Source: Vannielia litorea
GTDB taxonomy: Bacteria; Pseudomonadota; Alphaproteobacteria; Rhodobacterales; Rhodobacteraceae
Direction: 5' to 3'
DNA length: 64,000 bases
NCBI RefSeq assembly: GCF_900142295.1
Contig: NZ_FSRL01000001.1
Coordinates: 1,426,001 to 1,490,000 of the forward strand
The notes below the pieces were generated by a model. The model was given only the letters and a program-made list of their open reading frames with translations, was not told where the DNA came from and ran no database searches. A program made the position numbers and the translations under genes. Positions 1-64,000 of this stretch are shown piece by piece (positions within the stretch are counted from its first letter, which is position 1; each line of letters starts with the position of its first letter).

Positions 1-1
1 C

Positions 2-3000
2 GACACGATCCATGCCGGCAGCGGCAACGACACCATCTCGGGCGGTGACGGCAACGATATCATCCACGCCGACAACGCCCCGGTCTCCGCCACGAACGAG
101 GCGCTGAACTGGACCGACCAGGTCGGCAGCGGCACAAATCTTGCCGCAGGCTTCACCCAGAACACCGGCACGATGAACGTGTCGGTGCGCATCGACGACG
201 ATGGCGGGCTGAACGCGGCCGAGGTGTCGAACAGCACGCAATACGTAAACACCGGCCAGGGCGAGACCTTTGCCAACAACTCCTCGCTCTTTCTGGGCGG
301 CGACGGCGCATCCAACACCGGCTTCTCCAACACCGGCACGGTGACGATCGACTTCAACGCGATTGCCGGGTCGGGCATGTCGAACCAGGTGGGCAACGTC
401 CGGTTCCGGATCAACGACATCGACCAGGGCGGGTGGGACGACCTGATCACCGTGGTTGCCTATGACGCGCAGGGCAACAAGGTGCCGGTCACCTTCCGGC
501 TCGACGGCGACGACAGCATGTATGACGCCGACACGATCAACGGGGCCGGCAGCAACTCCGCCGCCGACGTGGGTGGCTCGGCGCTCATCACCGTGACCGG
601 GCCGGTGGCGCAGATCATCATCGCCTATCAGAACGATGGCAGCTCGGGGCAGGCGCTCTGGATCACCGATGTCGAGTTCACCACCATCCCCGACAGTGCC
701 GCGGGCAATGACACCGTGTCCGGCGGGGCCGGGAACGACCAGATCTTCGGCTACGGCGGCAACGACACGCTCGATGGCGGCACCGGCAACGACATCATCG
801 ACGGCGGCACCGGCAATGACGTGATCACCGGCGGCTCGGGCAACGACACGATGAGTGGCGGGGCGGGCGACGACGGTTTCATCCTCGGCAACAGCTTTGG
901 CACCGATACCATCGTCGGTGGCGAGAGCGGCGAGACCGCAGGCGACAGAATCGACGCCAGCGCGGTGACCCAGAACCTCACCGTCAACCTGACCAGCCCG
1001 GAGAGCGGCACGATCACCGGCACCGGCAGCAATGCCAGCTTCAGCGAGATCGAGCGGGTCACGCTGGGCAGCGGCAATGACACGGTCACCGGCTCCTCGG
1101 GCAACGACTACATTGCCACCGGTGCGGGCGCCGATACCGTCACGATGGGCGCGGGCAACGATACCGTGCTCCTCGGCGCCGGCGATGGTGCGGTGGATAC
1201 CGTGGTGTTCGGCAACGGCCACGGCCAGGACCGGATCGAGGGCTTCGAGGCGCCCACCGCCAATGGCGACGGCACCTTTGCCGGGCGCGACCAGATCAAC
1301 GTGAGCGGGCTCAACGATGCCGGGGGCAACCCCGTTTCGGTGCATGATGTCGTCGTCACCAACGACGGTTCCGGCAACGCGGTGCTGACCTTCCCCAATG
1401 GCGAGAGCCTGACGCTGGTGGGCGTCAGCCCCGCCGTGGCCGCCCAGCCGATGTGGTTGATCGCCGCCGGAATCCCGGGGGACGGGATCGTCAGCGGCAC
1501 CGCCGGGAACGACGTGATCAACGGCACCTACACGGGCGACCCCCACGGCGACATGGTGGACGCGGGCGACGCGATCCTGCCGGGCGAGACGGGCAATGAC
1601 GACATCATCCAGGCCGGGGCCGGGAACGACACCATCTATGCCGGCCTCGGCAATGACGAGGTTTATGGCGAGGCCGGTGACGACACTGTCATGCTGGAGA
1701 ACGGCTTCGGCAACGACATCATCGTGGGCGGCGAGACCGGGGAGACCACGGGCGACACGCTCAACGCCTCGCTCGTGAGCGGCAACCAGACGGTCACCTT
1801 CAGCGGTGGCGAATCCGGTACGCTGACGGTGGGCGGCAACACCGCGACCTTCAGCGAGATCGAGGCGGTGGTGACCGGCTCCGGCAATGACGTGGTCACG
1901 GGCGGCGCGGGCAACCAGACCGTCTATACCGGCGCGGGCAACGACAGCATCGCGCTCGGCGCGGGCAACGACGCGATCTATGCCGGCACCGGCGACGACA
2001 CGATCACCCTGGGCGAAGGCTTTGGCGTGGACACGATCGTCGGCGGCGAGGGCGGCGAGACCGCGGGCGACCTGCTGGACGCGGGCGCCATGACCTCGGG
2101 CGTGACGGTCACCTATGCCGGCACCGAGAGCGGCACGCTTGCCCAGGGCGCCAATGCCGCGACCTTCTCGGAGATCGAGCGCGTGGTCACCGGCTCGGGC
2201 AATGACACCGTCGATGCCACGGCGGCAACCGGCGGGGTGAACCTCGCCACCGGCGCAGGCAATGACACGATCAGCCTCGGCACGGGCGACGATGTGCTGG
2301 ATGCGGGCACCGGCAGCGATGTGGTTTCGGTGTTCGACGGGTTCGGAAATGACACGCTCCTGGGGGGCGAGGGCGGCGAAACGCTGATCTTCGGCGGCCT
2401 GGCCGTTGGCGACGTGCTCATGGCCGATGGCCTGACCAGCGACGTGACCCTCACCTTCACCGGCGCCGAAGCGGGCACCATCGGCGACGGCACCGACACG
2501 CTGAGCTTTGGCGAGTTCGAGACGGTGGCGCTCGGGTCGGGCGATGACACGGTCATCGGCAGCGCGGGCAGCGAGGTGTTCGACACCGGCGCGGGCTCCG
2601 ACACGGTGAACGCGGGCGCCGGAAACGACACCTACGGGCTCGGCTCGACCGGCGACTTTGCCACGCCCGACGGCGATGCCGACACGGTCGTCTTTGCCGA
2701 TGGCGACGGGCAGGACACCGTCTATTTCTTCGATGCGCCCACGCCCATCGGTGACGGCACCTTCACCGGCATTGACCAGATCGACGTGAGCGGCATGACC
2801 GACGCGGGTGGCGACCCGGTTTCGGTGCATGACGTGGTGGTGAGCGACGATGGTTCGGGCAATGCGCTGCTGACCTTCCCGAACGGCGAGTCGCTTCTGC
2901 TCATGGGCATTGCGCCCGCAGAGGCCTCGGACCCGATGTGGCTCATCGCGGCGGGTATTCCGGGCGATGGGATCGTCAGCGGAACCGCGGGCGATGACGT

Positions 3001-4273
3001 GATCGACGCGAGCTATGCCGGCGATCCCCATGGCGACATGGTGGACGCGGGCGATGCGATTCTGCCGGGCGAGGGCGCACAGGACGACATCATCGAGGCC
3101 GGCGCGGGCAACGACACGATCTATGCCGGGGCCGGGGACGACGAGATCTACGGCGAGGACGGCGACGACCGTTTCATGCTGGAAGATGGTTTTGGCGCCG
3201 ATGCGATCATCGGCGGCGAGGGCGGCGAGACCGACGGCGACACGCTCGACACCACCGGCGTGACCTCGGGCGTGACGGTGACCTTCAGTGGTTCTGAGGC
3301 GGGCACGGTCAGCGATGGCACCGACACCGCCAGCTTTGCCGAGATCGAGAACATCGTGACCGGCGCGGGCGATGACGTGATCGTCGGCACCGCCGCGAGT
3401 TCGGGCTTTACCGCCGACGCGGGGGCCGGCAATGACGTGCTCATCGGCGGCGCGGGGGCCGACACCTTGCTGGGCGGCGCTGATGCCGACACCTTCTATG
3501 CCGGTCCGGGAGACCATGTGCAGGGCGGCGAGGCCGGATTTGACGCCGACGTGCTCGACCTGACCGGCGCGGGCCCGACCCGGGTGATCTACGACAGTGG
3601 CAACCCCGAGAGCGGCACGGTGCAGTTTCTCGATGGGTTGGGCAACGTCACGGGCACGATGACCTTCTCCGAGATCGAGACGGTCAACTTTATTCCCTGT
3701 TTCACGCCGGGCACGATGATCGCCACGCCCGAGGGGCCGCGTGAGGTGGAACGGCTGGGGCCGGGTGACCGGGTGCTGACCCGTGACCATGGCGTGAAGC
3801 GCCTGCAATGGGTCGGCCAACGCCTGCTGAACACCCATCACCTGCGGGCAAACCCGAAACTCCAGCCGGTGCGCATCAAGCAGGGCGCCCTTGGCTATGG
3901 CCTGCCGGAGCGCGACATCATGGTGAGCCCGCAGCACAAGATGCTGATCTCGGATGCCCGTGCGGAGATGCTTTTTGGCGAGCACGAGGTGCTGGTCTCG
4001 GCCATTCACCTCGTCGGGCTGCCGGGGATCGAGCAGGTGGAGGTGGAGGAGGTCGTCTACATTCACGTGATGTTCGACGCCCATGAGATCATCATGGCCG
4101 AGGGCGCATGGACCGAAAGCTACCAGCCGGGCGCGCAGGTTCTGGGCGAGATGGAGGATGAGCAGCGCGAGGAGATCCTGGAGATCTTCCCCGAGCTGCG
4201 CCGGGATGCCAACTCCGTCGTGACGGCGCGTATGGCCCTGAAGAAACGGGAAGTGACGGCGCTGTTTCACTGA
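2..4273 (+). CDS. RTX (hemolysin-type calcium-binding) repeat protein with C-terminal Hint domain, 5' end outside window
   Basis: The reading frame is open from the first base, so the N-terminus lies upstream; the ATG at 173 is internal. At least 1423 residues are visible. Most of it is glycine/aspartate nonapeptide repeats of the GGxGNDxLx type, which in this family form calcium-loaded beta rolls and mark type I secretion cargo. A non-repeat insert lies at about 100-690. The C-terminal part from the Cys codon at 3698 (CFTPGTMIATPEG) to about 4190 is a Hint (hedgehog/intein) domain, a class that can self-cleave at its first Cys. Two stretches 1485 bp apart (about 1180-1905 and 2665-3390) are near-copies, so the protein contains a 495-residue internal duplication. 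No secretion genes are in view. Probably an exported surface or matrix protein; ligand unknown. Confidence 0.92.
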   Translation, partial: DTIHAGSGNDTISGGDGNDIIHADNAPVSATNEALNWTDQVGSGTNLAAGFTQNTGTMNVSVRIDDDGGLNAAEVSNSTQYVNTGQGETFANNSSLFLGGDGASNTGFSNTGTVTIDFNAIAGSGMSNQVGNVRFRINDIDQGGWDDLITVVAYDAQGNKVPVTFRLDGDDSMYDADTINGAGSNSAADVGGSALITVTGPVAQIIIAYQNDGSSGQALWITDVEFTTIPDSAAGNDTVSGGAGNDQIFGYGGNDTLDGGTGNDIIDGGTGNDVITGGSGNDTMSGGAGDDGFILGNSFGTDTIVGGESGETAGDRIDASAVTQNLTVNLTSPESGTITGTGSNASFSEIERVTLGSGNDTVTGSSGNDYIATGAGADTVTMGAGNDTVLLGAGDGAVDTVVFGNGHGQDRIEGFEAPTANGDGTFAGRDQINVSGLNDAGGNPVSVHDVVVTNDGSGNAVLTFPNGESLTLVGVSPAVAAQPMWLIAAGIPGDGIVSGTAGNDVINGTYTGDPHGDMVDAGDAILPGETGNDDIIQAGAGNDTIYAGLGNDEVYGEAGDDTVMLENGFGNDIIVGGETGETTGDTLNASLVSGNQTVTFSGGESGTLTVGGNTATFSEIEAVVTGSGNDVVTGGAGNQTVYTGAGNDSIALGAGNDAIYAGTGDDTITLGEGFGVDTIVGGEGGETAGDLLDAGAMTSGVTVTYAGTESGTLAQGANAATFSEIERVVTGSGNDTVDATAATGGVNLATGAGNDTISLGTGDDVLDAGTGSDVVSVFDGFGNDTLLGGEGGETLIFGGLAVGDVLMADGLTSDVTLTFTGAEAGTIGDGTDTLSFGEFETVALGSGDDTVIGSAGSEVFDTGAGSDTVNAGAGNDTYGLGSTGDFATPDGDADTVVFADGDGQDTVYFFDAPTPIGDGTFTGIDQIDVSGMTDAGGDPVSVHDVVVSDDGSGNALLTFPNGESLLLMGIAPAEASDPMWLIAAGIPGDGIVSGTAGDDVIDASYAGDPHGDMVDAGDAILPGEGAQDDIIEAGAGNDTIYAGAGDDEIYGEDGDDRFMLEDGFGADAIIGGEGGETDGDTLDTTGVTSGVTVTFSGSEAGTVSDGTDTASFAEIENIVTGAGDDVIVGTAASSGFTADAGAGNDVLIGGAGADTLLGGADADTFYAGPGDHVQGGEAGFDADVLDLTGAGPTRVIYDSGNPESGTVQFLDGLGNVTGTMTFSEIETVNFIPCFTPGTMIATPEGPREVERLGPGDRVLTRDHGVKRLQWVGQRLLNTHHLRANPKLQPVRIKQGALGYGLPERDIMVSPQHKMLISDARAEMLFGEHEVLVSAIHLVGLPGIEQVEVEEVVYIHVMFDAHEIIMAEGAWTESYQPGAQVLGEMEDEQREEILEIFPELRRDANSVVTARMALKKREVTALFH

Positions 4274-4306
4274 AGGTGGGGTTTATCCCGGCGGCCCGAG
4301 GGCCCG

Positions 4307-4909
4307 TCAGCTCGGGGTGTTCGTGGCCTTGCGCCAGGCGGCCCAGGCTTCGGGCGTGTCGAGGTCGAGCCGCGCATGCTGGCCGGGGAGCGGCGTGAGG
4401 TGCACGCGGTCTCCGGCGGCGGCGACGACGGCTCTTGCGCCGTCATCCCCTTGGAGTTGCATGATTTTCTCATAAAGCGGCGCGGCGAAGATGACCGGGT
4501 GGCCGGGCTTGCCGTCTTCGGTGGCGCCGCGCCAGACAAGAGCCTGCGGGTGGGTGGCGTGGCTTGCGATCACGGCGCGGAGGTCCTGTTCGGTAAGCTC
4601 GGGCAGGTCGGCGAGCAGCAGCATGAAGGCGGGCGCTTGCGGAAGGGCTTCGAGGCCCGCGCGGAGGGAGGCGTTCATGCCCTCGGCGGCGCCCCGCACG
4701 GTGAGCGGGCGGGCGGCGGTGTGGTCGATGGCGGCGCGGCGGGCGGGGCGGTCGGGGGGCAGGGCGACGAGCACGAAGTCACTGACCCGGCAGGCCATGT
4801 CGGCGATGCGGGTGAGCAGGGGAATGCCCTGGATCGGCTCCAGCAACTTGTCGCGCGGGGCCATGCGGGAGGCAGCCCCGGCGGCGAGAATGAGGATCGG
4901 CAGGGTCAT
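4307..4909 (-). CDS. MobA-like NTP transferase (molybdenum cofactor cytidylyltransferase-type)
   Basis: A 200-residue protein whose N-terminus LILAAGAASRM followed by DKLL is the nucleotide-binding signature of MobA/MocA-like nucleotidyltransferases. LLLADLPE near the middle matches the metal-binding LxxDxP segment, and GKPGHPVIF is typical of the MocA branch, which attaches CMP to molybdopterin. The usual length is about 190-210, so it is complete. It follows the FAD dehydrogenase gene by 30 bp on the same strand and may be co-transcribed. No molybdoenzyme lies next to it, so the exact substrate (molybdopterin or another phosphorylated acceptor) is open. Confidence 0.8.
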   Translation of the reverse strand: MTLPILILAAGAASRMAPRDKLLEPIQGIPLLTRIADMACRVSDFVLVALPPDRPARRAAIDHTAARPLTVRGAAEGMNASLRAGLEALPQAPAFMLLLADLPELTEQDLRAVIASHATHPQALVWRGATEDGKPGHPVIFAAPLYEKIMQLQGDDGARAVVAAAGDRVHLTPLPGQHARLDLDTPEAWAAWRKATNTPS

Positions 4910-4939
4910 GATTTTCTGTAACCCTGCCGGGGGCCTGGC

Positions 4940-7348
4940 TCAAGCACGCAGGGCTTTGCCCTCGGGGTCGAAGAGCGGGGTGGTGGTGAGGCGCGCGGGG
5001 CGCATCTGGGAGAGGATCTCGATCTCGGCCTGCTGGCCCTCTTGGGCGAATTCGCGGGGGATGAGCGCCAGGGCGACGGATTGGCGAGCGTGGTGCGAGT
5101 AGCCGCCGGAGGTGCAGAAGCCCACGACCTCGCCATTGATCCAGACCGGCTCGTAGCCGTGCACATCGGCGGTGTCGGCGTCGACGAGGAAGGCCACGAG
5201 CTGCCGGGCGGGCGGGTTGGCGCGCTCGGCCTCTGCATGAGCTCTACCGATGAAGTCGCTGTTCTTCTTGAAGGAAATGAAACGGTCGAGCCCGGTTTCG
5301 GCGGGCGTGTAGTCGGGCGAGAACTCGCGCAGCCAGGAGCCGAAGAAACGGTCGAGGCGCAGCGACATCATGGCACGCATGCCGAAGGGGGTGATGTTGT
5401 GGGCCTGTCCGGCTTGCCACAGCACGTGCCAGAGGTGGCGCTGGTCCATCTGATCACAGTAGATCTCATAGCCGAGGTCGCCGGTGTAGCTGACCCGCTG
5501 GACGGTGCAGGCGACCTGTCCGACCACCATGTGCGCGACGCCCAGGAAGGGGAGCGCGGCGACATCGGCGGAGGTGCAGGCTTGCAGCACGTCGCGCGAG
5601 CGCGGGCCGGCGAGCTGGAAGCCGGTGAGACGGTCGGAGACGTTCTCGACGGTAACGCCTTCTTCAGCATGGTGCTCGAACCAGCGGCCGTGCATCGCTT
5701 GCGCCCCGTAACTCGCTGTAAGGGCGAAGTTTTCCTGGCCCATGCAGGAGATGGTGAAGTCTCCGATGATGCGGCCCTTGGGCGAGAGCATTGGGGTGAG
5801 GCTGATCTTGCCCTCCTGCGGGACGCGGCCTGCCATGATGCGGTCGAGCCAGTCGCGGGCCCTGGGGCCGGTGACGCGGAACTTGCCGAAGTTCTGGATC
5901 TCGTTGATGCCGACGCTCTCGCGCACGGCCCGGACCTCGCGGCCGGTGGCCTCGAAGGCGTTGGAGCGGGTGAAACTGGGCGTCTCGTAGCTCGGTTCGT
6001 CTCCCCGCGCGAAGTAGTTGGGCACCTCGAGCCCGAACTGGTGGCCCCAGACTGCGCCAAGATCGTTAAAAATGTCATACATCGCGGTTGTCCGGTGCGG
6101 ACGGGCGGCGGGGCGCTCCTCGTTGGGGTAGCTGACGGAGAAGCGTTTCTGATAGAATTCAATGACCTTGGGGACGGTGTAGCCCGGGGTGATCCACTTG
6201 CCGTAGCGGCCCACGTCGAGGCCGGTGACGTCACGCTCCGCCTCGCCCTCGATCATCCATTGCGCCAGCGTCAGGCCGACGCCGCCGCCTTGCGAGAAGC
6301 CCGCCATGACGGCGCAGGCGGACCAGTAGTTGCGCAGGCCGGGGACGGGGCCGACGAGGGGGTTGCCGTCGGGGGCGAAGGTGAAGGGGCCGTGGATGAC
6401 GCGCTTGACGCCAGCGCGCTCCAGCACGGGGAAGCGGTGGTAGGCCATCTCGATGCTGTCGGAGACCTTGTCGAGGTTGTCGGGCAGCAGCTCGTGGCCA
6501 AAATCCCAAGGCGTTCCAGCCTCCGCCCAGGGCTCGCAGGGCTGCTCGTAGAAGCCTATGCAGAGGCCGCGGCCCTCCTGGCGGAAGTAGGATTCTCCCG
6601 CGCAATCAAGCACGTGGGGGAACTCGGTGGCGCGCTCGTAGATCTCGGGGATGTCGTCGGTGACGAGGTACTGGTGCGCCATCGGCAGCAGCGGCAGGTA
6701 GACGCCCGCCATGGCGCCGACCTCGCGGGCCCAGAGGCCGGCGGCGTTGACGACGTGCTCGGCGTGCACGGTGCCCTTGTTGGTCACAACGTCCCAGGAG
6801 CCGTCGGGGCGGGGCTTCAGGTCTTCGACCTTGCAGTGAGTCTCGATCTCGGCGCCGGCCAGCTTGGCGGCGCGGGCGTAGGCGTGGGTGGTGCCGGAGG
6901 GGTCGAGGTGGCCGTCGAGCGGGTCGTAGAGGCCGCCGAGGATGCCGCTCAAGTTGACCAGCTCGGCCAGTTCGCCGATCTCCTCGGGCGTGACGATGCG
7001 GGTATCGAGGCCCATGTAGCGGTGCTTGGCGCGCTCCGCTTTCAGCATGTCGAAGCGCTCCGGCGTCTCGGCCAGGGTGATGCCGCCGACGTGGTGGAGG
7101 CCGCAGGACAAGCCGGTGATCTCTTCCAATTCCTTATAGAGACCAATGGTATAGCCCTGGAGCGCGGCCATGTTGGTATCGGAGTTCATGGTGTGAAACC
7201 CGCCCGCCGCGTGCCAGGTGGAGCCGGAGGTGAGCTCGGAGCGTTCGAGCAGGAGCACGTCGGACCAGCCGAGCTTGGTGAGGTGGTAGAGCACCGAGCA
7301 GCCGACGACGCCACCGCCGATGACGCAGACGCGGGTGGTGGTTTTCAT
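4940..7348 (-). CDS. GcvT-family FAD-dependent oxidoreductase (dimethylglycine/sarcosine dehydrogenase type)
   Basis: An 802-residue protein. The N-terminus VCVIGGGVVGCS is a dinucleotide-binding GxGxxG motif of the DAO family, followed by SGSTWHAAGGFH, typical of dimethylglycine and sarcosine dehydrogenases. The C-terminal half, from about residue 430, resembles the folate-binding GcvT fold. Such enzymes oxidatively demethylate N-methyl amines and pass the one-carbon unit to tetrahydrofolate. The ATG at 7348 is preferred over an upstream frame extension because an AGGGAGT ribosome site precedes it and homology begins there. It lies downstream of a Liv-type transporter on the same strand, so the transported compound may be its substrate or precursor (inference). 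The upstream region is rich in repeats. Confidence 0.88.
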   Translation of the reverse strand: MKTTTRVCVIGGGVVGCSVLYHLTKLGWSDVLLLERSELTSGSTWHAAGGFHTMNSDTNMAALQGYTIGLYKELEEITGLSCGLHHVGGITLAETPERFDMLKAERAKHRYMGLDTRIVTPEEIGELAELVNLSGILGGLYDPLDGHLDPSGTTHAYARAAKLAGAEIETHCKVEDLKPRPDGSWDVVTNKGTVHAEHVVNAAGLWAREVGAMAGVYLPLLPMAHQYLVTDDIPEIYERATEFPHVLDCAGESYFRQEGRGLCIGFYEQPCEPWAEAGTPWDFGHELLPDNLDKVSDSIEMAYHRFPVLERAGVKRVIHGPFTFAPDGNPLVGPVPGLRNYWSACAVMAGFSQGGGVGLTLAQWMIEGEAERDVTGLDVGRYGKWITPGYTVPKVIEFYQKRFSVSYPNEERPAARPHRTTAMYDIFNDLGAVWGHQFGLEVPNYFARGDEPSYETPSFTRSNAFEATGREVRAVRESVGINEIQNFGKFRVTGPRARDWLDRIMAGRVPQEGKISLTPMLSPKGRIIGDFTISCMGQENFALTASYGAQAMHGRWFEHHAEEGVTVENVSDRLTGFQLAGPRSRDVLQACTSADVAALPFLGVAHMVVGQVACTVQRVSYTGDLGYEIYCDQMDQRHLWHVLWQAGQAHNITPFGMRAMMSLRLDRFFGSWLREFSPDYTPAETGLDRFISFKKNSDFIGRAHAEAERANPPARQLVAFLVDADTADVHGYEPVWINGEVVGFCTSGGYSHHARQSVALALIPREFAQEGQQAEIEILSQMRPARLTTTPLFDPEGKALRA

Positions 7349-7416
7349 GGTGGCGACTCCCTGGTGTGTTCTGCCTCGATGCTGTGAGGGGAGCGTGGCT
7401 TGTGCTGGCCGTTCAG

Positions 7417-7431
7417 CGACATTGGATGTCG
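7417..7431. promoter_or_regulatory. 15-bp dyad, candidate operator
   Basis: Perfect inverted repeat CGACAT-TGG-ATGTCG between the dehydrogenase start at 7348 and the repeat array. The binding protein is unknown; the call rests on symmetry and position only. Confidence 0.35.
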
Positions 7432-7452
7432 GAAACGGGGAGCGTTCAGGCG

Positions 7453-7472
7453 GGTTAACGGGCGGATTAACC
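7453..7472. promoter_or_regulatory. 20-bp dyad, candidate operator
   Basis: Inverted repeat GGTTAA-N8-TTAACC, 105 bp upstream of the dehydrogenase start. Six-base arms with an 8-base spacer fit a dimeric regulator, but no regulator gene is adjacent. Confidence 0.35.
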
Positions 7473-7489
7473 GTGAAAAGGAGGGAGTC

Positions 7490-7533
7490 ACAACCCATGC
7501 ACAACCCATGCACAACCCATGCACAACCCATGC
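7490..7533. repeat. Four perfect tandem copies of an 11-bp unit
   Basis: The unit ACAACCCATGC occurs four times head to tail without a mismatch. The 11-bp period is close to one helical turn, so each copy faces the same side of the DNA. It sits about 140-185 bp upstream of the dehydrogenase start. It could be a clustered binding site or a simple variable-number repeat. Confidence 0.95.
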
Positions 7534-7635
7534 ATACGCGGATTTGGCCCCGGCGCGCGAGTAACGAAGGTTACCGGGGCGTGACGGTGGGTGTGATCAC
7601 AGACGGGGCGAGGGCGGTCGGATGGTTGGCGAGAG

Positions 7636-7658
7636 ATCCTCGGGGCAGGCCCGAGGAT
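7636..7658. repeat. REP-like palindrome/hairpin at the end of the liv operon
   Basis: Arms ATCCTCGGG and CCCGAGGAT flank a 5-base loop, followed by GACGG. Palindromes built on this core recur between genes in many alphaproteobacteria (family knowledge). It begins 37 bp past the livM stop and could act as a transcript end or RNA-stability element; it has no T-run. A degenerate partial copy (GTCCGAGGGTGACGG) follows at about 7671. Confidence 0.55.
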
Positions 7659-7694
7659 GACGGTTGGCGGGTCCGAGGGTGACGGGAGCCGGGT

Positions 7695-8993
7695 TTACCG
7701 TTCGGGGATCAGGCCGCGCGGAGAGAAGCGCAGGACGAGGAGCAGGACCACGCCCATCGTCAGAAGCCGCATGTGCTGGGCGCTGTCGAGAAGGTGGGCC
7801 TTGAGCCAGGATCCGTCGGCCATGGGCAGGGTGACGAACTCCATCATCGCCCGCCCCAGCGGCTCGACCTGGATCCAGAGCCACCAGACCAGCAGCCCGC
7901 CGAGCAGAGCGCCCAGGTTGTTGCCGGAGCCGCCGACGATGACCATGACCCAGATCAGGAAGGTGAAGCGCAGCGGCTGGTAGGTGCCGGGCGTCAGCAG
8001 GCCGTCGAGCGTGGTCATCATGGCGCCGGCCATGCCGCAGATGGCGGAGCCGAGGATGAAGACCTGGAGATGGCGACGGGTGACATCCTTGCCCATGGCA
8101 CGGGCGGCGGTCTCGTTGTCGCGGATGGCGCGCATCATCCGGCCCCAAGGCGATTTGAGCGCGAGTTGCAGGGCGACAATGATGAGCACGAGGATCGCGG
8201 CGAAGAGGCAACCGTAGAGCAGCTTGACGTAGAGGGTGGAGGCGGTCTCGGGCGGGAGCTTGAACGACGAGGCCCAGCCGCGGAAGGATTCAGAGTGCTG
8301 GAGGTCGATCTCGTAGGGCACCGGGCGCGGGATGCCGTTGACGTTTTTCACGCCGCGGGCGAGCCAGTCCTCGTTCTTCATCACGGCGATGATGATCTCG
8401 GCGATGCCGAGGGTGGCGATGGCGAGGTAGTCCGACCGCAGGCCCAGTGCTGTCTTGCCGACGATCCAGGCGGCGCCGGCGGCGAGCAACCCGCCTGCGG
8501 GCCAGGCGAGGATCACGGGCAGCCCGAGGCCGCCGAGGTAGCCGGTGGAGGCGGGGTTGACCGCTTCGACGGCATCGCGGGCGGGGTCGAACACGAGGCG
8601 GTAGAGCACGAAGCCGACGATCACCACGGCGGCGGTGGCCAGCAGGCGCGTACGCCCCGGCGGCAGCCGGTTGAAGGTGACGATGCCGGCCGCCACGGAG
8701 GCCGCACCGAGCACCAGGCCAGCCCAGAGCCGCGCGCCTCCTGCGGCCCAGGCCTCGGGCACCGGCGGCATGGCGATGAGCACGGAGGCGAGGCCCCCCA
8801 GGGCCACGAAGCCCATGACGCCCACGTTGAAGAGGCCGGCGAACCCCCATTGCATGTTCAGCCCCAGGGCCATGATGGCCGAAACCAGCCCCATGTTGAG
8901 GATGGTCAGCGTGGTGTTCCAGCTCTGGACGAAGCCGGTGCCGATGTAGAGCACGGCAACGAAGAGAAAGAGCAGGGCGGGGTGGAGCTTCAT
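7695..8993 (-). CDS. livM: Branched-chain amino acid-type ABC transporter permease LivM
   Basis: A 432-residue integral membrane protein with about ten hydrophobic segments and the LivM signature region (GLNMQWGFAGLFNVGVMGF near the N-terminus; SDYLAIATLGIAEII and the GAMMTTLDGLLTPG/GGSGNNLGALLGG segments further on). It is longer than the usual ~330 residues because of an extended stretch near residues 90-150. A GGAGG site precedes the ATG. With LivH it forms the channel of a Liv/HAAT importer in the inner membrane. It is the last gene of the minus-strand liv operon, 70 bp after livH. Confidence 0.9.
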   Translation of the reverse strand: MKLHPALLFLFVAVLYIGTGFVQSWNTTLTILNMGLVSAIMALGLNMQWGFAGLFNVGVMGFVALGGLASVLIAMPPVPEAWAAGGARLWAGLVLGAASVAAGIVTFNRLPPGRTRLLATAAVVIVGFVLYRLVFDPARDAVEAVNPASTGYLGGLGLPVILAWPAGGLLAAGAAWIVGKTALGLRSDYLAIATLGIAEIIIAVMKNEDWLARGVKNVNGIPRPVPYEIDLQHSESFRGWASSFKLPPETASTLYVKLLYGCLFAAILVLIIVALQLALKSPWGRMMRAIRDNETAARAMGKDVTRRHLQVFILGSAICGMAGAMMTTLDGLLTPGTYQPLRFTFLIWVMVIVGGSGNNLGALLGGLLVWWLWIQVEPLGRAMMEFVTLPMADGSWLKAHLLDSAQHMRLLTMGVVLLLVLRFSPRGLIPER

Positions 8994-9063
8994 GCGAGCC
9001 TCCGGGGTTCTTCGGTGGGCAGGGCAGTGGGCGCGGTGCGCGCCAGGAGGGCGTGAGCGCGGA

Positions 9064-10074
9064 TCATACGGATTTGCCCTTGAAGAGGCCGGTGGGCTTG
9101 ATGAGGAGCACGATGACCAGGATCGCGAAGCTCACGGCGAACTTGTACTCGGTGGTCAGCAGCTGCAGCAGGCCCGTGGGGGCCAGCGCGTCGGGCAGGA
9201 CGTAGGTGGCGACCTTCTTGAAGGCGTAGGTGACGGTGACCTCGGAAAAAGCGATGACGAAGCCGCCGGCGATGGCGCCCAGCGGGGAGCCGAGGCCGCC
9301 GACGATGGCGGCGGCGAAGATCGGCAGCAGCAGCTGGAAGTAGACGAAGGGCTTGAACGACTTGTCGAGCCCGTAGAGCACGCCCGCGATGGTGGCCAGC
9401 GCGGCGACGATGAGCCAGGTGACGGCGACGACCCGTTCGGGGTTGATGCCCGAGAGCAGCGCGAGATCCTCGTTGTCGGAGAAGGCGCGCATCGACTTGC
9501 CGGTCCGGGTGCGGCCGAGGAACCAGAACAGCAGCACGACGCAGACGGCGGCCACCACCATCGTCAGCAGTTGGGTGGAGCGCAGGGCGAGGCCTTCGTC
9601 CAGCCCGGTCATCCGTTTGAAATTGCCGGCGGAAATGACAAAGCGGGCGCCGTCGGCGAAGTTCTGGTCGTCGACGCCGATGATGAAGCGGGTGATACCG
9701 TTGAGGATGAACATGACGCCGATGGAGACGATCACGAGGATCACCGGCGCGGCCTTTTGCCGGCGGTAGAAACGATAGACCGCGCGGTCGGTGCCGAGCA
9801 CCAGGAGCGCGGTGGCGCAGATGCCGAGGGGCAGGGCGAGCAGCGCGGTGGGCAGCGGCCCGAGGCCGATGCCGAGCGCCTGAAGGCCCCAGGTCAGCAG
9901 GATGGTGATGGTGGTGCCGAAGGCCATGGTGTCGCCGTGGGCGAAGTTGGAAAACCGCAGGATGCCGTAGATCAGCGTGACCCCGAGCGCGCCGAGGGCC
10001 AGCTGCGAGCCGTAGGTCGCGGCCGGGATGATGACGAAGTTGAGGAGCGCCACGACGGCGTTGAGCAGGTCCAT
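9064..10074 (-). CDS. livH: Branched-chain amino acid-type ABC transporter permease LivH
   Basis: A 336-residue membrane protein with the LivH hallmark GVTLIYGILRFSNFAHGD near residue 30 and GLGSPLGAIAGG near residue 265. The ATG at 10074 overlaps the stop of the upstream exported-protein gene in an ATGA, which fixes the start and shows translational coupling. A longer frame upstream is the shadow of the neighbouring small genes. It pairs with LivM as the heterodimeric permease. Confidence 0.92.
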   Translation of the reverse strand: MDLLNAVVALLNFVIIPAATYGSQLALGALGVTLIYGILRFSNFAHGDTMAFGTTITILLTWGLQALGIGLGPLPTALLALPLGICATALLVLGTDRAVYRFYRRQKAAPVILVIVSIGVMFILNGITRFIIGVDDQNFADGARFVISAGNFKRMTGLDEGLALRSTQLLTMVVAAVCVVLLFWFLGRTRTGKSMRAFSDNEDLALLSGINPERVVAVTWLIVAALATIAGVLYGLDKSFKPFVYFQLLLPIFAAAIVGGLGSPLGAIAGGFVIAFSEVTVTYAFKKVATYVLPDALAPTGLLQLLTTEYKFAVSFAILVIVLLIKPTGLFKGKSV

Positions 10075-10484
10075 CAGCCGGAGATCTCGCAGGTCAGGAT
10101 GTCGATCTCGGCGTAGGTCTCCGGGTAACGCTCGGTCGGGAGCCATTGGCGGATCCAGAGCGCAGAGTCCTCGCCGGTGAGAACGAAGGTGTGCAGGTGG
10201 CCATCGCCCGGCTGCCATGTCCATGGTCCGGTGTGCGAGAGGCCGCGGGCGGGCAGGGCGGTGGCGCCCTCGGGAGAGAAGCGCCAGTCGCCGGTGCCGG
10301 AAGGGTCGATGGTGACGGGCGCGAGGCTGAGCGTGACCGGTCCGGAGAAGCCCGAACAGGCGCCGGCCTGGTCGCAGCTCTTGAGGTAGGTGCAGGCGAG
10401 GTCGAGCCGCGCGCCCTCGGCCAGGGCGGGCGCTGGCGGGGCAAGGCTTGCCAGGGCGAGGGTGGCTGCGGCGCGCAGGGTCAC
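10074..10484 (-). CDS. Small exported cysteine protein 4 of the liv-operon cassette
   Basis: A 136-residue protein of unknown function starting at a GTG that overlaps the preceding stop (GTGA). A signal peptide ends near ALAEGA. The mature part opens with CTYLKSCDQAGAC, a C-x5-C-x5-C motif, and ends with a fourth Cys in LTCEISG. The same four-Cys plan occurs in the genes at 10481 and 11238, so these are probably paralogues making two disulfides in the periplasm. The position between livF and livH suggests a role with this importer, but no family was recognised. Confidence 0.75.
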   Translation of the reverse strand: MTLRAAATLALASLAPPAPALAEGARLDLACTYLKSCDQAGACSGFSGPVTLSLAPVTIDPSGTGDWRFSPEGATALPARGLSHTGPWTWQPGDGHLHTFVLTGEDSALWIRQWLPTERYPETYAEIDILTCEISG

Positions 10485-10870
10485 GGGACGATCTCGCAGG
10501 TGCCGTGGAAGCTCTGGCTCTGGATGCCCTCGACGGAGTTGTGCATCGCGTAGCGGGTGATGCCGCGCTTGAAGATCGAGACGAGGTGGATGGAGTCGAA
10601 CTCCATCGGCGAGACGAAGCTCTGGCTGTCGCCCAGCGGATCGCGGATCTGGCGGACCGGGATGACGCGGGCCGAGGCGGCGCCGCCGGTTTCCATCTCC
10701 CATTCATCGGGCTGGGTGGCATCGGCGCGGGGGCGGATGGTGAGGGTCAGGCCGGACGGCTGGCAGGAGCGCTCCTCGACGCAGTAGCGGGTGTAGCTGC
10801 ACTCGTAGCCGACGGCCAGTGCCGGGGCGGGGGCAAGAAGCGCGAGGGCAAGAAGGGCGCTGCGCGTCAC
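10481..10870 (-). CDS. Small exported cysteine protein 3 of the liv-operon cassette
   Basis: A 129-residue protein with a clear signal peptide (LLALALLAPAPALA) and a mature start containing CSYTRYCVEERSC (C-x5-C-x5-C), plus a last Cys in HGTCEIVP. The GTG start overlaps the upstream stop by GTGA, and its own stop overlaps the next GTG. Function unknown; it is the closest match in layout to the 10074 and 11238 products. The middle is rich in beta-strand-like, polar sequence, with no membrane segment after the signal. Confidence 0.75.
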   Translation of the reverse strand: MTRSALLALALLAPAPALAVGYECSYTRYCVEERSCQPSGLTLTIRPRADATQPDEWEMETGGAASARVIPVRQIRDPLGDSQSFVSPMEFDSIHLVSIFKRGITRYAMHNSVEGIQSQSFHGTCEIVP

Positions 10871-11238
10871 GTGCGGGCCTCCAGGTAGCTGACGAGGGCT
10901 TCGCGGCTGCTGCAGTCTGCCTCTTCCAGAACGCTCTCGCCGCCCATTGGCTGCACCATGATCCGGGTCGTGCCGTCGGGCAGCAGGTGCAGCGCGAGGT
11001 AGAGCTTGTCGGCGGTGGAGCTGGCAAAGAGCCGCAACCCGTTGCGGCGGGTGAGCCTGGCGCTTTGCGGGCGGGCGCCGATGAGGGTGAGCAGCGCGGG
11101 GCGGGCAGGGTCGTCCTGGGCGGTGACCCAGACTTCATAGGAGGCCGAGCTGCACATGGCGATCGGCTCGTCGTCGGACTGGGCGCCAAGCGGGCTGGCC
11201 AGGAGCGCAAGGGCGGAGGGCAGGGCGAGGTGGCGCAT
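10867..11238 (-). CDS. Small exported protein 2 of the liv-operon cassette
   Basis: A 123-residue protein with a signal peptide (ALPSALALLASPLGAQ). Unlike its three neighbours it has only two mature cysteines (AMCSSA and EADCSS), and no C-x5-C-x5-C motif. The ATG sits in an ATGA overlap with the preceding gene. It resembles DUF-type periplasmic proteins of Rhodobacteraceae in length and composition, but no family was recognised. It is coupled to the liv genes, so it is probably made together with the transporter. Confidence 0.72.
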   Translation of the reverse strand: MRHLALPSALALLASPLGAQSDDEPIAMCSSASYEVWVTAQDDPARPALLTLIGARPQSARLTRRNGLRLFASSTADKLYLALHLLPDGTTRIMVQPMGGESVLEEADCSSREALVSYLEART

Positions 11239-11630
11239 CAGAGCGGATCTCCCGCGCAGGTGCCGATGGTCATCAACCCGTAGGGCGCGCCGAAGGTCAG
11301 CCCGTGCACGGTGAGGATGAAGGCGCGCTCGTCGCTGAGCGAGAGCATCGCGGCATCGCCCCGGCGCGGGTCGATCACGGTGAAGACGCGGGTGCCGCCA
11401 TCGCCTGCGGGTTGCTCGGCGAGCAGCATCCAGGGCTCCCGGGATTCCGCGGGCTCCGTGGGGTCGAGCAGGGCGAGACCCTCGGCGCGCATCTCCAGCG
11501 CAAAGGGGCCCTCGGAGTGGTCAAGATCGCAGGTGCCGTCGGTGAGGCAGGCCGTGGAAGGGGTGCAGTCGAGCGCCAGGGAAGGACTGGAAAGCAGCGC
11601 AATGACACAGGCTTGGCGCAGCATCCTCAT
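11238..11630 (-). CDS. Small exported cysteine protein 1 of the liv-operon cassette
   Basis: A 130-residue protein beginning immediately inside the end of livF (ATGA overlap; a GGAGG site lies in the last livF codons). The signal peptide ends near SLALDC. Mature sequence starts CTPSTACLTDGTC, again C-x5-C-x5-C, and the final Cys is in IGTCAGDPL. It heads the run of four exported proteins. Function unknown. The shared cysteine plan with two following genes argues for duplication rather than chance. Confidence 0.75.
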   Translation of the reverse strand: MRMLRQACVIALLSSPSLALDCTPSTACLTDGTCDLDHSEGPFALEMRAEGLALLDPTEPAESREPWMLLAEQPAGDGGTRVFTVIDPRRGDAAMLSLSDERAFILTVHGLTFGAPYGLMTIGTCAGDPL

Positions 11631-12445
11631 CCTCCCAGAAAGCTCTGGCGGACCTCTGGATCGTTCAGCAGATCCTGCCCGGTGCCGGTGTGGGCGTTGC
11701 TGCCCTGAACCAGAACGTAGCCCTTGTCGGCGATCTCGAGCGCCTGGCGGGCGTTCTGCTCGACCATCAGCACGGGCAGGCCGGTGCGGGCGACCTCGAT
11801 GATGCGGTCGAAGAGCTCGTCCATCACGATGGGCGAGACGCCGGCGGTGGGTTCGTCGAGCATGAGAACCTTGGGCTGGGTCATCAGCGCCCGGCCGACG
11901 GCGACCTGCTGGCGCTGGCCGCCGGAAAGCTCGCCCGCGGGCTGGCGGCGCTTTTCCTTCAGGATCGGGAAGAGGTCGTAGACCTGCGCCATGGTGCCCG
12001 AGATGTCATCTTCGCGGATGAAGGCACCCATCTCGAGATTTTCCTCCACGGTCATGGAGGTGAAGATGTTGTTGGTCTGGGGCACGAAGCCCATGCCCGC
12101 GCGCACCCGGTCCTGCGGGCTGAGGTCGGTGATGTCCTTGCCCGCGAGCCGCACGGAGCCCTTGCGCAGGTTCAGCATGCCGAAGACGGCCTTCATGGCG
12201 GTGGACTTGCCCGCGCCGTTGGGGCCGACGATGACCGCGATCTCGCCGGGCTCAACGGCGATGGTGCAGTCGTGCAGGATGTCGGGGCCGGTGCCGTAGC
12301 CGCCAGTCATGCTGTCGCCGATGAGAAAGGCGCTGCCGGTCATCGCCGCCTCGCCGCTGCCGGGCGCGGGGGTGAGGGTGGAGGCGGGGCGGGGATTGGT
12401 GATGGAGCGGTCGGCGTTGCCGCGGCCGGAGTAGGTGTCGGACAT
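11627..12445 (-). CDS. livF: Branched-chain amino acid-type ABC transporter ATPase LivF
   Basis: A 272-residue ABC ATPase. Walker A GPNGAGKS is at residues 74-81, the signature LSGGQ at 173-177 and Walker B VLMLDEP at 193-199, followed by GVSPIVMDELF typical of LivF. The first ~34 residues are a polar extension not usual in LivF; an internal Met at residue 35 is an alternative start. The next gene starts inside its stop codon. Confidence 0.92.
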   Translation of the reverse strand: MSDTYSGRGNADRSITNPRPASTLTPAPGSGEAAMTGSAFLIGDSMTGGYGTGPDILHDCTIAVEPGEIAVIVGPNGAGKSTAMKAVFGMLNLRKGSVRLAGKDITDLSPQDRVRAGMGFVPQTNNIFTSMTVEENLEMGAFIREDDISGTMAQVYDLFPILKEKRRQPAGELSGGQRQQVAVGRALMTQPKVLMLDEPTAGVSPIVMDELFDRIIEVARTGLPVLMVEQNARQALEIADKGYVLVQGSNAHTGTGQDLLNDPEVRQSFLGG

Positions 12446-12446
12446 G

Positions 12447-12551
12447 TCAGCAGCCTCGCGGGACGCGCGGGTGGAGGGCGTGCACCGGTGCGACCGGGGC
12501 CGGGCGGGCCTGGGCGGCCTGAGCGGGCAGGGCAGGGGCGATGCGGATCAC
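12447..12551 (-). CDS. Possible 34-residue linking ORF between livG and livF
   Basis: A GTG overlapping the livG stop (GTGA) opens a frame of 34 codons rich in Ala, Pro, Arg and His that closes 1 base before the livF ATG. The geometry would carry ribosomes from livG to livF across an otherwise 100-bp gap. The peptide itself has no recognisable features, so it may only serve coupling, or not be translated. Confidence 0.25.
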   Translation of the reverse strand: MIRIAPALPAQAAQARPAPVAPVHALHPRVPRGC

Positions 12552-13330
12552 GCGGGCACCTCCTTCTTGTGCTTCAGGCCGGTGCCCAGGTAGGCCTCGA
12601 TGACGTGCTCGTTGGCCTTGATCTCGGCCAGCGTGCCCTCGGCCAGCACCTTGCCCTCGGCCATGCAGATCACCGGGTCGCAGAGGCGCTCGATGAAGTC
12701 CATGTCGTGCTCGATGACAACAAAGGTGTAGCCGCGCTCCTTGTTCAGGCGGATGATCGCGTCGCCGATGGTGTTGAGCAGGGTGCGGTTCACGCCCGCG
12801 CCGACCTCGTCGAGAAAGACGATGCGGGCATCGACCATCATGGTGCGGCCCAGCTCCAGCAGCTTTTTCTGGCCGCCGGAGACCTGGCCTGCCTTGTGGT
12901 CGGCCAGGTGGGAGATGGTGAGGAATTCGAGCACCTCGTCGGCCTTGGCGCGCAGCGCGCGCTCCTCTTCGGCGATCCGCTTGCGGCCGAACCAGGTGTT
13001 CCACAGCGCCTCGCCTGTCTGGCCGCCGGGGACCATCATCAGGTTCTCGCGGCAGGTCATCGAGCCGAACTCGTGGGCGATCTGGAAGGTGCGCAGCAGG
13101 CCCTTGCCGAAGAGCGCGTGAGGCGGCAGGCCGGTGATGTCTTCGCCATTCATCGTGACGCGGCCTGACGTTGGTTCAAGAACGCCGGCCACCACGTTGA
13201 AAAGCGTGGTCTTTCCTGCGCCGTTTGGGCCGATCAGGCCGGTGATGGAGCCGGGCTGAATGGTCAGCGTGGCGCCGTCGACGGCGTGAAAGCCGCCGAA
13301 GTGCTTGTGCAGGTTCTCGACCTGGATCAT
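12548..13330 (-). CDS. livG: Branched-chain amino acid-type ABC transporter ATPase LivG
   Basis: A 260-residue ABC ATPase with Walker A GPNGAGKT at residues 34-41, a VSGGQ signature at 150-154 and Walker B IVFLDE at 170-175. The motif RTFQIAHEF and the long insert before the signature are LivG-like. LivG and LivF form the heterodimeric engine under LivH/LivM. It is the second gene of the operon, after livK and an intervening hairpin. Confidence 0.92.
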   Translation of the reverse strand: MIQVENLHKHFGGFHAVDGATLTIQPGSITGLIGPNGAGKTTLFNVVAGVLEPTSGRVTMNGEDITGLPPHALFGKGLLRTFQIAHEFGSMTCRENLMMVPGGQTGEALWNTWFGRKRIAEEERALRAKADEVLEFLTISHLADHKAGQVSGGQKKLLELGRTMMVDARIVFLDEVGAGVNRTLLNTIGDAIIRLNKERGYTFVVIEHDMDFIERLCDPVICMAEGKVLAEGTLAEIKANEHVIEAYLGTGLKHKKEVPA

Positions 13331-13389
13331 CGCAGCCTGTCCATTCTGGCGTTATTGCACCGCGCGGGGGCGGTGGGGCAGAAGGCGCA

Positions 13390-13418
13390 GCCCGGGAGAA
13401 CGCGTGGTTCGCCCGGGC
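13390..13418 (-). promoter_or_regulatory. Intercistronic hairpin between livK and livG
   Basis: Arms GCCCGGG/CCCGGGC plus inner GAAC/GTTC around a GCGTG loop form an 11-bp stem with one internal mismatch, 12 bp after the livK stop. There is no T-run, so full termination is unlikely. By analogy with other binding-protein operons it may protect the livK message from decay or attenuate read-through, giving more LivK than channel proteins (inference). Confidence 0.55.
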
Positions 13419-13430
13419 CGGCCGATGTGC

Positions 13431-14627
13431 TTAGCGGTATTCCTGCGTCTTGCGCTCGCCGCCCTCGAACCCGTAGATCCGGAAGTTGCCCGCGGCCTCG
13501 CCCGATCCGATCAGCTCGACGGCGGTGGCACCGACGTAGTCGATGTCTTCGCCCGCGGCGATCAGTTCCAGCGCCTTCTGCAGCTCGCCGGGATAGATCT
13601 TTTCGCCCGGAGCGTTGGCCACGTCCATCACCTTGGTCTTGTAGGTTTCGGCGTCGGTCGCCCCGGCGGCCTGCATCGCGAGAAGCAGGAGCGCGGCGGC
13701 GTCGTAGCTTTCGCCGGTGTAGGAGGAGGTGGGATCGAATCCGGCGGCACCGGCCAGTTCGGTGAACATGGCGTTGCCGGGGCTGTCGTTGCCGGGAACC
13801 GAGCCGATGGTGTTGTCGAGCCCGTCGCCGAACACCTCGACGAGGCTGTCGCCATACATGCCGTCGGGCAGGAAGAAGGCATCGAAGGCGCCGGTATCGA
13901 GCGCCGCCTGGATCATGCCGCGACCGCCCTGGTCGACGTAACCCGCGACCACCAGCATGTCACCGCCGGCGGAGGCCAGCGCCGCGACTTCGGCGGAGTA
14001 GTCGGCCTTGCCGTCCTCGTGGGCCGCCGAGAGGGTGACGCTGCCGCCGGCCTCTTCGTAGGCGGCCTGGAAGGAGTCGGCGAGGCCCTTGCCGTAGTCG
14101 TTGTTGGTGTAGGTCAGCGCCACCGACATGATGCCCTTTTCCTTCAGCACCTCGGCCATCACCACGCCCTGGCGGGCGTCGGAGGGGGCGGTGCGGAAGA
14201 ACAGGTCGTTGTCTTCGGCGGTGGAGAGGCCCGGCGAGGTAGCCGAGGGCGAGATCATCGCGACGCCATTGGGCATGGCGACATTGGTCAGGACGGCACC
14301 GGTCACGCCGGAGCAGTCGGCGCCCATGATGCCCATCACCCCGTCAGAGGTGATCAGGCGCTCGGCGGCGGCGGTGGCGGCGGCGCTGTCGATGCAGGTC
14401 GAGTCGGCCTCGACGGCGGTGACGGTGGTGCCGCCAAGCAGTGCGCCGCTGTCGGACACCTCCTTGATCGCCATCATGGCGCCGTCGCGCATGGCGGGCG
14501 TGATCGATTCGAGCGGGCCGGTGAAGCCCAGCATGATGCCGAGCTTGACTTCGTTGCCGTGGCTTGCCGCCAGAGCGGGGCCGGCGAGCGCGGCCAACGC
14601 GGTGGTGGCGAGGATCAGTTTTTTCAT
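13431..14627 (-). CDS. livK: Periplasmic substrate-binding protein of the liv-type ABC transporter
   Basis: A 398-residue protein with a signal peptide ending ALAASHG and the type I binding-protein fold of the Leu/Ile/Val/amide family (VKLGIMLGFTGPLE at the mature start; ADCSGVTGAVLTNV, FFRTAPSDARQG and YTNNDYGKGLADSF in order). It captures a solute in the periplasm and hands it to LivHM. It heads the minus-strand operon. The ligand cannot be read from sequence; the nearby demethylating dehydrogenase hints at an N-methylated amino compound. Confidence 0.92.
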   Translation of the reverse strand: MKKLILATTALAALAGPALAASHGNEVKLGIMLGFTGPLESITPAMRDGAMMAIKEVSDSGALLGGTTVTAVEADSTCIDSAAATAAAERLITSDGVMGIMGADCSGVTGAVLTNVAMPNGVAMISPSATSPGLSTAEDNDLFFRTAPSDARQGVVMAEVLKEKGIMSVALTYTNNDYGKGLADSFQAAYEEAGGSVTLSAAHEDGKADYSAEVAALASAGGDMLVVAGYVDQGGRGMIQAALDTGAFDAFFLPDGMYGDSLVEVFGDGLDNTIGSVPGNDSPGNAMFTELAGAAGFDPTSSYTGESYDAAALLLLAMQAAGATDAETYKTKVMDVANAPGEKIYPGELQKALELIAAGEDIDYVGATAVELIGSGEAAGNFRIYGFEGGERKTQEYR

Positions 14628-14777
14628 TGTGGGTCTCCCTGTTGGAACATTGTCCTGCGCGAGAGCCTAGACCGGGAAATGCGCTTTGGAAAGCGGGGGT
14701 TTGCGGGGGACCTTGCGGAAAGTTGAATGGGCCGCTCGCCGGTGCCGGGCTAGCTTTGCGGAAACGGGAGATTTGCG

Positions 14778-15866
14778 ATGACAGGACGGATGGCAGGGCT
14801 GATCGTGGCCGGTGTAATGGCGCTGACCGGGGCGGCGGCCTTTGGGCAGGGGGTTCGCATGGAGCGCATCATGGCGGGGCTCGACGAGCCCTGGGGGCTG
14901 GCCTTCATGCCGGGCGGCGGCTTTCTGGTGACCGAGCGGGGCGGCGATCTGACCCTGGTCAGAAACGGCAAGGCGCAAAGGGTCTCCGGTGTGCCGCAGG
15001 TCTATGACAGCGGGCAGGGCGGGTTGCTCGACATCATGGTGCCAAAGGACTTTGCCACGAGCCGCGAGGTGTTCGTGAGCTTCGCCAAGGCGCAGGGCGG
15101 TGGTGCCGGCACGGCGCTGGGGAGGGGCCGGCTCAGCGCCGACGGCACGGCGCTGGAGGGCTTCGAGGTGATCTACGAGATGGATCCGGGCTCCAGCGGC
15201 GGGCGGCACTTTGGCTCGCGAATCGTGGAGGGGGCGGATGGGCTCATCTACCTCACAATCGGCGAGCGCGGCGACCGGCCCGCGGCGCAGGACCTGAGCC
15301 GGGAGAACGGCTCGGTGGTGCGGCTGGCACGCGATGGCACGGTACCGAAGGACAACCCCTTTGCCGGACGCGCGGGCGCGCAGCCGGAGATCTGGAGCTA
15401 CGGCCACCGCAACCCGCAGGGCGCGGCGCTGGACGGGCAGGGGCGGCTCTGGGTGGTAGAGCATGGCGCGCAGGGCGGCGACGAGCTGAACCTGGTGCGG
15501 AAGGGCGCCAACTACGGCTGGCCGGTGATCTCCTACGGGCGGCACTACTCGGGCGCACGGATCGGCGAGGGCACGGCCAAGGACGGCATGGAGCAGCCGG
15601 TGCGTTACTGGGACCCCTCGATCGCGCCCTCCGGCCTGATGTTCTACTCCGGCAAGCTCTGGCCGGAGTGGAAGGGGCAGGTCTTTGTCGGGAGCCTGAA
15701 GTTCGACATGATCTCCAGACTGTCTGCCGACGGGCGCACCGAGCTGGAGCGGATCGAGACGCGCGAGACCAGCCGGGTGCGCGACGTGCGCGAGGCGCCG
15801 GACGGGACGATCTGGTTTCTGTCGGTCGGCGAGGGTGCGGTTTATCGCATGAGGCCCGCGCAGTAG
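14778..15866 (+). CDS. Exported PQQ-dependent aldose sugar dehydrogenase (soluble-type)
   Basis: A 362-residue protein with a signal peptide (ending AAAFGQG) and the six-bladed propeller motifs of the soluble glucose/aldose dehydrogenase family: LDEPWGLAFMPGG, HFGSRI, GERGDR, SYGHRNPQGAAL, VEHGAQGGDELN, NYGWPVISYG. Members oxidise aldoses in the periplasm with PQQ. No PQQ synthesis genes are near. It is divergent from livK, 150 bp away. The next ABC transporter operon starts 156 bp downstream on the same strand. Confidence 0.85.
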   Translation: MTGRMAGLIVAGVMALTGAAAFGQGVRMERIMAGLDEPWGLAFMPGGGFLVTERGGDLTLVRNGKAQRVSGVPQVYDSGQGGLLDIMVPKDFATSREVFVSFAKAQGGGAGTALGRGRLSADGTALEGFEVIYEMDPGSSGGRHFGSRIVEGADGLIYLTIGERGDRPAAQDLSRENGSVVRLARDGTVPKDNPFAGRAGAQPEIWSYGHRNPQGAALDGQGRLWVVEHGAQGGDELNLVRKGANYGWPVISYGRHYSGARIGEGTAKDGMEQPVRYWDPSIAPSGLMFYSGKLWPEWKGQVFVGSLKFDMISRLSADGRTELERIETRETSRVRDVREAPDGTIWFLSVGEGAVYRMRPAQ

Positions 15867-15967
15867 AGGGCGCCGCCGAGCGCTCCCTTGGGGGCAAACA
15901 GCGGCAAGACATCATGCGCGATGCGGCACGGATCGAAACCGGCGCGCGGGCCGAAGGGCCTCCCCAT

Positions 15968-16013
15968 CCGGGCGTGCATCCCGTAGAAGCGGGGCAGGGC
16001 CCTTCACGCCGGG
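15968..16013 (+). promoter_or_regulatory. Structured leader hairpin overlapping the ribosome site of the 16023 gene
   Basis: CCGGGCGTG (15968-15976) pairs with CACGCCGGG (16005-16013), nine positions with one mismatch, enclosing a smaller CCC...GGG pairing. The 3' arm runs into the GGGAG ribosome site just before the ATG at 16023. Such an arrangement could mask the site. No known riboswitch consensus was recognised. Confidence 0.4.
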
Positions 16014-16022
16014 AGATACGAG

Positions 16023-16997
16023 ATGAAAAGGTTGAGAACGCTGGCCCTCGCGGGGGTGGCGGTGGCGGCCGGGGCCGTACAGGCGCTGGCGCAGGACCTT
16101 CCGGTGATCCGGCTGGCCACGCTGGAGATCGGCACGGTCAATTGGGAGCTTGCCACCATCAAGGAAAACCGGCTCGACGAGAAGCACGGGTTCACCCTCG
16201 AGATCCAGAGCTACGCCGACAACGGGGCCACACGGGTGGCGCTGGAGGGCGATGCCGCCGACGTGGTGGTGGCCGACTGGATCTGGGCGGCCCGGCAGCG
16301 GGCGGCGGGCCGGGATTATGTGGTTGTTCCCTATTCCAAGGCGGTGGGCGGGCTGGTGGTGCCGGCAGGCAGCACCGCGCAGACCTTGGAAGACCTCAAG
16401 GGCGCCAGGATCGGCATTGCCGGCGGGCCGCTCGACAAGAGCTGGCTCATCCTGCGAGCCTATGCCACGCAGGCATACGGGATGGATCTTGCCGGTGAGA
16501 CCGAACAGGTGTTCGGGGCGCCGCCGCTGATCTTCAAGGCCGGGCTGTCGGGTGAGACCGGAGGGGCGATCAACTTCTGGCACTTCCTGGCCAAGATGAA
16601 GGCGGCGGGAATGCGGGAGCTGATCTCGGTGGAAACCGCCAGCAAGGCGCTTGGGCTCGACCCGGATACGCCCTTGCTGGGCTACGTGCTGAAAGAGAGC
16701 TTTCTGGCCGCGCACCCGGAACTCGGGCACGCGCTCTACCGCGCGTCGCGTGACGCCAAGGACCTGCTCGCCCATGATCCGGCAGCCTGGGAGGCGCTGC
16801 GCGACCAGATGAATGTGCAGACCGAGGCCCAGTTCGAGACGCTGAAGGCCGATTTCATCGCCGGGATCCCGGCCGACCGTCCGGTGAGCCGGGACGGGGC
16901 AGATGCGTTTCTCGTGGTGATGGCCGAACTGGGCGGCGCGGAGCTGGTGGGGCAGGCCACATCGCTGCCGGACGGGCTGTTTCTCGATGGTGAGTAG
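16023..16997 (+). CDS. NMT1/SsuA-type ABC transporter substrate-binding protein
   Basis: A 324-residue protein with signal peptide ending ALAQDL. The type II binding-protein elements IRLATLEIGTVNWELATI, GDAADVVVADW and LKGARIGIAGGPLDKSW place it with the SsuA/TauA/ThiY-like group, whose ligands include sulfonates, nitrate and thiamin precursors. The permease begins 3 bp after its stop. A structured leader precedes it. Proximity to the PQQ enzyme is noted, but the ligand is unknown. Confidence 0.82.
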   Translation: MKRLRTLALAGVAVAAGAVQALAQDLPVIRLATLEIGTVNWELATIKENRLDEKHGFTLEIQSYADNGATRVALEGDAADVVVADWIWAARQRAAGRDYVVVPYSKAVGGLVVPAGSTAQTLEDLKGARIGIAGGPLDKSWLILRAYATQAYGMDLAGETEQVFGAPPLIFKAGLSGETGGAINFWHFLAKMKAAGMRELISVETASKALGLDPDTPLLGYVLKESFLAAHPELGHALYRASRDAKDLLAHDPAAWEALRDQMNVQTEAQFETLKADFIAGIPADRPVSRDGADAFLVVMAELGGAELVGQATSLPDGLFLDGE

Positions 16998-17000
16998 GGC

Positions 17001-17750
17001 ATGAGGGCGGGGGTCGGCGCCACGCTGGCGTCGCTCGGGGGGCTTGCGGGCCTCTGGATCGTCGCGGCGGGCCTGACGGCCGACGCCACCGTGCTGCCGC
17101 AGCCCTGGGCGCTGGTGCGGCCTTTCTTGACGGCGTTGGCATCGGGGGAATTGCCCTATCACCTGGGCCACACGCTGCTGCGGGTGGCCTGGGCCTTTGC
17201 GCTTGCGATGTCGATCGGCTGCCTGCTGGGGCTCGTGATGGGGCGCAGCGAGCGGGTGAACCAGTGGCTGGACCCCTGGCTGGTGGTGTTTCTGAACCTG
17301 CCGGCGCTGGTGCTGATCGTGCTGTGCTACCTCTGGATCGGCCTGACCGAGGCGGCGGCCATCGCGGCGGTGACGCTGAACAAGATCCCGAATGTGACCA
17401 CGGTCATAAGAGAGGGCGCGCGGGCGCTCTCGCCGGACCTCGACGCGATGGCGGGTGTCTACCGGATGCGATGGCAGGACCGGTTGCGCCACGTTGTGCT
17501 GCCCCAGCTTGCGCCCTACATGGCGGCAGCGGCGCGCTCAGGCATCGCGGTGGTCTGGAAGATCGTGCTGGTGGTGGAGTTCCTCGGGCGGTCTTCGGGC
17601 GTGGGGTTCAAGATTCATCTCTACTTTCAGCTCTTCGACGTTCCGATGGTGCTGGTCTATGCCTTTTCGTTCATCGCGGTCATGCTGGTGGTGGAATGGG
17701 TCGTGCTGCAACCCTGGGAGCGCCGTGTGCGCCGGTGGCGGCTGGCATGA
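17001..17750 (+). CDS. ABC transporter permease (SsuC/TauC-like)
   Basis: A 249-residue membrane protein with about six hydrophobic segments. The cytoplasmic EAA-type loop can be seen as EGARALSPDLDAMAGVYRM followed by LPQLAPYM. It starts 3 bp after the binding protein and overlaps the ATPase by ATGA, so the three form one operon. It would form a homodimeric channel in the inner membrane. Confidence 0.85.
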   Translation: MRAGVGATLASLGGLAGLWIVAAGLTADATVLPQPWALVRPFLTALASGELPYHLGHTLLRVAWAFALAMSIGCLLGLVMGRSERVNQWLDPWLVVFLNLPALVLIVLCYLWIGLTEAAAIAAVTLNKIPNVTTVIREGARALSPDLDAMAGVYRMRWQDRLRHVVLPQLAPYMAAAARSGIAVVWKIVLVVEFLGRSSGVGFKIHLYFQLFDVPMVLVYAFSFIAVMLVVEWVVLQPWERRVRRWRLA

Positions 17751-18373
17751 TCGCGGTCGAGATCCATCGCAAGAGCTTCGGCCAGAGCCAGGTGCTGGGG
17801 CAGCTGGGCTTCACGCTGGGGCAGGGGGAGGCCGTTGCGGTGCTGGGCCCCTCCGGCGTGGGCAAGAGCACGCTGCTGCGGATCGTGGCGGGGATCGACC
17901 GGCAGTTCGAGGGCCATGTGGACCGGCCCGAGCGCATGGGCATGGTGTTTCAGGAGCCCACGCTGCTGCCCTGGCGGACGGCATTGCAGAACCTCACTCT
18001 GGTGCATCGCGAGCTGCCCGAGGCAGCCGCGCGGGTGGCGCTGGAAAAGGTGGGGATCGGGGACAAGGCGGAGCTCTTTCCGGGCCAGCTCTCGCTCGGG
18101 CAGCAACGGCGGCTCTCGCTGGCACGGGCCTTTGCCGGGCGGCCGCAGCTGCTGGTGATGGACGAGCCTTTCGTCTCGCTCGATCCGGAGACGGCGGAGG
18201 GCATGATGCAGCTCACCGAGCGCCTCATCGCCGAGGTGCGACCCGCGGTGCTGCTGGTGACCCACGCGCGGGAGGAGGCCACGCGGCTGACGGGGCGCAT
18301 CCTGCACCTTCAAGGCAGCCCGGCGGTGCTGCGTGCCGAGGGAAAGGATCATCTGAGATCCGTAAGCCCCTGA
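17747..18373 (+). CDS. ABC transporter ATP-binding protein (SsuB/TauB-like, short)
   Basis: A 208-residue ATPase with Walker A GPSGVGKS at residues 34-41, Q-loop VFQEPTLLPW, Walker B LLVMDE at 135-140 and the switch His in LLVTHAREEA. The signature reads LSLGQ (115-119) rather than LSGGQ. Relatives are usually about 250 residues; the C-terminal helical portion is short here. The start is fixed by the ATGA overlap with the permease. Confidence 0.85.
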   Translation: MIAVEIHRKSFGQSQVLGQLGFTLGQGEAVAVLGPSGVGKSTLLRIVAGIDRQFEGHVDRPERMGMVFQEPTLLPWRTALQNLTLVHRELPEAAARVALEKVGIGDKAELFPGQLSLGQQRRLSLARAFAGRPQLLVMDEPFVSLDPETAEGMMQLTERLIAEVRPAVLLVTHAREEATRLTGRILHLQGSPAVLRAEGKDHLRSVSP

Positions 18374-18545
18374 GAAACTGGTGCTTTCAGGCGTGACGCA
18401 TGCGCGCACCCATGCGCTCGCCGTGGTCCTCGGCTGCTTCGGCCCGGTCTTTGCTGCGGCGCGTGTGGGCCAGGATGCGGCGCGCGGGCGCCAGGCGCAG
18501 GAAGGGGGGGTGAGACCGGGCCCAGTTGGTGGCATTCAAAAGACC

Positions 18546-18561
18546 CATAATCAGTATTATG
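18546..18561. promoter_or_regulatory. 16-bp AT-rich dyad
   Basis: CATAAT-CAGT-ATTATG is a perfect inverted repeat in the AT-rich stretch, about 220 bp upstream of the LuxR-type gene. Candidate operator; no factor assigned. Confidence 0.3.
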
Positions 18562-18720
18562 TAATATTGGAAGATACAGCGCCATCTGGCAACCGGCGGA
18601 AACAAAACACCTTTCGCCCTGCGGCAACTTTTACACAACTTATTCACGAATTAACCAAATCACAACAAAACCGCGCAGAACCGCGCCGGATTTCTCGACA
18701 TTGCGCGTAGCACATCTTAG

Positions 18721-18737
18721 GTCACCCATGGGGTAAC
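18721..18737. promoter_or_regulatory. 17-bp dyad close to the luxR-type start, lux-box-like candidate
   Basis: GTCACCC-ATG-GGGTAAC has 7-base arms with a single mismatch, centred about 55 bp upstream of the ATG at 18784. Size and position fit a binding site for a LuxR-type dimer, possibly autoregulatory. The base sequence does not match a classical lux box that I can name. Confidence 0.35.
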
Positions 18738-18783
18738 GAGGGACGTTGCGTGCGATGCTGGTGCGCGAGCGGTTTGTAAACTG

Positions 18784-19545
18784 ATGTTGGATACCGTTGA
18801 ACGGATTGTCGCCTGCCGCGACGTCGAGGAACTCTGGGTCTGCCTGAGTGAAGCCATGGCCCGTTTCGGGTTTACGCGCCTGTTTTACGGCTACACCAAC
18901 CATCGGTCCGGTCAGAATCTCGGCGACCGCGAGGACATCACGATCCTGACCTCCTTCGACCCCGAATACATGCGGGCCTTCCTCGAGACCGGTCTCTACT
19001 TTCATGCGCCGATGGTGCGCTGGGGCATCGACAACGTCGGCGCGCGGTCGTGGCGCTGGAATGCCGAGCGCGCCGAAGCCGGGCTGCTGGACAGCGACGA
19101 GATGCGCGTGCACGAGCTCAACATGGCCTACGGGCTGGTGGCCGGGATCACCCTGAGCTTTCCCCAAACCAGCCAGCGCACCCGCGCGGGGATCGGGCTG
19201 GGGCTTGCGCCCGGCGTCGAACATGACGATCTGGATGCGCTCTGGGCGGAGCATGGCCGCGAGATCTGGGCGCTCAACAACGTGGCGCATCTCAAGATCA
19301 CCACCCTGCCCCGGATGAGCGCCCGGCGGGCTCTGACGCCGCGCCAGCGCGAGGTGCTGGAATGGGTCGGCGACGGGAAGACGACCGCCGACATCGCGCT
19401 CATCATGGGGCTCACGCCCTCGACGGTGGAGAAACACCTGCGACTCGCCCGTGAGTCGCTCGGGGTCGAAACCACGGCCCAGGCGGTTCTGAAGGCCAGC
19501 ATGCTGAACCAGATTTACCAGGTCGCGCACCCGCGATCGGCCTGA
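18784..19545 (+). CDS. LuxR-family regulator with autoinducer-binding-like domain (solo)
   Basis: A 253-residue protein with an N-terminal autoinducer-binding-type domain (residues ~10-165) and a C-terminal LuxR helix-turn-helix (183-245; LTPRQREVLEWVGDGKTTADIA, STVEKHL). No luxI-type synthase is in the window, so it is a solo here. Aligning by eye, the conserved Trp, Tyr and Asp that contact acyl-homoserine lactones appear as Y62, F66 and A75, while P76, W80 and W90 are kept. It may sense another ligand, or none. It sits alone, with two dyads upstream and a hairpin 31 bp after its stop. Confidence 0.85.
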   Translation: MLDTVERIVACRDVEELWVCLSEAMARFGFTRLFYGYTNHRSGQNLGDREDITILTSFDPEYMRAFLETGLYFHAPMVRWGIDNVGARSWRWNAERAEAGLLDSDEMRVHELNMAYGLVAGITLSFPQTSQRTRAGIGLGLAPGVEHDDLDALWAEHGREIWALNNVAHLKITTLPRMSARRALTPRQREVLEWVGDGKTTADIALIMGLTPSTVEKHLRLARESLGVETTAQAVLKASMLNQIYQVAHPRSA

Positions 19546-19947
19546 GGCGGGCGCCGCTGCGAGGCCCCGTGAAACTACCGTGAAAAGTCTCACGGTCCGC
19601 CGCTGTGCCGCTTCCTTTCCGTAAAGGTAATTGGCAAATTCATCCCGTTCCGTGAGTGGTGGCATTAGCCAAGGAACTTGCAGTGCGGCAGGCCCACGAT
19701 ACTGGGCACGCCGTGCCGCTCCGGGAAACCGGATCGTCGGCCTGGGGGTGAATTTTCCACCTCCCAGGTCGGCACCCCGAGCGGGACCGTATGTCCTCAT
19801 CCCCGAAAGACACGGAGCCCTGCTCGGTCTCTGTGGTGCGGCCCTTCCCAGGGGCCGCGCCACAGGCCTTCGGGCCATCCCCCAGGACAAGAAAAAGGCC
19901 GCCGCACCGGAGTGCGACGGCCTTTCGACATGGGTCGGAAGGCAGGT
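19546..19947. other. Convergent intergenic region with several hairpins
   Basis: 402 bases between luxR-type and tsf (convergent), without a gene. Hairpins by eye: ACCGTGA-N6-TCACGGT (19577-19596); CCTGGG/CCCAGG with inner GGTG/CACC (19741-19768); GCGGCCC-N7-GGGCCGC (19838-19858); and the tsf terminator (19892-19925). None but the last has a T-run. A non-coding transcript is possible but not shown. Confidence 0.5.
19892..19925 (-). terminator. Rho-independent terminator of rpsB-tsf
   Basis: On the minus strand AAAGGCCGTCGCAC pairs with GTGCGGCGGCCTTT with one mismatch around a TCCG loop, and ends in a T-run (CCTTTTTC). It lies 23 bp past the tsf stop. Confidence 0.85.
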
Positions 19948-20829
19948 TCAGCCTTGGGCGGCCTTGGCCACCTCGGCTGCGAAGTCTTCCTGCTTCTTCT
20001 CGATGCCTTCACCGACTTCGAGGCGGACGAAGCCGACGATCTCGACACCGGCTTCCTTGGCCGCCTGGGCGACGGTCACATCGGGGTTCATCACGAAAGC
20101 CTGGTTGAGCAGGGTGATCTCGGCGAGGAACTTCTTCATCCGGCCTTCGATCATCTTCTCGATCACCGCTTCGGGCTTGCCGCTCTCGCGGGCAATGTCC
20201 ATCTGCACCGTGCGCTCCTTGTCGACGATCGCCGGGTCCAGCTCGCTCTCGTTGAGCGCGGCCGGGCGCGGGTCGGCGGCGGCGACGTGCATCGCGACCT
20301 GCTTGCCGAACTCCTCGTTGGAGCCCTTGAGGGCCACGAGAACGCCGATCTTGCCCATGCCGGGCGCGGCAGCGTTGTGGACGTAGCTCACCACCTGGTC
20401 GCCCTCGACGGCGGCCATGCGGCGCAGGCTCATGTTCTCGCCGATGGTGGCGATCTTGTCGGTCAGCACTTCGGAGACCGGCTTGCCGCCCATGTCGGCG
20501 GCCTTCAGGGCCTCCACGTCGGAGACGCCGAGCGCCACCTTGGCGATGCCGGCGACCATGGACTGGAACTCGGAGTTCTTGCCCACGAAGTCGGTTTCGG
20601 AGTTCACCTCGACGGCCACGCCCTTGCCGCCCTCGACTTCGACGGCCACGAGGCCCTCGGCGGCGGTGCGGTCGGATTTCTTGGCAGCCTTGGCGAGGCC
20701 CTTGGTGCGCAGCCAGTCGATCGCGGCTTCCATGTCGCCGTCGGTCTCGGTCAGCGCCTTCTTGGCGTCCATCATGCCCGCGCCGGTCTTTTCGCGGAGG
20801 TCTTTCACCATTGCAGCGGTAACAGCCAT
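19948..20829 (-). CDS. tsf: Translation elongation factor Ts
   Basis: A 293-residue EF-Ts, the guanine nucleotide exchange factor for EF-Tu. The N-terminal UBA-like region [19 protein letters not shown] and the SETDFVGKN segment of the core are diagnostic. Length is normal for alphaproteobacteria. It follows rpsB with a 118-bp gap holding two hairpins, the classic order. Confidence 0.97.
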
Positions 20830-20866
20830 GTCATGCTCCTTCGGGAGATCTTATTGAATAAGGGTC

Positions 20867-20888
20867 CGGGCGGCTTTAGCACCGCCCG
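20867..20888 (-). promoter_or_regulatory. Hairpin in the rpsB-tsf spacer (tsf-proximal)
   Basis: Perfect 7-bp arms CGGGCGG/CCGCCCG around an 8-base loop, 38 bp upstream of the tsf start. Without a T-run it is more likely a processing or attenuation element than a terminator. Confidence 0.4.
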
Positions 20889-20910
20889 TTTGTCGGTTTG
20901 ATGACAGTGC

Positions 20911-20937
20911 GGGCAGGGAGCGCAGGGCCCCCTGCCC
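20911..20937 (-). promoter_or_regulatory. Hairpin in the rpsB-tsf spacer (rpsB-proximal)
   Basis: Perfect 8-bp arms GGGCAGGG/CCCTGCCC with an 11-base loop, 10 bp past the rpsB stop. Probably limits or processes read-through into tsf (inference). Confidence 0.4.
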
Positions 20938-20947
20938 TCGCCTCGTT

Positions 20948-21751
20948 TCAGCTTTCGGCGGCGGCCTCGGTGGGCGCCTTTTCGGCCGCGGCGGCCTCGG
21001 CGGCCAGGGCCTCTTCGACGGCGGCTTCTTCGAGCGCACCGATGTCGACGCCGGCGGCGCCCATCTGGGCGGTCATGCCGTCGAGCGCGGCACGGGCCAC
21101 GAGGTCGCAGTAGAGGCCGATGGCGCGGGCTGCGTCATCGTTGCCGGGGATGATGTAATCCACACCGTCGGGCGAGCAGTTGGTATCGACCACGGCCACG
21201 ACCGGGATGCCGAGCTTCTTGGCCTCGAGGATGGCCAGGTCTTCCTTGTTCACGTCGATGACGAACAGGAGGTCGGGCAGGCCGCCCATCTCGCGGATAC
21301 CGCCGAGCGAGGCCTGCAGCTTGGCCTGCTCGCGTTCCATGCCGAGGCGCTCTTTCTTGGTGAGGCCGGCAAAGCCCATCGCCGACTCCTCGTCGATGGC
21401 CTTCAGGCGCTGGATCGACTGGGAGACGGTCTTCCAGTTGGTCAGCGTGCCACCGAGCCAGCGGTGGTTCATGTAGTACTGCGCGCATTTCTCGGCGGCT
21501 TCGGCGATCGGGCGCTGGGCCTGACGCTTGGTGCCGACGAAGAGGATGCGGCCGTTCTTGGCAACGGTCTCGCGCACGACGTTGAGCGCGGCGTCCAGCA
21601 TGGGAACGGTCTGCGTCAGGTCGATGATGTGGATGCCGTTGCGGTCACCGTAGATGAACTCGCCCATGCGGGGGTTCCACCGCTGGGTCTGGTGACCGAA
21701 GTGAACGCCAGCTTCAAGCAGCTGACGCATGGAGAAATCAGGGAGCGCCAT
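20948..21751 (-). CDS. rpsB: 30S ribosomal protein S2
   Basis: A 267-residue S2 protein. [22 protein letters not shown] at the N-terminus and [29 protein letters not shown] in the middle are diagnostic. The Ala/Glu-rich C-terminal tail after residue ~235 is common in alphaproteobacteria. The ATG at 21751 has an AAGGAC ribosome site 7 bp before it; the frame is open further upstream, but homology begins at this Met. Confidence 0.97.
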
Positions 21752-21869
21752 GTCCAATGTCCTTTTCCGGTTTCGCGCCTCGGCGGGGAGTGAGGGCAGA
21801 TGCCCAACCGGCGGACCTTTGCGGGATGTCTCCCCGCAGGGCCCAAACCCCGCCTGTGAAGTGTGCGCG

Positions 21870-21898
21870 CATCTACACCCGGTGGCGGAATGTTGCAA
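21870..21898 (-). promoter_or_regulatory. rpsB: Candidate sigma-70-type promoter of rpsB-tsf
   Basis: On the minus strand TTGCAA and TAGATG are separated by 17 bp, about 120 bp upstream of the rpsB start. The -35 matches well; the -10 is weak. Confidence 0.35.
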
Positions 21899-22028
21899 CC
21901 CCCCTGCCCGCTTCCTTTCGGCGTTAGGTGAACGGACCCGGCTGTGGTATCCTTCAGGTAGAATTTGAGACGACGCCTTCTTGACGCCCTTTTGACGACG
22001 ACCGCTTTTACCGAAAGGCCCTGTGCCC

Positions 22029-22775
22029 ATGGTGTTTGCAGCCCGACTGCTGGATTTTCATGCCTGCCCGATGGTGACCCCGGGGGTGCCTCCCATTCCG
22101 CATGTGGGCGGGCCGATCCTTCCGACCTGTTCGATCAACGTGATCACCTGCAACATGCCGCAGGCCCGGCAGACCGACAAGGCGTTCTGCGTGGGCCCGC
22201 CCGACATCATCGTGTTCGGATCGCCCACGGTGCTGGTCAACAACCTGCCCGCCGCCCGCATGGGCGACCCCTGCTCGCATGGCGGCGCGATCACCTCGGG
22301 CTGCCCGACCGTGCATATCGGGCTGGTTTATGTGCCGGGCACGATGTTGCAGAGCGCCGCCATGGGGGTGAACCCCTCGGGCAGCGTGGTCAACTGCGGC
22401 AACTCGATCGACGCGGTGCTGGACCGGCTCGACGGGACCGACCCGAACGCCGTGGCCCCGGCCACGCGGGACGGTCTGTTCTCGGATATCGAGGCCCGGC
22501 ACGGCACCACGCTGGGCTGGAACTCGAGCTTTCAGGATGCCTTCGACGCGGTGCAGGCCGGCGGGCCGGGCACGCGGGCAATCGTGGGGATCCGCTACTC
22601 GGGCGGCGGCAGCCATGTTGTGGTGATGGCCAATGACGGCGGCACCGTGGGCATCGTCGAGAGCCAGGACTGGGGCCCCGGAAACCGGAGAGAGGTGATC
22701 ACCGATGCAGGACGCGCGAACACGCGCTACAATGGCGATGGCGGCAGCAATGTTGGCTGGGGCATTGTGCCTTGA
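22029..22775 (+). CDS. PAAR-domain effector with C-terminal papain-like toxin domain
   Basis: A 248-residue protein. Residues ~1-100 are a PAAR domain ([34 protein letters not shown]), the tip that sharpens type VI secretion spikes. The C-terminal ~125 residues carry the order expected of a papain-fold toxin: Cys123 in [14 protein letters not shown], His196 in [11 protein letters not shown] and an acidic/Gln segment in VESQDWG (D214). Related toxins are cysteine peptidases, amidases or glutamine deamidases; the substrate is not readable. A GTG at 22023 is an alternative start, but the AAAGG site is better spaced for the ATG. An immunity-like gene follows by 16 bp. No other T6SS gene is in the window. 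Confidence 0.82.
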
Positions 22776-22791
22776 GCCGGGAGCGGGAGTG

Positions 22792-23109
22792 ATGGCCGGG
22801 GAACGGATTACCGAAGAGGCGGCAAGGGCGCTGGTCGAGGAGGAGATCTTCAAGGACAGCGACCATGACTTTGTCATCGAGGAGGACCGCACGCTGGAGC
22901 GGACCTATGGCTGGATCTTCTTTTACAACACCCGTGCCTTCCTGGCCTCGGGCGACCCGAACGACACCATGCCGGGCACCGGCCCCATCGCGGTGCTGCA
23001 CGATGGCTCGGTGGTGCCGATGCCCAGCTCGATGCCGCCGGCCCAGGCGATCCTGCGGTTCGAGGAGATGCTCGAAGACCCCGAGATGCAGCCCGAGGAC
23101 TGGAAGTAG
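22792..23109 (+). CDS. Immunity protein of the Imm35/YrhB type
   Basis: A 105-residue cytoplasmic protein. The block YGWIFFYNTRAFLASGD, then GTGPIAVLHDGSVVPM and a final amphipathic segment, matches the Imm35/YrhB layout (a Trp-aromatic strand, a GNxP strand and a helix after a short Pro stretch). The ATG at 22792 has a GGGAG ribosome site and lies 16 bp past the effector stop; an earlier frame start inside the effector gene is less likely. It presumably binds and blocks the papain-like domain of its neighbour (inference from family and position). Confidence 0.78.
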   Translation: MAGERITEEAARALVEEEIFKDSDHDFVIEEDRTLERTYGWIFFYNTRAFLASGDPNDTMPGTGPIAVLHDGSVVPMPSSMPPAQAILRFEEMLEDPEMQPEDWK

Positions 23110-23166
23110 CCTGCGAAACCTGCGGCAGGGTCTTGCCTGTGCCCGCGCTTGCGGCGACAAGGCGGC

Positions 23167-24057
23167 ATGGCTGCGCCCTCCATCCTCTGCATCGGCTCCG
23201 TCCTGTGGGACGTGATCGGCCGCACCCCCGCCTCGATGCGGCTGGGGGCGGACGTGCCGGGGCGGATCTCCCGTATTCCGGGCGGCGTGGCGCTGAACAT
23301 CGCCATGGCGCTGCGCCGCGCGGGCCTGTCTCCGGTGCTGCTGAGTTCCGTGGGCCGTGACGGGCCGGGCGACGAGCTGGTGGCACGCTGCAAGCTCCTG
23401 GGGCTCGACACCGCCTATCTGCACCGCTCCGATGATCTGCCGACCGACACCTACATGGCGATCGAGGGCGCAGGCGGGCTGGTGGCGGCGCTGGCGGATG
23501 CCCATTCGCTCGAAGCCGCGGGCGACCGGATCCTGGCGCCGCTGCGCGACGGGCGGCTGGGGAGCGCCGAGGCCCCCTACCCCGGCCTGATCGCGCTCGA
23601 TGGCAACCTGACCGAGACGCTGCTGGCCGAGATCGCCGAGAGCCCGCTGTTTGCCGCCGCCGACCTGCGGGTGGCGCCCGCCTCGCCCGGCAAGGCCGAG
23701 AGGCTGCTGCCGCTGCTGGGCCATGGCGGCACCACGCTCTACCTCAACCGCGAGGAGGCCGGGTTGCTGGCGCAGCGGGTGTTCGAAGATGCCGAGAGCG
23801 CCGCACGGGCGCTGGTGGCGCGCGGCGCGGGCCGGGTGCTGGTGACCGACGGCGGCGCGGCGACCTGCGATGCCTCCGCCGAAGCCTGCCACGTTTCCAG
23901 CCCGCCGCCGGTGATGGTGGAACGCGTGACCGGCGCGGGCGACACGTTCATGGCGGCCCACATCGCCGCCGAGGCCGAGGGCAAGGACCGGGTCGAGGCG
24001 CTGGCCCATGCCCAGGCCGTGACCGCGGCCTACGTATCTGGAGAGACCCGACTGTGA
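23167..24057 (+). CDS. psuK: PfkB-family pseudouridine kinase
   Basis: A 296-residue sugar/nucleoside kinase with the PfkB N-terminal GGVALNIAMALRRAG and C-terminal ATP/anion-hole motif VTGAGDTFMAA, whose Asp is the catalytic base. It overlaps psuG by GTGA, so it is assigned as the kinase that phosphorylates pseudouridine before cleavage. The ATG at 23167 has AAGG 6 bp upstream; a TTG 18 bp earlier is less likely. Confidence 0.88.
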   Translation: MAAPSILCIGSVLWDVIGRTPASMRLGADVPGRISRIPGGVALNIAMALRRAGLSPVLLSSVGRDGPGDELVARCKLLGLDTAYLHRSDDLPTDTYMAIEGAGGLVAALADAHSLEAAGDRILAPLRDGRLGSAEAPYPGLIALDGNLTETLLAEIAESPLFAAADLRVAPASPGKAERLLPLLGHGGTTLYLNREEAGLLAQRVFEDAESAARALVARGAGRVLVTDGGAATCDASAEACHVSSPPPVMVERVTGAGDTFMAAHIAAEAEGKDRVEALAHAQAVTAAYVSGETRL

Positions 24058-24977
24058 AGATGAATATGTCGCCGGAAGTGTCTGACGCGCTGTCCGAAAA
24101 CCGCTCGGTCGTGGCGCTGGAAAGCACGATCATCACCCATGGGATGCCCTACCCGCAGAACGTGGAGACGGCGCGGCAGGTGGAGAATGACATTCGCGCG
24201 GGCAATGCGGTGCCCGCGACCATCGCGGTGCTGGAGGGCACGCTTTGCATCGGGCTGGGCGACGCGCAGCTCGATGCGCTCGGGCAGGCCCGCGGCGTGG
24301 CCAAGCTCTCCCGCGCCGACATGGCCCATTGCATGGCGACCGGCGGCACCGGGGCCACCACGGTGGCGGCGACGATGATCGGTGCCCGGCTGGCGGGGAT
24401 CGAGGTGTTTGCGACCGGCGGGATCGGCGGCGTGCATCGTGGGGCCGAGCTGAGCTTCGACATTTCGGCCGACCTTCAGGAGCTGGCGAAGACCCCGGTG
24501 AGCGTGGTTGCCGCCGGGGCCAAGGCGATCCTCGACATTCCCAAGACGCTGGAAGTTCTGGAGACCCTTGGCGTTCCGGTCATTACCATGGGGCAGGACG
24601 AGGTGCCGGCCTTCTGGTCACGCCGCTCGGGCCTGGCCTCGCCGCTGCGGGCCGACTCCGCGGCCCAGGTGGCGGCCGCGCATGTGATGCGCGGGAAGAT
24701 GGGGCTGGAGGGTGGCCAGCTGGTGGCCAACCCGATCCCGGCTGAAGCCGAGATCGCGGCGGAGGAACTGGCGCCCGTGATCGCCGAGGCGATTGCCGCT
24801 GCCGAGGCGCAGGGGATCGCGGCGAAGGCGGTGACTCCCTTCCTGCTCGACCGGATCTTTCATGCCACCGGGGGGCGATCCCTGACCGCCAATATCGCGC
24901 TGGTGCGCCACAACGCCCGGCTCGCTGCCGAAATCGCAGGCGAAATCATCAAAATCCGGGCGGAATCGGCGCGTTGA
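24054..24977 (+). CDS. psuG: Pseudouridine-5'-phosphate glycosidase
   Basis: A 307-residue enzyme with the near-invariant ESTIITHGMPYPQN and ATGGTGATTVAATM segments, and GGIGGVHRGAE downstream. It splits the C-C glycosidic bond of pseudouridine 5'-phosphate into uracil and ribose 5-phosphate. The GTG start is fixed by the overlap with psuK. The pair lets the cell recycle pseudouridine from RNA breakdown. Confidence 0.96.
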   Translation: MKMNMSPEVSDALSENRSVVALESTIITHGMPYPQNVETARQVENDIRAGNAVPATIAVLEGTLCIGLGDAQLDALGQARGVAKLSRADMAHCMATGGTGATTVAATMIGARLAGIEVFATGGIGGVHRGAELSFDISADLQELAKTPVSVVAAGAKAILDIPKTLEVLETLGVPVITMGQDEVPAFWSRRSGLASPLRADSAAQVAAAHVMRGKMGLEGGQLVANPIPAEAEIAAEELAPVIAEAIAAAEAQGIAAKAVTPFLLDRIFHATGGRSLTANIALVRHNARLAAEIAGEIIKIRAESAR

Positions 24978-25063
24978 CGACTTCGTTCCCGTGCTGAACC
25001 CTTGTCGGGCCTGCTGCCCGCGCATACTTCTGATGCATTCGCCCAGGGAGTGCCCGAAACAAG

Positions 25064-25843
25064 ATGGCAAAAACGCCACCGCACCATGACAATCCGCTCG
25101 ACCCCAAACCCTACCGGCGCCCCGGTTGGCTCGCGGGGCTTCGGTCGTCGTTCTTTACCGGCCTCGTCGTCGTCGGCCCCGTTGCGGTCACCATCTGGCT
25201 GATCTGGACGGTCGTCGGCTGGGTCGATGGCGTGGTGATGCCCTTCGTGCCGGGCGGCTATCACCCCGAAACCCTGGTGAACCGCTTCTTCAACTGCGAG
25301 GGCTGCGAGCCGATCCGGGTGAACATCCGGGGCGTCGGCGTTGTGGTCTTCCTGCTCTTCACGGTCTTCGTGGGCTGGATGGCCAAGGGATTTCTGGGGC
25401 GCTCCTTCCTGCGATGGGCCGAGAGCCTGGTGGACCGGATGCCGGTGGTTCGCTCCATCTACAACGGGCTGAAACAGATCGCGGAGACGGTCTTTGCCCA
25501 GACCGAGACCACCTTCGACAAGGCCTGTCTCGTGCAGTATCCGCGCAACGGGATCTGGGCGATTGCCTTCATTTCCACCAAGGCCAAGGGTGAAATCGCC
25601 AAGAAGGCTCCGCCGGAGGAGGACATGCTCTCGGTCTTCCTGCCGACCACGCCGAACCCGACCTCGGGCTTTCTGCTCTTCGTGCCGCGCTCGGATGTGA
25701 TCATCCTCGACATGTCGGTGGAAGATGCGGCCAAGCTGGTGATCTCGGCAGGGCTCGTCTACCCCTCCGACAAGATCCCCTCGGCCCTACCCGGCGCGGC
25801 GGAGGCGGTGAGCGAGGTGGAGAAGAAGAAGGGCGCGGCCTGA
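25064..25843 (+). CDS. DUF502 family membrane protein
   Basis: A 259-residue protein with two membrane segments (residues ~28-55 and ~88-108) and DUF502 motifs: GLVVVGPVAVTIWLIW, RMPVVRSIYNGLKQ and FVPRSDVIILDMSVEDAAKLVISAG. Function unknown; members are widespread inner-membrane proteins. The C-terminus ends in a charged tail. It follows psuG by 86 bp, with no obvious functional link. Confidence 0.88.
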   Translation: MAKTPPHHDNPLDPKPYRRPGWLAGLRSSFFTGLVVVGPVAVTIWLIWTVVGWVDGVVMPFVPGGYHPETLVNRFFNCEGCEPIRVNIRGVGVVVFLLFTVFVGWMAKGFLGRSFLRWAESLVDRMPVVRSIYNGLKQIAETVFAQTETTFDKACLVQYPRNGIWAIAFISTKAKGEIAKKAPPEEDMLSVFLPTTPNPTSGFLLFVPRSDVIILDMSVEDAAKLVISAGLVYPSDKIPSALPGAAEAVSEVEKKKGAA

Positions 25844-25980
25844 CCGGCCCTGCCCGCCACCCATTGCGGCAATTCTGCGACATTACCGCCACATCTTGTG
25901 GCTGACCCAAGCGCCTCCGTTGCAGGTTGAATGATTTTCCCTAAGTTCGCCGTGAGCAGACAAAAAATGGGAAAATCCCG

Positions 25981-26214
25981 ATGAAGCATATTGTTGCAGG
26001 CCTTCTTTCCGCCACCCTCGCCGTGCCCGCCTTCGCCGGCAATCTCGAAGAGCCGATCATGGAGCCGACCGTGACCGCCGATGCCGGCACCGGTGCGCCC
26101 GAGGCGCTCGTGAGCCGTGATGCGATTGCCGCCGACACCGCTGCGGCGGGCAGCCACGACATCATCGTGCCGATCGCCGCGCTCATCCTCTTCGGGGTCG
26201 GTATCGCCAACTGA
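25981..26214 (+). CDS. Small exported peptide with C-terminal hydrophobic tail
   Basis: A 77-residue product with a signal peptide (VAGLLSATLAVPAFAG), then LEEPIMEP and, after a polar linker, the hydrophobic tail DIIVPIAALILFGVGIAN. The same three-part plan recurs in short Rhodobacteraceae proteins, some mislabelled as enzymes. Function unknown. It could be a tail-anchored periplasmic peptide. It is followed by a strong hairpin. Confidence 0.7.
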   Translation: MKHIVAGLLSATLAVPAFAGNLEEPIMEPTVTADAGTGAPEALVSRDAIAADTAAAGSHDIIVPIAALILFGVGIAN

Positions 26215-26236
26215 GCTGACCGGCCGGCAGGGCTGC

Positions 26237-26268
26237 GGGCCGCGCGGAGGCATCCGCCGCGGCCCTTT
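26237..26268. terminator. Hairpin terminator between convergent genes
   Basis: GGGCCGCGCGGA pairs with TCCGCCGCGGCCC with one bulge, then TTT. It lies 22 bp past the small exported peptide gene and just before the end of the opposing patatin gene, so it may serve both. Confidence 0.55.
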
Positions 26269-26276
26269 GGCATGGC

Positions 26277-27374
26277 TCAGTGGTCGAAGGTGCGGCCCAA
26301 CCCGTCGCCGTAGATCGCGGCGAGATCAATGCTGCTCTCCTTGCCGACTTTCGGCCCATGCTCGCTGAGGAAGCGCGCTGCCGCGCGGCGGCCGGCCTCC
26401 TTCAGCTCGCTCATGACATAGGGATTGGGCACGGTCTTGGTGGCCACCGATAGGTCGTTCATCAGGTCGTCGTCCGAGATCATGTGGACGCGGACGTTCT
26501 TCATCGCCCCTTCGGCCAGCGTGCCGCTCTCGATCAGCCGATGGGCAAAGGCGATGGCGCGCAACTCGCTCATCAGCGCCGCGTTGAAGCTGATCTCGTT
26601 CACCCGGTTGGCGATGTCCTGCGGGGTCTGGGGCAGTTCCTCGCGCTCCAGCGGGTTGATGTTGATGATGATCACGTCGTCGGGCAGGTGCCGGGCGTAG
26701 AGCGGAAACAGTGCCGGATTGCCGGTGTAGCCGCCATCCCACCAGAACTCCTCGGTCAGGGTGACCGGATCCCTGGCCTGCACGGCGCGGAAGACGGTGG
26801 GCAGGCAGGCAGAGGCGAGGATCACGTTGGCGGTGATCTCCTCGCCGCGAAACACCCTTATGCGGCCGGTGCGGACGTTGGTGGCGGAGACGAAGAAATC
26901 GGGGCCTCTCGCGTGGCAGACGTGGGTGTAATCGAAGGCTTCGACGACCTTGCGCAGCGGGTTGTCGTAGAGCGGACCCAGGCTGTAGGGCGAGGCGATG
27001 CGGGCGGCGGTTTCGCTCATCCAGTAGAGCGGCGAGAACTCGATCATCCGGCTGACCACCTCGGCGGGCGGGGCAAAGGGCGCGAGCCATTGCGTGAGCG
27101 CGTTGTCGGGCAGTGCGCCCATCTGCTCCCAGAGCCAATCGAGGTTGGCGCGGGCCAGGCGGTTGCCCTCGTCCACGTCGCCACTGGCCAGCCCGCGCAC
27201 CAGGCCGGCCTTCAGCGCCGCGCCGTTGACCGCCCCGGCGGAGGTGCCGGAGATCGCCGCCACCTCGAAATCGCCGGTTTCAAGCAGCCTGTCGAGCACG
27301 CCCCAGGTGAAGGCGCCATGGGCCCCTCCCCCCTGGAGTGCGAGATTGACTGCAAGTTTCTTCTTGCCGGCCAT
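26277..27374 (-). CDS. Patatin-like phospholipase
   Basis: A 365-residue enzyme with the oxyanion GGGAHG at residues 15-20, nucleophile elbow GTSAG (Ser45) and the catalytic Asp in DGG (Asp213), forming a Ser-Asp dyad. These enzymes cleave acyl esters of phospholipids or related lipids. It starts 1 bp after the bdhA stop, so the two are co-expressed, perhaps in polyhydroxybutyrate or lipid turnover (inference). Confidence 0.92.
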   Translation of the reverse strand: MAGKKKLAVNLALQGGGAHGAFTWGVLDRLLETGDFEVAAISGTSAGAVNGAALKAGLVRGLASGDVDEGNRLARANLDWLWEQMGALPDNALTQWLAPFAPPAEVVSRMIEFSPLYWMSETAARIASPYSLGPLYDNPLRKVVEAFDYTHVCHARGPDFFVSATNVRTGRIRVFRGEEITANVILASACLPTVFRAVQARDPVTLTEEFWWDGGYTGNPALFPLYARHLPDDVIIININPLEREELPQTPQDIANRVNEISFNAALMSELRAIAFAHRLIESGTLAEGAMKNVRVHMISDDDLMNDLSVATKTVPNPYVMSELKEAGRRAAARFLSEHGPKVGKESSIDLAAIYGDGLGRTFDH

Positions 27375-27375
27375 C

Positions 27376-28149
27376 TCAGCTCGCCGTCCAGCCGCCGTCG
27401 GCGCTGATCGTGGTGCCGGTGATCTGGGAGGCGTGGTCGGAGCAGAGGAAGACGGCGAGGCCGCCCAGCTGCTCGACGGTGACGAACTCCTTGGAGGGCT
27501 GCTTCTGGAGGATCACCTTTTCGACCACCTCATCCTCGCTCATCTTGTATTCCTTGGCGGTGTCGGGGATCTGCGACTCGACCAGCGGGGTCAGAACGTA
27601 GCCGGGGCAGATGGCGTTGGCGGTGATGTTCTCGCGGGCGGTCTCGAGGCCGACCGTCTTGGTCATGCCGACGATGCCGTGCTTGGCGGAAATGTAGGCC
27701 GACTTGAAGGGCGAGGCGCGCAAGCCATGGGCGGAGGCGATGTTGATCACCCGGCCCCAGCCCGCCTTGCGCATCATCGGCAGGGCGGCGGCGATGGTGT
27801 GGAAGGCGGAGCTGAGGTTGATGGCGATGATCGCATCCCACTTCTCGGCCGGGAACTCGTCGATCGGGGCGACGTGCTGGATGCCGGCGTTGTTGACCAG
27901 GATGTCGCAGGCGCCGGCCTGTTCGATCAGCGCGCGGCACTCGTCGCCCTTGGACATGTCGGCCTTGATGTAGCGGGCCTCGACACCGTGGGCGCGGCCG
28001 ATCTCCTCGGCGAGCGCGTGGTCTTCCTTGCGGTCGGTGAACGAGTTGAGCACCACGTTGGCGCCGGCGCCGGCCAGGGCCCGCGCCACGCCAAGGCCGA
28101 TGCCGGAGTTGGACCCGGTGATGACGGCGGTCTTGCCTTTGAGAGACAT
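27376..28149 (-). CDS. bdhA: D-3-hydroxybutyrate dehydrogenase
   Basis: A 257-residue short-chain dehydrogenase: TGSNSGIG at residues 11-18, and catalytic Asn111, Ser139, Tyr152 and Lys156. The ends of the protein (VILQKQPSKEFVTVEQLGGLAVFLCSD) match 3-hydroxybutyrate dehydrogenases, which interconvert 3-hydroxybutyrate and acetoacetate. The ATG at 28149 has a perfect AAGGAG site; a longer upstream frame is ignored. Confidence 0.92.
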   Translation of the reverse strand: MSLKGKTAVITGSNSGIGLGVARALAGAGANVVLNSFTDRKEDHALAEEIGRAHGVEARYIKADMSKGDECRALIEQAGACDILVNNAGIQHVAPIDEFPAEKWDAIIAINLSSAFHTIAAALPMMRKAGWGRVINIASAHGLRASPFKSAYISAKHGIVGMTKTVGLETARENITANAICPGYVLTPLVESQIPDTAKEYKMSEDEVVEKVILQKQPSKEFVTVEQLGGLAVFLCSDHASQITGTTISADGGWTAS

Positions 28150-28408
28150 CGCTCTTCTCCTTGTGCGAAATTCCGTTGGTGCGGAGCATAGATGCTGCAC
28201 CTGCAAAGGAAACGGGGAATGTCACCCCGGGGTCCGGCCCTGCGTCAGAATGTCGGGGCCTGGGGGTGCGTGCGCTCGCGGCTTCGTGACCGGAAGGCTG
28301 CCCTGCGGGCGACGCTTGTGATTGAGCCTGTGGCGGGTGCCGTGATAGGCGGCGGTCCAGCCGATTTCAGCCGCGAAGCCGCTCCGGATCCATGCCGGAC
28401 ATCGGGCC

Positions 28409-28438
28409 AAAAAAAAAGCGCCCGCACAAGGCGGGCGC
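28409..28438 (-). terminator. Rho-independent terminator of the candidate sRNA
   Basis: GCGCCCGC pairs perfectly with GCGGGCGC around a 5-base loop; nine Ts follow on the minus strand. It is the strongest intrinsic terminator in the window. Confidence 0.9.
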
Positions 28439-28514
28439 AAGTTATTGAGGCAGGTTTCATACAGGCAAGAAACCTATCGAGCAGTGCCCTCTTTATACGC
28501 GTTCCGCCGCGTAT
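28409..28514 (-). ncRNA. Candidate small RNA (about 105 nt)
   Basis: Read on the minus strand, three clean hairpins follow each other: ATACGCG/CGCGTAT (28495-28514), AGGTTTC/GAAACCT (28452-28475) and a terminator of eight GC-rich pairs followed by nine Ts (28409-28438). No gene lies upstream on this strand to account for the terminator, and the small frames here do not look coding. No known family was recognised and no minus-strand promoter is obvious. Confidence 0.5.
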
Positions 28515-28529
28515 GTCCAAGGTAAAAGT

Positions 28530-28558
28530 TTGAAAAGGCTGAACTCCGCCGTTAGGAT
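28530..28558 (+). promoter_or_regulatory. Sigma-70-type promoter of the YejA-like gene
   Basis: TTGAAA and TAGGAT separated by exactly 17 bp, about 42 bp upstream of the ATG at 28600. Confidence 0.6.
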
Positions 28559-28599
28559 TTCGGTCAAATAAACAAGGGCAGACAGGGATTGTTGCCAAT

Positions 28600-30417
28600 A
28601 TGGCCTATGATTTTTTCCGAACCACATCACGGGTTTGCGCGATAGCGGCGCTGGTTGTCGCGGGGGGATTCGTCTCTGCGGAGCCAAAGCACGGAATCGC
28701 GATGTATGGTGAGCCGGCCTTGCCGCCCGATTTTGCCGCCCTGCCCTATGTCAATCCGGACGCGCCGAAAGGCGGGGAGTACGTGCAGAGCGAGATCGGC
28801 AGTTTCGACTCGATGCACCCGTTCATCCTCAAGGGCCGTGCGCCCTGGGCCTGGCAGACCTTCGGCTTCGAGAGCCTGATGGGGCGCAGCCAGGACGAGC
28901 CCTTCACGCTCTACGGCGTGCTGGCGGAGACGGTGGAGACCGGGCCGAACCGCGAGTGGGTCGAGTTCACCCTGCGGCCGGAGGCGAAGTTCAACGACGG
29001 CTCGCCGCTGACGGTGGAAGATGTGATGTGGTCTTACGAGACCCTCGGCACATTGGGCCACCCGCGCTACCACACCGCCTGGGGCAAGGTCGCCAGCATG
29101 GAGAAGGTGGGCGAGCGCGGCGTGCGCTTCACCTTCAACGAGGCCGACAACGAACTGGCCCTGCTGATGGGCATGCGCCCGATCCTGAAGAAGGCCGATT
29201 GGGAGGGCGTGGACTTCGAGGAGGCCTCGATGCGGGTGCCGGTGGGCTCGGGGCCCTACGTCATCGACAACATCGACCCGGGCCGCTCGATCACGCTCAA
29301 GCGCAACCCCGACTGGTGGGGCAAGGACCTGCCGTTCTATCGCGGGCAGCACAACTTCGACACCCTGCGTTACGAGTGGTTCGGCGATGGCGACGTGGCT
29401 TTCGAGGCGTTTCGGGCGGGCGAGCTGAGCTACAACCGCGAGAACAACGTGGCCAAGTGGAACAGCTCCTACGACTTTCCGGGCGTGCAGTCGGGCGACG
29501 TGGTGAAGGCGATGATCCCGCACAAGCGCCCCTCGGGCATCACCGGGCTGGTGATGAACACCCGGCTGCCGCTCTTTGCCGACTGGCGCGTGCGCGAGGC
29601 GATGATCCTCGCGTTCAACTACGAGTTCATCTCCGAAAAGCTGAACGACGGCGGCGATCCGCGGATCTGCTCCTATTTCTGCAACTCCGAGCTGGCGATG
29701 CAGCCCGGCCCGGCGCAGGGCAAGGTGGCCGAGCTGCTGGCGCCCTTTGCGGCCGATCTGCCGCCGGGCACGCTGGAGGGCTACACGCTGCCCGTGGGCG
29801 ACGGCAGCGTGCGCAACCGGGCCAACCTGCGCGCCGCGATGGACCTGCTCAACGAGGCCGGCTGGCGCGTGGATGACGCGGGCGTGCTGCGCAACGAGGC
29901 GGGAGAGGCCTTTGCCTTCGAGATCTTGCTTCAGACCGGTGCGCCGCAGCCCGCCAACATCGCCGAGCTCTACGTGGAGGCGCTGAAGCGGCTGGGGATG
30001 CAGGTGACCATCGAGGCGATCGACCGGGCACAATACAAGGAGCGCACCGACGCCTATGACTTCGAGATGACCTGGTACACCCGGCCCCTGAGCATGTCGC
30101 CCGGCAACGAGCAGATCCTCTACTGGGGCTCCCAGGGCGTGACCGAGCCCGGAAGCCGCAACTGGATGGGCATGAACTCGCCTGCCGCCGAGGCGATGGT
30201 GAAAGCCATGCTCGAGACCGATGACCGGGAGGTGTTTCTGGCCGCCGTGCGCGGGCTCGACCGGGTGCTGACGGCGGGGCGCTACGTGATCCCGATCTGG
30301 TACAGCCCCGAGGCGCGGCTCGCGTTCAAGAAGCAGATGAAATACAACGCCGACCACCTGCCCGCCTATGGCGACTGGGCCGGGTTCCTGCCTGACGTCT
30401 GGTGGTGGGAGGAGTGA
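28600..30417 (+). CDS. YejA-like extracellular peptide-binding protein (family 5)
   Basis: A 605-residue protein with an N-terminal signal sequence (ending GGFVSAEP) and the MppA/DppA/YejA fold; PYVNPDAPKGGEYV near residue 50 and the C-terminal WYSPEARLAFKKQMKYN are typical of YejA relatives, which take up oligopeptides and microcin-like compounds. No permease or ATPase genes follow it, so it is an orphan here and must use partners elsewhere. A clear promoter precedes it. Confidence 0.88.
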   Translation: MAYDFFRTTSRVCAIAALVVAGGFVSAEPKHGIAMYGEPALPPDFAALPYVNPDAPKGGEYVQSEIGSFDSMHPFILKGRAPWAWQTFGFESLMGRSQDEPFTLYGVLAETVETGPNREWVEFTLRPEAKFNDGSPLTVEDVMWSYETLGTLGHPRYHTAWGKVASMEKVGERGVRFTFNEADNELALLMGMRPILKKADWEGVDFEEASMRVPVGSGPYVIDNIDPGRSITLKRNPDWWGKDLPFYRGQHNFDTLRYEWFGDGDVAFEAFRAGELSYNRENNVAKWNSSYDFPGVQSGDVVKAMIPHKRPSGITGLVMNTRLPLFADWRVREAMILAFNYEFISEKLNDGGDPRICSYFCNSELAMQPGPAQGKVAELLAPFAADLPPGTLEGYTLPVGDGSVRNRANLRAAMDLLNEAGWRVDDAGVLRNEAGEAFAFEILLQTGAPQPANIAELYVEALKRLGMQVTIEAIDRAQYKERTDAYDFEMTWYTRPLSMSPGNEQILYWGSQGVTEPGSRNWMGMNSPAAEAMVKAMLETDDREVFLAAVRGLDRVLTAGRYVIPIWYSPEARLAFKKQMKYNADHLPAYGDWAGFLPDVWWWEE

Positions 30418-30552
30418 TCCCGGCGGGGTTTCCGCTCGGTCGTTAACCGCCTGTTAAGTAACCGTTCCTAGCCTTTCCGCCCATCAACCACGACGCGAAT
30501 TGATGGGAATCGGATAATGCGCTACGCTCCGGAAGACTTGGGAGGATTATCG

Positions 30553-30783
30553 ATGGCCTGGAAACAGCTCTTCGAGAACTGGGCGGATGCCCTGCCGAAG
30601 ATCACGGCGCTCTACCCACATGTCGATGCGGTCGCCTTGCAGCGCTTTCGCGGCAACCGCTCGCTCTTCGTGGCCTATCTCGCGGCGACCCACGACCTTA
30701 CGCTGCGCGAGGCCGAGGAAGGGGTGGACGACATGCTGATGCGCTTCGGGCGCTGCGCGATGACCCGGCCCGAGGCTGCCTGA
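30553..30783 (+). CDS. Small CsbD-like protein (weak resemblance)
   Basis: A 76-residue soluble protein of unknown function. A GGGAGG site 7 bp before the ATG at 30553 decides this start over the one at 30517. The pattern WKQL...W, a central LxRFxGNR and a final EAEEGVDDML is reminiscent of CsbD stress proteins, but the identity is weak. It lies alone between the binding-protein gene and a convergent regulator. Confidence 0.65.
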   Translation: MAWKQLFENWADALPKITALYPHVDAVALQRFRGNRSLFVAYLAATHDLTLREAEEGVDDMLMRFGRCAMTRPEAA

Positions 30784-30807
30784 CGGCCCGGCGCCCGCCC
30801 CCTGACC

Positions 30808-31428
30808 TCAGACCAGAGACGTGACCCAGAGGATGGTGGCATCCTCGTCGCTGACCGACACCACGTTGTGGCCCATGGTGGCGTCGTAATAGGCGCTGTC
30901 GCCCCGCCGCAGCTCCACCGGCGCGTAGAACTCGGTGTAGAGCGTGATCACCCCGGTCAGCACGTAGAGAAACTCCTCGCCGTCGTGGCGGACCCAGCCG
31001 GAGAACTCCTCCATCCGGCGGGCACGGATGCGGGCGCGGTAAGGCAGCATCTTCTTTTGCGTCAGCTGTGAGCCGAGCAGGTCGTGCTCATAGGTGGGGG
31101 TAAGCTGGTGGTCGCCCTCGCCGGCCTTGGTGATCGCCATCCGGCCGTTGACCTTTTCCTCGGCCGGGGGCGTGAAGAGCTGGGGCAGCGAGATCTTGAG
31201 GCCCTCGGCGAGCTTTTTTACCGCGTCATAGGTGGGCGACATCTGGCCGTTCTCGATTTTCGACAGCGTCGAGCGGGCAAGGCCTGCCTGGCGGGCGGCC
31301 TGCTCGAGCGTCCAGCCCTGCGCGGTGCGCAGGCTCCGCACCCGCTCGCCCAGATCGAGCGGCGCGGCCTCGGCCTGCTGACCGCTTTCCCGCGCGATGC
31401 GGATCAGGCTCTTCGGGTCGTTTCCCAT
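30808..31428 (-). CDS. XRE-family regulator with C-terminal cupin domain
   Basis: A 206-residue regulator: helix-turn-helix at residues 26-80 (LGERVRSLRTAQGWTLEQAA, STLSKIENG) and a cupin sensor at ~125-205 (EEFLYVLTGVITLY, GDSAYYDATMGHNV). The HTH-cupin architecture usually responds to small molecules such as polyamines or amino acids. It is divergent from the acyl-CoA synthetase gene, 67 bp away, which makes that gene a possible target. Confidence 0.9.
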   Translation of the reverse strand: MGNDPKSLIRIARESGQQAEAAPLDLGERVRSLRTAQGWTLEQAARQAGLARSTLSKIENGQMSPTYDAVKKLAEGLKISLPQLFTPPAEEKVNGRMAITKAGEGDHQLTPTYEHDLLGSQLTQKKMLPYRARIRARRMEEFSGWVRHDGEEFLYVLTGVITLYTEFYAPVELRRGDSAYYDATMGHNVVSVSDEDATILWVTSLV

Positions 31429-31495
31429 GGATCGCCGGTTTAGGGGCGCGCGGAGGGCCTTGCAAGCGGGCTCGGGGAGGGCTAGCAGAATTCAC

Positions 31496-32956
31496 ATGCT
31501 GGCCCCCTGCCCCTCTCCCTTCAACATGGCCGCCTATGTGCTTGAGGCCGCGCGGGAAAACCCCGGCAAGACGGCCCTGGTGATCGCCGGACCGGCGAAG
31601 GCGCAGCGGTGGCGCTATGGCGAGATCCGGGCCCATGTGGCGGCGATTGCGGCCGGGCTCCTTGGCCATGGCCTGCAACCCGGCGACCGGGTGCTGCTGC
31701 GGCTGGGCAACACGGTGGAATTTCCGCTGGCCTATCTGGGCGCGCTCTGGGCCGGGCTGGTGCCGGTGCCCACCTCCGCCGCCCTGACCGTGCCCGAGAT
31801 CACCGCCATCGCCGCCGACCTGCGCCCGGCCCTGGTGATCGCCGGCGCGGAGGTGCCGCTGCCCGCGCACCCTGCCCCGGTGCTGCCCGAGGCTGCCCTG
31901 CACGAGATGGAGGGCGAGGTGGCGCCGCAGATGGGCGACCCGGAGCGGCTGGGCTACGTCATCTACACCTCCGGCACCTCCGGCAGGCCGCGGGGCGTGA
32001 TGCATGCGCATCGCGCCGTCTGGGCGCGGCGGATGATGTGGGAGGGCTGGTACGACCTGCGCGAGGACGACCGGATGCTTCACGCCGGCGCCTTCAACTG
32101 GACCTATACGCTGGGCACCGGGCTGATGGACCCCTGGGCGCGCGGGGCCACGGCCGTGATCCCCGCCGCCGGGGTCAAGCCGGAACAGCTGCCGCTGCTG
32201 ATGGCTCGCCATGACGCCACGCTTTTTGCCGCTGCACCCGGGGTTTACCGGCAGATGTTGAGGCAGGTCCCCGAGATCCGTGCGCCGAAGCTGCGGCATG
32301 GCCTGTCTGCGGGTGAGAAGCTGCCCGAGGCGACCCGCACGGCCTGGACGGCGGCGACGGGCACGGAGATCTACGAGGCGCTCGGCATGTCGGAATGCTC
32401 CACCTATGTGTCGGGTAGCCCGGCACGGCCCGCGCCCGAGGGGGCCAGCGGATACCCGCAGCCGGGACGGCGGATCCGGGTGGGCGAGGACGGGCACCTG
32501 GCCATTCACCGCAGCGATCCCGGCCTGATGCTGGGCTATCTCGACGCACCCGAGGAGACCGCGGCCCGCCATGACGGCGACTGGTTTCTGACCGGCGACA
32601 CGGTGGCGGAGGGGCCGGACGGCGCCATCACCTACCTGGGGCGCAACGACGACATGATGAACGCGGGCGGCTACCGGGTGTCGCCGCTGGAGGTGGAGGC
32701 CGCGATGACGGACCACCCCGGCATCATCGCCGCCGCTGCGGTGGAGGCCGAAGTGAAGCCCGGCACCACGGTGATCCGGTGCTTCTATGTCGGACCGGAA
32801 GGCATTGATGAATCGCATCTTTCCGATTTCGCCGCCAGTCGGCTCGCGCGGTACAAATGCCCTCGCGTCTTCACCCGGATAGAGGCGCTGCCCTCCAACG
32901 CCAACGGCAAGATCAACCGGACGCTCCTGCGCCACCGGCCTCTCGACCCTGCGTAG
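31496..32956 (+). CDS. AMP-forming acyl-CoA synthetase (benzoate-CoA ligase-like)
   Basis: A 486-residue adenylate-forming enzyme: P-loop YTSGTSGRPRG near residue 160, YEALGMSECS, LTGDT and the C-terminal catalytic Lys in NGKINR. It couples an organic acid to CoA. Length is a little short for the family. The ATG at 31496 is chosen since the longer frame overlaps the divergent regulator. The acid cannot be told. Confidence 0.88.
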   Translation: MLAPCPSPFNMAAYVLEAARENPGKTALVIAGPAKAQRWRYGEIRAHVAAIAAGLLGHGLQPGDRVLLRLGNTVEFPLAYLGALWAGLVPVPTSAALTVPEITAIAADLRPALVIAGAEVPLPAHPAPVLPEAALHEMEGEVAPQMGDPERLGYVIYTSGTSGRPRGVMHAHRAVWARRMMWEGWYDLREDDRMLHAGAFNWTYTLGTGLMDPWARGATAVIPAAGVKPEQLPLLMARHDATLFAAAPGVYRQMLRQVPEIRAPKLRHGLSAGEKLPEATRTAWTAATGTEIYEALGMSECSTYVSGSPARPAPEGASGYPQPGRRIRVGEDGHLAIHRSDPGLMLGYLDAPEETAARHDGDWFLTGDTVAEGPDGAITYLGRNDDMMNAGGYRVSPLEVEAAMTDHPGIIAAAAVEAEVKPGTTVIRCFYVGPEGIDESHLSDFAASRLARYKCPRVFTRIEALPSNANGKINRTLLRHRPLDPA

Positions 32957-33008
32957 ACGCACTGCTTTCGCTCTTTTCCCCGCGCGCGCGGCGTGACAAA
33001 CCACTCCC

Positions 33009-33653
33009 ATGATCAAGCTCGACATCTTCTCCGACCCGATCTGCCCCTGGTGTTTCGTCGGCAAGACCCTGCTGGACCGCGCCCTGGCGGAGGCACCGCA
33101 GAACCCGTTTACCATCGAGTACCACCCGTTTCAGCTGAACCCCGACATGCCCAAGGGCGGGATGGACCGGCGCAGCTACCTGGAAGCCAAGTTCGGCGGC
33201 AAGGAGCAGGCGGTGAAGGTCTATGGCCGGATTGCGGAGGCGGCCGAAGAGGCCGGGCTGATGCTGAACCTGGCCACCATAGAGCGCACGCCGAACACGC
33301 TCGATGCTCATCGGGTGATCCATTGGGCCGGTCTGGAGCAACGGCAAATCCCTGTAGTTTCAATGCTCTTCGAAGCATACTTCATGCAGGGGCGCGATAT
33401 CGAGGACCCGGAGGTTCTGGCCGATATCGCGGATTCCGCCGGCTGCGATGCCGCCGTGATCCGCCGCCTGCTGGAGAGCGATGCCGATGCCGATGACATC
33501 CGGGCCCGCGACGCCCATGCCCGCGAACGCGGCGTCACCGCGGTGCCGACCCATATCATCGCCGGTCAGCACGTGGTGCCGGGGTCGCAGCCGCCGGAGC
33601 TGTGGCTGAAGCTCATCGAAGAGATCAACGGCCAGATCGGAACGCTTCGGTGA
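33009..33653 (+). CDS. DsbA/FrnE-family oxidoreductase
   Basis: A 214-residue thioredoxin-fold protein with a CPWC active site (Cys12-Cys15) at the end of the first strand, SDPICPWCFVGK, and the late cis-Pro loop GVTAVPTHII, as in FrnE-like cytoplasmic DsbA proteins. No signal peptide. Its stop overlaps the start of the efflux pump (GTGA), so the two are co-translated. Confidence 0.9.
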   Translation: MIKLDIFSDPICPWCFVGKTLLDRALAEAPQNPFTIEYHPFQLNPDMPKGGMDRRSYLEAKFGGKEQAVKVYGRIAEAAEEAGLMLNLATIERTPNTLDAHRVIHWAGLEQRQIPVVSMLFEAYFMQGRDIEDPEVLADIADSAGCDAAVIRRLLESDADADDIRARDAHARERGVTAVPTHIIAGQHVVPGSQPPELWLKLIEEINGQIGTLR

Positions 33654-34873
33654 GCCTTTCCGAGCGCGCGGCGGCCGGGGGCAAGCTGAGCCGCACCGAG
33701 TTTACCGCGCTCATGGCGATGCTCTTCGCCACAATCGCCTTTTCGACCGACGCGATGCTGCCCGCGATGCCGACCATCGTGGAGGAGCTGACCGCCGATG
33801 CGCCGAACCGGGCACAGCTCATCATCACCTTCTTCATGCTGGGCATGGGGATCGGCACGCTGGTGACCGGCCCGCTCTCCGACGCCTATGGCCGCAAGCC
33901 CACCATCCTTGCCTGCGCCGGGCTCTACATCGGCGGCTCCCTGCTCGCATGGGCGGCGCCCACGCTGGAGCTGCTCCTGGCCGCGCGGGTGATCCAGGGG
34001 CTCGGGGCCGCGGGCCCGCGAATCGTCGGGCTGGCCATCGTGCGCGACCAATACGCGGGCCGGGAGATGGCCAGGTTGGTAAGCTTCATCTTCCTGGTGT
34101 TCTCGCTCTTTCCGGCCGTTGCGCCGCTGATCGGCCAGGGCATCATCGCGGCGTTCGGCTGGCGCGCGATCTTCCTGATGTTCGTGCTCTTCATCGGGGT
34201 TTCGTCGCTCTGGCTCCTGCTGCGTCAGCCCGAGACCCTGCCGCATGAGGCGCGCGTGCCGTTTCGGGCGGGGCCGCTCTGGCAGAACGTGAAGACGGTG
34301 ATCTCCGACCGGACAGTGCGCTTTACCATCGCCGTGCAAATCTTTATCTTTGCACAACTTCTCACGATCCTCTCCACCACCCAGCCGGTCTTTGACGAGG
34401 TCTTCGGCAAGGCAGACAGCTTTGCGCTCTGGTTTGCCGTGATCGCGCTTTGTGCCAGCACCTCGAGCTTTGTGAACGCGCGGTTCGTGATGACGGTGGG
34501 CATGCGGGGGATGGTCATCCGGGCCCTGGTGGGGGTGGCTCTCATCAGCATCTCCGCGCTCGTGATCACGCAGTTCACGCCGCAGGCCTCCACCGCGCAT
34601 TTCGTGGTCTACCTGATCTGGGTCATCACCCTCTTCTACCAGATGGGCCTGACCATGGGAAACCTGAACGCCCTGGCGCTCGAGCCGATGGGCCGGCTCG
34701 CGGGCACCGCGACTTCGGTGATCGGGTCGGTCAGCACCGCCTTCGCGGTGGCCGTCGGAACGCCCATCGGGCAGTTCTTCGACGGCACGACGACGCCGCT
34801 CATCCTGGGCTGCCTGATCTCGGGCCTCATCGCGCTCGGGATCATGCTCTGGATGGGAAATCCCGACAAGTAG
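33650..34873 (+). CDS. Bcr/CflA-type MFS drug efflux transporter
   Basis: A 407-residue membrane protein with twelve hydrophobic segments. FSTDAMLPAMPTI in the first helix, GPLSDAYGRKP between helices 2 and 3 and RVIQGLGAAGPRIVGLAIVRD in helix 4-5 are typical of the Bcr/CflA group, drug/proton antiporters in the inner membrane. The GTG start overlaps the DsbA-like gene. Confidence 0.9.
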   Translation: MSLSERAAAGGKLSRTEFTALMAMLFATIAFSTDAMLPAMPTIVEELTADAPNRAQLIITFFMLGMGIGTLVTGPLSDAYGRKPTILACAGLYIGGSLLAWAAPTLELLLAARVIQGLGAAGPRIVGLAIVRDQYAGREMARLVSFIFLVFSLFPAVAPLIGQGIIAAFGWRAIFLMFVLFIGVSSLWLLLRQPETLPHEARVPFRAGPLWQNVKTVISDRTVRFTIAVQIFIFAQLLTILSTTQPVFDEVFGKADSFALWFAVIALCASTSSFVNARFVMTVGMRGMVIRALVGVALISISALVITQFTPQASTAHFVVYLIWVITLFYQMGLTMGNLNALALEPMGRLAGTATSVIGSVSTAFAVAVGTPIGQFFDGTTTPLILGCLISGLIALGIMLWMGNPDK

Positions 34874-34880
34874 CAGGCGC

Positions 34881-37800
34881 TTACGCCTTTGCCTTCACCT
34901 TGTCGGCCAGGTCGCGGGCGATCGCATAGGCGCCCTTGATCTTGTCGCTGGCCTTCTCCCAGTCGCGCCGGACCACGAGCTTGTTGTCGCGGATCTTCGC
35001 CATGCCGTTCTGCGCCTGGATGAACTCCACGAGGCCGGCCGGGTTGGCGAACTTGTCGTTGTGGAACTGCACGGTGCCGCCCTTCGGCCCGCCATCGAGC
35101 TTGGAGATGCCCGCGCGCTTGCACATCGCCTTGATGCGGACGATCAGCATCAGGGTGTTCACCTCTTTCGGCAACGGGCCGAACCTGTCGATCAACTCGG
35201 CGGCAAAGCCCTCCAGCTCGACCTTGGTGGTGAGCGACGACAGGCGGCGGTAGAGCCCCAGGCGCACATCAAGGTCGGGCACGTAAGCCTCTGGAATCAG
35301 GACAGGAACGCCAAGGTTGATCTGCGGGGCCCATTGACCGTCGTCATCTGTCAGCCCGTCGAACTGGCCGGACTTGATGCGCGCGATCGCGTCTTCCAGC
35401 ATCGACTGGTAAAGCTCGTAGCCCACTTCCTTCACATGGCCCGACTGCTCCTCGCCCACGAGGTTGCCGGCGCCGCGGATGTCGAGATCCTGGCTCGCAA
35501 GCGTGAAGCCGGCGCCGAGGCTGTCGAGAGAGCCCAGCACCCGCAGGCGTTTTTGCGCGCTGTCGGTGAGCGGCATGCGGGGGCGCGTGGTGAGATAGGC
35601 ATAGGCGCGGGTCTTGGCGCGGCCCACCCGGCCCCGGATCTGGTAGAGCTGGGCCAGGCCGAACATGTCGGCGCGGTGCACGATCATGGTGTTGGCGGTC
35701 GGGATGTCGAGGCCCGACTCGACGATGGTGGTGGCCAACAGGATGCCGAACTTGCCGTCGTAAAAGGCGTTCATCTTGTCGTCGAGCTCGCCCGCCGCCA
35801 TCTGGCCATGGGCCACCACGTAGCTGACCTCGGGCACATGGGTTTTCAGGAAGTCCTCGATCTCGGGCAGGTCGGTGAGGCGCGGCACCACGTAGAAGCT
35901 CTGGCCGCCGCGGTAGTGCTCGCGCAGGAGCGCCTCGCGGACGGTGACCGCGTCGAACTCCGACACATAGGTGCGGATGGCGAGGCGGTCGACCGGCGGC
36001 GTGCCGATGATGCTGAGGTCGCGGACGCCGGTGAGCGAGAGTTGCAGCGTGCGCGGGATCGGGGTGGCGGTGAGGGTCAGCACGTGGATGTCGGAGCGCA
36101 TTTCCTTCAGCCGTTCCTTGTGCCCGACCCCGAAGTGCTGCTCTTCGTCGATGACGAGCAGGCCCAGGTCCTTGAAGCGGATTGTCTTGGCCAGCACGGC
36201 ATGGGTGCCGATGACGATATCGACCGTGCCGTCGGCCAGCCCCTTGCGGGTGTCGGCGGCCTGCTTGGCAGACACGAAGCGGGAGAGCTGGCGCACCTTG
36301 AGCGGAAAGCCCCGGAACCGCTCGGCGAAGCCCTTCGCGTGCTGGCGCGCGAGCAGCGTGGTGGGGGCGATGACGGCCACCTGCTTGCCCTGCATGGCCG
36401 CAACGAAGGCCGCGCGCATGGCAACCTCGGTCTTGCCAAAGCCGACATCGCCGCACACGAGCCGGTCCATCGGGCGGCCGGCTTCGAGATCTTCCAGCAC
36501 CTCCGCGATCGCCTTCAGCTGGTCGTCGGTCTCGGTATAGGGGAAGCGGGCCGAGAACTCCTCCCAGGCGTGGGGGATGGGCTCGAGCACGGGCGCCTTG
36601 CGCAGAAGCCGCTCGGCGGCGGTGCGCATGAGCTTTTCGGCGGCGATTCGGATGCGCTCCTTCAGGCGGGCCTTCTTGGCCTGCCAGGCGCCGCCGCCCA
36701 GCTTGTCGAGCAGGCCCTCCTCGTGGCCGTAGCGGGAGAGCAGCTCGATGTTCTCCACCGGCAGGTAGAGCCGGGCGGCTTCGGCATATTCGAGGTGGAT
36801 CATCTCGTGATCGGCGCCGAGCGCGTTGACCACCTCGAGGCCCATGTAGCGGCCGACGCCATGGTCGACATGCACCACGAGGTCTCCGGGGCTGAGGCTT
36901 TGCGCCTCGGTCAGAAAGTTGTCGGCCCGGCGCTTGCGCTTGGGCGCGCGGATGAGCCGGTCGCCCAGCACGTCCTGCTCGGATATCACGGTGAGGCCCG
37001 GCTCGGTGAAGCCGTGCTCCAGCGGCCAGATCGCGAGAAAGACGCCGCCCTTGCCCTCCGGCACGTCGCGCCAGTCGGTGATCGGGGTGGCGCCGTCCAG
37101 CCCCTCGTCGGCCATCAGCCCCGCGAGCCGCTCGCGCGCGCCCTCGGAATAGGAGGCGATCACCACTTGCCCCTGCCGGCGCTGCGCCTCGACATGGGTC
37201 TTCAAGGCGCCGAAAAGGCTGAGGTTTTCCTGCTGGCGCTCGGGCGAGAAGTTGCGGCCGATCCGGCCGCCCGCGTCCAGCACGCCGGGCCCGGTGCTCT
37301 GCGGCAGCGGCGAGAGCTGGATCACCCGGCGGCCCTGCATCTCCGCCTCCCAGGCCGCATCGTTCAGGTAGAGGCCGGCGGGCGGTGCGGCCTTGTAGCT
37401 GCCGCCGAGCCGGGCCTTGGAGCTGGCCGCCTCGCGGCGGTTGTCGTAGCTATCGGTGATGCTCTCCCACCGGGCGAGCCGGGCCGGCGTGAACTGGTCG
37501 TCCAGCATCACCGCGGCCTCGGGCAGATAGGTGAAGAGCGTATCGAGGCGCGCGTGGAAGAGCGGCAGCCAGTGCTCGAAGCCGGCGTGCTTGCGGCCCG
37601 CGCTCACCGCCTCGTAGAGCGGATCGTCGGAACCGGCGGCGCCGAACTCGATCCGGTAGTTCTGCCGGAAGCGGGTGATCGAGGCCTCGTCCAGCACCAC
37701 CTCGGAGGCGGGCGAGAGCTCGATGCGGGTGAGCTTTTCGGTCGTGCGCTGGGTGACCGGGTCGAAGCGGCGGGCCCCGTCGAGGATATCGCCGAAGAGA

Positions 37801-38324
37801 TCGAGCCGCACCGGGCCGCCCTCGCCCGGCGGAAAGATGTCGATGATGCCGCCCCGAATGGCAAAGTCGCCAGGCTCGAGCACGGTGGGTGCTTGGGAAA
37901 AGCCCATGCGGACGAGGAAGCTGCGTAGCGCATCTTCGTTCACCTGCTCGCCTACGGTCGCCACGAAGCTGGAGGCCGCCACGAGCGCCTTCGCCGGCAC
38001 CCGCTGGGTCGCCGCGTTGAGCGTGGTCAGCAGCACGAAGCGGCCCGTCATGCCGCCTGCAAGCGCCGAAAGCGTGGCCATCCGGCGGGCCGAGATGTCA
38101 GGGTTGGGCGAGACCCGGTCGTAGGGCAGACAATCCCAGCCGGGAAACTCGATGACCGGCACGCCCGGCGCGAAGAAGGCCAGTGCCGCGCGCATCTCGG
38201 CCAGGCGCTTGTCGTCGCGGGCGCAATGCACCACGGGCGCGCCGCGCTCCAGCTCGCGGGCGATCAGGAGGGCGTCGAATCCCTCGGGCGCGCCGCCCAG
38301 GGTTATGCGCGTCGTCTCTCTCAT
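34881..38324 (-). CDS. mfd: Transcription-repair coupling factor Mfd
   Basis: A 1147-residue protein. It has the UvrB-like N-terminal half, the RNA polymerase-interacting domain (EYAEAARLYLPVENIELLSRY leads into it), a superfamily 2 translocase with Walker A GDVGFGKTE near residue 630 and a DEEQ box, and the C-terminal TRCF domain. It displaces stalled RNA polymerase and recruits UvrA. The ATG at 38324 has GGAG 11 bp upstream; the frame extension beyond it lacks homology. Confidence 0.97.
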   Translation of the reverse strand: MRETTRITLGGAPEGFDALLIARELERGAPVVHCARDDKRLAEMRAALAFFAPGVPVIEFPGWDCLPYDRVSPNPDISARRMATLSALAGGMTGRFVLLTTLNAATQRVPAKALVAASSFVATVGEQVNEDALRSFLVRMGFSQAPTVLEPGDFAIRGGIIDIFPPGEGGPVRLDLFGDILDGARRFDPVTQRTTEKLTRIELSPASEVVLDEASITRFRQNYRIEFGAAGSDDPLYEAVSAGRKHAGFEHWLPLFHARLDTLFTYLPEAAVMLDDQFTPARLARWESITDSYDNRREAASSKARLGGSYKAAPPAGLYLNDAAWEAEMQGRRVIQLSPLPQSTGPGVLDAGGRIGRNFSPERQQENLSLFGALKTHVEAQRRQGQVVIASYSEGARERLAGLMADEGLDGATPITDWRDVPEGKGGVFLAIWPLEHGFTEPGLTVISEQDVLGDRLIRAPKRKRRADNFLTEAQSLSPGDLVVHVDHGVGRYMGLEVVNALGADHEMIHLEYAEAARLYLPVENIELLSRYGHEEGLLDKLGGGAWQAKKARLKERIRIAAEKLMRTAAERLLRKAPVLEPIPHAWEEFSARFPYTETDDQLKAIAEVLEDLEAGRPMDRLVCGDVGFGKTEVAMRAAFVAAMQGKQVAVIAPTTLLARQHAKGFAERFRGFPLKVRQLSRFVSAKQAADTRKGLADGTVDIVIGTHAVLAKTIRFKDLGLLVIDEEQHFGVGHKERLKEMRSDIHVLTLTATPIPRTLQLSLTGVRDLSIIGTPPVDRLAIRTYVSEFDAVTVREALLREHYRGGQSFYVVPRLTDLPEIEDFLKTHVPEVSYVVAHGQMAAGELDDKMNAFYDGKFGILLATTIVESGLDIPTANTMIVHRADMFGLAQLYQIRGRVGRAKTRAYAYLTTRPRMPLTDSAQKRLRVLGSLDSLGAGFTLASQDLDIRGAGNLVGEEQSGHVKEVGYELYQSMLEDAIARIKSGQFDGLTDDDGQWAPQINLGVPVLIPEAYVPDLDVRLGLYRRLSSLTTKVELEGFAAELIDRFGPLPKEVNTLMLIVRIKAMCKRAGISKLDGGPKGGTVQFHNDKFANPAGLVEFIQAQNGMAKIRDNKLVVRRDWEKASDKIKGAYAIARDLADKVKAKA

Positions 38325-38429
38325 CAGGAGGCTCCAACTACCCCGCCGGGGGCCGAAGTCAACCTGCCCCCTCTTCTTGGTCCAAATACCTCGGGGGTGT
38401 GGGGGCAGCGCCCCCACTCCGCCCCCGCC

Positions 38430-38948
38430 TCAGATCGCGCCGATCGAGAGGTTCTGCCACATGCCCCACATCGCGGTGACGAAGATCGAGAGCATGCCGA
38501 TCACCTGCGTGGTGAACCGGTGGCGGTGCATCCGGCCATAGAGGCCGTCGCCATCGGCGGCGCGGATGCCGCGGGCGCAGCGCACGCCCAGGCCCAGCAC
38601 CAGGCTCATGGGGGCGGCCAGCAGGAACACGGCCTGGCTGAACTCGGAGCCATACCAGAAGCCGATGATCGCCAGCGACGTGAGTGTGAAGAAGACGATG
38701 CCGATGAGCCAGAGCCCGGCCTGGTCGGCGATGTAGAGGATGCGGTTGACGTTGACCCGGACCATGTCGTGCAGGTCGGCCTCGGCTTCGCCGCCCTGGC
38801 GCCTTGCCCGTTGCACCAGATCCCAGGGCACGCCGAGCACGAAATGCGAGGAGGTCGACCAGACGACGGCGAGGGCGATCCAGTACCACAGGTTCGAGAA
38901 CGACCGCATGTCGATCAGCTCGAAGACGGTGTCGTACCAGTCCAGCAC
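38430..38948 (-). CDS. Conserved four-helix membrane protein of unknown function
   Basis: A 172-residue protein with about four membrane segments and a cytoplasmic-looking loop EADLHDMVRVNVNR. MRSFSNLWYWIALAVVWS near the start is a well-kept sequence in Rhodobacteraceae. Function unknown. It is divergent from hemB, 139 bp away. Confidence 0.75.
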   Translation of the reverse strand: MLDWYDTVFELIDMRSFSNLWYWIALAVVWSTSSHFVLGVPWDLVQRARRQGGEAEADLHDMVRVNVNRILYIADQAGLWLIGIVFFTLTSLAIIGFWYGSEFSQAVFLLAAPMSLVLGLGVRCARGIRAADGDGLYGRMHRHRFTTQVIGMLSIFVTAMWGMWQNLSIGAI

Positions 38949-39087
38949 CTGTATCTGCCCCTCTGGCCCGTTGCGGCCCCTTGTCGAAGTTCGCGCAATC
39001 TAGCCGCATGTGCAGGGAATGGAAGCCTTGTCGCGGCGCAAAATCCGTGGCACGGCGCAGTCTGTGACTGAAAAGCGAGGTTCTCCC

Positions 39088-40089
39088 ATGCGCCCCACCG
39101 TCGCCCCCTACCCTGCCGCCCGTTTGCGGCGCACCCGGACGAGCCCGGCGATCCGCGGGCTGGTGCGCGAAACCACGGTCACCGCCGACGATCTGATCTG
39201 GCCGGTGTTCCTGCGCGACGGCGCGGGAGAGCGCACCGCCGTGCCCTCCATGCCCGGCGTGGAGCGGCTGACGGTGGATCTCGTGGCGGAGGCGGCTCAG
39301 GAGGCGGCCGAGCTGGGGATCCCGGCGATCTGCCTGTTTCCCTACACCGGCCCCGAGGCGCGCACCGAGGATTGCGCCATGGCCTGGGACCCCGAGAACC
39401 TGACCAATCGGGCGATCCGCGCGATCAAGGCCGCCGCGCCGGAGATTGCCGTGATGACCGACATCGCGCTCGACCCTTACAACATCAACGGCCATGACGG
39501 CTTCGTGGTGGGGGGTCAGATCGTCAACGACGAGACGGTGGAGGCGCTGGTGAAGATGGCGCTGGCCCAGGCCGAGGCGGGGGCCGATATCCTCGGCCCC
39601 TCCGACATGATGGATGGCCGGATCGGCGCGATCCGGACGGCGCTGGAGGCGGCGGGGCATCGCAACGTGTCGATTCTCAGCTATGCCGCCAAATACGCCT
39701 CGGCCTTCTACGGGCCGTTCCGCGATGCGGTGGGGGCCTCCGCCGCGCTGACCGGCGACAAGAACACCTACCAGATGGACCCGGCCAACAGTGACGAGGC
39801 GTTGCGGACGGTCGCACGCGACCTCGCCGAGGGCGCCGACATGGTGATGGTCAAGCCCGGCCTGCCCTATCTCGATATCATCCGCAGGGTGCGCGACACC
39901 TTCGGCGCGCCCACCTTCGCCTACCAGGTGAGCGGCGAATACGCGATGATCGAGGCCGCCGCCGCAAACGGCTGGATCGACGGCGAGAAGGTGATGGTGG
40001 AGAGCCTGATGGCCTTCAAGCGCGCGGGCTGCATGGGGGTGCTGACCTACTTCGCCCCCCGGATGGCGCGGCGGCTGAAGGCGGGGTGA
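39088..40089 (+). CDS. hemB: Delta-aminolevulinic acid dehydratase (porphobilinogen synthase)
   Basis: A 333-residue enzyme that joins two aminolevulinates into porphobilinogen for heme, siroheme and chlorophylls. Schiff-base lysines are seen as Lys202 (SYAAKYAS) and Lys256 (MVMVKPGLPY). The metal loop reads DIALDPYNINGHDG (125-138), the Asp type that lacks the zinc cysteines. The ATG at 39088 has a GAGG site; the frame is open upstream. Confidence 0.97.
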   Translation: MRPTVAPYPAARLRRTRTSPAIRGLVRETTVTADDLIWPVFLRDGAGERTAVPSMPGVERLTVDLVAEAAQEAAELGIPAICLFPYTGPEARTEDCAMAWDPENLTNRAIRAIKAAAPEIAVMTDIALDPYNINGHDGFVVGGQIVNDETVEALVKMALAQAEAGADILGPSDMMDGRIGAIRTALEAAGHRNVSILSYAAKYASAFYGPFRDAVGASAALTGDKNTYQMDPANSDEALRTVARDLAEGADMVMVKPGLPYLDIIRRVRDTFGAPTFAYQVSGEYAMIEAAAANGWIDGEKVMVESLMAFKRAGCMGVLTYFAPRMARRLKAG

Positions 40090-40165
40090 GGGTGCGGTGG
40101 TGCGCAGGCCGCGCTCCGGACCCCGCTTTGCGGGCCATTTTCCGCCCATATGACCTCAACTTGTG

Positions 40166-40194
40166 GTGACAAGCCGCCGCGCACCCCCTATAGA
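40166..40194 (+). promoter_or_regulatory. Sigma-70-type promoter of the SYLF lipoprotein gene
   Basis: GTGACA and TATAGA with a 17-bp spacer, giving a leader of about 45 nt before the ATG at 40246. Confidence 0.55.
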
Positions 40195-40245
40195 TGGGCC
40201 AAACCGGCGCAAAACAGCCGGATCGAGGCATAAGGACAGGCGGAT

Positions 40246-40809
40246 ATGATGAGCAAACTCCCCAATCGACGTGTATTCCTTGCCGGGCTCGGCGCGACCA
40301 CCGTGCTTTCGGCCTGCGGCAATGGTGTAGGCACCAACAACGGTGCAAAGATCGACGCCCGGGTGGACAGCACGCGGAACTACCTGTTCTCGCGCTACCC
40401 CGGCACTGCGGATCTCGAGGCAAAGTCTGCTGGCGTGCTCTACATGCCGTTGGTCACCAAGGCGGGCTTCGGGGTGGGGGGCAGCTACGGACGCGGCGCG
40501 CTGCGGATCGACAATGCGACGGTCGATTACTACGCCGCGCTTCAGGCCAACTTCGGGCTCCAGATCGGCGCCCAGCAATATGCCCATGCGCTGTTCTTCA
40601 TGACGCCCGCGTCCCTGCGCGACTTCCGCACCTCCACGGGGTGGTCGGTGGGCGCCGATGCGGAATACGCGCTGAACGACAATGCCGGCAACCTGAGCGC
40701 CGAGACGCTCACGGCGCTGGCCCCGGTCATTGCCGTGATCTTCGGCCAGGCCGGGCTGATCCTCGGGGCGACGCTGGAAGGCACAAAATACAATCGGATC
40801 ATCCCCTGA
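40246..40809 (+). CDS. SYLF-domain (Ysc84-like) lipoprotein
   Basis: A 187-residue protein with an Arg-Arg pair and hydrophobic stretch ending in the lipobox LSAC (Cys24), so it is likely exported (perhaps by Tat) and lipidated. The rest is a SYLF/BSH lipid-binding domain: AGVLYMPLVTKAGFGVGGSYGRGAL and the IGAQQYAHALFFM block. Monocistronic: its own promoter and a strong terminator flank it. Confidence 0.88.
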   Translation: MMSKLPNRRVFLAGLGATTVLSACGNGVGTNNGAKIDARVDSTRNYLFSRYPGTADLEAKSAGVLYMPLVTKAGFGVGGSYGRGALRIDNATVDYYAALQANFGLQIGAQQYAHALFFMTPASLRDFRTSTGWSVGADAEYALNDNAGNLSAETLTALAPVIAVIFGQAGLILGATLEGTKYNRIIP

Positions 40810-40836
40810 ACGGGTGGCCACAAGACCGACCTCAAG

Positions 40837-40863
40837 GGCACCCTTCGGGGTGCCTTTTTTCTT
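40837..40863 (+). terminator. Rho-independent terminator of the SYLF gene
   Basis: GGCACCC pairs with GGGTGCC around a TTCG tetraloop, followed by TTTTTTCTTT, 27 bp past the stop. Confidence 0.92.
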
Positions 40864-41005
40864 TGCCGTGGGCCCATCTCCCCGGGCCGAGGCGAGGTGC
40901 GGGAGAGTGCTGCCACGCGGAGCCCTGCGCCGAATTGCGCTATACAGCGGCTGCCGCTGCCTGTAGAGAGCGGCGCTTCAGCCCCTCTCTTGCCGGACAC
41001 CCCTC

Positions 41006-43174
41006 GTGAAACAAGCCCTTGCCGATGCCATAGCCGACCGTGGCTACACCACCCTGACCCCGGTGCAGGAGGCGGTGAGCGACCCTCGGCACGCGGGCGC
41101 GGACATGCTGGTGTCGGCGCAGACCGGCTCGGGCAAGACGCTGGGCTTCGGGATCGCCATCGCGCCGACGCTGCTGGGCGAGGCGGAGGTGTTCGAAGCC
41201 GCGGAGGCCCCGCTGGCGCTGGTGATCGCACCGACCCGCGAACTGGCTTTGCAGGTGAAGCGCGAGCTGTCATGGCTCTATGCCAAGGCGGGCGCCGTGG
41301 TGGCCTCCTGCGTGGGCGGGATGGACATGCGCGACGAGCGGCGGGCCCTGGCGCGCGGCGCGCATATCGTGGTGGCCACGCCGGGCCGCCTGCGCGACCA
41401 TATCCTGCGCGGCTCGATGGAGATGCAATCCATCCGCGCGATCGTGCTCGACGAGGCCGACGAGATGCTCGACCTGGGCTTTCGGGAGGAGCTGGAGTTC
41501 ATTCTCGGTGAAGCGCCAGAAGAGCGGCAGACGCTGCTCTTTTCGGCCACGGTGCCGCCTGCGATCGAACATATGGCGAAGAGCTACCAGCGCGAGGCCG
41601 TGCGGATCGAGACCAAGGCCGAGGCCTCGCAGCATGCCGATATCGAGTATCTTGCCATGGCGGTCGCCGAGGCCGACCTGGAGCATTGCGTCATCAACGT
41701 GCTGCGCTACTACGAGGCACCCAACGCCATCGTCTTTGCCAACACCCGCGCCACAGTGGGCCGGATCACCACGCGGCTCGCGAACCGGGGCTTCAAGGTG
41801 GTTGCGCTCTCGGGCGAGCTTTCGCAGCAGGAGCGCACCAATGCGCTGCAGGCCATGCGCGACGGTCGGGCGCGGGTCTGCGTGGCCACCGATGTGGCGG
41901 CGCGGGGCATCGACCTGCCCAATCTCGACCTCGTGGTGCATGCCGAGTTGCCGGGCAGCCATGAAACCCTGCTGCACCGCTCGGGCCGCACTGGCCGCGC
42001 GGGCCGCAAGGGCGTGAGCGTTCTGGTCGTCACCCCGCGCAGCAAGAAGAAGGCGCTGCGCGTGCTGGGCATGGCGCAGCTCACCGCGCAGTGGGCCGAG
42101 CCGCCCTCGGCGGAGGCGGTGCAGGCCCGCGATGCGGAGCGGATGCTCGAAGACCCGGTGTGGGAGGAAGCCCCGCGCGAGGAGGAGGTCGAGGCGATCG
42201 GGCGGCTGGTGGAACGTTTCAGCCCCGAACAGCTTGCGGCGGCTTTTCTGCGCAACTACGCGACCCAGCATTCCGCGCCCGAGGAGCTTTCGGGGGGCGA
42301 TCTCAAGCCGCGGCCGCGCGAGGAGTTCGGAGCCTCGGTCTGGTTCTCGGTGAGCCAGGGGCGGAACCAGGGGGCCGAGCCGCGCCGGTTGCTGCCGATG
42401 CTCTGCAAGGGCGGCGGGCTGACGCGGGACGACCTTGGCGCCATCCGGATCGGGCCGGACGAGAGCTATGTGCAGGTGCGCGAGGGCGCGGTGCAGCGGC
42501 TGATCGACCACCTGGGCGAAAGCATGGCCGTGGAGGGCAGCACCCGACTTGCGCGGGTTGACGGGGTCCCCGACGGGTTGGACCGGCCTGCACGTGGCCC
42601 GAAACCGGGGCCGAAGCCCGAGCGGAAGGGCAAGTTCGAGAAGCCGGCCAGGCCACGGCGAGAGCCGCGCCCGGAGCGCGACGCGCCAGCGGAGGAGCGG
42701 GCCGAGGCCCCTGCCCCGCAGCCTGCGCCTGAGGTCACGCCCGAGGCCGCGCTGAAGGTTGCAGCCGAGCCGATGCGCGAAGAGAGCAAGCCGCCGCGCA
42801 AGCCGCGCCATGGCGCACCCTCGACGGGCTATCGCGCCGGGGCATCGGACCCGAGCGCGCCGATGGGCGCACCGCGCCGCAAGGGGCCGCCGCCGCCTGC
42901 GGGCAAGCCTTCAAGCAAGAAGAACCGGGCGCGGGCTGCCGAGGGCGGCGAAACCCCCCCCTACCGCAAGGACGGCAAGCCGGGCGGAAAGCCTGCGGGC
43001 AGGTTCGGTGGCAAACCGGGCGACCGGCCTGCGGGCAAGTTCGGCGGAAAGCCGGGTGGAAAGCCCGGCGGCAAGCCGGGTGGAGGCTTCAGCGGCAAAC
43101 CGGGCGGCAAACCTGGCGGGCGTCCGGGTGGGAAGCCCGCCGGGAAGTTCTCGGGGCCGAAGCGCGGAAACTGA
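41006..43174 (+). CDS. DEAD-box RNA helicase with DbpA-like domain and Gly-Lys-Pro tail
   Basis: A 722-residue helicase: AQTGSGKT, PTRELA, DEAD, SAT and HRSGRTGRAGRKG motifs in order within ~370 residues, a DbpA-type RNA-binding domain at ~440-515 (SVWFSVSQGRNQGAEPRRLL), then a long basic, low-complexity tail. The last ~70 residues are repeated GKPGG units. Probably acts in ribosome assembly or cold adaptation. The start is a GTG with a weak ribosome site. Confidence 0.93.
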   Translation: MKQALADAIADRGYTTLTPVQEAVSDPRHAGADMLVSAQTGSGKTLGFGIAIAPTLLGEAEVFEAAEAPLALVIAPTRELALQVKRELSWLYAKAGAVVASCVGGMDMRDERRALARGAHIVVATPGRLRDHILRGSMEMQSIRAIVLDEADEMLDLGFREELEFILGEAPEERQTLLFSATVPPAIEHMAKSYQREAVRIETKAEASQHADIEYLAMAVAEADLEHCVINVLRYYEAPNAIVFANTRATVGRITTRLANRGFKVVALSGELSQQERTNALQAMRDGRARVCVATDVAARGIDLPNLDLVVHAELPGSHETLLHRSGRTGRAGRKGVSVLVVTPRSKKKALRVLGMAQLTAQWAEPPSAEAVQARDAERMLEDPVWEEAPREEEVEAIGRLVERFSPEQLAAAFLRNYATQHSAPEELSGGDLKPRPREEFGASVWFSVSQGRNQGAEPRRLLPMLCKGGGLTRDDLGAIRIGPDESYVQVREGAVQRLIDHLGESMAVEGSTRLARVDGVPDGLDRPARGPKPGPKPERKGKFEKPARPRREPRPERDAPAEERAEAPAPQPAPEVTPEAALKVAAEPMREESKPPRKPRHGAPSTGYRAGASDPSAPMGAPRRKGPPPPAGKPSSKKNRARAAEGGETPPYRKDGKPGGKPAGRFGGKPGDRPAGKFGGKPGGKPGGKPGGGFSGKPGGKPGGRPGGKPAGKFSGPKRGN
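42965..43165 (+). repeat. Degenerate 15-bp repeats encoding the GKPGG tail
   Basis: Short in-frame repeats around GGCAAGCCGGGCGGA code for GKPGG, GKPAG and GGKPG units in the last part of the helicase gene. Such tracts tend to vary in length between strains. Confidence 0.7.
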
Positions 43175-43180
43175 ACGCGG

Positions 43181-44053
43181 TCAGTCGAAGGCCTTGAGGC
43201 GCTTGATCAGCGAGGAGGTATCCCACCGCCCGCCGCCCATCGCCTGCACGTCCTTGTAGAACTGGTCGACGAGGGCGGTGACGGGAAGCGCCGCGCCGAT
43301 CTCGTTGCCGGTCGACAGGCAGATGCCGAGATCCTTGCGCATCCAGTCCACCGCAAAACCATGGGAGAAGTGGTCGTCGACCATGGTCTGGTAGCGGTTG
43401 GCCATCTGCCAACTGCCTGCCGCGCCATCCTTGATGACTTCCACCACGGCCTTGGCATCGAGGCCCGCCTTCTGGGCAAAGGCTATGCCCTCGGAGAGAC
43501 CCTGCACGAGACCGGCGATGCAGATCTGGTTGACGCATTTGGTGAGCTGGCCCGCCCCGCTCTCGCCCATGCGCTGGCAGTTCTTGGCATAGGCGGCGAT
43601 GATCTTTTCGGCGCGGTCGTAAGCGCCCTCGTCGCCGCCGCACATCACCGCAAGCGCGCCGTTCTCGGCACCGGCCTGCCCGCCGGAAACCGGTGCATCG
43701 ACAAAGCTTACCTGGCCCTTGTCGGCGACGGCATACATCTCGCGGGTGACGGCGGCACTGACGGTGGTGTGATCGACGAAGACGGTGCCGGCGGTCATGG
43801 CGGCCAGGGCGCCATCCTCTCCGGCGCAGACGGCGCGGAGGTCATCGTCATTGCCGACGCAGGCCATCACGAAATCCTGGCCGCTGGCGGCCTCGGCCGG
43901 AGTTCGAGCGGCGGTGCCGCCGTGCTCGGCCACCCATTTCTCGGCCTTCGCGAAGGTGCGGTTGTAGACCGTCACCTCGTGGCCGGCTTTCACCAGATGT
44001 CCTGCCATGGGGTAGCCCATGACACCAAGTCCGAGAAATGCCACCTTCGCCAT
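43181..44053 (-). CDS. 3-hydroxyisobutyrate dehydrogenase-family NAD(P)-dependent oxidoreductase
   Basis: A 290-residue beta-hydroxyacid dehydrogenase: GLGVMGYPMAGHL binds the nucleotide, DAPVSGGQAGAENG is the substrate loop and GQLTKCVNQ holds the catalytic Lys. Candidates are 3-hydroxyisobutyrate dehydrogenase, tartronate semialdehyde reductase or a succinic-semialdehyde reductase-type enzyme; sequence alone does not choose. It converges with the helicase gene, 6 bp apart, and is divergent from the acylase gene. Confidence 0.88.
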   Translation of the reverse strand: MAKVAFLGLGVMGYPMAGHLVKAGHEVTVYNRTFAKAEKWVAEHGGTAARTPAEAASGQDFVMACVGNDDDLRAVCAGEDGALAAMTAGTVFVDHTTVSAAVTREMYAVADKGQVSFVDAPVSGGQAGAENGALAVMCGGDEGAYDRAEKIIAAYAKNCQRMGESGAGQLTKCVNQICIAGLVQGLSEGIAFAQKAGLDAKAVVEVIKDGAAGSWQMANRYQTMVDDHFSHGFAVDWMRKDLGICLSTGNEIGAALPVTALVDQFYKDVQAMGGGRWDTSSLIKRLKAFD

Positions 44054-44133
44054 GTCTTTATCCTCCCGCGGGGTTCCATTACCTTGGCTTCCTGATTACC
44101 CCGCAGGGGCAGAAGGTCAACCGAGGGACAGAT

Positions 44134-46596
44134 ATGGCGCGCATCTTTCGCTGGCTTCTGCGGATCGTGACGGCGGGTTTGCTGACGGCTTTCCTGGTGG
44201 CCTGCGTGACCTACTACCTCGCCTCGCGGTCGATCCCCGATTACAGCGCGCGGCTGTCCGTGGCGGGGCTCGCCGGGCCGGTGGAGATCGTGCGGGACAA
44301 CGCCAATGTGCCACATATCTTCGGCTCGACCGACGAGGACGTGTTCTTTGGCCTCGGGTTTGCCCATGCCCAGGACCGGCTCTGGCAGATGACGATGTCG
44401 CGGCGTGCGGCGCAGGGGCGGCTTTCGGAGATCTTCGGGGTGCGCACGGTCAAGACCGACGAGCTGCTCCGCCGGTTCGGGCTCTACGAGGCGGCCTCGG
44501 CCTCGGTCTCCTCGCTCGATGCCGAGACACGGGCGATGCTGGAGGCCTATTCGGCGGGGGTGAACGCCTGGATCGCGACTGTCAACGAGGGGGCGCTGGG
44601 CCGGGGTGCGCCGGAGTTCTTCTTGTTCTCGCGCGAGATCGCGCCGTGGCGGCCTGCCGATACGGTCGCCATGGGAAAGATCATGGCGCTCCAGCTCACC
44701 GGCCAGCTGCAGGAAGAGGTGCTGCGGGCGCGGGTCTCGCTGCAACTGCCCGAGCCGCGGCTGGCCGATATCCTGCCCGACGTGCCGGGCCCCGGCACCG
44801 CCGCCCTGCCCGACTATGCGAGCCTCGTGCCGATCGGCGAGCCGCCCGCGGGCTGGACGCAATATGCGCTGGACCCGCTCTCGCCGGTGAAGCCACGGGC
44901 CTTTGCGGGTGCCTCCAACGCCTGGGCCGCCGCACCCAAGCGCTCGGCGGCCGGCAAGGCGCTCCTGGCGAATGACCCGCACCTGGGGTTCACCGCGCCG
45001 ACGGTGTGGTACCTGGCGAGAGTCGAGCTTTCGACCGGCGGGGTGATCGGGGCGACCATTCCGGGTATTCCCTTCATCCTGTCGGGGCGGTCGGATGCGC
45101 TGGCCTGGGGGATAACCTCGTCCTACCTCGACGATCAGGATGTGTTCATGGAGGAGCTGAACCCGGCCAATCCGCAGGAATACCGCACGCCGACGGGCTG
45201 GAAGGCCTTCAGCACCAAGAGCTCGATCATCGAGATCAAGGGTTCCGAGCCGATCACCATCACCCTGCGGCGCACCGAGAACGGACCTGTCTTGCCGGGC
45301 TCGCACTACAACCTCGACAAGGTCACGCCGGGCGGTCACGTGGCGTCACTGGGGTGGACGGCGCTCTCGCCGCGCGACACCTCGATGCAGGCCGCGCTCG
45401 GGCTCCAGAGGGCCAGGACCATCGAGGAGGCCATCGACGCGATGGAGCTCTTCATCGCGCCGGCGCAAAACCTGACCATCGCCGAGCCGGGCCGGGTGGC
45501 CCTGAAGATGGTGGGCGCGATGCCCAACAGGAACCCCGGCCATGCCAGCCAGGGGCGGATGCCGGCGCTGGGCTGGCGGACCGAGAATCGCTGGGCCGGC
45601 CGCATGCCCTACGAGAAGAACCCGACCTTCATCGACCCGGTGGGCGGCATCCTCGGCAACACCAACAACAAGACGGTCGATCGCCCCTTCCCGGAGCATG
45701 TGAGCTTCACCTGGGGCGATACCCAGCGGATCCAGCGCTGGACCCGGCTGATGCAGACCCGCGAGGTGCACACCCGCGAGAGCTTCATCGACGCGCAGCT
45801 CGACACGGTGAGCGTGACCGCGCGCACCCTGCTGCCGCTCATTGCCAAGGACCTGTGGTTCACCGGCGAGGCCGCGCCCGAAGGCACGCCGGAACGGCAA
45901 CGGCAGAGGGCGCTGGAGCTCCTGGCCAACTGGAACGGCGAGATGAGCGAGCATCTGCCGGAGCCGCTGATCTTTGCCGCCTGGCTGAAGCACCTGCAGA
46001 ACCGGCTTGTCCGCGACGAGCTGGGGCCACTATCGGTGGAGTTCGCCCACCCGGAACCGCTGTTCCTGGAGCGGGTCTTCCGCGATGTCGACGGGGCGGC
46101 GGTGTGGTGCGACGTGGCGCAGTCGACGGCGCAGGAAACCTGCACCGACATTGCCCGGATCGCGCTCGACGAGGCGCTGCTCTGGATCGGCGCGAACTAC
46201 GGCACCGCGCTGGAAAGCCTGCGCTGGGGCGACGCGCATGAGGCCCTGCACGATCATGCGGTGCTGGGCGAGGTGCCGGTGCTGAAATGGATCGTGAACA
46301 TCCACCAGAGCACCTCGGGCGGCGACTTTACCCTGCTTCGGGGCCGCACCAAGGGCAGCGACCCGGACCCCTATTCCAACGTCCACGGCGCGGGCTATCG
46401 CGGGGTTTACGACTTTTCGGACCCCGACAGCTCGGTCTTCATCACCGCCACCGGCCAATCGGGGCATCCGCTTTCGCGGCATTACGATGACCTGGGGGCG
46501 CTGTGGCGGCGGGGCGAGTATATTCCGATGTCGCTCGATCCGGCGCTGGCGCGGGCGGCCAATGTGGGCGTGACGGTGCTGACGCCGGCGGAGTGA
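44134..46596 (+). CDS. Penicillin-acylase-family N-terminal nucleophile amidase
   Basis: An 820-residue protein with an N-terminal membrane anchor or signal (RIVTAGLLTAFLVAC), alpha-chain motif VPHIFGSTDEDVFFGLGFAHAQDRLWQM, and the nucleophile Ser261 in AGASNAW, which becomes the beta-chain N-terminus after autocleavage. The spacer looks very short. Later NTNNKTVDRPFPEH and a His-rich final third are normal. Members hydrolyse amides such as beta-lactam side chains or acyl-homoserine lactones. A GAGGG site precedes the ATG at 44134. Confidence 0.88.
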   Translation: MARIFRWLLRIVTAGLLTAFLVACVTYYLASRSIPDYSARLSVAGLAGPVEIVRDNANVPHIFGSTDEDVFFGLGFAHAQDRLWQMTMSRRAAQGRLSEIFGVRTVKTDELLRRFGLYEAASASVSSLDAETRAMLEAYSAGVNAWIATVNEGALGRGAPEFFLFSREIAPWRPADTVAMGKIMALQLTGQLQEEVLRARVSLQLPEPRLADILPDVPGPGTAALPDYASLVPIGEPPAGWTQYALDPLSPVKPRAFAGASNAWAAAPKRSAAGKALLANDPHLGFTAPTVWYLARVELSTGGVIGATIPGIPFILSGRSDALAWGITSSYLDDQDVFMEELNPANPQEYRTPTGWKAFSTKSSIIEIKGSEPITITLRRTENGPVLPGSHYNLDKVTPGGHVASLGWTALSPRDTSMQAALGLQRARTIEEAIDAMELFIAPAQNLTIAEPGRVALKMVGAMPNRNPGHASQGRMPALGWRTENRWAGRMPYEKNPTFIDPVGGILGNTNNKTVDRPFPEHVSFTWGDTQRIQRWTRLMQTREVHTRESFIDAQLDTVSVTARTLLPLIAKDLWFTGEAAPEGTPERQRQRALELLANWNGEMSEHLPEPLIFAAWLKHLQNRLVRDELGPLSVEFAHPEPLFLERVFRDVDGAAVWCDVAQSTAQETCTDIARIALDEALLWIGANYGTALESLRWGDAHEALHDHAVLGEVPVLKWIVNIHQSTSGGDFTLLRGRTKGSDPDPYSNVHGAGYRGVYDFSDPDSSVFITATGQSGHPLSRHYDDLGALWRRGEYIPMSLDPALARAANVGVTVLTPAE

Positions 46597-46600
46597 CGGG

Positions 46601-47314
46601 CTACTCGCCCGTCTCGGCGCGCTCATCCAGCGCGGCACGTGTGCCGAAGTAGCCGAAGTCCTTCACCAGCACGGCGGGGTCGCCGTTTTCGTCGAAGCCA
46701 ACGTAGATATCGGCCGAGAAGGTCTCGAAGCTGGGGTCCAGGAGCAGCACGGCCCTGCCCTCCGCCTCCAGCGTGGCATGGCGCACCGGGCCGGTTGCGG
46801 CGGCCAGGGCGGCGCTGACGGCCTCGGCCTCCAGGGCGGCGACGGCGTCGCTGTCGCCAAGGGCCACGATATCGTCCGGGGTGAACTCGAAATCGAGCGG
46901 ACGGCCCTTGCGCCCGGCGCGCTTCCACTTGCCGACCGGCGCGTCCGAGAACCGCAGCGCCACCATGCCGATGACGCGCGGGTCGTCCGCAGGGCGGTAG
47001 ATGAGCGCCGGGAAGCGGCCCTCCGGGGTGTCGAGGTCGAAGGCGGGGCGGTCGGGGTCGGTCAGCGGGTCTGTGAGGGTGAGACCGCCGGGGCCGATAT
47101 CGACCTCGCCCGCATCGGTGAGGAGCACGCCCTGGGCTGCGGCATCGCCCGTGACGACCTCGGACTGCGCAAAGACCTCGGTGGACAGAGCATCCGCCAG
47201 CCCGGAGCCTTTGCCCTGCAGGCTGCTGTAGACCACGAAGCCGATGCCCACCAGCATCAGCAGCCCCCAGATACCGCCGCCGATCCAGTAGTAATGTCGC
47301 TGACTCTTGAGCAT
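46601..47314 (-). CDS. Membrane-anchored protein with a DUF4241-like C-terminal part
   Basis: A 237-residue protein with one N-terminal membrane segment (residues ~9-31) and a periplasmic or cytoplasmic domain. FPALIYRPA, MVALRFSDAPVGKWKRA and, at the end, ADIYVGFDENGDPAVLVKDFG resemble the DUF4241 layout. Function unknown. It converges with the acylase gene, with 4 bp between the two stops. Confidence 0.65.
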   Translation of the reverse strand: MLKSQRHYYWIGGGIWGLLMLVGIGFVVYSSLQGKGSGLADALSTEVFAQSEVVTGDAAAQGVLLTDAGEVDIGPGGLTLTDPLTDPDRPAFDLDTPEGRFPALIYRPADDPRVIGMVALRFSDAPVGKWKRAGRKGRPLDFEFTPDDIVALGDSDAVAALEAEAVSAALAAATGPVRHATLEAEGRAVLLLDPSFETFSADIYVGFDENGDPAVLVKDFGYFGTRAALDERAETGE

Positions 47315-47378
47315 CTCGCCTCCTCGGGTGGTCCGGGCAAGGTGTAGCGTGTCAGGGAGCGATGTCTACGGGTGGCGC

Positions 47379-48620
47379 TCAGAGGCGCTCGAATTCGGCC
47401 TTCTGGCGGGCGGACCAGCGCAGGTCGAGCGACCAGCCGTCCTCTGTCTGGCGTTCGGCCAGAACGACATCGCGCTCGTGCAGCCAGGCGCGGTGGCGGC
47501 CGCTGGCAAAGGCGAGCGCCAGGGTTTCCTCGATCCGCAGCCCCTCGAGATGGCCGGTCACGACCTCCTGCAACCGCTCGAGCCCCTCGCCCGAAACGGC
47601 AGAGATCACCAGCACGTCGTCGCGCCGTGCGGCCTGGTTGCGCAGGGCCTCGGCCTTGTCGTCGGGGAGCAGGTCGACCTTGTTCCAGAGTTCGAGGCAC
47701 GTCACCTCCTCCGACACGCCGAGACTCTCGAGGATGGCATCCACGTCGCGGGCCTGCTCTTCGGTCGCGGGGCTGGCGATGTCGCGGACGTGAAGGATGA
47801 GATCGGCCTCGAGCACCTCTTCGAGGGTGGCGCGGAAGGCGGCGACCAGCTCGGTGGGCAGGGAGGAGATGAACCCCACGGTGTCGGAGAGGATCACCTT
47901 CACGCCGCCGGCCAGCTCGACGGCGCGCATGGTCGGGTCGAGCGTGGCGAAGAGCATGTCCTTGGCCAGCACCTCGGCCCCGGTCATCCGGTTGAAGAGC
48001 GAGGACTTTCCGGCGTTGGTGTAGCCCACCAGCGCGACCACGGGGAACGGCACCTTGGCGCGGGACGCGCGATGCAGGGCGCGGGTCTTGGTGACCTTGG
48101 AGAGCTGGCGGCGAATGCGGATCATCGCCTCGTCGATCGCGCGCCGGTCGGCCTCGATCTGGGTTTCGCCGGGACCGCCGACAAAGCCGAGGCCGCCGCG
48201 CTGACGCTCGAGGTGGGTCCAGGCCCGCACCAGCCGGGTGCGCTGGTAGGAGAGCGCGGCCAGCTCGACCTGCAACACGCCCTCGCGGGTGGCGGCACGG
48301 TCGGCAAAGATCTCCAGAATCAGGCCGGTACGGTCGAGCAGCTTCACCTTCCAGGCCTCCTCCAGGTTGCGCTGCTGCACCGGGGTCACCGGGCCATCGA
48401 CAAGCACCAGCGCGATCTCCTGGCCCTGGATCAGGGCCTTGATCTCATCCATCTTGCCGGTGCCGAAGAGAGTGCCGGGCTGGGGCTGGCGCACGTTGAC
48501 GACCTCCCCCGCGACAACCTCCAGCCCCGGAAGCGCCAAAGCGAGCGCCATCGCCTCTTCAAGCGCAGGCGCGGCGTCGCGGCGGCCGTGGTCTGTCTGG
48601 ATGTCCGGGTGGAGCACCAA
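47379..48620 (-). CDS. hflX: Ribosome-associated GTPase HflX
   Basis: A 413-residue GTPase with the HflX N-terminal domain and GLGFVGGPGETQIEADRR linker, then G motifs GYTNAGKS (199-206), DTVG (246-249) and NKVD (313-316). It splits stalled ribosomes under stress. The start is uncertain: the first usable codon is a TTG at 48620, yet the frame continues upstream with ERPTRAL, which looks like true HflX N-terminus. Follows hfq by 38 bp. Confidence 0.9.
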   Translation of the reverse strand: MVLHPDIQTDHGRRDAAPALEEAMALALALPGLEVVAGEVVNVRQPQPGTLFGTGKMDEIKALIQGQEIALVLVDGPVTPVQQRNLEEAWKVKLLDRTGLILEIFADRAATREGVLQVELAALSYQRTRLVRAWTHLERQRGGLGFVGGPGETQIEADRRAIDEAMIRIRRQLSKVTKTRALHRASRAKVPFPVVALVGYTNAGKSSLFNRMTGAEVLAKDMLFATLDPTMRAVELAGGVKVILSDTVGFISSLPTELVAAFRATLEEVLEADLILHVRDIASPATEEQARDVDAILESLGVSEEVTCLELWNKVDLLPDDKAEALRNQAARRDDVLVISAVSGEGLERLQEVVTGHLEGLRIEETLALAFASGRHRAWLHERDVVLAERQTEDGWSLDLRWSARQKAEFERL

Positions 48621-48658
48621 CGCCCGGGTCGGACGCTCCGCGGTATCGTGGAATTCGC

Positions 48659-48892
48659 CTATTCTTCGCCCTCGTAGAGGCTGATCGGCTGAGCCGGCAT
48701 GACGGTGGAAATCGCGTGCTTGTAGACAAGTTGCGACTGGCCATCGCGGCGCAGCAGGACACAGAAGTTGTCGAACCAGGTGATCACGCCCTGGAGTTTC
48801 ACCCCGTTGATCAGAAAGATGGTCACCGGAACCTTGGTCTTCCGGACGTGGTTGAGAAATGCATCCTGCAAATTCTGTTTGTCGCTGGCCAT
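48659..48892 (-). CDS. hfq: RNA chaperone Hfq
   Basis: A 77-residue Sm-like protein: [28 protein letters not shown] forms Sm1 and [12 protein letters not shown]m2 (the YKHA motif). It forms a hexamer that pairs sRNAs with messages. Located between trkH and hflX, as usual for this family. Confidence 0.97.
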
Positions 48893-49049
48893 TTTGCTGC
48901 CTTGTTCTTGTCGTTGCTTTCGTCTCGCACGCGTCCGGATAGCCTGCCTCGGATCGCGGGCCCCCCGTTCACGGGCTCACTATGGAGGCTGCATCTGCAA
49001 GATTCCACCCCCAAATTCAGAGTGCTAAGCAAGGTGCGGCAGAGCCGCC

Positions 49050-50579
49050 TCAGGCGCGCCAGAATTCGGGGTTGAGCAGCGCGATGAGGGCCAGGGCCTC
49101 GATCCGGCCCAGAACCATCGCGCCGGCCAGAATGGTCTTGGCCGTGTCGCTGATCTGGACGTAGCTGATGGCCGCGTCGCCGCCGACCTGGGCGAGCTGG
49201 CCTGCCGTCGACAGCCCCGAGAGCGACAGGACAATGGATTGCTCGAAGCTGAGGCCCGTGGCGGAGAGCATGGCCGATACCCCGGCCAGCGACATGGCGT
49301 AGAGCATGAAGAAGAGCCAGGCGATATAGGCGCCCTGCCGCCGGATGTGCCGCCCGAAGCTGCCCCCCGATCCGCTGACGGAATGCGGGTGCACCAGCTT
49401 CTCGATCTCGCGGTGACCATGGCGGTAGAGCGCATAGACCCTCAGCAGCTTCACGCCGCCCGCCGTGGTGGCCACCCCGCCGCCCACCAGCGCAAGGCCC
49501 ATCAGCACCAGCCCCGGAGTTTGCAGGCCCGACCAGGTTTCGGTGCCGCCCCATTCGGCGCTGGTGTAACCGGTGGTGCTGAGAAAGCTGGCGACGGTGA
49601 AGACGGCGCCCCAGAGGGCACGCAGCGCGGCGTGGATGTCGGCGACATCGTCGACCTCGAAGGCGCCGATCCAGTGCCGCAGGAAGAGCGCGGATGGTAC
49701 GAGGATGATGCAGTAGAAGGCCATGCGGGCCTCGACATCGCGGTAGACAGCGCTGACCCGGCCCGCACCCATGCCAAAGCCGGGCGAGAAGGTCTTGCGG
49801 CTGAAGGCGAAGACGAAAAAGAGCAGGATCATGGCCTCTCCCACGAGGCCGGCGCGGGCCTCGCTCAACCCGTCCACCGGGGAGATCCCGGAGGTGGAGA
49901 GCACGCCCATGGCATGGCAGATCGCCACCAGCGGATCCTCGCCCGCAGCCACCAGCGCGACCCAGAGCACGCCGGTGAGGGCGATGTAGACCGGACCCAT
50001 CTGCAGCGCGAGGCGAAGCAGGCGCTCGCGGGGGTCGGTCTGGGCGTCGGCGTCGAGCACCCGGTCGCGTTTGGCGCCCGCGCCCGGCCGTGCCAGGGAT
50101 GTCACCTCGAAGCCGCCGAGGTTGAGCGGTGCCATGATCGCCGCCGCCGTGACCCAGATGAAGAGCCCGCCCATCCAGCCCACGGTAGCGCGCCACAGGT
50201 GCAGCGTGTCGCGCAGGCGCTCGGGCTCGAAGAGCGTGGCGCCGGTGGTGGTGAGCGAGGAGACCATCTCGAACCAGGCGTTGAAGAAGGTCGTCGTGCG
50301 GACCGCCTCGTAGAACGGCCAGGCCAGCATGAAGGGCAGCAGCCCATAGGCCGCCACCAGCGCCGTGAGGTGGCTGCGGGCCAGGCTGCGGGGCTTCATG
50401 TGATAGGTGGCGATCCCGAGAAAGATGACCAGGGTCAGAAAGAGCGTACCCGCGTAGAAGAAACTGCGCGCGGAGAGCCAGTCGCGCACCGCGACGGCGT
50501 GGAAAACCGGCAGATACATCATGAGCGCGCAGATCCCCATGAGGATCACGATCAGTGGCAGTTCGAGGATGCGGCGCAC
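49050..50579 (-). CDS. trkH: TrkH-type potassium uptake membrane protein
   Basis: A 509-residue protein with ten or more membrane segments and four degenerate selectivity loops, visible as SSLTTTGATLF, GVLSTSGISPV, SFLSTTGYTSA and GLSTAGQLA. These fold into the potassium pore of TrkH/KtrB channels. It starts 13 bp after the trkA stop, so the two are co-transcribed. Confidence 0.93.
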   Translation of the reverse strand: MRRILELPLIVILMGICALMMYLPVFHAVAVRDWLSARSFFYAGTLFLTLVIFLGIATYHMKPRSLARSHLTALVAAYGLLPFMLAWPFYEAVRTTTFFNAWFEMVSSLTTTGATLFEPERLRDTLHLWRATVGWMGGLFIWVTAAAIMAPLNLGGFEVTSLARPGAGAKRDRVLDADAQTDPRERLLRLALQMGPVYIALTGVLWVALVAAGEDPLVAICHAMGVLSTSGISPVDGLSEARAGLVGEAMILLFFVFAFSRKTFSPGFGMGAGRVSAVYRDVEARMAFYCIILVPSALFLRHWIGAFEVDDVADIHAALRALWGAVFTVASFLSTTGYTSAEWGGTETWSGLQTPGLVLMGLALVGGGVATTAGGVKLLRVYALYRHGHREIEKLVHPHSVSGSGGSFGRHIRRQGAYIAWLFFMLYAMSLAGVSAMLSATGLSFEQSIVLSLSGLSTAGQLAQVGGDAAISYVQISDTAKTILAGAMVLGRIEALALIALLNPEFWRA

Positions 50580-50592
50580 GGGCGGGCGGCCT

Positions 50593-51969
50593 TCAGAAGA
50601 AGTCGATGGAGACCTGCAACAGCCGCTCCACCTCGGGCACGTCGTCGGCCATGGCGAAGAGAACGATCACGTCGCCCTCCTCGATCCGGGTTTCGGCCAC
50701 GGGCTTGATGTATTTCTCGCCACGCATCAGGGCCCCGACCGTCACCCCTTCGGGAAAGTCGATGTCGCGGATGCGCTGGCCGGAGAGCGGCGAGGTGGAG
50801 AGCACCTGCGCCTCGATCACCTCGGCCTCTGCATCGCCGATCGAATAGACCCCGCGGACCCGCCCGTGGCGGATGTGGCGCAGGATCGAGCTGACGGTTG
50901 TGGCGCGGGGGTTGATGTAGGCATCCACGTGGAGCGGGTTCATCAGCGGCACCAGCGTGGGATCATTGACGAGGCAGATCGCCATCGGGCAGCCGTTGGC
51001 CTTGGCGCGGACGGCAGCAAGCAGATTGACCTTGTCGTCGTCGGTGACGCAGAGCACCGCGTCGGCCTTGTCGATGTTGGCTTCGACCAGCAGTTCGCGG
51101 CTCAGCCCGTCGCCATGCAGCACGATGGTGCGCTCGAGCGAATCCGCCGCGCGTTCGGCAATGGCGCGCGAGCGCTCGATCACCTTGGCGCGGATCCGGT
51201 CGGTGCGTTTTTCGAGGGCCTGGGCCACGGCGAGGCCCACGTTGCCGCCGCCGATGATGACGACCCGCTCCTGCTTGCGGAGCACCTTGCCGAAGATCTC
51301 CATCGTGCGGGTGGTGTCTTCGGTATTGGCGCAGACATAGATCTGGTCGCCATCAAAGAGCTGGTCGCCCGGGTTGGGCGCGAAGAGCCGGTTCTTGCGG
51401 CGCACCCCCACCACGATGGCGCGGAGGGTGGAGAAGAGATCGGTGAGCTGGCGCAGCGGCGTGTTGAGAACCGGGCAATCCTCGTCGAGCTGGATGCCCA
51501 GAAGTTGGGCGCGACCGCCCAGAAAGCGCTCGGTGTCGAAGGCGGCGGGTGCGGCGAGGCGCTGGAGCGCGGCTTCGGCCACCTCGCGCTCGGGCGAAAT
51601 CACCACGTCGATCGGCATGTGATCGCGGCGGTAGAGATCGGAGTAGATCGCCGTGAGGTAACTTTGCGAGCGCAGGCGGGCCACCTTTCGGGGCACCGAG
51701 AACACCGAGTGCGCCACCTGGCAGGTGACCATGTTCACCTCGTCGGAATGGGTGGCGGCGATGATCATGTCGGCATCGCGGGCGCCGGCACGGTCGAGCA
51801 CATCGGGGTAGCTGGCGTGGCCTGCGATGCCCTGCACGTCGAGCGAATCCGTGGCGCGGCGCACCAGTTCGGCATTGTTGTCGACCACCGTCACGTCGTT
51901 CCGCTCGCCCGAGAGGTGCCGCGCGATCTGCCAGCCGACCTGGCCCGCGCCGCAGATGATGACTTTCAT
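50593..51969 (-). CDS. trkA: Trk system potassium uptake regulatory protein TrkA
   Basis: A 458-residue cytosolic protein of two RCK repeats: nucleotide-binding starts VIICGAGQVGWQIARHL (residue 3) and VVIIGGGNVGLAVAQAL (about residue 240), each followed by an acidic end to strand 2. It gates TrkH in response to nucleotides. First of the trkAH pair. Confidence 0.95.
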   Translation of the reverse strand: MKVIICGAGQVGWQIARHLSGERNDVTVVDNNAELVRRATDSLDVQGIAGHASYPDVLDRAGARDADMIIAATHSDEVNMVTCQVAHSVFSVPRKVARLRSQSYLTAIYSDLYRRDHMPIDVVISPEREVAEAALQRLAAPAAFDTERFLGGRAQLLGIQLDEDCPVLNTPLRQLTDLFSTLRAIVVGVRRKNRLFAPNPGDQLFDGDQIYVCANTEDTTRTMEIFGKVLRKQERVVIIGGGNVGLAVAQALEKRTDRIRAKVIERSRAIAERAADSLERTIVLHGDGLSRELLVEANIDKADAVLCVTDDDKVNLLAAVRAKANGCPMAICLVNDPTLVPLMNPLHVDAYINPRATTVSSILRHIRHGRVRGVYSIGDAEAEVIEAQVLSTSPLSGQRIRDIDFPEGVTVGALMRGEKYIKPVAETRIEEGDVIVLFAMADDVPEVERLLQVSIDFF

Positions 51970-52105
51970 TCGGTGCTTGCCCTCCCGGGGCCTGCCGTTG
52001 CGCTCGTGGCACTCTGCTTGGCACGGGGTTGAGGTGGGGTCAACGGGCGTGGGTGTCGGCGCTTGTCACTTGACCTTGGCGGGCCGGGGCGGATCAATCG
52101 GCGCC

Positions 52106-53695
52106 ATGTTGCGCACCCTTGCCCTGATGCTCTGCCTCGCCCCCCTGCCCGCCGTCTCGCAGCAGGACGATCCGGGCAGGCTTTCTCCGCTCGGCCAGGC
52201 CGATGCGATGTTTCAGCTGGCCCAGCGGGTGCAGGGCACCGGCGCGGCGCGGGCGATGCAGCAGATTGCGCTGCGGGTCGCCGCGCGGGCCGCCGGGGCG
52301 GAGGAGCTGGCCCTGGAGCGCCGCGACCTGGAGGAGCGCCGCGACGCGCTGCGGCGCGACATGGCGCTCGACGAGTCAACCAGGCGGCAGCGGCTCGACG
52401 AGATCGACACGGCGCTCACCGTCAACGGCGAGCGTCTGGCCCGGGGCTTTCCCGGATGGCGCGACATCACCGCCCCCGCTCCCGTGGGACTCGACGAGGC
52501 GAAGGGCTTGCTGGCCGAGGGGGAGGCCCTGATCGCCTTTCACCAGGGCGACGAACATCTCTATCTCTGGCTGGTGGCGCGGGACCGGGTGATCTGGCAC
52601 CGGGTTGCACTGCCGCGCGGCGATGCAGCCCAGCTCGTGGCGCTTTTCCGGGAAGGCATGGGGTTGACCGGCACCCTGCGCGGGGCGACCGCGCTCAAGC
52701 CCAAGAGCGCCGCCGCCGAGGTGCCCGACTTCAACCGCCCGCTGGCTGCCAACCTCTACGTGCTGCTCTTCGGCGCTTTCGCGCAGGAGTTGGAGGCCTA
52801 TCCGAACCTCAGGATTGTCCCGGATGGCGCCTGGATCGGCCTGCCCTTCGCCGCCCTTCTCACCGGCTACGACGATGCCACGGCGCCGGTCACGCCTGGC
52901 CTCTTGCGCGAGGCCTCCTGGCTGGTGCGGCGGCATGCCATCACGGTGATGCCCTCGGTGGTGAGCCTGCGGGCCCTGCCCCGCGCCCCGCGCGCATCGG
53001 GTCGCAGCACGCTGCTGGCGGTGGGGGACCCGGTGTTCGCGGGCACGGCCAGCGCGATGGAGGTGGCCCGGTCGGGCGGCGAGGCAGTGGACGTGACGGC
53101 GCTCGCCCCCCTGCCCGGCACTCGCCGGGAGGTGGAGGCCATTGCCCGCGCTTTCCCCGACACCGCGCAGGTGCTGCTGGGCGCGGCGGCCACCGAGTCC
53201 GCCATCCGCGGCGCAGACCTGAGCGACCGCGACGTGATCGTGTTTGCCACCCACGGGCTGATCGCGGGCGAGTTGCAGGGGCTGGAGGAGCCGGCGCTGG
53301 CCCTGACCCCGCCGGGCACGCCGAGCGCAGAGGATGACGGACTATTGACCGCGGGAGAGGTGGCGGGGCTGCGGCTCTCCGCCGATTGGGTGGTGCTCTC
53401 GGCCTGCAACACGGCGGCGGGCGATGGCGAGGGCGCCGAGGGTCTCTCGGGCCTCGCGCGGGCCTTCTTTGCCGCCGGTGCCGAGAGCCTGCTGGTGAGC
53501 CACTGGCCGGTGCGCGACGATGCGGCGGCGCGGCTGACGGCTGCGGCCTTTGCCGAGCTGGAGGCGGACCCCGGTCTCGGCAAGGCCGAGGCGATGCGGC
53601 GCTCGATGCTGGCGCTGATGGCCGACGAGAGCGACGCCACGCTGGCGCACCCGCTGGCCTGGGCGCCCTTCTTCGTGGTGGGAGGCGGCTCGTGA
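52106..53695 (+). CDS. Exported CHAT-domain protease
   Basis: A 529-residue protein with a signal peptide (LALMLCLAPLPAVSQ), a charged coiled-coil-like region at residues ~65-112 and a caspase-like CHAT domain covering the last ~400 residues. The catalytic dyad is His383 in VIVFATHGLIAGE and Cys434 in VVLSACNTAAGD, followed by GLARAFFAAGAESLLVSHWPV, a CHAT hallmark. CHAT proteins are usually cytoplasmic and work with TPR or gasdermin-like partners; this one appears exported. Its stop overlaps the next gene's GTG. The pair runs against the surrounding minus-strand block. Confidence 0.88.
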   Translation: MLRTLALMLCLAPLPAVSQQDDPGRLSPLGQADAMFQLAQRVQGTGAARAMQQIALRVAARAAGAEELALERRDLEERRDALRRDMALDESTRRQRLDEIDTALTVNGERLARGFPGWRDITAPAPVGLDEAKGLLAEGEALIAFHQGDEHLYLWLVARDRVIWHRVALPRGDAAQLVALFREGMGLTGTLRGATALKPKSAAAEVPDFNRPLAANLYVLLFGAFAQELEAYPNLRIVPDGAWIGLPFAALLTGYDDATAPVTPGLLREASWLVRRHAITVMPSVVSLRALPRAPRASGRSTLLAVGDPVFAGTASAMEVARSGGEAVDVTALAPLPGTRREVEAIARAFPDTAQVLLGAAATESAIRGADLSDRDVIVFATHGLIAGELQGLEEPALALTPPGTPSAEDDGLLTAGEVAGLRLSADWVVLSACNTAAGDGEGAEGLSGLARAFFAAGAESLLVSHWPVRDDAAARLTAAAFAELEADPGLGKAEAMRRSMLALMADESDATLAHPLAWAPFFVVGGGS

Positions 53696-55125
53696 TCCGG
53701 GCGGTTCTGCTCTGCCTCTGCCTGGCCGCCCCGGCGCAGGCCCAGGCCCCCGACCCGGTTGACCTGCTCGACCGCTTCGATGCCATCGTGGAAGAGAGCG
53801 GCGGGCTGGGGCTCGAGTTCGAGCTGACCCGCGCGCTGGAGGCCGCCCGTGCCGAGGGGCCTCTGGATGCAGACTGGGCCCGGGTGATGACCGTGGCCGC
53901 CGTGCAGCTGATGGCCGGGCTGGCGCGCTACGAACGCGGCTTTGCGCTTTTCGACGAGGCCGAGACGCTGGTCGAGGACGGCAGCGGCCTGCATCACTTC
54001 GTCCTCGCCTGGCGCGCGTATTTCGAGTTCTGGTGGGGCCATGCAGACCGGGGCCGTGCCACCCTGGCCCGCATCGACACGCCGCTGGAGGACTGGCTGG
54101 GAGAGGAACAACGCGCCTTCATCGCGGACCACCGCGAGGATGCGGCGCGCGTGGCCGCCTCCGAGGGGTTTGCCTATGCCTCCGGCCTTGCCGTGGAAGG
54201 CGGGCAGATGATGGTGCAGGGCGATATCGACCAGAGCGAGCAGATGTTGCGCGGGTTGCGCTTGCCGCCCGAGGTGGCCGAGGCCGAGCCCCTGGTCGCC
54301 GTCTACAATTCGGTGGTGGCGATGAACCTCTTCACCGGGGCGCTGCTGCGCGGAGCGCCCGATCTGGCGCGGGCACAGCTGTTGCTGGCAGTGGACGACC
54401 TCACCACCGGGCCCCCCGAGACGCCGCGGCTGCGGGAGGACATCATCGCCGACCCTGACGCCTGGTCTGCGGCGCAGGACATGCTCTTTGCCATGGCCGG
54501 GCACCTCGACCGCCCCGACGATGCGGATCTCAGGGAGATGATCCTTTCCGCCCTCCGTCCGGGAGAGGGCTCGAGCCCGGCCCAACGGGCGGATTGGTCC
54601 GTGCAGCAGGCGGGAATGGCCGCCGACGCGGCACATTGGGCCAGGGCAGCAGAAGAGGCGGAGGCGGCGCTGGCCACCGGCGCGCTCGATGCCGATGACA
54701 GCCTGACCTGGCGCACCAACCGGGAGATATATCGCGCACGCGCCGCGCGGGAGGCCGGGCAGCCTGTCGATGCGGAGGCGCTGCTTGCCCGGTACGAAGA
54801 GATCGTCGAGGCAGAGGACGCCCTGCCCCTGATCCGGATCTCCCGCACGGCGCTCATTGTCAGCGAGCTCCATCTTGCCGGCGAGAACCTCGTGGCCAAC
54901 CTGATCGGGCGCGATCTCTTCGATTACATGGCCATTCTCCAGGGCCAGAGCCTCCAATCGGGCGAGACCGTGGCCGCGATGGCGGCCTTTTGGCGCGAGG
55001 CGGCGGACCATACCATCGCCGCAGGTTTCATCATGGCGCACCACCCGCAGAACGACGAAGCCGCCCCGGAGGGCGGCTGTCAGACGTTTCTGGAGATCGA
55101 GATGTGCACCGCCAGCTTTCGCTGA
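53692..55125 (+). CDS. Exported helical-repeat (TPR-like) partner of the CHAT protease
   Basis: A 477-residue protein with a signal peptide (AVLLCLCLAAPAQAQ) and an almost wholly helical, Ala/Glu/Leu-rich mature part resembling degenerate TPR units (for example GLARYERGFALFDEAETLVEDGSG and AHWARAAEEAEAALATGAL). It ends with two cysteines (GGCQTFLEIEMCTASFR) that could form a disulfide. The GTG start overlaps the CHAT stop (GTGA), so the two are made in step. No family recognised; it may be the scaffold or substrate of the CHAT enzyme (inference). Confidence 0.75.
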   Translation: MIRAVLLCLCLAAPAQAQAPDPVDLLDRFDAIVEESGGLGLEFELTRALEAARAEGPLDADWARVMTVAAVQLMAGLARYERGFALFDEAETLVEDGSGLHHFVLAWRAYFEFWWGHADRGRATLARIDTPLEDWLGEEQRAFIADHREDAARVAASEGFAYASGLAVEGGQMMVQGDIDQSEQMLRGLRLPPEVAEAEPLVAVYNSVVAMNLFTGALLRGAPDLARAQLLLAVDDLTTGPPETPRLREDIIADPDAWSAAQDMLFAMAGHLDRPDDADLREMILSALRPGEGSSPAQRADWSVQQAGMAADAAHWARAAEEAEAALATGALDADDSLTWRTNREIYRARAAREAGQPVDAEALLARYEEIVEAEDALPLIRISRTALIVSELHLAGENLVANLIGRDLFDYMAILQGQSLQSGETVAAMAAFWREAADHTIAAGFIMAHHPQNDEAAPEGGCQTFLEIEMCTASFR

Positions 55126-55146
55126 GGCGCTTCGCGGCCAGGGCGA

Positions 55147-55719
55147 TCAGATCGCGGTGGAGACCGGCGTGGGGTAGATGAACCCGTCGATCGGATAGGG
55201 CCGGCCATAGGCGTTGGACTGGCTCAGGACCTTGACCACCGACCAGTCGTTCTTGTCGGACACGTCGATCACCGACATGCCAAGGCTGATCTGGTTGCGG
55301 TGCCAGTTGGCGTGGTTGATCTCGATCTCGCGGTCGGAGACCACCTTGGAGACCACGGCCACGTGGCCCATCGGCAGCTGGCGCGTGCCGGAGAAGGCCA
55401 TGACCGCGCCGACCTGCGGCGTGCGGCCGCGAGCGTAGGTGCCGCTGGCGCTGTTCCACCAGGTGTTGGCATTGCCGCGGATCTCGACCCCGCTGGCGTT
55501 GCGCGCAAAGGGCACGCACCAGACGCGGGCCCCGGTGGCGCGCAGGCTGCGGGCCTCGGAGATCGCGTAATCGAGCAGCCCGGGCTTGAGCTGCGGTGCC
55601 GACATGGTCGAGAGCGTCTCGGTGTTGCGCTGAGCGCCGCAGGCGGCGGTCAGCAGGAGCGCTGCACATAGCAGCGGAAGTCGCAGGGCTTTTGCCCGTA
55701 TAGGTCTTGCCAGCCTCAT
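55147..55719 (-). CDS. CHAP-domain lipoprotein (putative peptidoglycan amidase)
   Basis: A 190-residue protein with a signal and lipobox LTAAC (Cys27). The CHAP domain shows Cys68 in WCVPFARNASG, His119 in MGHVAVVSKV and Asn135/Asn138 in INHANW, the Cys-His-polar set that cleaves peptidoglycan peptide bonds. The ATG at 55719 has an AGGGACGG site. Convergent with the CHAT operon, 21 bp apart, so it may or may not belong to it. Confidence 0.85.
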   Translation of the reverse strand: MRLARPIRAKALRLPLLCAALLLTAACGAQRNTETLSTMSAPQLKPGLLDYAISEARSLRATGARVWCVPFARNASGVEIRGNANTWWNSASGTYARGRTPQVGAVMAFSGTRQLPMGHVAVVSKVVSDREIEINHANWHRNQISLGMSVIDVSDKNDWSVVKVLSQSNAYGRPYPIDGFIYPTPVSTAI

Positions 55720-55847
55720 CCGTCCCTCGAGTATTTGTTCTCGCTGGAAACGGTGATCACCCAATCGGGAACCAATTTCAAGTTCGCGTGTTAACCAACC
55801 TTGGCAAGGCGCGGCGGATTGGCGGAAACCCGCCGCTTTTGAGGCCC

Positions 55848-57254
55848 CTATTCCGCCGCCTGGCTCTCTATGTGGGCAATTCGTGCACCGGCCTTGTTGG
55901 AGGTGACCACCCCGAGCGACTTGAGCTTGCGGTGCAACGCCGACCGTTCCATGCCCACGAAGGTCGCCGTGCGGGAGATATTGCCGCCGAAGCGGTTGAT
56001 CTGGGTCAGCAGATACTCGCGCTCGAACAGCTCGCGGGCTTCGCGCAGCGGCAGGGTCGCCAGCCCGCCCGAGAGCACCACGCGGCCCTCGTCGTCCTCC
56101 GGCGCCTCGCCCCCCTGCAGCTCGCGGGCGTCGATCGGCTCGTGGGTCTCGCCGAGGATCAGGGCGCGTTCGATGATGTTCCTGAGCTGCCTCACGTTGC
56201 CCGGCAGGTGCATGGTTTGCAGCAGGGCCTCGGCCTCCTCCGAGAGCGCCCGCGCGACGAGACCCTGGTTGGCGTTGGCCTCGGCGATGAAGTGCTTGGC
56301 AAGCTCCGGGATGTCCTCGCGGCGCTCCTCCAGCCCCGGCACCCGGATCGGAACGACGTTGAGCCGGTGATAGAGCTCCTCGCGGAAGGTGCCATGGGCG
56401 ATCTCGGCTTCGAGGTCGCGGTTGGTGGAGGAAATCACCCGCAGGTCGACGCGGACCTTGTCGCTGCCGCCGACGCGCTGGAACTGCTGCTCCACCAGCA
56501 CCCGCAGGATCTTGCTCTGGGTGCCGAGCGGCATGTCGGCCACCTCGTCGAAGTAGAGCACACCGCCGTGGGCCTCTTCGAGCAGGCCGGGCTCGACGCC
56601 ACGGGCATCGCTCTCGCGGCCGAAGAGCACCTCTTCCATCCGGTCGGGCTCGATGGAGGCGGAGTTGACCGAGACGAAGGGGCCCGAGGCGCGGGAGGAG
56701 TTGGCATGGATGTAGCGCGCGGCGATCTCCTTGCCGGCGCCGGCGGGCCCGGTCAGCATCACCCGGCCATTGGACTTGGTGACCTTATCGAGCTGGCCCT
56801 TGAGCGCCTTGAAGGCGGGCGAGCTGCCGATCATGTCGGTGACCGAAACCTCCTTGCGGCGGAGCTGGCTGTTCTCGCGGCGCAGGCGGGAGGTTTCCAT
56901 CGCGCGGCGGATCACCACCATCAGCTGGTCGATGTTGAAGGGTTTCTCGATGAAGTCGTAGGCGCCCTGCTTGATCGCCGCCACCGCGATTTCGATGTTG
57001 CCGTGACCCGAGATGATGACGATGGGAATGTCGGGATTGTCGCGCTTCACGCTCTTGAGGATGTCGATGCCGTCCATCCGGCTGTCCTTCAGCCAGATAT
57101 CGAGGATCATCAGCGCGGGCGGCGCCTCGTTGATCGCCGCCATGCAGTCGTCGGAATTGCCCGCGAGCCTGGTCTGGAAGCCCTCGTCGCGCAGAATGTC
57201 ACCCACCAGTTCGCGGATGTCGCGCTCGTCGTCTACGATCAGAATATCGGTCAT
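55848..57254 (-). CDS. ntrX: Nitrogen-metabolism response regulator NtrX
   Basis: A 468-residue regulator: receiver domain with phospho-acceptor Asp52 and Lys104, an AAA+ domain with Walker A GPAGAGKE (169-176), and a Fis-type helix-turn-helix at the end (GGNISRTATFVGMERSALHRKLKSLG). The loop after LFG (211-225) lacks the GAFTGA sigma-54 contact motif, so it should not open sigma-54 promoters. The ATG at 57254 is chosen over one at 57281 because homology begins at MTDILIVDDE. Cognate kinase NtrY precedes it. Confidence 0.95.
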   Translation of the reverse strand: MTDILIVDDERDIRELVGDILRDEGFQTRLAGNSDDCMAAINEAPPALMILDIWLKDSRMDGIDILKSVKRDNPDIPIVIISGHGNIEIAVAAIKQGAYDFIEKPFNIDQLMVVIRRAMETSRLRRENSQLRRKEVSVTDMIGSSPAFKALKGQLDKVTKSNGRVMLTGPAGAGKEIAARYIHANSSRASGPFVSVNSASIEPDRMEEVLFGRESDARGVEPGLLEEAHGGVLYFDEVADMPLGTQSKILRVLVEQQFQRVGGSDKVRVDLRVISSTNRDLEAEIAHGTFREELYHRLNVVPIRVPGLEERREDIPELAKHFIAEANANQGLVARALSEEAEALLQTMHLPGNVRQLRNIIERALILGETHEPIDARELQGGEAPEDDEGRVVLSGGLATLPLREARELFEREYLLTQINRFGGNISRTATFVGMERSALHRKLKSLGVVTSNKAGARIAHIESQAAE

Positions 57255-57277
57255 TTCTGCTCTTCCTTCCTCTCTCG

Positions 57278-59563
57278 TCATTCGGCGGCTGCACTGATCT
57301 CGAGGCTGCGCGGAAGCCGCACCACGGCAAGGGCGCCACGGTGGGCTCCTTCCGCGAAGGGCTCGGCATCCACCAGATCAAGGCTGCCGCCATGTTCTTC
57401 GATGATCTTCTTCACGATGGGCAGGCCGAGGCCGGTGCCCTTTTCTCTTGTCGTCACATAGGGCTCGAACAGGCGGTCGCGGTCTTCGGGCAATCCGATG
57501 CCGTTGTCGGCCACCTCCACCACCGCCTCGGAGCCCTCCGTGTGGAGCCGCACCCGCACCTCCGGCACATGGCCTTCGGGTGCGCCCTTTTCCTGCAGGC
57601 TCTCGATCGCCTCGCCCGCGTTCTTGATGAGGTTGATCAAGGCCTGGCTGATCATGGTTTCATCCAGCTCCGCCATGACACCACCGGTCTCGTCCTCGAA
57701 CTTCAGCGCCTCGCCCTGGTTCTCTCGCTGGAGCAGAACCGCGTCGCGCAACACGGCCGACAGATCGACAGGCTTGCGGTCGGGCTCGGGCATGCGGGCG
57801 AACTTGGAGAACTCGTCGACGATGCGGCGCAGGTCGCCGGTCTGGCGAACGATGACGCCGGTGAGCTGATCGAGGTTCTCCGCCTCCTCCCCCACCAGCG
57901 GTGCAAACTTGCGGCGGATGCGCTCGGCGGACAGCTGGATCGGGGTGAGCGGGTTCTTGATTTCATGGGCGATGCGGCGGGCCACGTCGCCCCAGGCGGC
58001 CATGCGCTGCGCGGTCACCAGCTCGGACACGTCGTCGAAGGCCACCACGTAGCCCTCGACCTCGCCCTCCTCGCCCCGGCGCCGGGCCATGCGCACCAGC
58101 AGGGTTTCGAGCTTGCCCTTCCGGCTCACGCGGATTTCCTCGCGGGCGATCTCCTTTTCGCCAGTCCGCAGGCGCTCCAGCAGGCCGGCAAACTCGGGCA
58201 CGGCCTGACCGACGGCCACATGCGGGTCGATCTCGTCGTCGAGATCGAGGAGCGACACGGCGGAGCGGTTCATGAACTCCACGCGGCCATCCGGGTCGAG
58301 CCCGATCACGCCCGCGGTCACGGACGACAGCACCTGCTCGAACAGGCGGCGGCGCTCCTCGATGCGGGCGGAGTTGTCGAGCAGGCGGTCGCGCTGGCCT
58401 TTGAGCTGGCGGGTCATCTGGTTGAAGATGCGGCCCAGCATGGCGATCTCGTCATCGCCGTTTTCCTCGATCACGCGCACGTCGAGATCGCCCTCGCCCA
58501 CCCGTTGCGCGGCCCCCGTGAGGCGCCCCACGGGCCGGCTTAGGCGCTCGGCAAACCAGAGGCCGAGCCAGACCGACGCGAGGATCAGGATGAGGGCGAA
58601 GCCGAGGTAGATGACGCCGAACTCGAAGAGCCTGCGCCCGCGCTCGCGCTCGAGCTGGTTGTAGACATCCACGGTTTCCTCGGTGTCGTCCAGCAGGCCG
58701 AGCAACTGGCCGTCGACCTCGCGGGAGACATAGAGAAACCTGTCGGGAAAGGCGTTGAGCCGCAGCAGGGCGCGGAACTCGCTGTTCTCCCAATCTTCGA
58801 TGATTACCGTCTCGCCGTTGCGGGCGGCCTCCATCTGCTCTTCGGTCGGACGCTCGAAATCAAACAGATAGCTGCGCTCGCCGCGGGCCCTGAGCTCTCC
58901 CGAACCGTCGATGACGAAGGCCTCGCGCAGCCCGCGCTGAACCTGGGCCTGCCCCTGCCCCAACACCTGGCGGATCTGACCGTCGGTCACCGCGCCGCGG
59001 GCGGCCCGGGCCACGTTGAGGTAGCCTGCAAGCACGACGGCATCCTGCTCGAGATCATGGCGGTGCTCGCCCTTGTAGGCCTGCGCGGCTTCCAGGGAGG
59101 CGCCGACCACCTCGCGCACCCGGTCGGAAAACCAGCTTTCGAGCCCGAGGTTGATGGTGAGGCCGGCGAAGACGGCCACGAGGATGGTGGGAACGGCGGC
59201 GATCAGGGCAAAAACCCCGGTCAGGCGAAGATGCAGCCGGGAGCCAGCAGACTTGCGCCGCCGCGCGGCGACCAGCTTGGCCACCTGCCACAGCACCAGC
59301 GCCGCGATGATGAGCACATAGACGATGTCGGCGAGGAGAATCGCCCGGAGCGCAGGCGAGTTCGCCCCCTGCCCGAAGGGGCCGAGCGTCAGGTATGTTC
59401 CGATTGCCAGCGCAGGGCCGAGAACCACCAACGCAAGCGTCGCCGCGTTGCGCAAACGACGCAATCTGCGCAGTTTAACAAGGCGTTCCCACCCAAACGC
59501 TCGTGCGGAGGAGCCCACCGCAAGCCTCACATATCTTGTGCCCCCGAAGGGACATACCGCCAT
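57278..59563 (-). CDS. ntrY: Membrane sensor histidine kinase NtrY
   Basis: A 761-residue kinase: three or four membrane segments with an intervening periplasmic region, HAMP (LSRPVGRLTGAAQRVGEGDL), PAS, HisKA with phospho-His near residue 533 (ARRIAHEIKNPLTPIQ) and HATPase (NLIKNAGEAI, DNGIGLPEDRDRLF, GTGLGLPIV). It senses an envelope or redox/nitrogen signal and phosphorylates NtrX. The first residues (MAVCPFGGTRYVRLAVG) look unlike the family; a GTG at 59518 with an AGG site is an alternative start. Confidence 0.94.
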   Translation of the reverse strand: MAVCPFGGTRYVRLAVGSSARAFGWERLVKLRRLRRLRNAATLALVVLGPALAIGTYLTLGPFGQGANSPALRAILLADIVYVLIIAALVLWQVAKLVAARRRKSAGSRLHLRLTGVFALIAAVPTILVAVFAGLTINLGLESWFSDRVREVVGASLEAAQAYKGEHRHDLEQDAVVLAGYLNVARAARGAVTDGQIRQVLGQGQAQVQRGLREAFVIDGSGELRARGERSYLFDFERPTEEQMEAARNGETVIIEDWENSEFRALLRLNAFPDRFLYVSREVDGQLLGLLDDTEETVDVYNQLERERGRRLFEFGVIYLGFALILILASVWLGLWFAERLSRPVGRLTGAAQRVGEGDLDVRVIEENGDDEIAMLGRIFNQMTRQLKGQRDRLLDNSARIEERRRLFEQVLSSVTAGVIGLDPDGRVEFMNRSAVSLLDLDDEIDPHVAVGQAVPEFAGLLERLRTGEKEIAREEIRVSRKGKLETLLVRMARRRGEEGEVEGYVVAFDDVSELVTAQRMAAWGDVARRIAHEIKNPLTPIQLSAERIRRKFAPLVGEEAENLDQLTGVIVRQTGDLRRIVDEFSKFARMPEPDRKPVDLSAVLRDAVLLQRENQGEALKFEDETGGVMAELDETMISQALINLIKNAGEAIESLQEKGAPEGHVPEVRVRLHTEGSEAVVEVADNGIGLPEDRDRLFEPYVTTREKGTGLGLPIVKKIIEEHGGSLDLVDAEPFAEGAHRGALAVVRLPRSLEISAAAE

Positions 59564-59618
59564 ATCCCGTGATCTTGACGGGGGCCTGAGACCCCTCTGC
59601 CACGGCTCTGTTGCCCTT

Positions 59619-60989
<1,371 letters not shown>

Positions 60990-61000
60990 TGCTCAAACTC

Positions 61001-62092
61001 CTAGTAATATTCACTGTTGCTCAGATCGGGCGCCACCTGGAGCGACACCCGGAAGACGGTCTTGCCCGGGACCGAGTCGACCTGGACCCAGCCGTTATGC
61101 TCGCCGACGATCTTGCTGACGAGCGCCAGCCCGAGCCCGGTGCCGTTCTCGCGGCCCGAGACGAAGGGCTCGAAGATATCTTCTGCGATCTCCTCGGGCA
61201 GGCCGGGGCCGTTGTCGGTGATCTCGACCTGAAGCGGCACCGGCGCGCCCTTGCCATCCTTGCGCCGCAACCGCAGCGACAGATCGTAGAAGGTGCGGAT
61301 CCTGATGGTGCCCTTGTGCTTGGGCCCCATCTTTTGAGAGGCTTCGGCGGCGTTCTTGAAGAGGTTCAGAAAGACCTGCAGGAGTTGGTCGGCATCGCCC
61401 AGCGTGGGCGGCAAGGAGGGGTCGTAATCGTCGGTAAAGATCATGCCGGCGGCATAGCCCACCTCGGCGGACTTGCGGGCGCGGTCGAGGATGTCGTGGA
61501 TGTTGACCGGCTTCATCAGCGGCGGGCGGACGTTGCCGAACTGCTCGACCTGTTCCAGGAGCTTCACGATCCGCCGGCTCTCCTCGACGATCAGGTCGGT
61601 CAGCTCGAGGTCGGCCTTGGGCAGGTTCATCGAGATGAGCTGCGCCGCCCCGGTGATGCCTGCCAGCGGGTTCTTGATTTCATGGGCCAGCATCTCGGCC
61701 ATGCCGATGGCACTCTTGGCCGTAGCCTGGACCGAATGGGCACGGCCCAGCTTGCCGGCGATCTCGCGGGGCGAGATCAGCATCAGCAGGCGGCCGGTGC
61801 TGTCGTTCAGCGGGGCGATCTGGAGGTTGCAATGCACCGGGGGCCGGTCGCCGGTGCCGAGGTCGACATCATTGACGAAGAGCGCCGACTGGTTCTTGCG
61901 AACACGTTCGAAGCCGTCTTCGAGCGGGGCGGCGACCATGATCTTGTCCCACACGTGGGCCCCTTCGAGCGAGCGCAGGGAAGTGTTGAGAAAGGTCTCC
62001 GCCGCCGGGTTGATGTCGGCGATCTGGTCCTTGTCATCGAGGAGCAGCGCCGGGACCGGAAGGGAGATCCAGATGATGTCTTCGCTCAGCAT
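61001..62092 (-). CDS. ntrB: Nitrogen regulatory histidine kinase NtrB
   Basis: A 363-residue cytosolic kinase/phosphatase: PAS-like N-terminus, HisKA with His137 in MLAHEIKNPLAGITGAAQLI, and HATPase motifs NLFKNAAEAS, DNGPGLPEEI and GTGLGLALV. It is controlled by PII in relatives and phosphorylates NtrC. The ATG overlaps the dusB stop (ATGA), as in the nifR3-ntrB-ntrC operon of Rhodobacter. Confidence 0.96.
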   Translation of the reverse strand: MLSEDIIWISLPVPALLLDDKDQIADINPAAETFLNTSLRSLEGAHVWDKIMVAAPLEDGFERVRKNQSALFVNDVDLGTGDRPPVHCNLQIAPLNDSTGRLLMLISPREIAGKLGRAHSVQATAKSAIGMAEMLAHEIKNPLAGITGAAQLISMNLPKADLELTDLIVEESRRIVKLLEQVEQFGNVRPPLMKPVNIHDILDRARKSAEVGYAAGMIFTDDYDPSLPPTLGDADQLLQVFLNLFKNAAEASQKMGPKHKGTIRIRTFYDLSLRLRRKDGKGAPVPLQVEITDNGPGLPEEIAEDIFEPFVSGRENGTGLGLALVSKIVGEHNGWVQVDSVPGKTVFRVSLQVAPDLSNSEYY

Positions 62093-63075
62093 CAGGCGGC
62101 CTCTCGGCTGGCGGTTCTGGGGATATCCTCGATCAGGGCGCGCACGAGGCCGGTGTCGGTGGCGGTGAGAATGCGCTGCCGGAGGGCGGAGGGGGTGTGG
62201 GAGGCGTCCATGTACCAGCCGAGGTGCTTGCGGGCGACGCGGGCGCCGAGGCCGTCGCCGTAGAAGGCGATCATCGCGCCGTAGTGCTCCCGGATCATGG
62301 CCGCGAGAGCTGCGCCCTGCGGGATGCGGGGCGCCGGCCCCTGCCCCAGCGCATGGGCGATCTCGGCCAGTCGCCAGGGGGCGCCTTGGGCCCCGCGTCC
62401 GACCATCACGCCGTCGGCACCGGAAGCCTGCAGCGCGGCGCGGGCTGTGGCGGCATCGGTGATGTCGCCATTGGCGATGACCGGGATCGAGACGGCCTCC
62501 TTGACCGCGCGGATCGCCGCCCAGTCGGCCCGGCCCTTGTAGAACTGGCAGCGCGTGCGGCCGTGGATGGTGACCATCTTCACACCGGCCTGTTCGGCGC
62601 GGGCGGCCAGCTCGGGCGCATTGATCTGCCCTTCGTCCCAGCCGAGGCGGCACTTGAGGGTGACAGGCACGGAGACCGCGCCAACGACCGCCTCGATCAG
62701 GGTGAGCGCGTGGTCGAGATCCTTCATCAAGGCAGAGCCGGAGAGCCCGCCGGTGACCTTCTTGGCGGGGCAGCCCATGTTGATGTCGATGATCCGCGCG
62801 CCGTTCTCCTCGACCATGGCGGCGGCGCGGGCCATCCAGGTGGCATCGCGGCCCGCGAGCTGGATCGAGGTGGCCTGCTCGCCGTAGCCCAGCTCCGCGC
62901 GCTCGCGGACGCCAGGCTTGGCCTGAACCATCTCCTGGCTCGCCACCATCTCCGACACCACCAGCCCGGCCCCGAAACCGGCGACCAGCTGGCGGAACGG
63001 CAGGTCGGTGATGCCCGCGAGCGGGGCGAGAAGGACGGGCGGGTCCAGCGTCTGGTTTGCCACGGAAACGGACAA
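62092..63075 (-). CDS. dusB: tRNA-dihydrouridine synthase DusB (NifR3)
   Basis: A 327-residue flavoenzyme that reduces uridines in tRNA D-loops. [17 protein letters not shown] at the N-terminus, [13 protein letters not shown] with the catalytic Cys, and [12 protein letters not shown] are diagnostic. The start is probably the TTG at 63075: AAGGA lies 8 bp before it, and the encoded [15 protein letters not shown] aligns with DusB N-termini. Heads the ntr operon. Confidence 0.95.
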
Positions 63076-63246
63076 ATGCTTAATCCTTGTGCAACGCAAG
63101 CTACATATCGGACGGAACGCCCCGGAATGCAAAGGGCTGGAAAGAGGTTTTTCGGCCCCAGACACCAAGCGATGAAATTTTGGGCAACCAACGCCCCGAA
63201 AGCGCTTTGTATTGCCCCCGCACCCGCCAGCGCGTAGAGCGAAGCT

Positions 63247-64000
63247 GTGCCGAACGACGCTCGCCATATCGCCGCGCTCCTTGTCGCCGCCGGGCGCGGA
63301 ACCCGCGCAGGCGGGGCGATTCCGAAACAATACCAGAGCCTTGGTGGCGTGCCGTTACTGGCGCGCACGGTGGGTGTTTTCTGCGAGCATGAAAAAGTGG
63401 CAAGCGTGACGGTGGTGATCGGCGCGGAAGATGGCGACCTGGCCGATGCGGCGCTGCCCGAAGGGGTGGCGCGGGTGGTCGGGGGCGAGAGCCGGGCCGG
63501 GTCGGTGGCGGCGGGGCTGGCCGCGCTGCCCGAGGCGGCGACCCATGTGCTGATCCACGACGGCGCCCGGCCACTGGTGTCGAAAGCGCTGATTTCACAG
63601 GTGATTCTCGCCCTCGAAAAAGCCGATGGCGCGGCCCCCGCCCTGGCCGTGACCGATGCGCTCTGGCGGGCCGAGGAGGCGCGGGTGACGGCGGTGCAGC
63701 CGCGCGACGGGCTCTGGCGGGCGCAGACGCCGCAGGGCTTTGCGCTGGAGGCAATCCGGGCGGCGCATGACGGGTTCGCAGGCGCGGCGGCGGATGACGT
63801 GGAGGTCGCGTTGGCGGCGGGGATCGAGGTGAGGCTGGTGCCCGGCGAGGAACGGAACCTGAAGGTCACCCACCCCGAGGACTTTGACCGCGCCGAACGT
63901 ATCTTGAAGGAAGATCAGATGGATATCCGGGTTGGAAACGGGTTCGACGTGCATCGGTTCGGGCCGGGCGACCACGTGGTGCTCTGCGGGGTGACAGTGC
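63247..64000 (+). CDS. ispDF: Bifunctional IspD/IspF isoprenoid enzyme (3' end outside window)
   Basis: A GTG at 63247 (the next in-frame codons upstream contain a TAG) opens a frame that runs off the right edge after 251 codons. Residues 1-~225 are IspD ([41 protein letters not shown]), the cytidylyltransferase of the MEP pathway. Without a stop it continues into [20 protein letters not shown], the start of IspF (cyclodiphosphate synthase) with its metal-binding Asp-x-His. Fusion of the two is usual in alphaproteobacteria. Divergent from dusB. Confidence 0.95.

Follow-up and report, generated by a model that had tools for sequence, protein, structure and literature searches.

A candidate split TPR-CHAT protease with export-type N-termini encoded by an overlapping gene pair in Vannielia litorea and its relatives

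In the closest CHAT proteases with solved structures, Csx29 and separase, helical repeats and protease are joined in a single chain. Csx29 is, in the available parts of its description, allosterically switched through its N-terminal domain (NTD) and TPR part, and it cuts Csx30, the product of a neighbouring gene (PMC10028731). HetF of cyanobacteria has a CHAT and a TPR part as well as a single predicted transmembrane segment, and HetF-GFP is located mainly at the cell periphery, according to the accessible passages of PMC8406250. Some prokaryotic caspase homologues (metacaspases) have a single N-terminal helix that is possibly a signal peptide, as stated in the portion available of PMC3501461, a paper whose main text does not contain the term CHAT. 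Here we describe a gene pair in a stretch of 64,000 nucleotides of the Vannielia litorea genome, hereafter the window, which would be a natural two-gene, small and probably exported form of such a protease. Helical subunit and protease could be purified, swapped and tested separately, and the split form would reveal the effect of a TPR subunit on the CHAT active site. If exported, these proteases of the caspase fold, whose catalytic cysteine is their only one, would lie within the oxidising cell envelope.

No description of such a pair or cassette was found in the literature covered, which comprised titles, the starts of abstracts and passages, with few subscription papers. Searches on CHAT protease and periplasm, on CHAT domain and Rhodobacteraceae, and on exported caspase, trypsin and TPR clusters returned nothing, and a search on CHAT domain, signal peptide and periplasm returned only work on DGR targets. 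What is new is the two-gene form with its dedicated partner family, and the way in which related forms are linked to caspase and trypsin genes.

The CHAT gene and its overlapping partner

The pair is made up of the following features:

52106..53695, + strand: CHAT (caspase/separase-like) protease gene, 529 aa, with a start of the export type
52106..52159, + strand: signal-peptide-like N-terminus of the CHAT protein, MLRTLALMLCLAPLPAVS (n/h/c rule)
53252..53254, + strand: codon of catalytic His383, invariant in 20/20 aligned rows
53405..53407, + strand: codon of catalytic Cys434, invariant in 20/20 aligned rows
53692..53695, + strand: GTGA stop/start overlap of both genes, the partner's GTG start lying inside the CHAT stop
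53692..55125, + strand: type I partner gene, TPR-like and helical, 477 aa, GTG start, export-type N-terminus
53692..53742, + strand: signal-peptide-like N-terminus of the partner, MIRAVLLCLCLAAPAQA (n/h/c rule)
55078..55107, + strand: C-terminal Cys463...Cys472 pair, present in 16/16 relatives, a predicted cross-strand disulphide in a beta hairpin

The initial annotation had given both genes, their frames (52106-53695 and 53692-55125) and the GTGA overlap exactly, and the His383 and Cys434 that it described as intact are the residues kept throughout the 20 aligned relatives. The first product, protein 1, has the profile score of the CHAT family (Pfam PF12770, residues 212-526, E 1.4e-57, 195.8 bits against a curated cut-off of 24), its His-Cys dyad and a Separase/Csx29-like fold; Cys434 is the sole cysteine of the mature window protein. 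On these grounds protein 1 is probably a CHAT protease, with predicted peptidase activity. W467, V469 and D471 are invariant too, and these residues and the specificity of separase together make Arg/Lys a candidate preference at P1. The start of protein 1 is kept as MLR in the orthologues of three genomes (G002, G003 and G183). Pfam found CHAT only and no TPR match in the 529 residues, the helical repeats sitting in the second gene. The structure model of protein 1 aligns onto residues 340-750 of Csx29, that is, to the Csx29 C-terminus, and because it covers Csx29 only from residue 340, protein 1 is without the N-terminal domain and the TPR part. The VIA-align rows lack the full family list, and absence from them is uninformative. 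Compared with the sequences of solved structures, neither protein gave an informative match as query, and the CHAT profile gave weak matches only, with stomatin at the top (E 0.0029). The CHAT protein had no match at E 1e-5 among 50,697 phage records, and thus no sign of carriage by phages.

The initial annotation had also described the partner as helical with a C-terminal Cys pair, and the AlphaFold model is indeed an alpha solenoid (mean pLDDT 84.5). The hairpin strands that carry the two cysteines (E461-466 and E469-474) are of low confidence (mean 53), and the C-terminal tail containing them has the lowest confidence within the mature model. Foldseek returned a single match at E <=0.001, with a TM of ~0.3; in a second look the best structural matches were TPR proteins, although solenoid matches of that size are common among helical repeats. 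Against the Pfam, NCBIfam and PADLOC models (E up to 1) the window partner scored no match, to TPR or anything else, and among its 16 relatives Pfam found TPR_2 in 6 and TPR_12 in 4 (E up to 0.01, best 4.5e-10). Modelling and relatives together make the partner look like a diverged TPR-like solenoid. It does not resemble a gasdermin: the gasdermin fold is beta-rich, and the partner is predicted to be helical and has no Pfam match.

Export-type N-termini

Export signals were scored with a home-made rule that looks for a positive n-region, a hydrophobic stretch and small residues at -3/-1. All 20 aligned CHATs (7.8% of shuffled N-termini) and all 16 aligned partners (1.9% of shuffled) passed, at starts that we picked, some of them by eye, a choice that works in the rule's favour; one of five cytoplasmic controls, Hfq, passed falsely. 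In a stricter run we allowed only ATG starts, none hand-picked, no more than 160 residues into the open frame. Here the rule was passed by 16 of the 24 CHATs next to a type I partner (the window's kind), 4/4 next to type II and 9/10 next to type III (shuffled 5-6%), and by 4/9 other short CHATs. Among the eight type I CHATs that failed are some whose start is not ATG, others whose frame extends far upstream (L039, L040, L104) and one truncated by its contig (L149). Fused CHATs passed in 41 of 51 cases (shuffled 4-6% over the whole run), and 4 of the 10 misses start at the end of the stretch examined. Independent support for export comes from the cysteines of the 16 aligned partners: after residue 30, 12 proteins have two and 4 have four, odd counts never occur, and the C-terminal pair is conserved.

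Taken together, sequence features predict that both proteins are probably exported. The signal peptides of the initial annotation agree with the rule at the chosen starts and less fully in the ATG-only run. Its premise that known CHAT systems are all cytoplasmic goes too far, given the export-type starts of most fused relatives and the transmembrane nature of DdvA (discussed below). CHATs with signal-peptide-like starts seem common among relatives and so are not new in themselves; of the novelty claimed for an exported CHAT with a dedicated partner, it is the split with its partner family that stands.

Genomic setting, co-inheritance and related cassettes

The pair lies on the + strand, against a minus-strand hflX-hfq-trkH-trkA / CHAP-ntrX-ntrY-ntrC block, the opposite orientation noted in the initial annotation and now supported by Pfam matches of the neighbours. 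Its immediate flanks are:

50593..51969, - strand: trkA, left flank (Pfam TrkA_N/TrkA_C), context of the insertion site
55147..55719, - strand: lipoprotein-like CHAP-domain gene, right flank (Pfam CHAP; lipobox-like start by eye)

Eight of the nine neighbours scanned (~46.6-61 kb of the window) match HflX, Hfq, TrkH, TrkA, CHAP, NtrX-, NtrY- and NtrC-type families, and the ninth is without a Pfam match; ntrX, ntrY and ntrC are presumed names for the right-hand genes. Variation between trkA and ntrX, which the initial annotation had suggested surveying, was seen. The order trkA-CHAT-partner-CHAP occurs in three of the seven genomes of the genus; the other four lack the pair and have trkA, then a lipoprotein-like gene (by eye the CHAP counterpart), then ntrX. 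We therefore rejected the idea that the pair is a fixed part of the trk-ntr block. A genome of another genus (G183) has the pair at the same trkA site, with the CHAP gene absent. One genome with a trkA-site pair holds a second type I pair between homoserine-dehydrogenase-like and glpX/recJ-like genes (by eye), a site that also holds a type I pair in G002, G003 and G006; in G243 a pair lies between similar neighbours. Foreign base composition was considered and rejected, the difference in GC (0.695-0.741 inside the pair, 0.64-0.68 around it) being too small.

Genes in the loci of relatives were called partly by eye and otherwise by a crude script. We found 24 type I pairs in the family genomes and the loci of named genomes. 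An NTGA overlap joins the two genes in 22 of them and TGATG in one more, so that 23/24 overlap by 1 or 4 nt; in the last (L163) the nearest start is one base past the CHAT stop and the partner is split into two frames. In a tree of 98 CHATs, all 24 type I rows formed one group (SH-aLRT 95). CHAT and partner distances correlated at 0.93 over 23 pairs (L163 excluded), a value equalled in 0 of 2000 permutations; such a value results from co-inheritance and leaves contact unproven. In the suggested co-occurrence survey, each of the 12 strong partner matches (>=136 bits) in 394 family genomes lies directly behind a type I CHAT. Partner profile matches occur in at least 11 of the 394 genomes, one of them weak (G421, 19.8 bits, with no CHAT within the 13 kb examined), and CHAT profile matches in at least 37, both tallies being lower bounds because 4 and 3 candidates, respectively, were scored per genome. 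The pair also occurs on a plasmid of Pseudosulfitobacter pseudonitzschiae, where PGAP annotates a CHAT protein at 6244-7833 and, overlapping it by 4 nt, a hypothetical protein at 7830-9266, and 47 Pseudosulfitobacter plasmid records match the partner.

Other short CHATs have other neighbours. The 47 short CHATs compared (45, plus L039 and L040, which the script had sorted as long because of long upstream open frames) come from family-biased searches and the best 80 of at least 579 loci and so are not a random sample; this set and the tree omit CHATs scoring under 430-440 bits. Type II partners are convergent to the CHAT at 4 loci, whose CHATs form one group. Type III partners, of ~900 aa, occur at 10 loci, convergent in 6 and on the same strand upstream of the CHAT in 4. 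The three partner types had no mutual BLASTP match at 1e-4. Among the nine remaining short CHATs, four have a caspase upstream, one has a trypsin (L173) and one (L145) is by sequence a fused TPR-CHAT that ends at the contig end; three (L148, L151 and L177) have no recognised partner alongside. Three of the four caspase-linked ones also have a convergent gene whose products (575-596 aa) are 49-80% alike and do not match partner types I-III.

One genome (G130, locus L118) encodes a single chain of 1422 aa, in which residues 23-888 align to the type III partner (29% over 885, E 1e-100) and CHAT follows; it has clear TPRs, and the tree places it next to the type III CHATs. This fusion suggests physical association and is the main reason to expect that the separate partners bind CHAT; since types I-III do not match one another, the argument reaches type I by analogy only.

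Within the stretches examined, caspase genes lie near the CHAT at 7/10 type III, 4/24 type I and 2/4 type II loci, and trypsin genes at 8/10 type III and 2/24 type I loci, as counted with profiles (caspase, trypsin and a 260-aa protein) built partly from the same loci. Pfam confirmed caspase in L111, L044, L105, L227 and L229 and trypsin in L111 and L227; the trypsin of L229 is of a different kind, with PDZ domains. Signal-like starts were found by the rule in 6/7 caspases, 4/6 trypsins, 4/4 260-aa proteins, 3/4 type II and 4/6 type III partners (shuffled 4-10%); some of the misses have a visible signal from a different start, and one of the caspases is truncated. The second contig of the window's genome contains a caspase, a trypsin and a member of the 260-aa family as a trio, without a CHAT. 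These recurrent caspase, trypsin, TPR and CHAT cassettes raise a testable question, whether alphaproteobacteria have an envelope protease cascade.

Proposed mechanism, alternatives and known systems

We think it rather probable that the pair forms an exported TPR-CHAT protease in two pieces, the partner serving as its regulatory subunit. Protein 1 would be the catalytic half, a CHAT unit of pseudo-caspase and active caspase with three N-terminal helices, and the partner solenoid would take, in trans, the position that the N-terminal TPR domain has in fused TPR-CHATs. The stop/start overlap would allow both proteins to be synthesised together. Both would then be exported by Sec and, freed of their signal peptides, would fold in the periplasm; there the Cys pair of the partner would form a disulphide. 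The partner would bind the CHAT subunit, hold or free its active site and probably sense the signal or present the substrate, and upon activation Cys434 and His383 would make a limited cut in a periplasmic or membrane protein. The dyad, export-type N-termini, Cys pair, CHAT fold, helical solenoid, co-inheritance and type III fusion are computed observations, from which we infer export itself, complex formation and allosteric control. Several observations run against a split TPR-CHAT: the window partner scores no TPR family, the type I order is CHAT then partner where the fusions have TPR then CHAT, and the short CHATs L148, L151 and L177 have no recognised partner.

A wider reading, possible although we would not bet on it, makes the pair one branch of an extracytoplasmic zymogen cascade of exported caspase, trypsin, TPR-like receptor and CHAT, located on the cell surface or in the periplasm. 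The trk-ntr pair would then be a stand-alone module and the caspase-trypsin arm would be on another contig of the same genome, with a logic like that of complement or clotting.

It is unlikely that the partner is a dedicated substrate, whose cleavage frees an active fragment or signal. Csx30, cut by Csx29, likewise comes from the neighbouring gene (PMC10028731, in the parts available), CHAT and partner are paired at 24 loci, and the low-confidence tail with the Cys pair is a plausible region for cutting or anchoring. However, the analogous type III partner, with TPRs, is fused N-terminally to CHAT, the place of a regulatory domain, and the few invariant partner columns show no obvious conserved motif of a cleavage loop.

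Doubtful, too, and a little more so, is a protease-inhibitor pair, in which an exported immunity or chaperone partner silences a self-harmful periplasmic protease until it is degraded. Separase occurs bound to securin (PDB entry titles). The overlap, the sporadic spread (at least 11/394 genomes) and the 47 Pseudosulfitobacter plasmid records do resemble toxin-antitoxin or conflict cassettes. Toxin-antitoxin pairs mostly have the antidote gene first, though, and here the protease gene precedes. A few short CHATs lack a recognised partner, and this partner is large and solenoidal, while the protease inhibitors familiar to us are small or disordered.

That the CHAT protein works as a sensor or a structural module, as the CHAT-containing part of DdvA may, and not as a protease, is very improbable: a dead enzyme would not need the His and Cys kept invariant in 20/20 relatives. 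Least probable of all is that neither start is a signal peptide and both proteins act in the cytoplasm, as a home-made rule that accepted Hfq and passed 16/24 type I CHATs from ATG starts might allow, given the 20/20 and 16/16 passes at chosen starts despite diverged N-termini, the even cysteine counts and close pair of all 16 partners, and the like starts of 41/51 fused relatives.

Set against known systems, the split TPR-CHAT that we favour differs from each. Csx29, the TPR-CHAT of the type III-E CRISPR Craspase, has its TPR within one chain and works with Cas7-11 on its substrate Csx30; the window pair is no Craspase, as no Cas gene (Cas7-11 and Csx30/Csx31 adjoin there) is among its nine neighbours at ~46.6-61 kb. 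Separase (ctSPD, human, yeast) is eukaryotic, cytoplasmic or nuclear, far longer and securin-bound, to judge from PDB entry titles. DdvA (8rot, 8rw5) is a solved transmembrane anti-sigma factor that holds a CHAT fold, presumably on the periplasm side, and unlike the window pair it is a single membrane chain. HetF has CHAT (aa 1-555) and TPR in a single chain and interacts with FtsI, again unlike the split pair. Metacaspases belong to PF00656 and the window protein to PF12770, although caspases adjoin related CHAT genes. The fused alphaproteobacterial TPR-CHATs, uncharacterised and including two in the window's own genome (L055 and L056, with both TPR and CHAT by Pfam), have related CHATs and similar starts (41/51); they consist of one gene of ~850 aa upwards, whereas the window form consists of two genes, with a CHAT protein of 529 aa.

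Caspase-trypsin-TPR-CHAT cassettes

A repeated cassette was found among the fetched loci of relatives, consisting of a caspase (PF00656), a trypsin (PF00089), a TPR-like protein of ~900 aa and a CHAT protease. It is carried by L111, L112, L114, L117, L157, L183 and L204, with fused forms in L118 and L128. Most of its products have signal-peptide-like starts. The cassette is often joined by a 260-aa protein with a C-terminal end like NSYYxLTN, and a trio of caspase, trypsin and a member of this 260-aa family lies on the second contig of the Vannielia litorea genome, where no CHAT gene adjoins it:

L227 (G000:C2), 2816-7246: caspase, trypsin and 260-aa-family trio

Type I pairs and the window site

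The V. litorea genome also holds a second, diverged CHAT-partner pair of type I, the kind present in the window, flanked by homoserine-dehydrogenase-like and glpX/recJ-like genes:

L047 (G000:C1), 5985-9100, about 1943984-1947100 of the contig: second type I pair

Another type I pair is borne by a Pseudosulfitobacter plasmid, where repB/parAB-like genes adjoin it; a gene of the caspase family lies ~4 kb from the pair and a PDZ-bearing trypsin-like gene ~7 kb from it:

L229, NZ_CP054608.1 20693-37937: plasmid-borne type I pair

In L163, a type I pair, its partner broken over two frames, stands back to back with a type III CHAT-partner-trypsin set on one contig.

At the loci orthologous to the window pair, the CHAP gene and ntrX are separated by an extra gene of ~820 aa:

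L039 (G003), 10653-13112, plus strand
L040 (G002), 10457-12925, plus strand

In the CHAT profile, the N-terminal helical stretch (residues 28-100 of the CHAT protein; window 52187-52405) gave a weak stomatin match (E 0.0029), which probably reflects a shared helical composition.

Other CHAT neighbours

Three short CHATs with a linked caspase are followed by a fourth type of neighbour, a convergent gene encoding 575-596 aa:

L172, 9625-11358
L188, 9707-11497
L199, 9623-11350

The three products are 49-80% alike and, by BLASTP, unrelated to partner types I-III.

Fused CHAT genes, which encode TPR and CHAT in one chain, occur in tandem as 2 or 3 copies in L054, L057 and L123, from genomes of the genus and family. 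Elsewhere, very large repetitive genes adjoin them (L125, 174-7975; L126, 5553-13818), and by eye these look like filamentous-haemagglutinin-type proteins.
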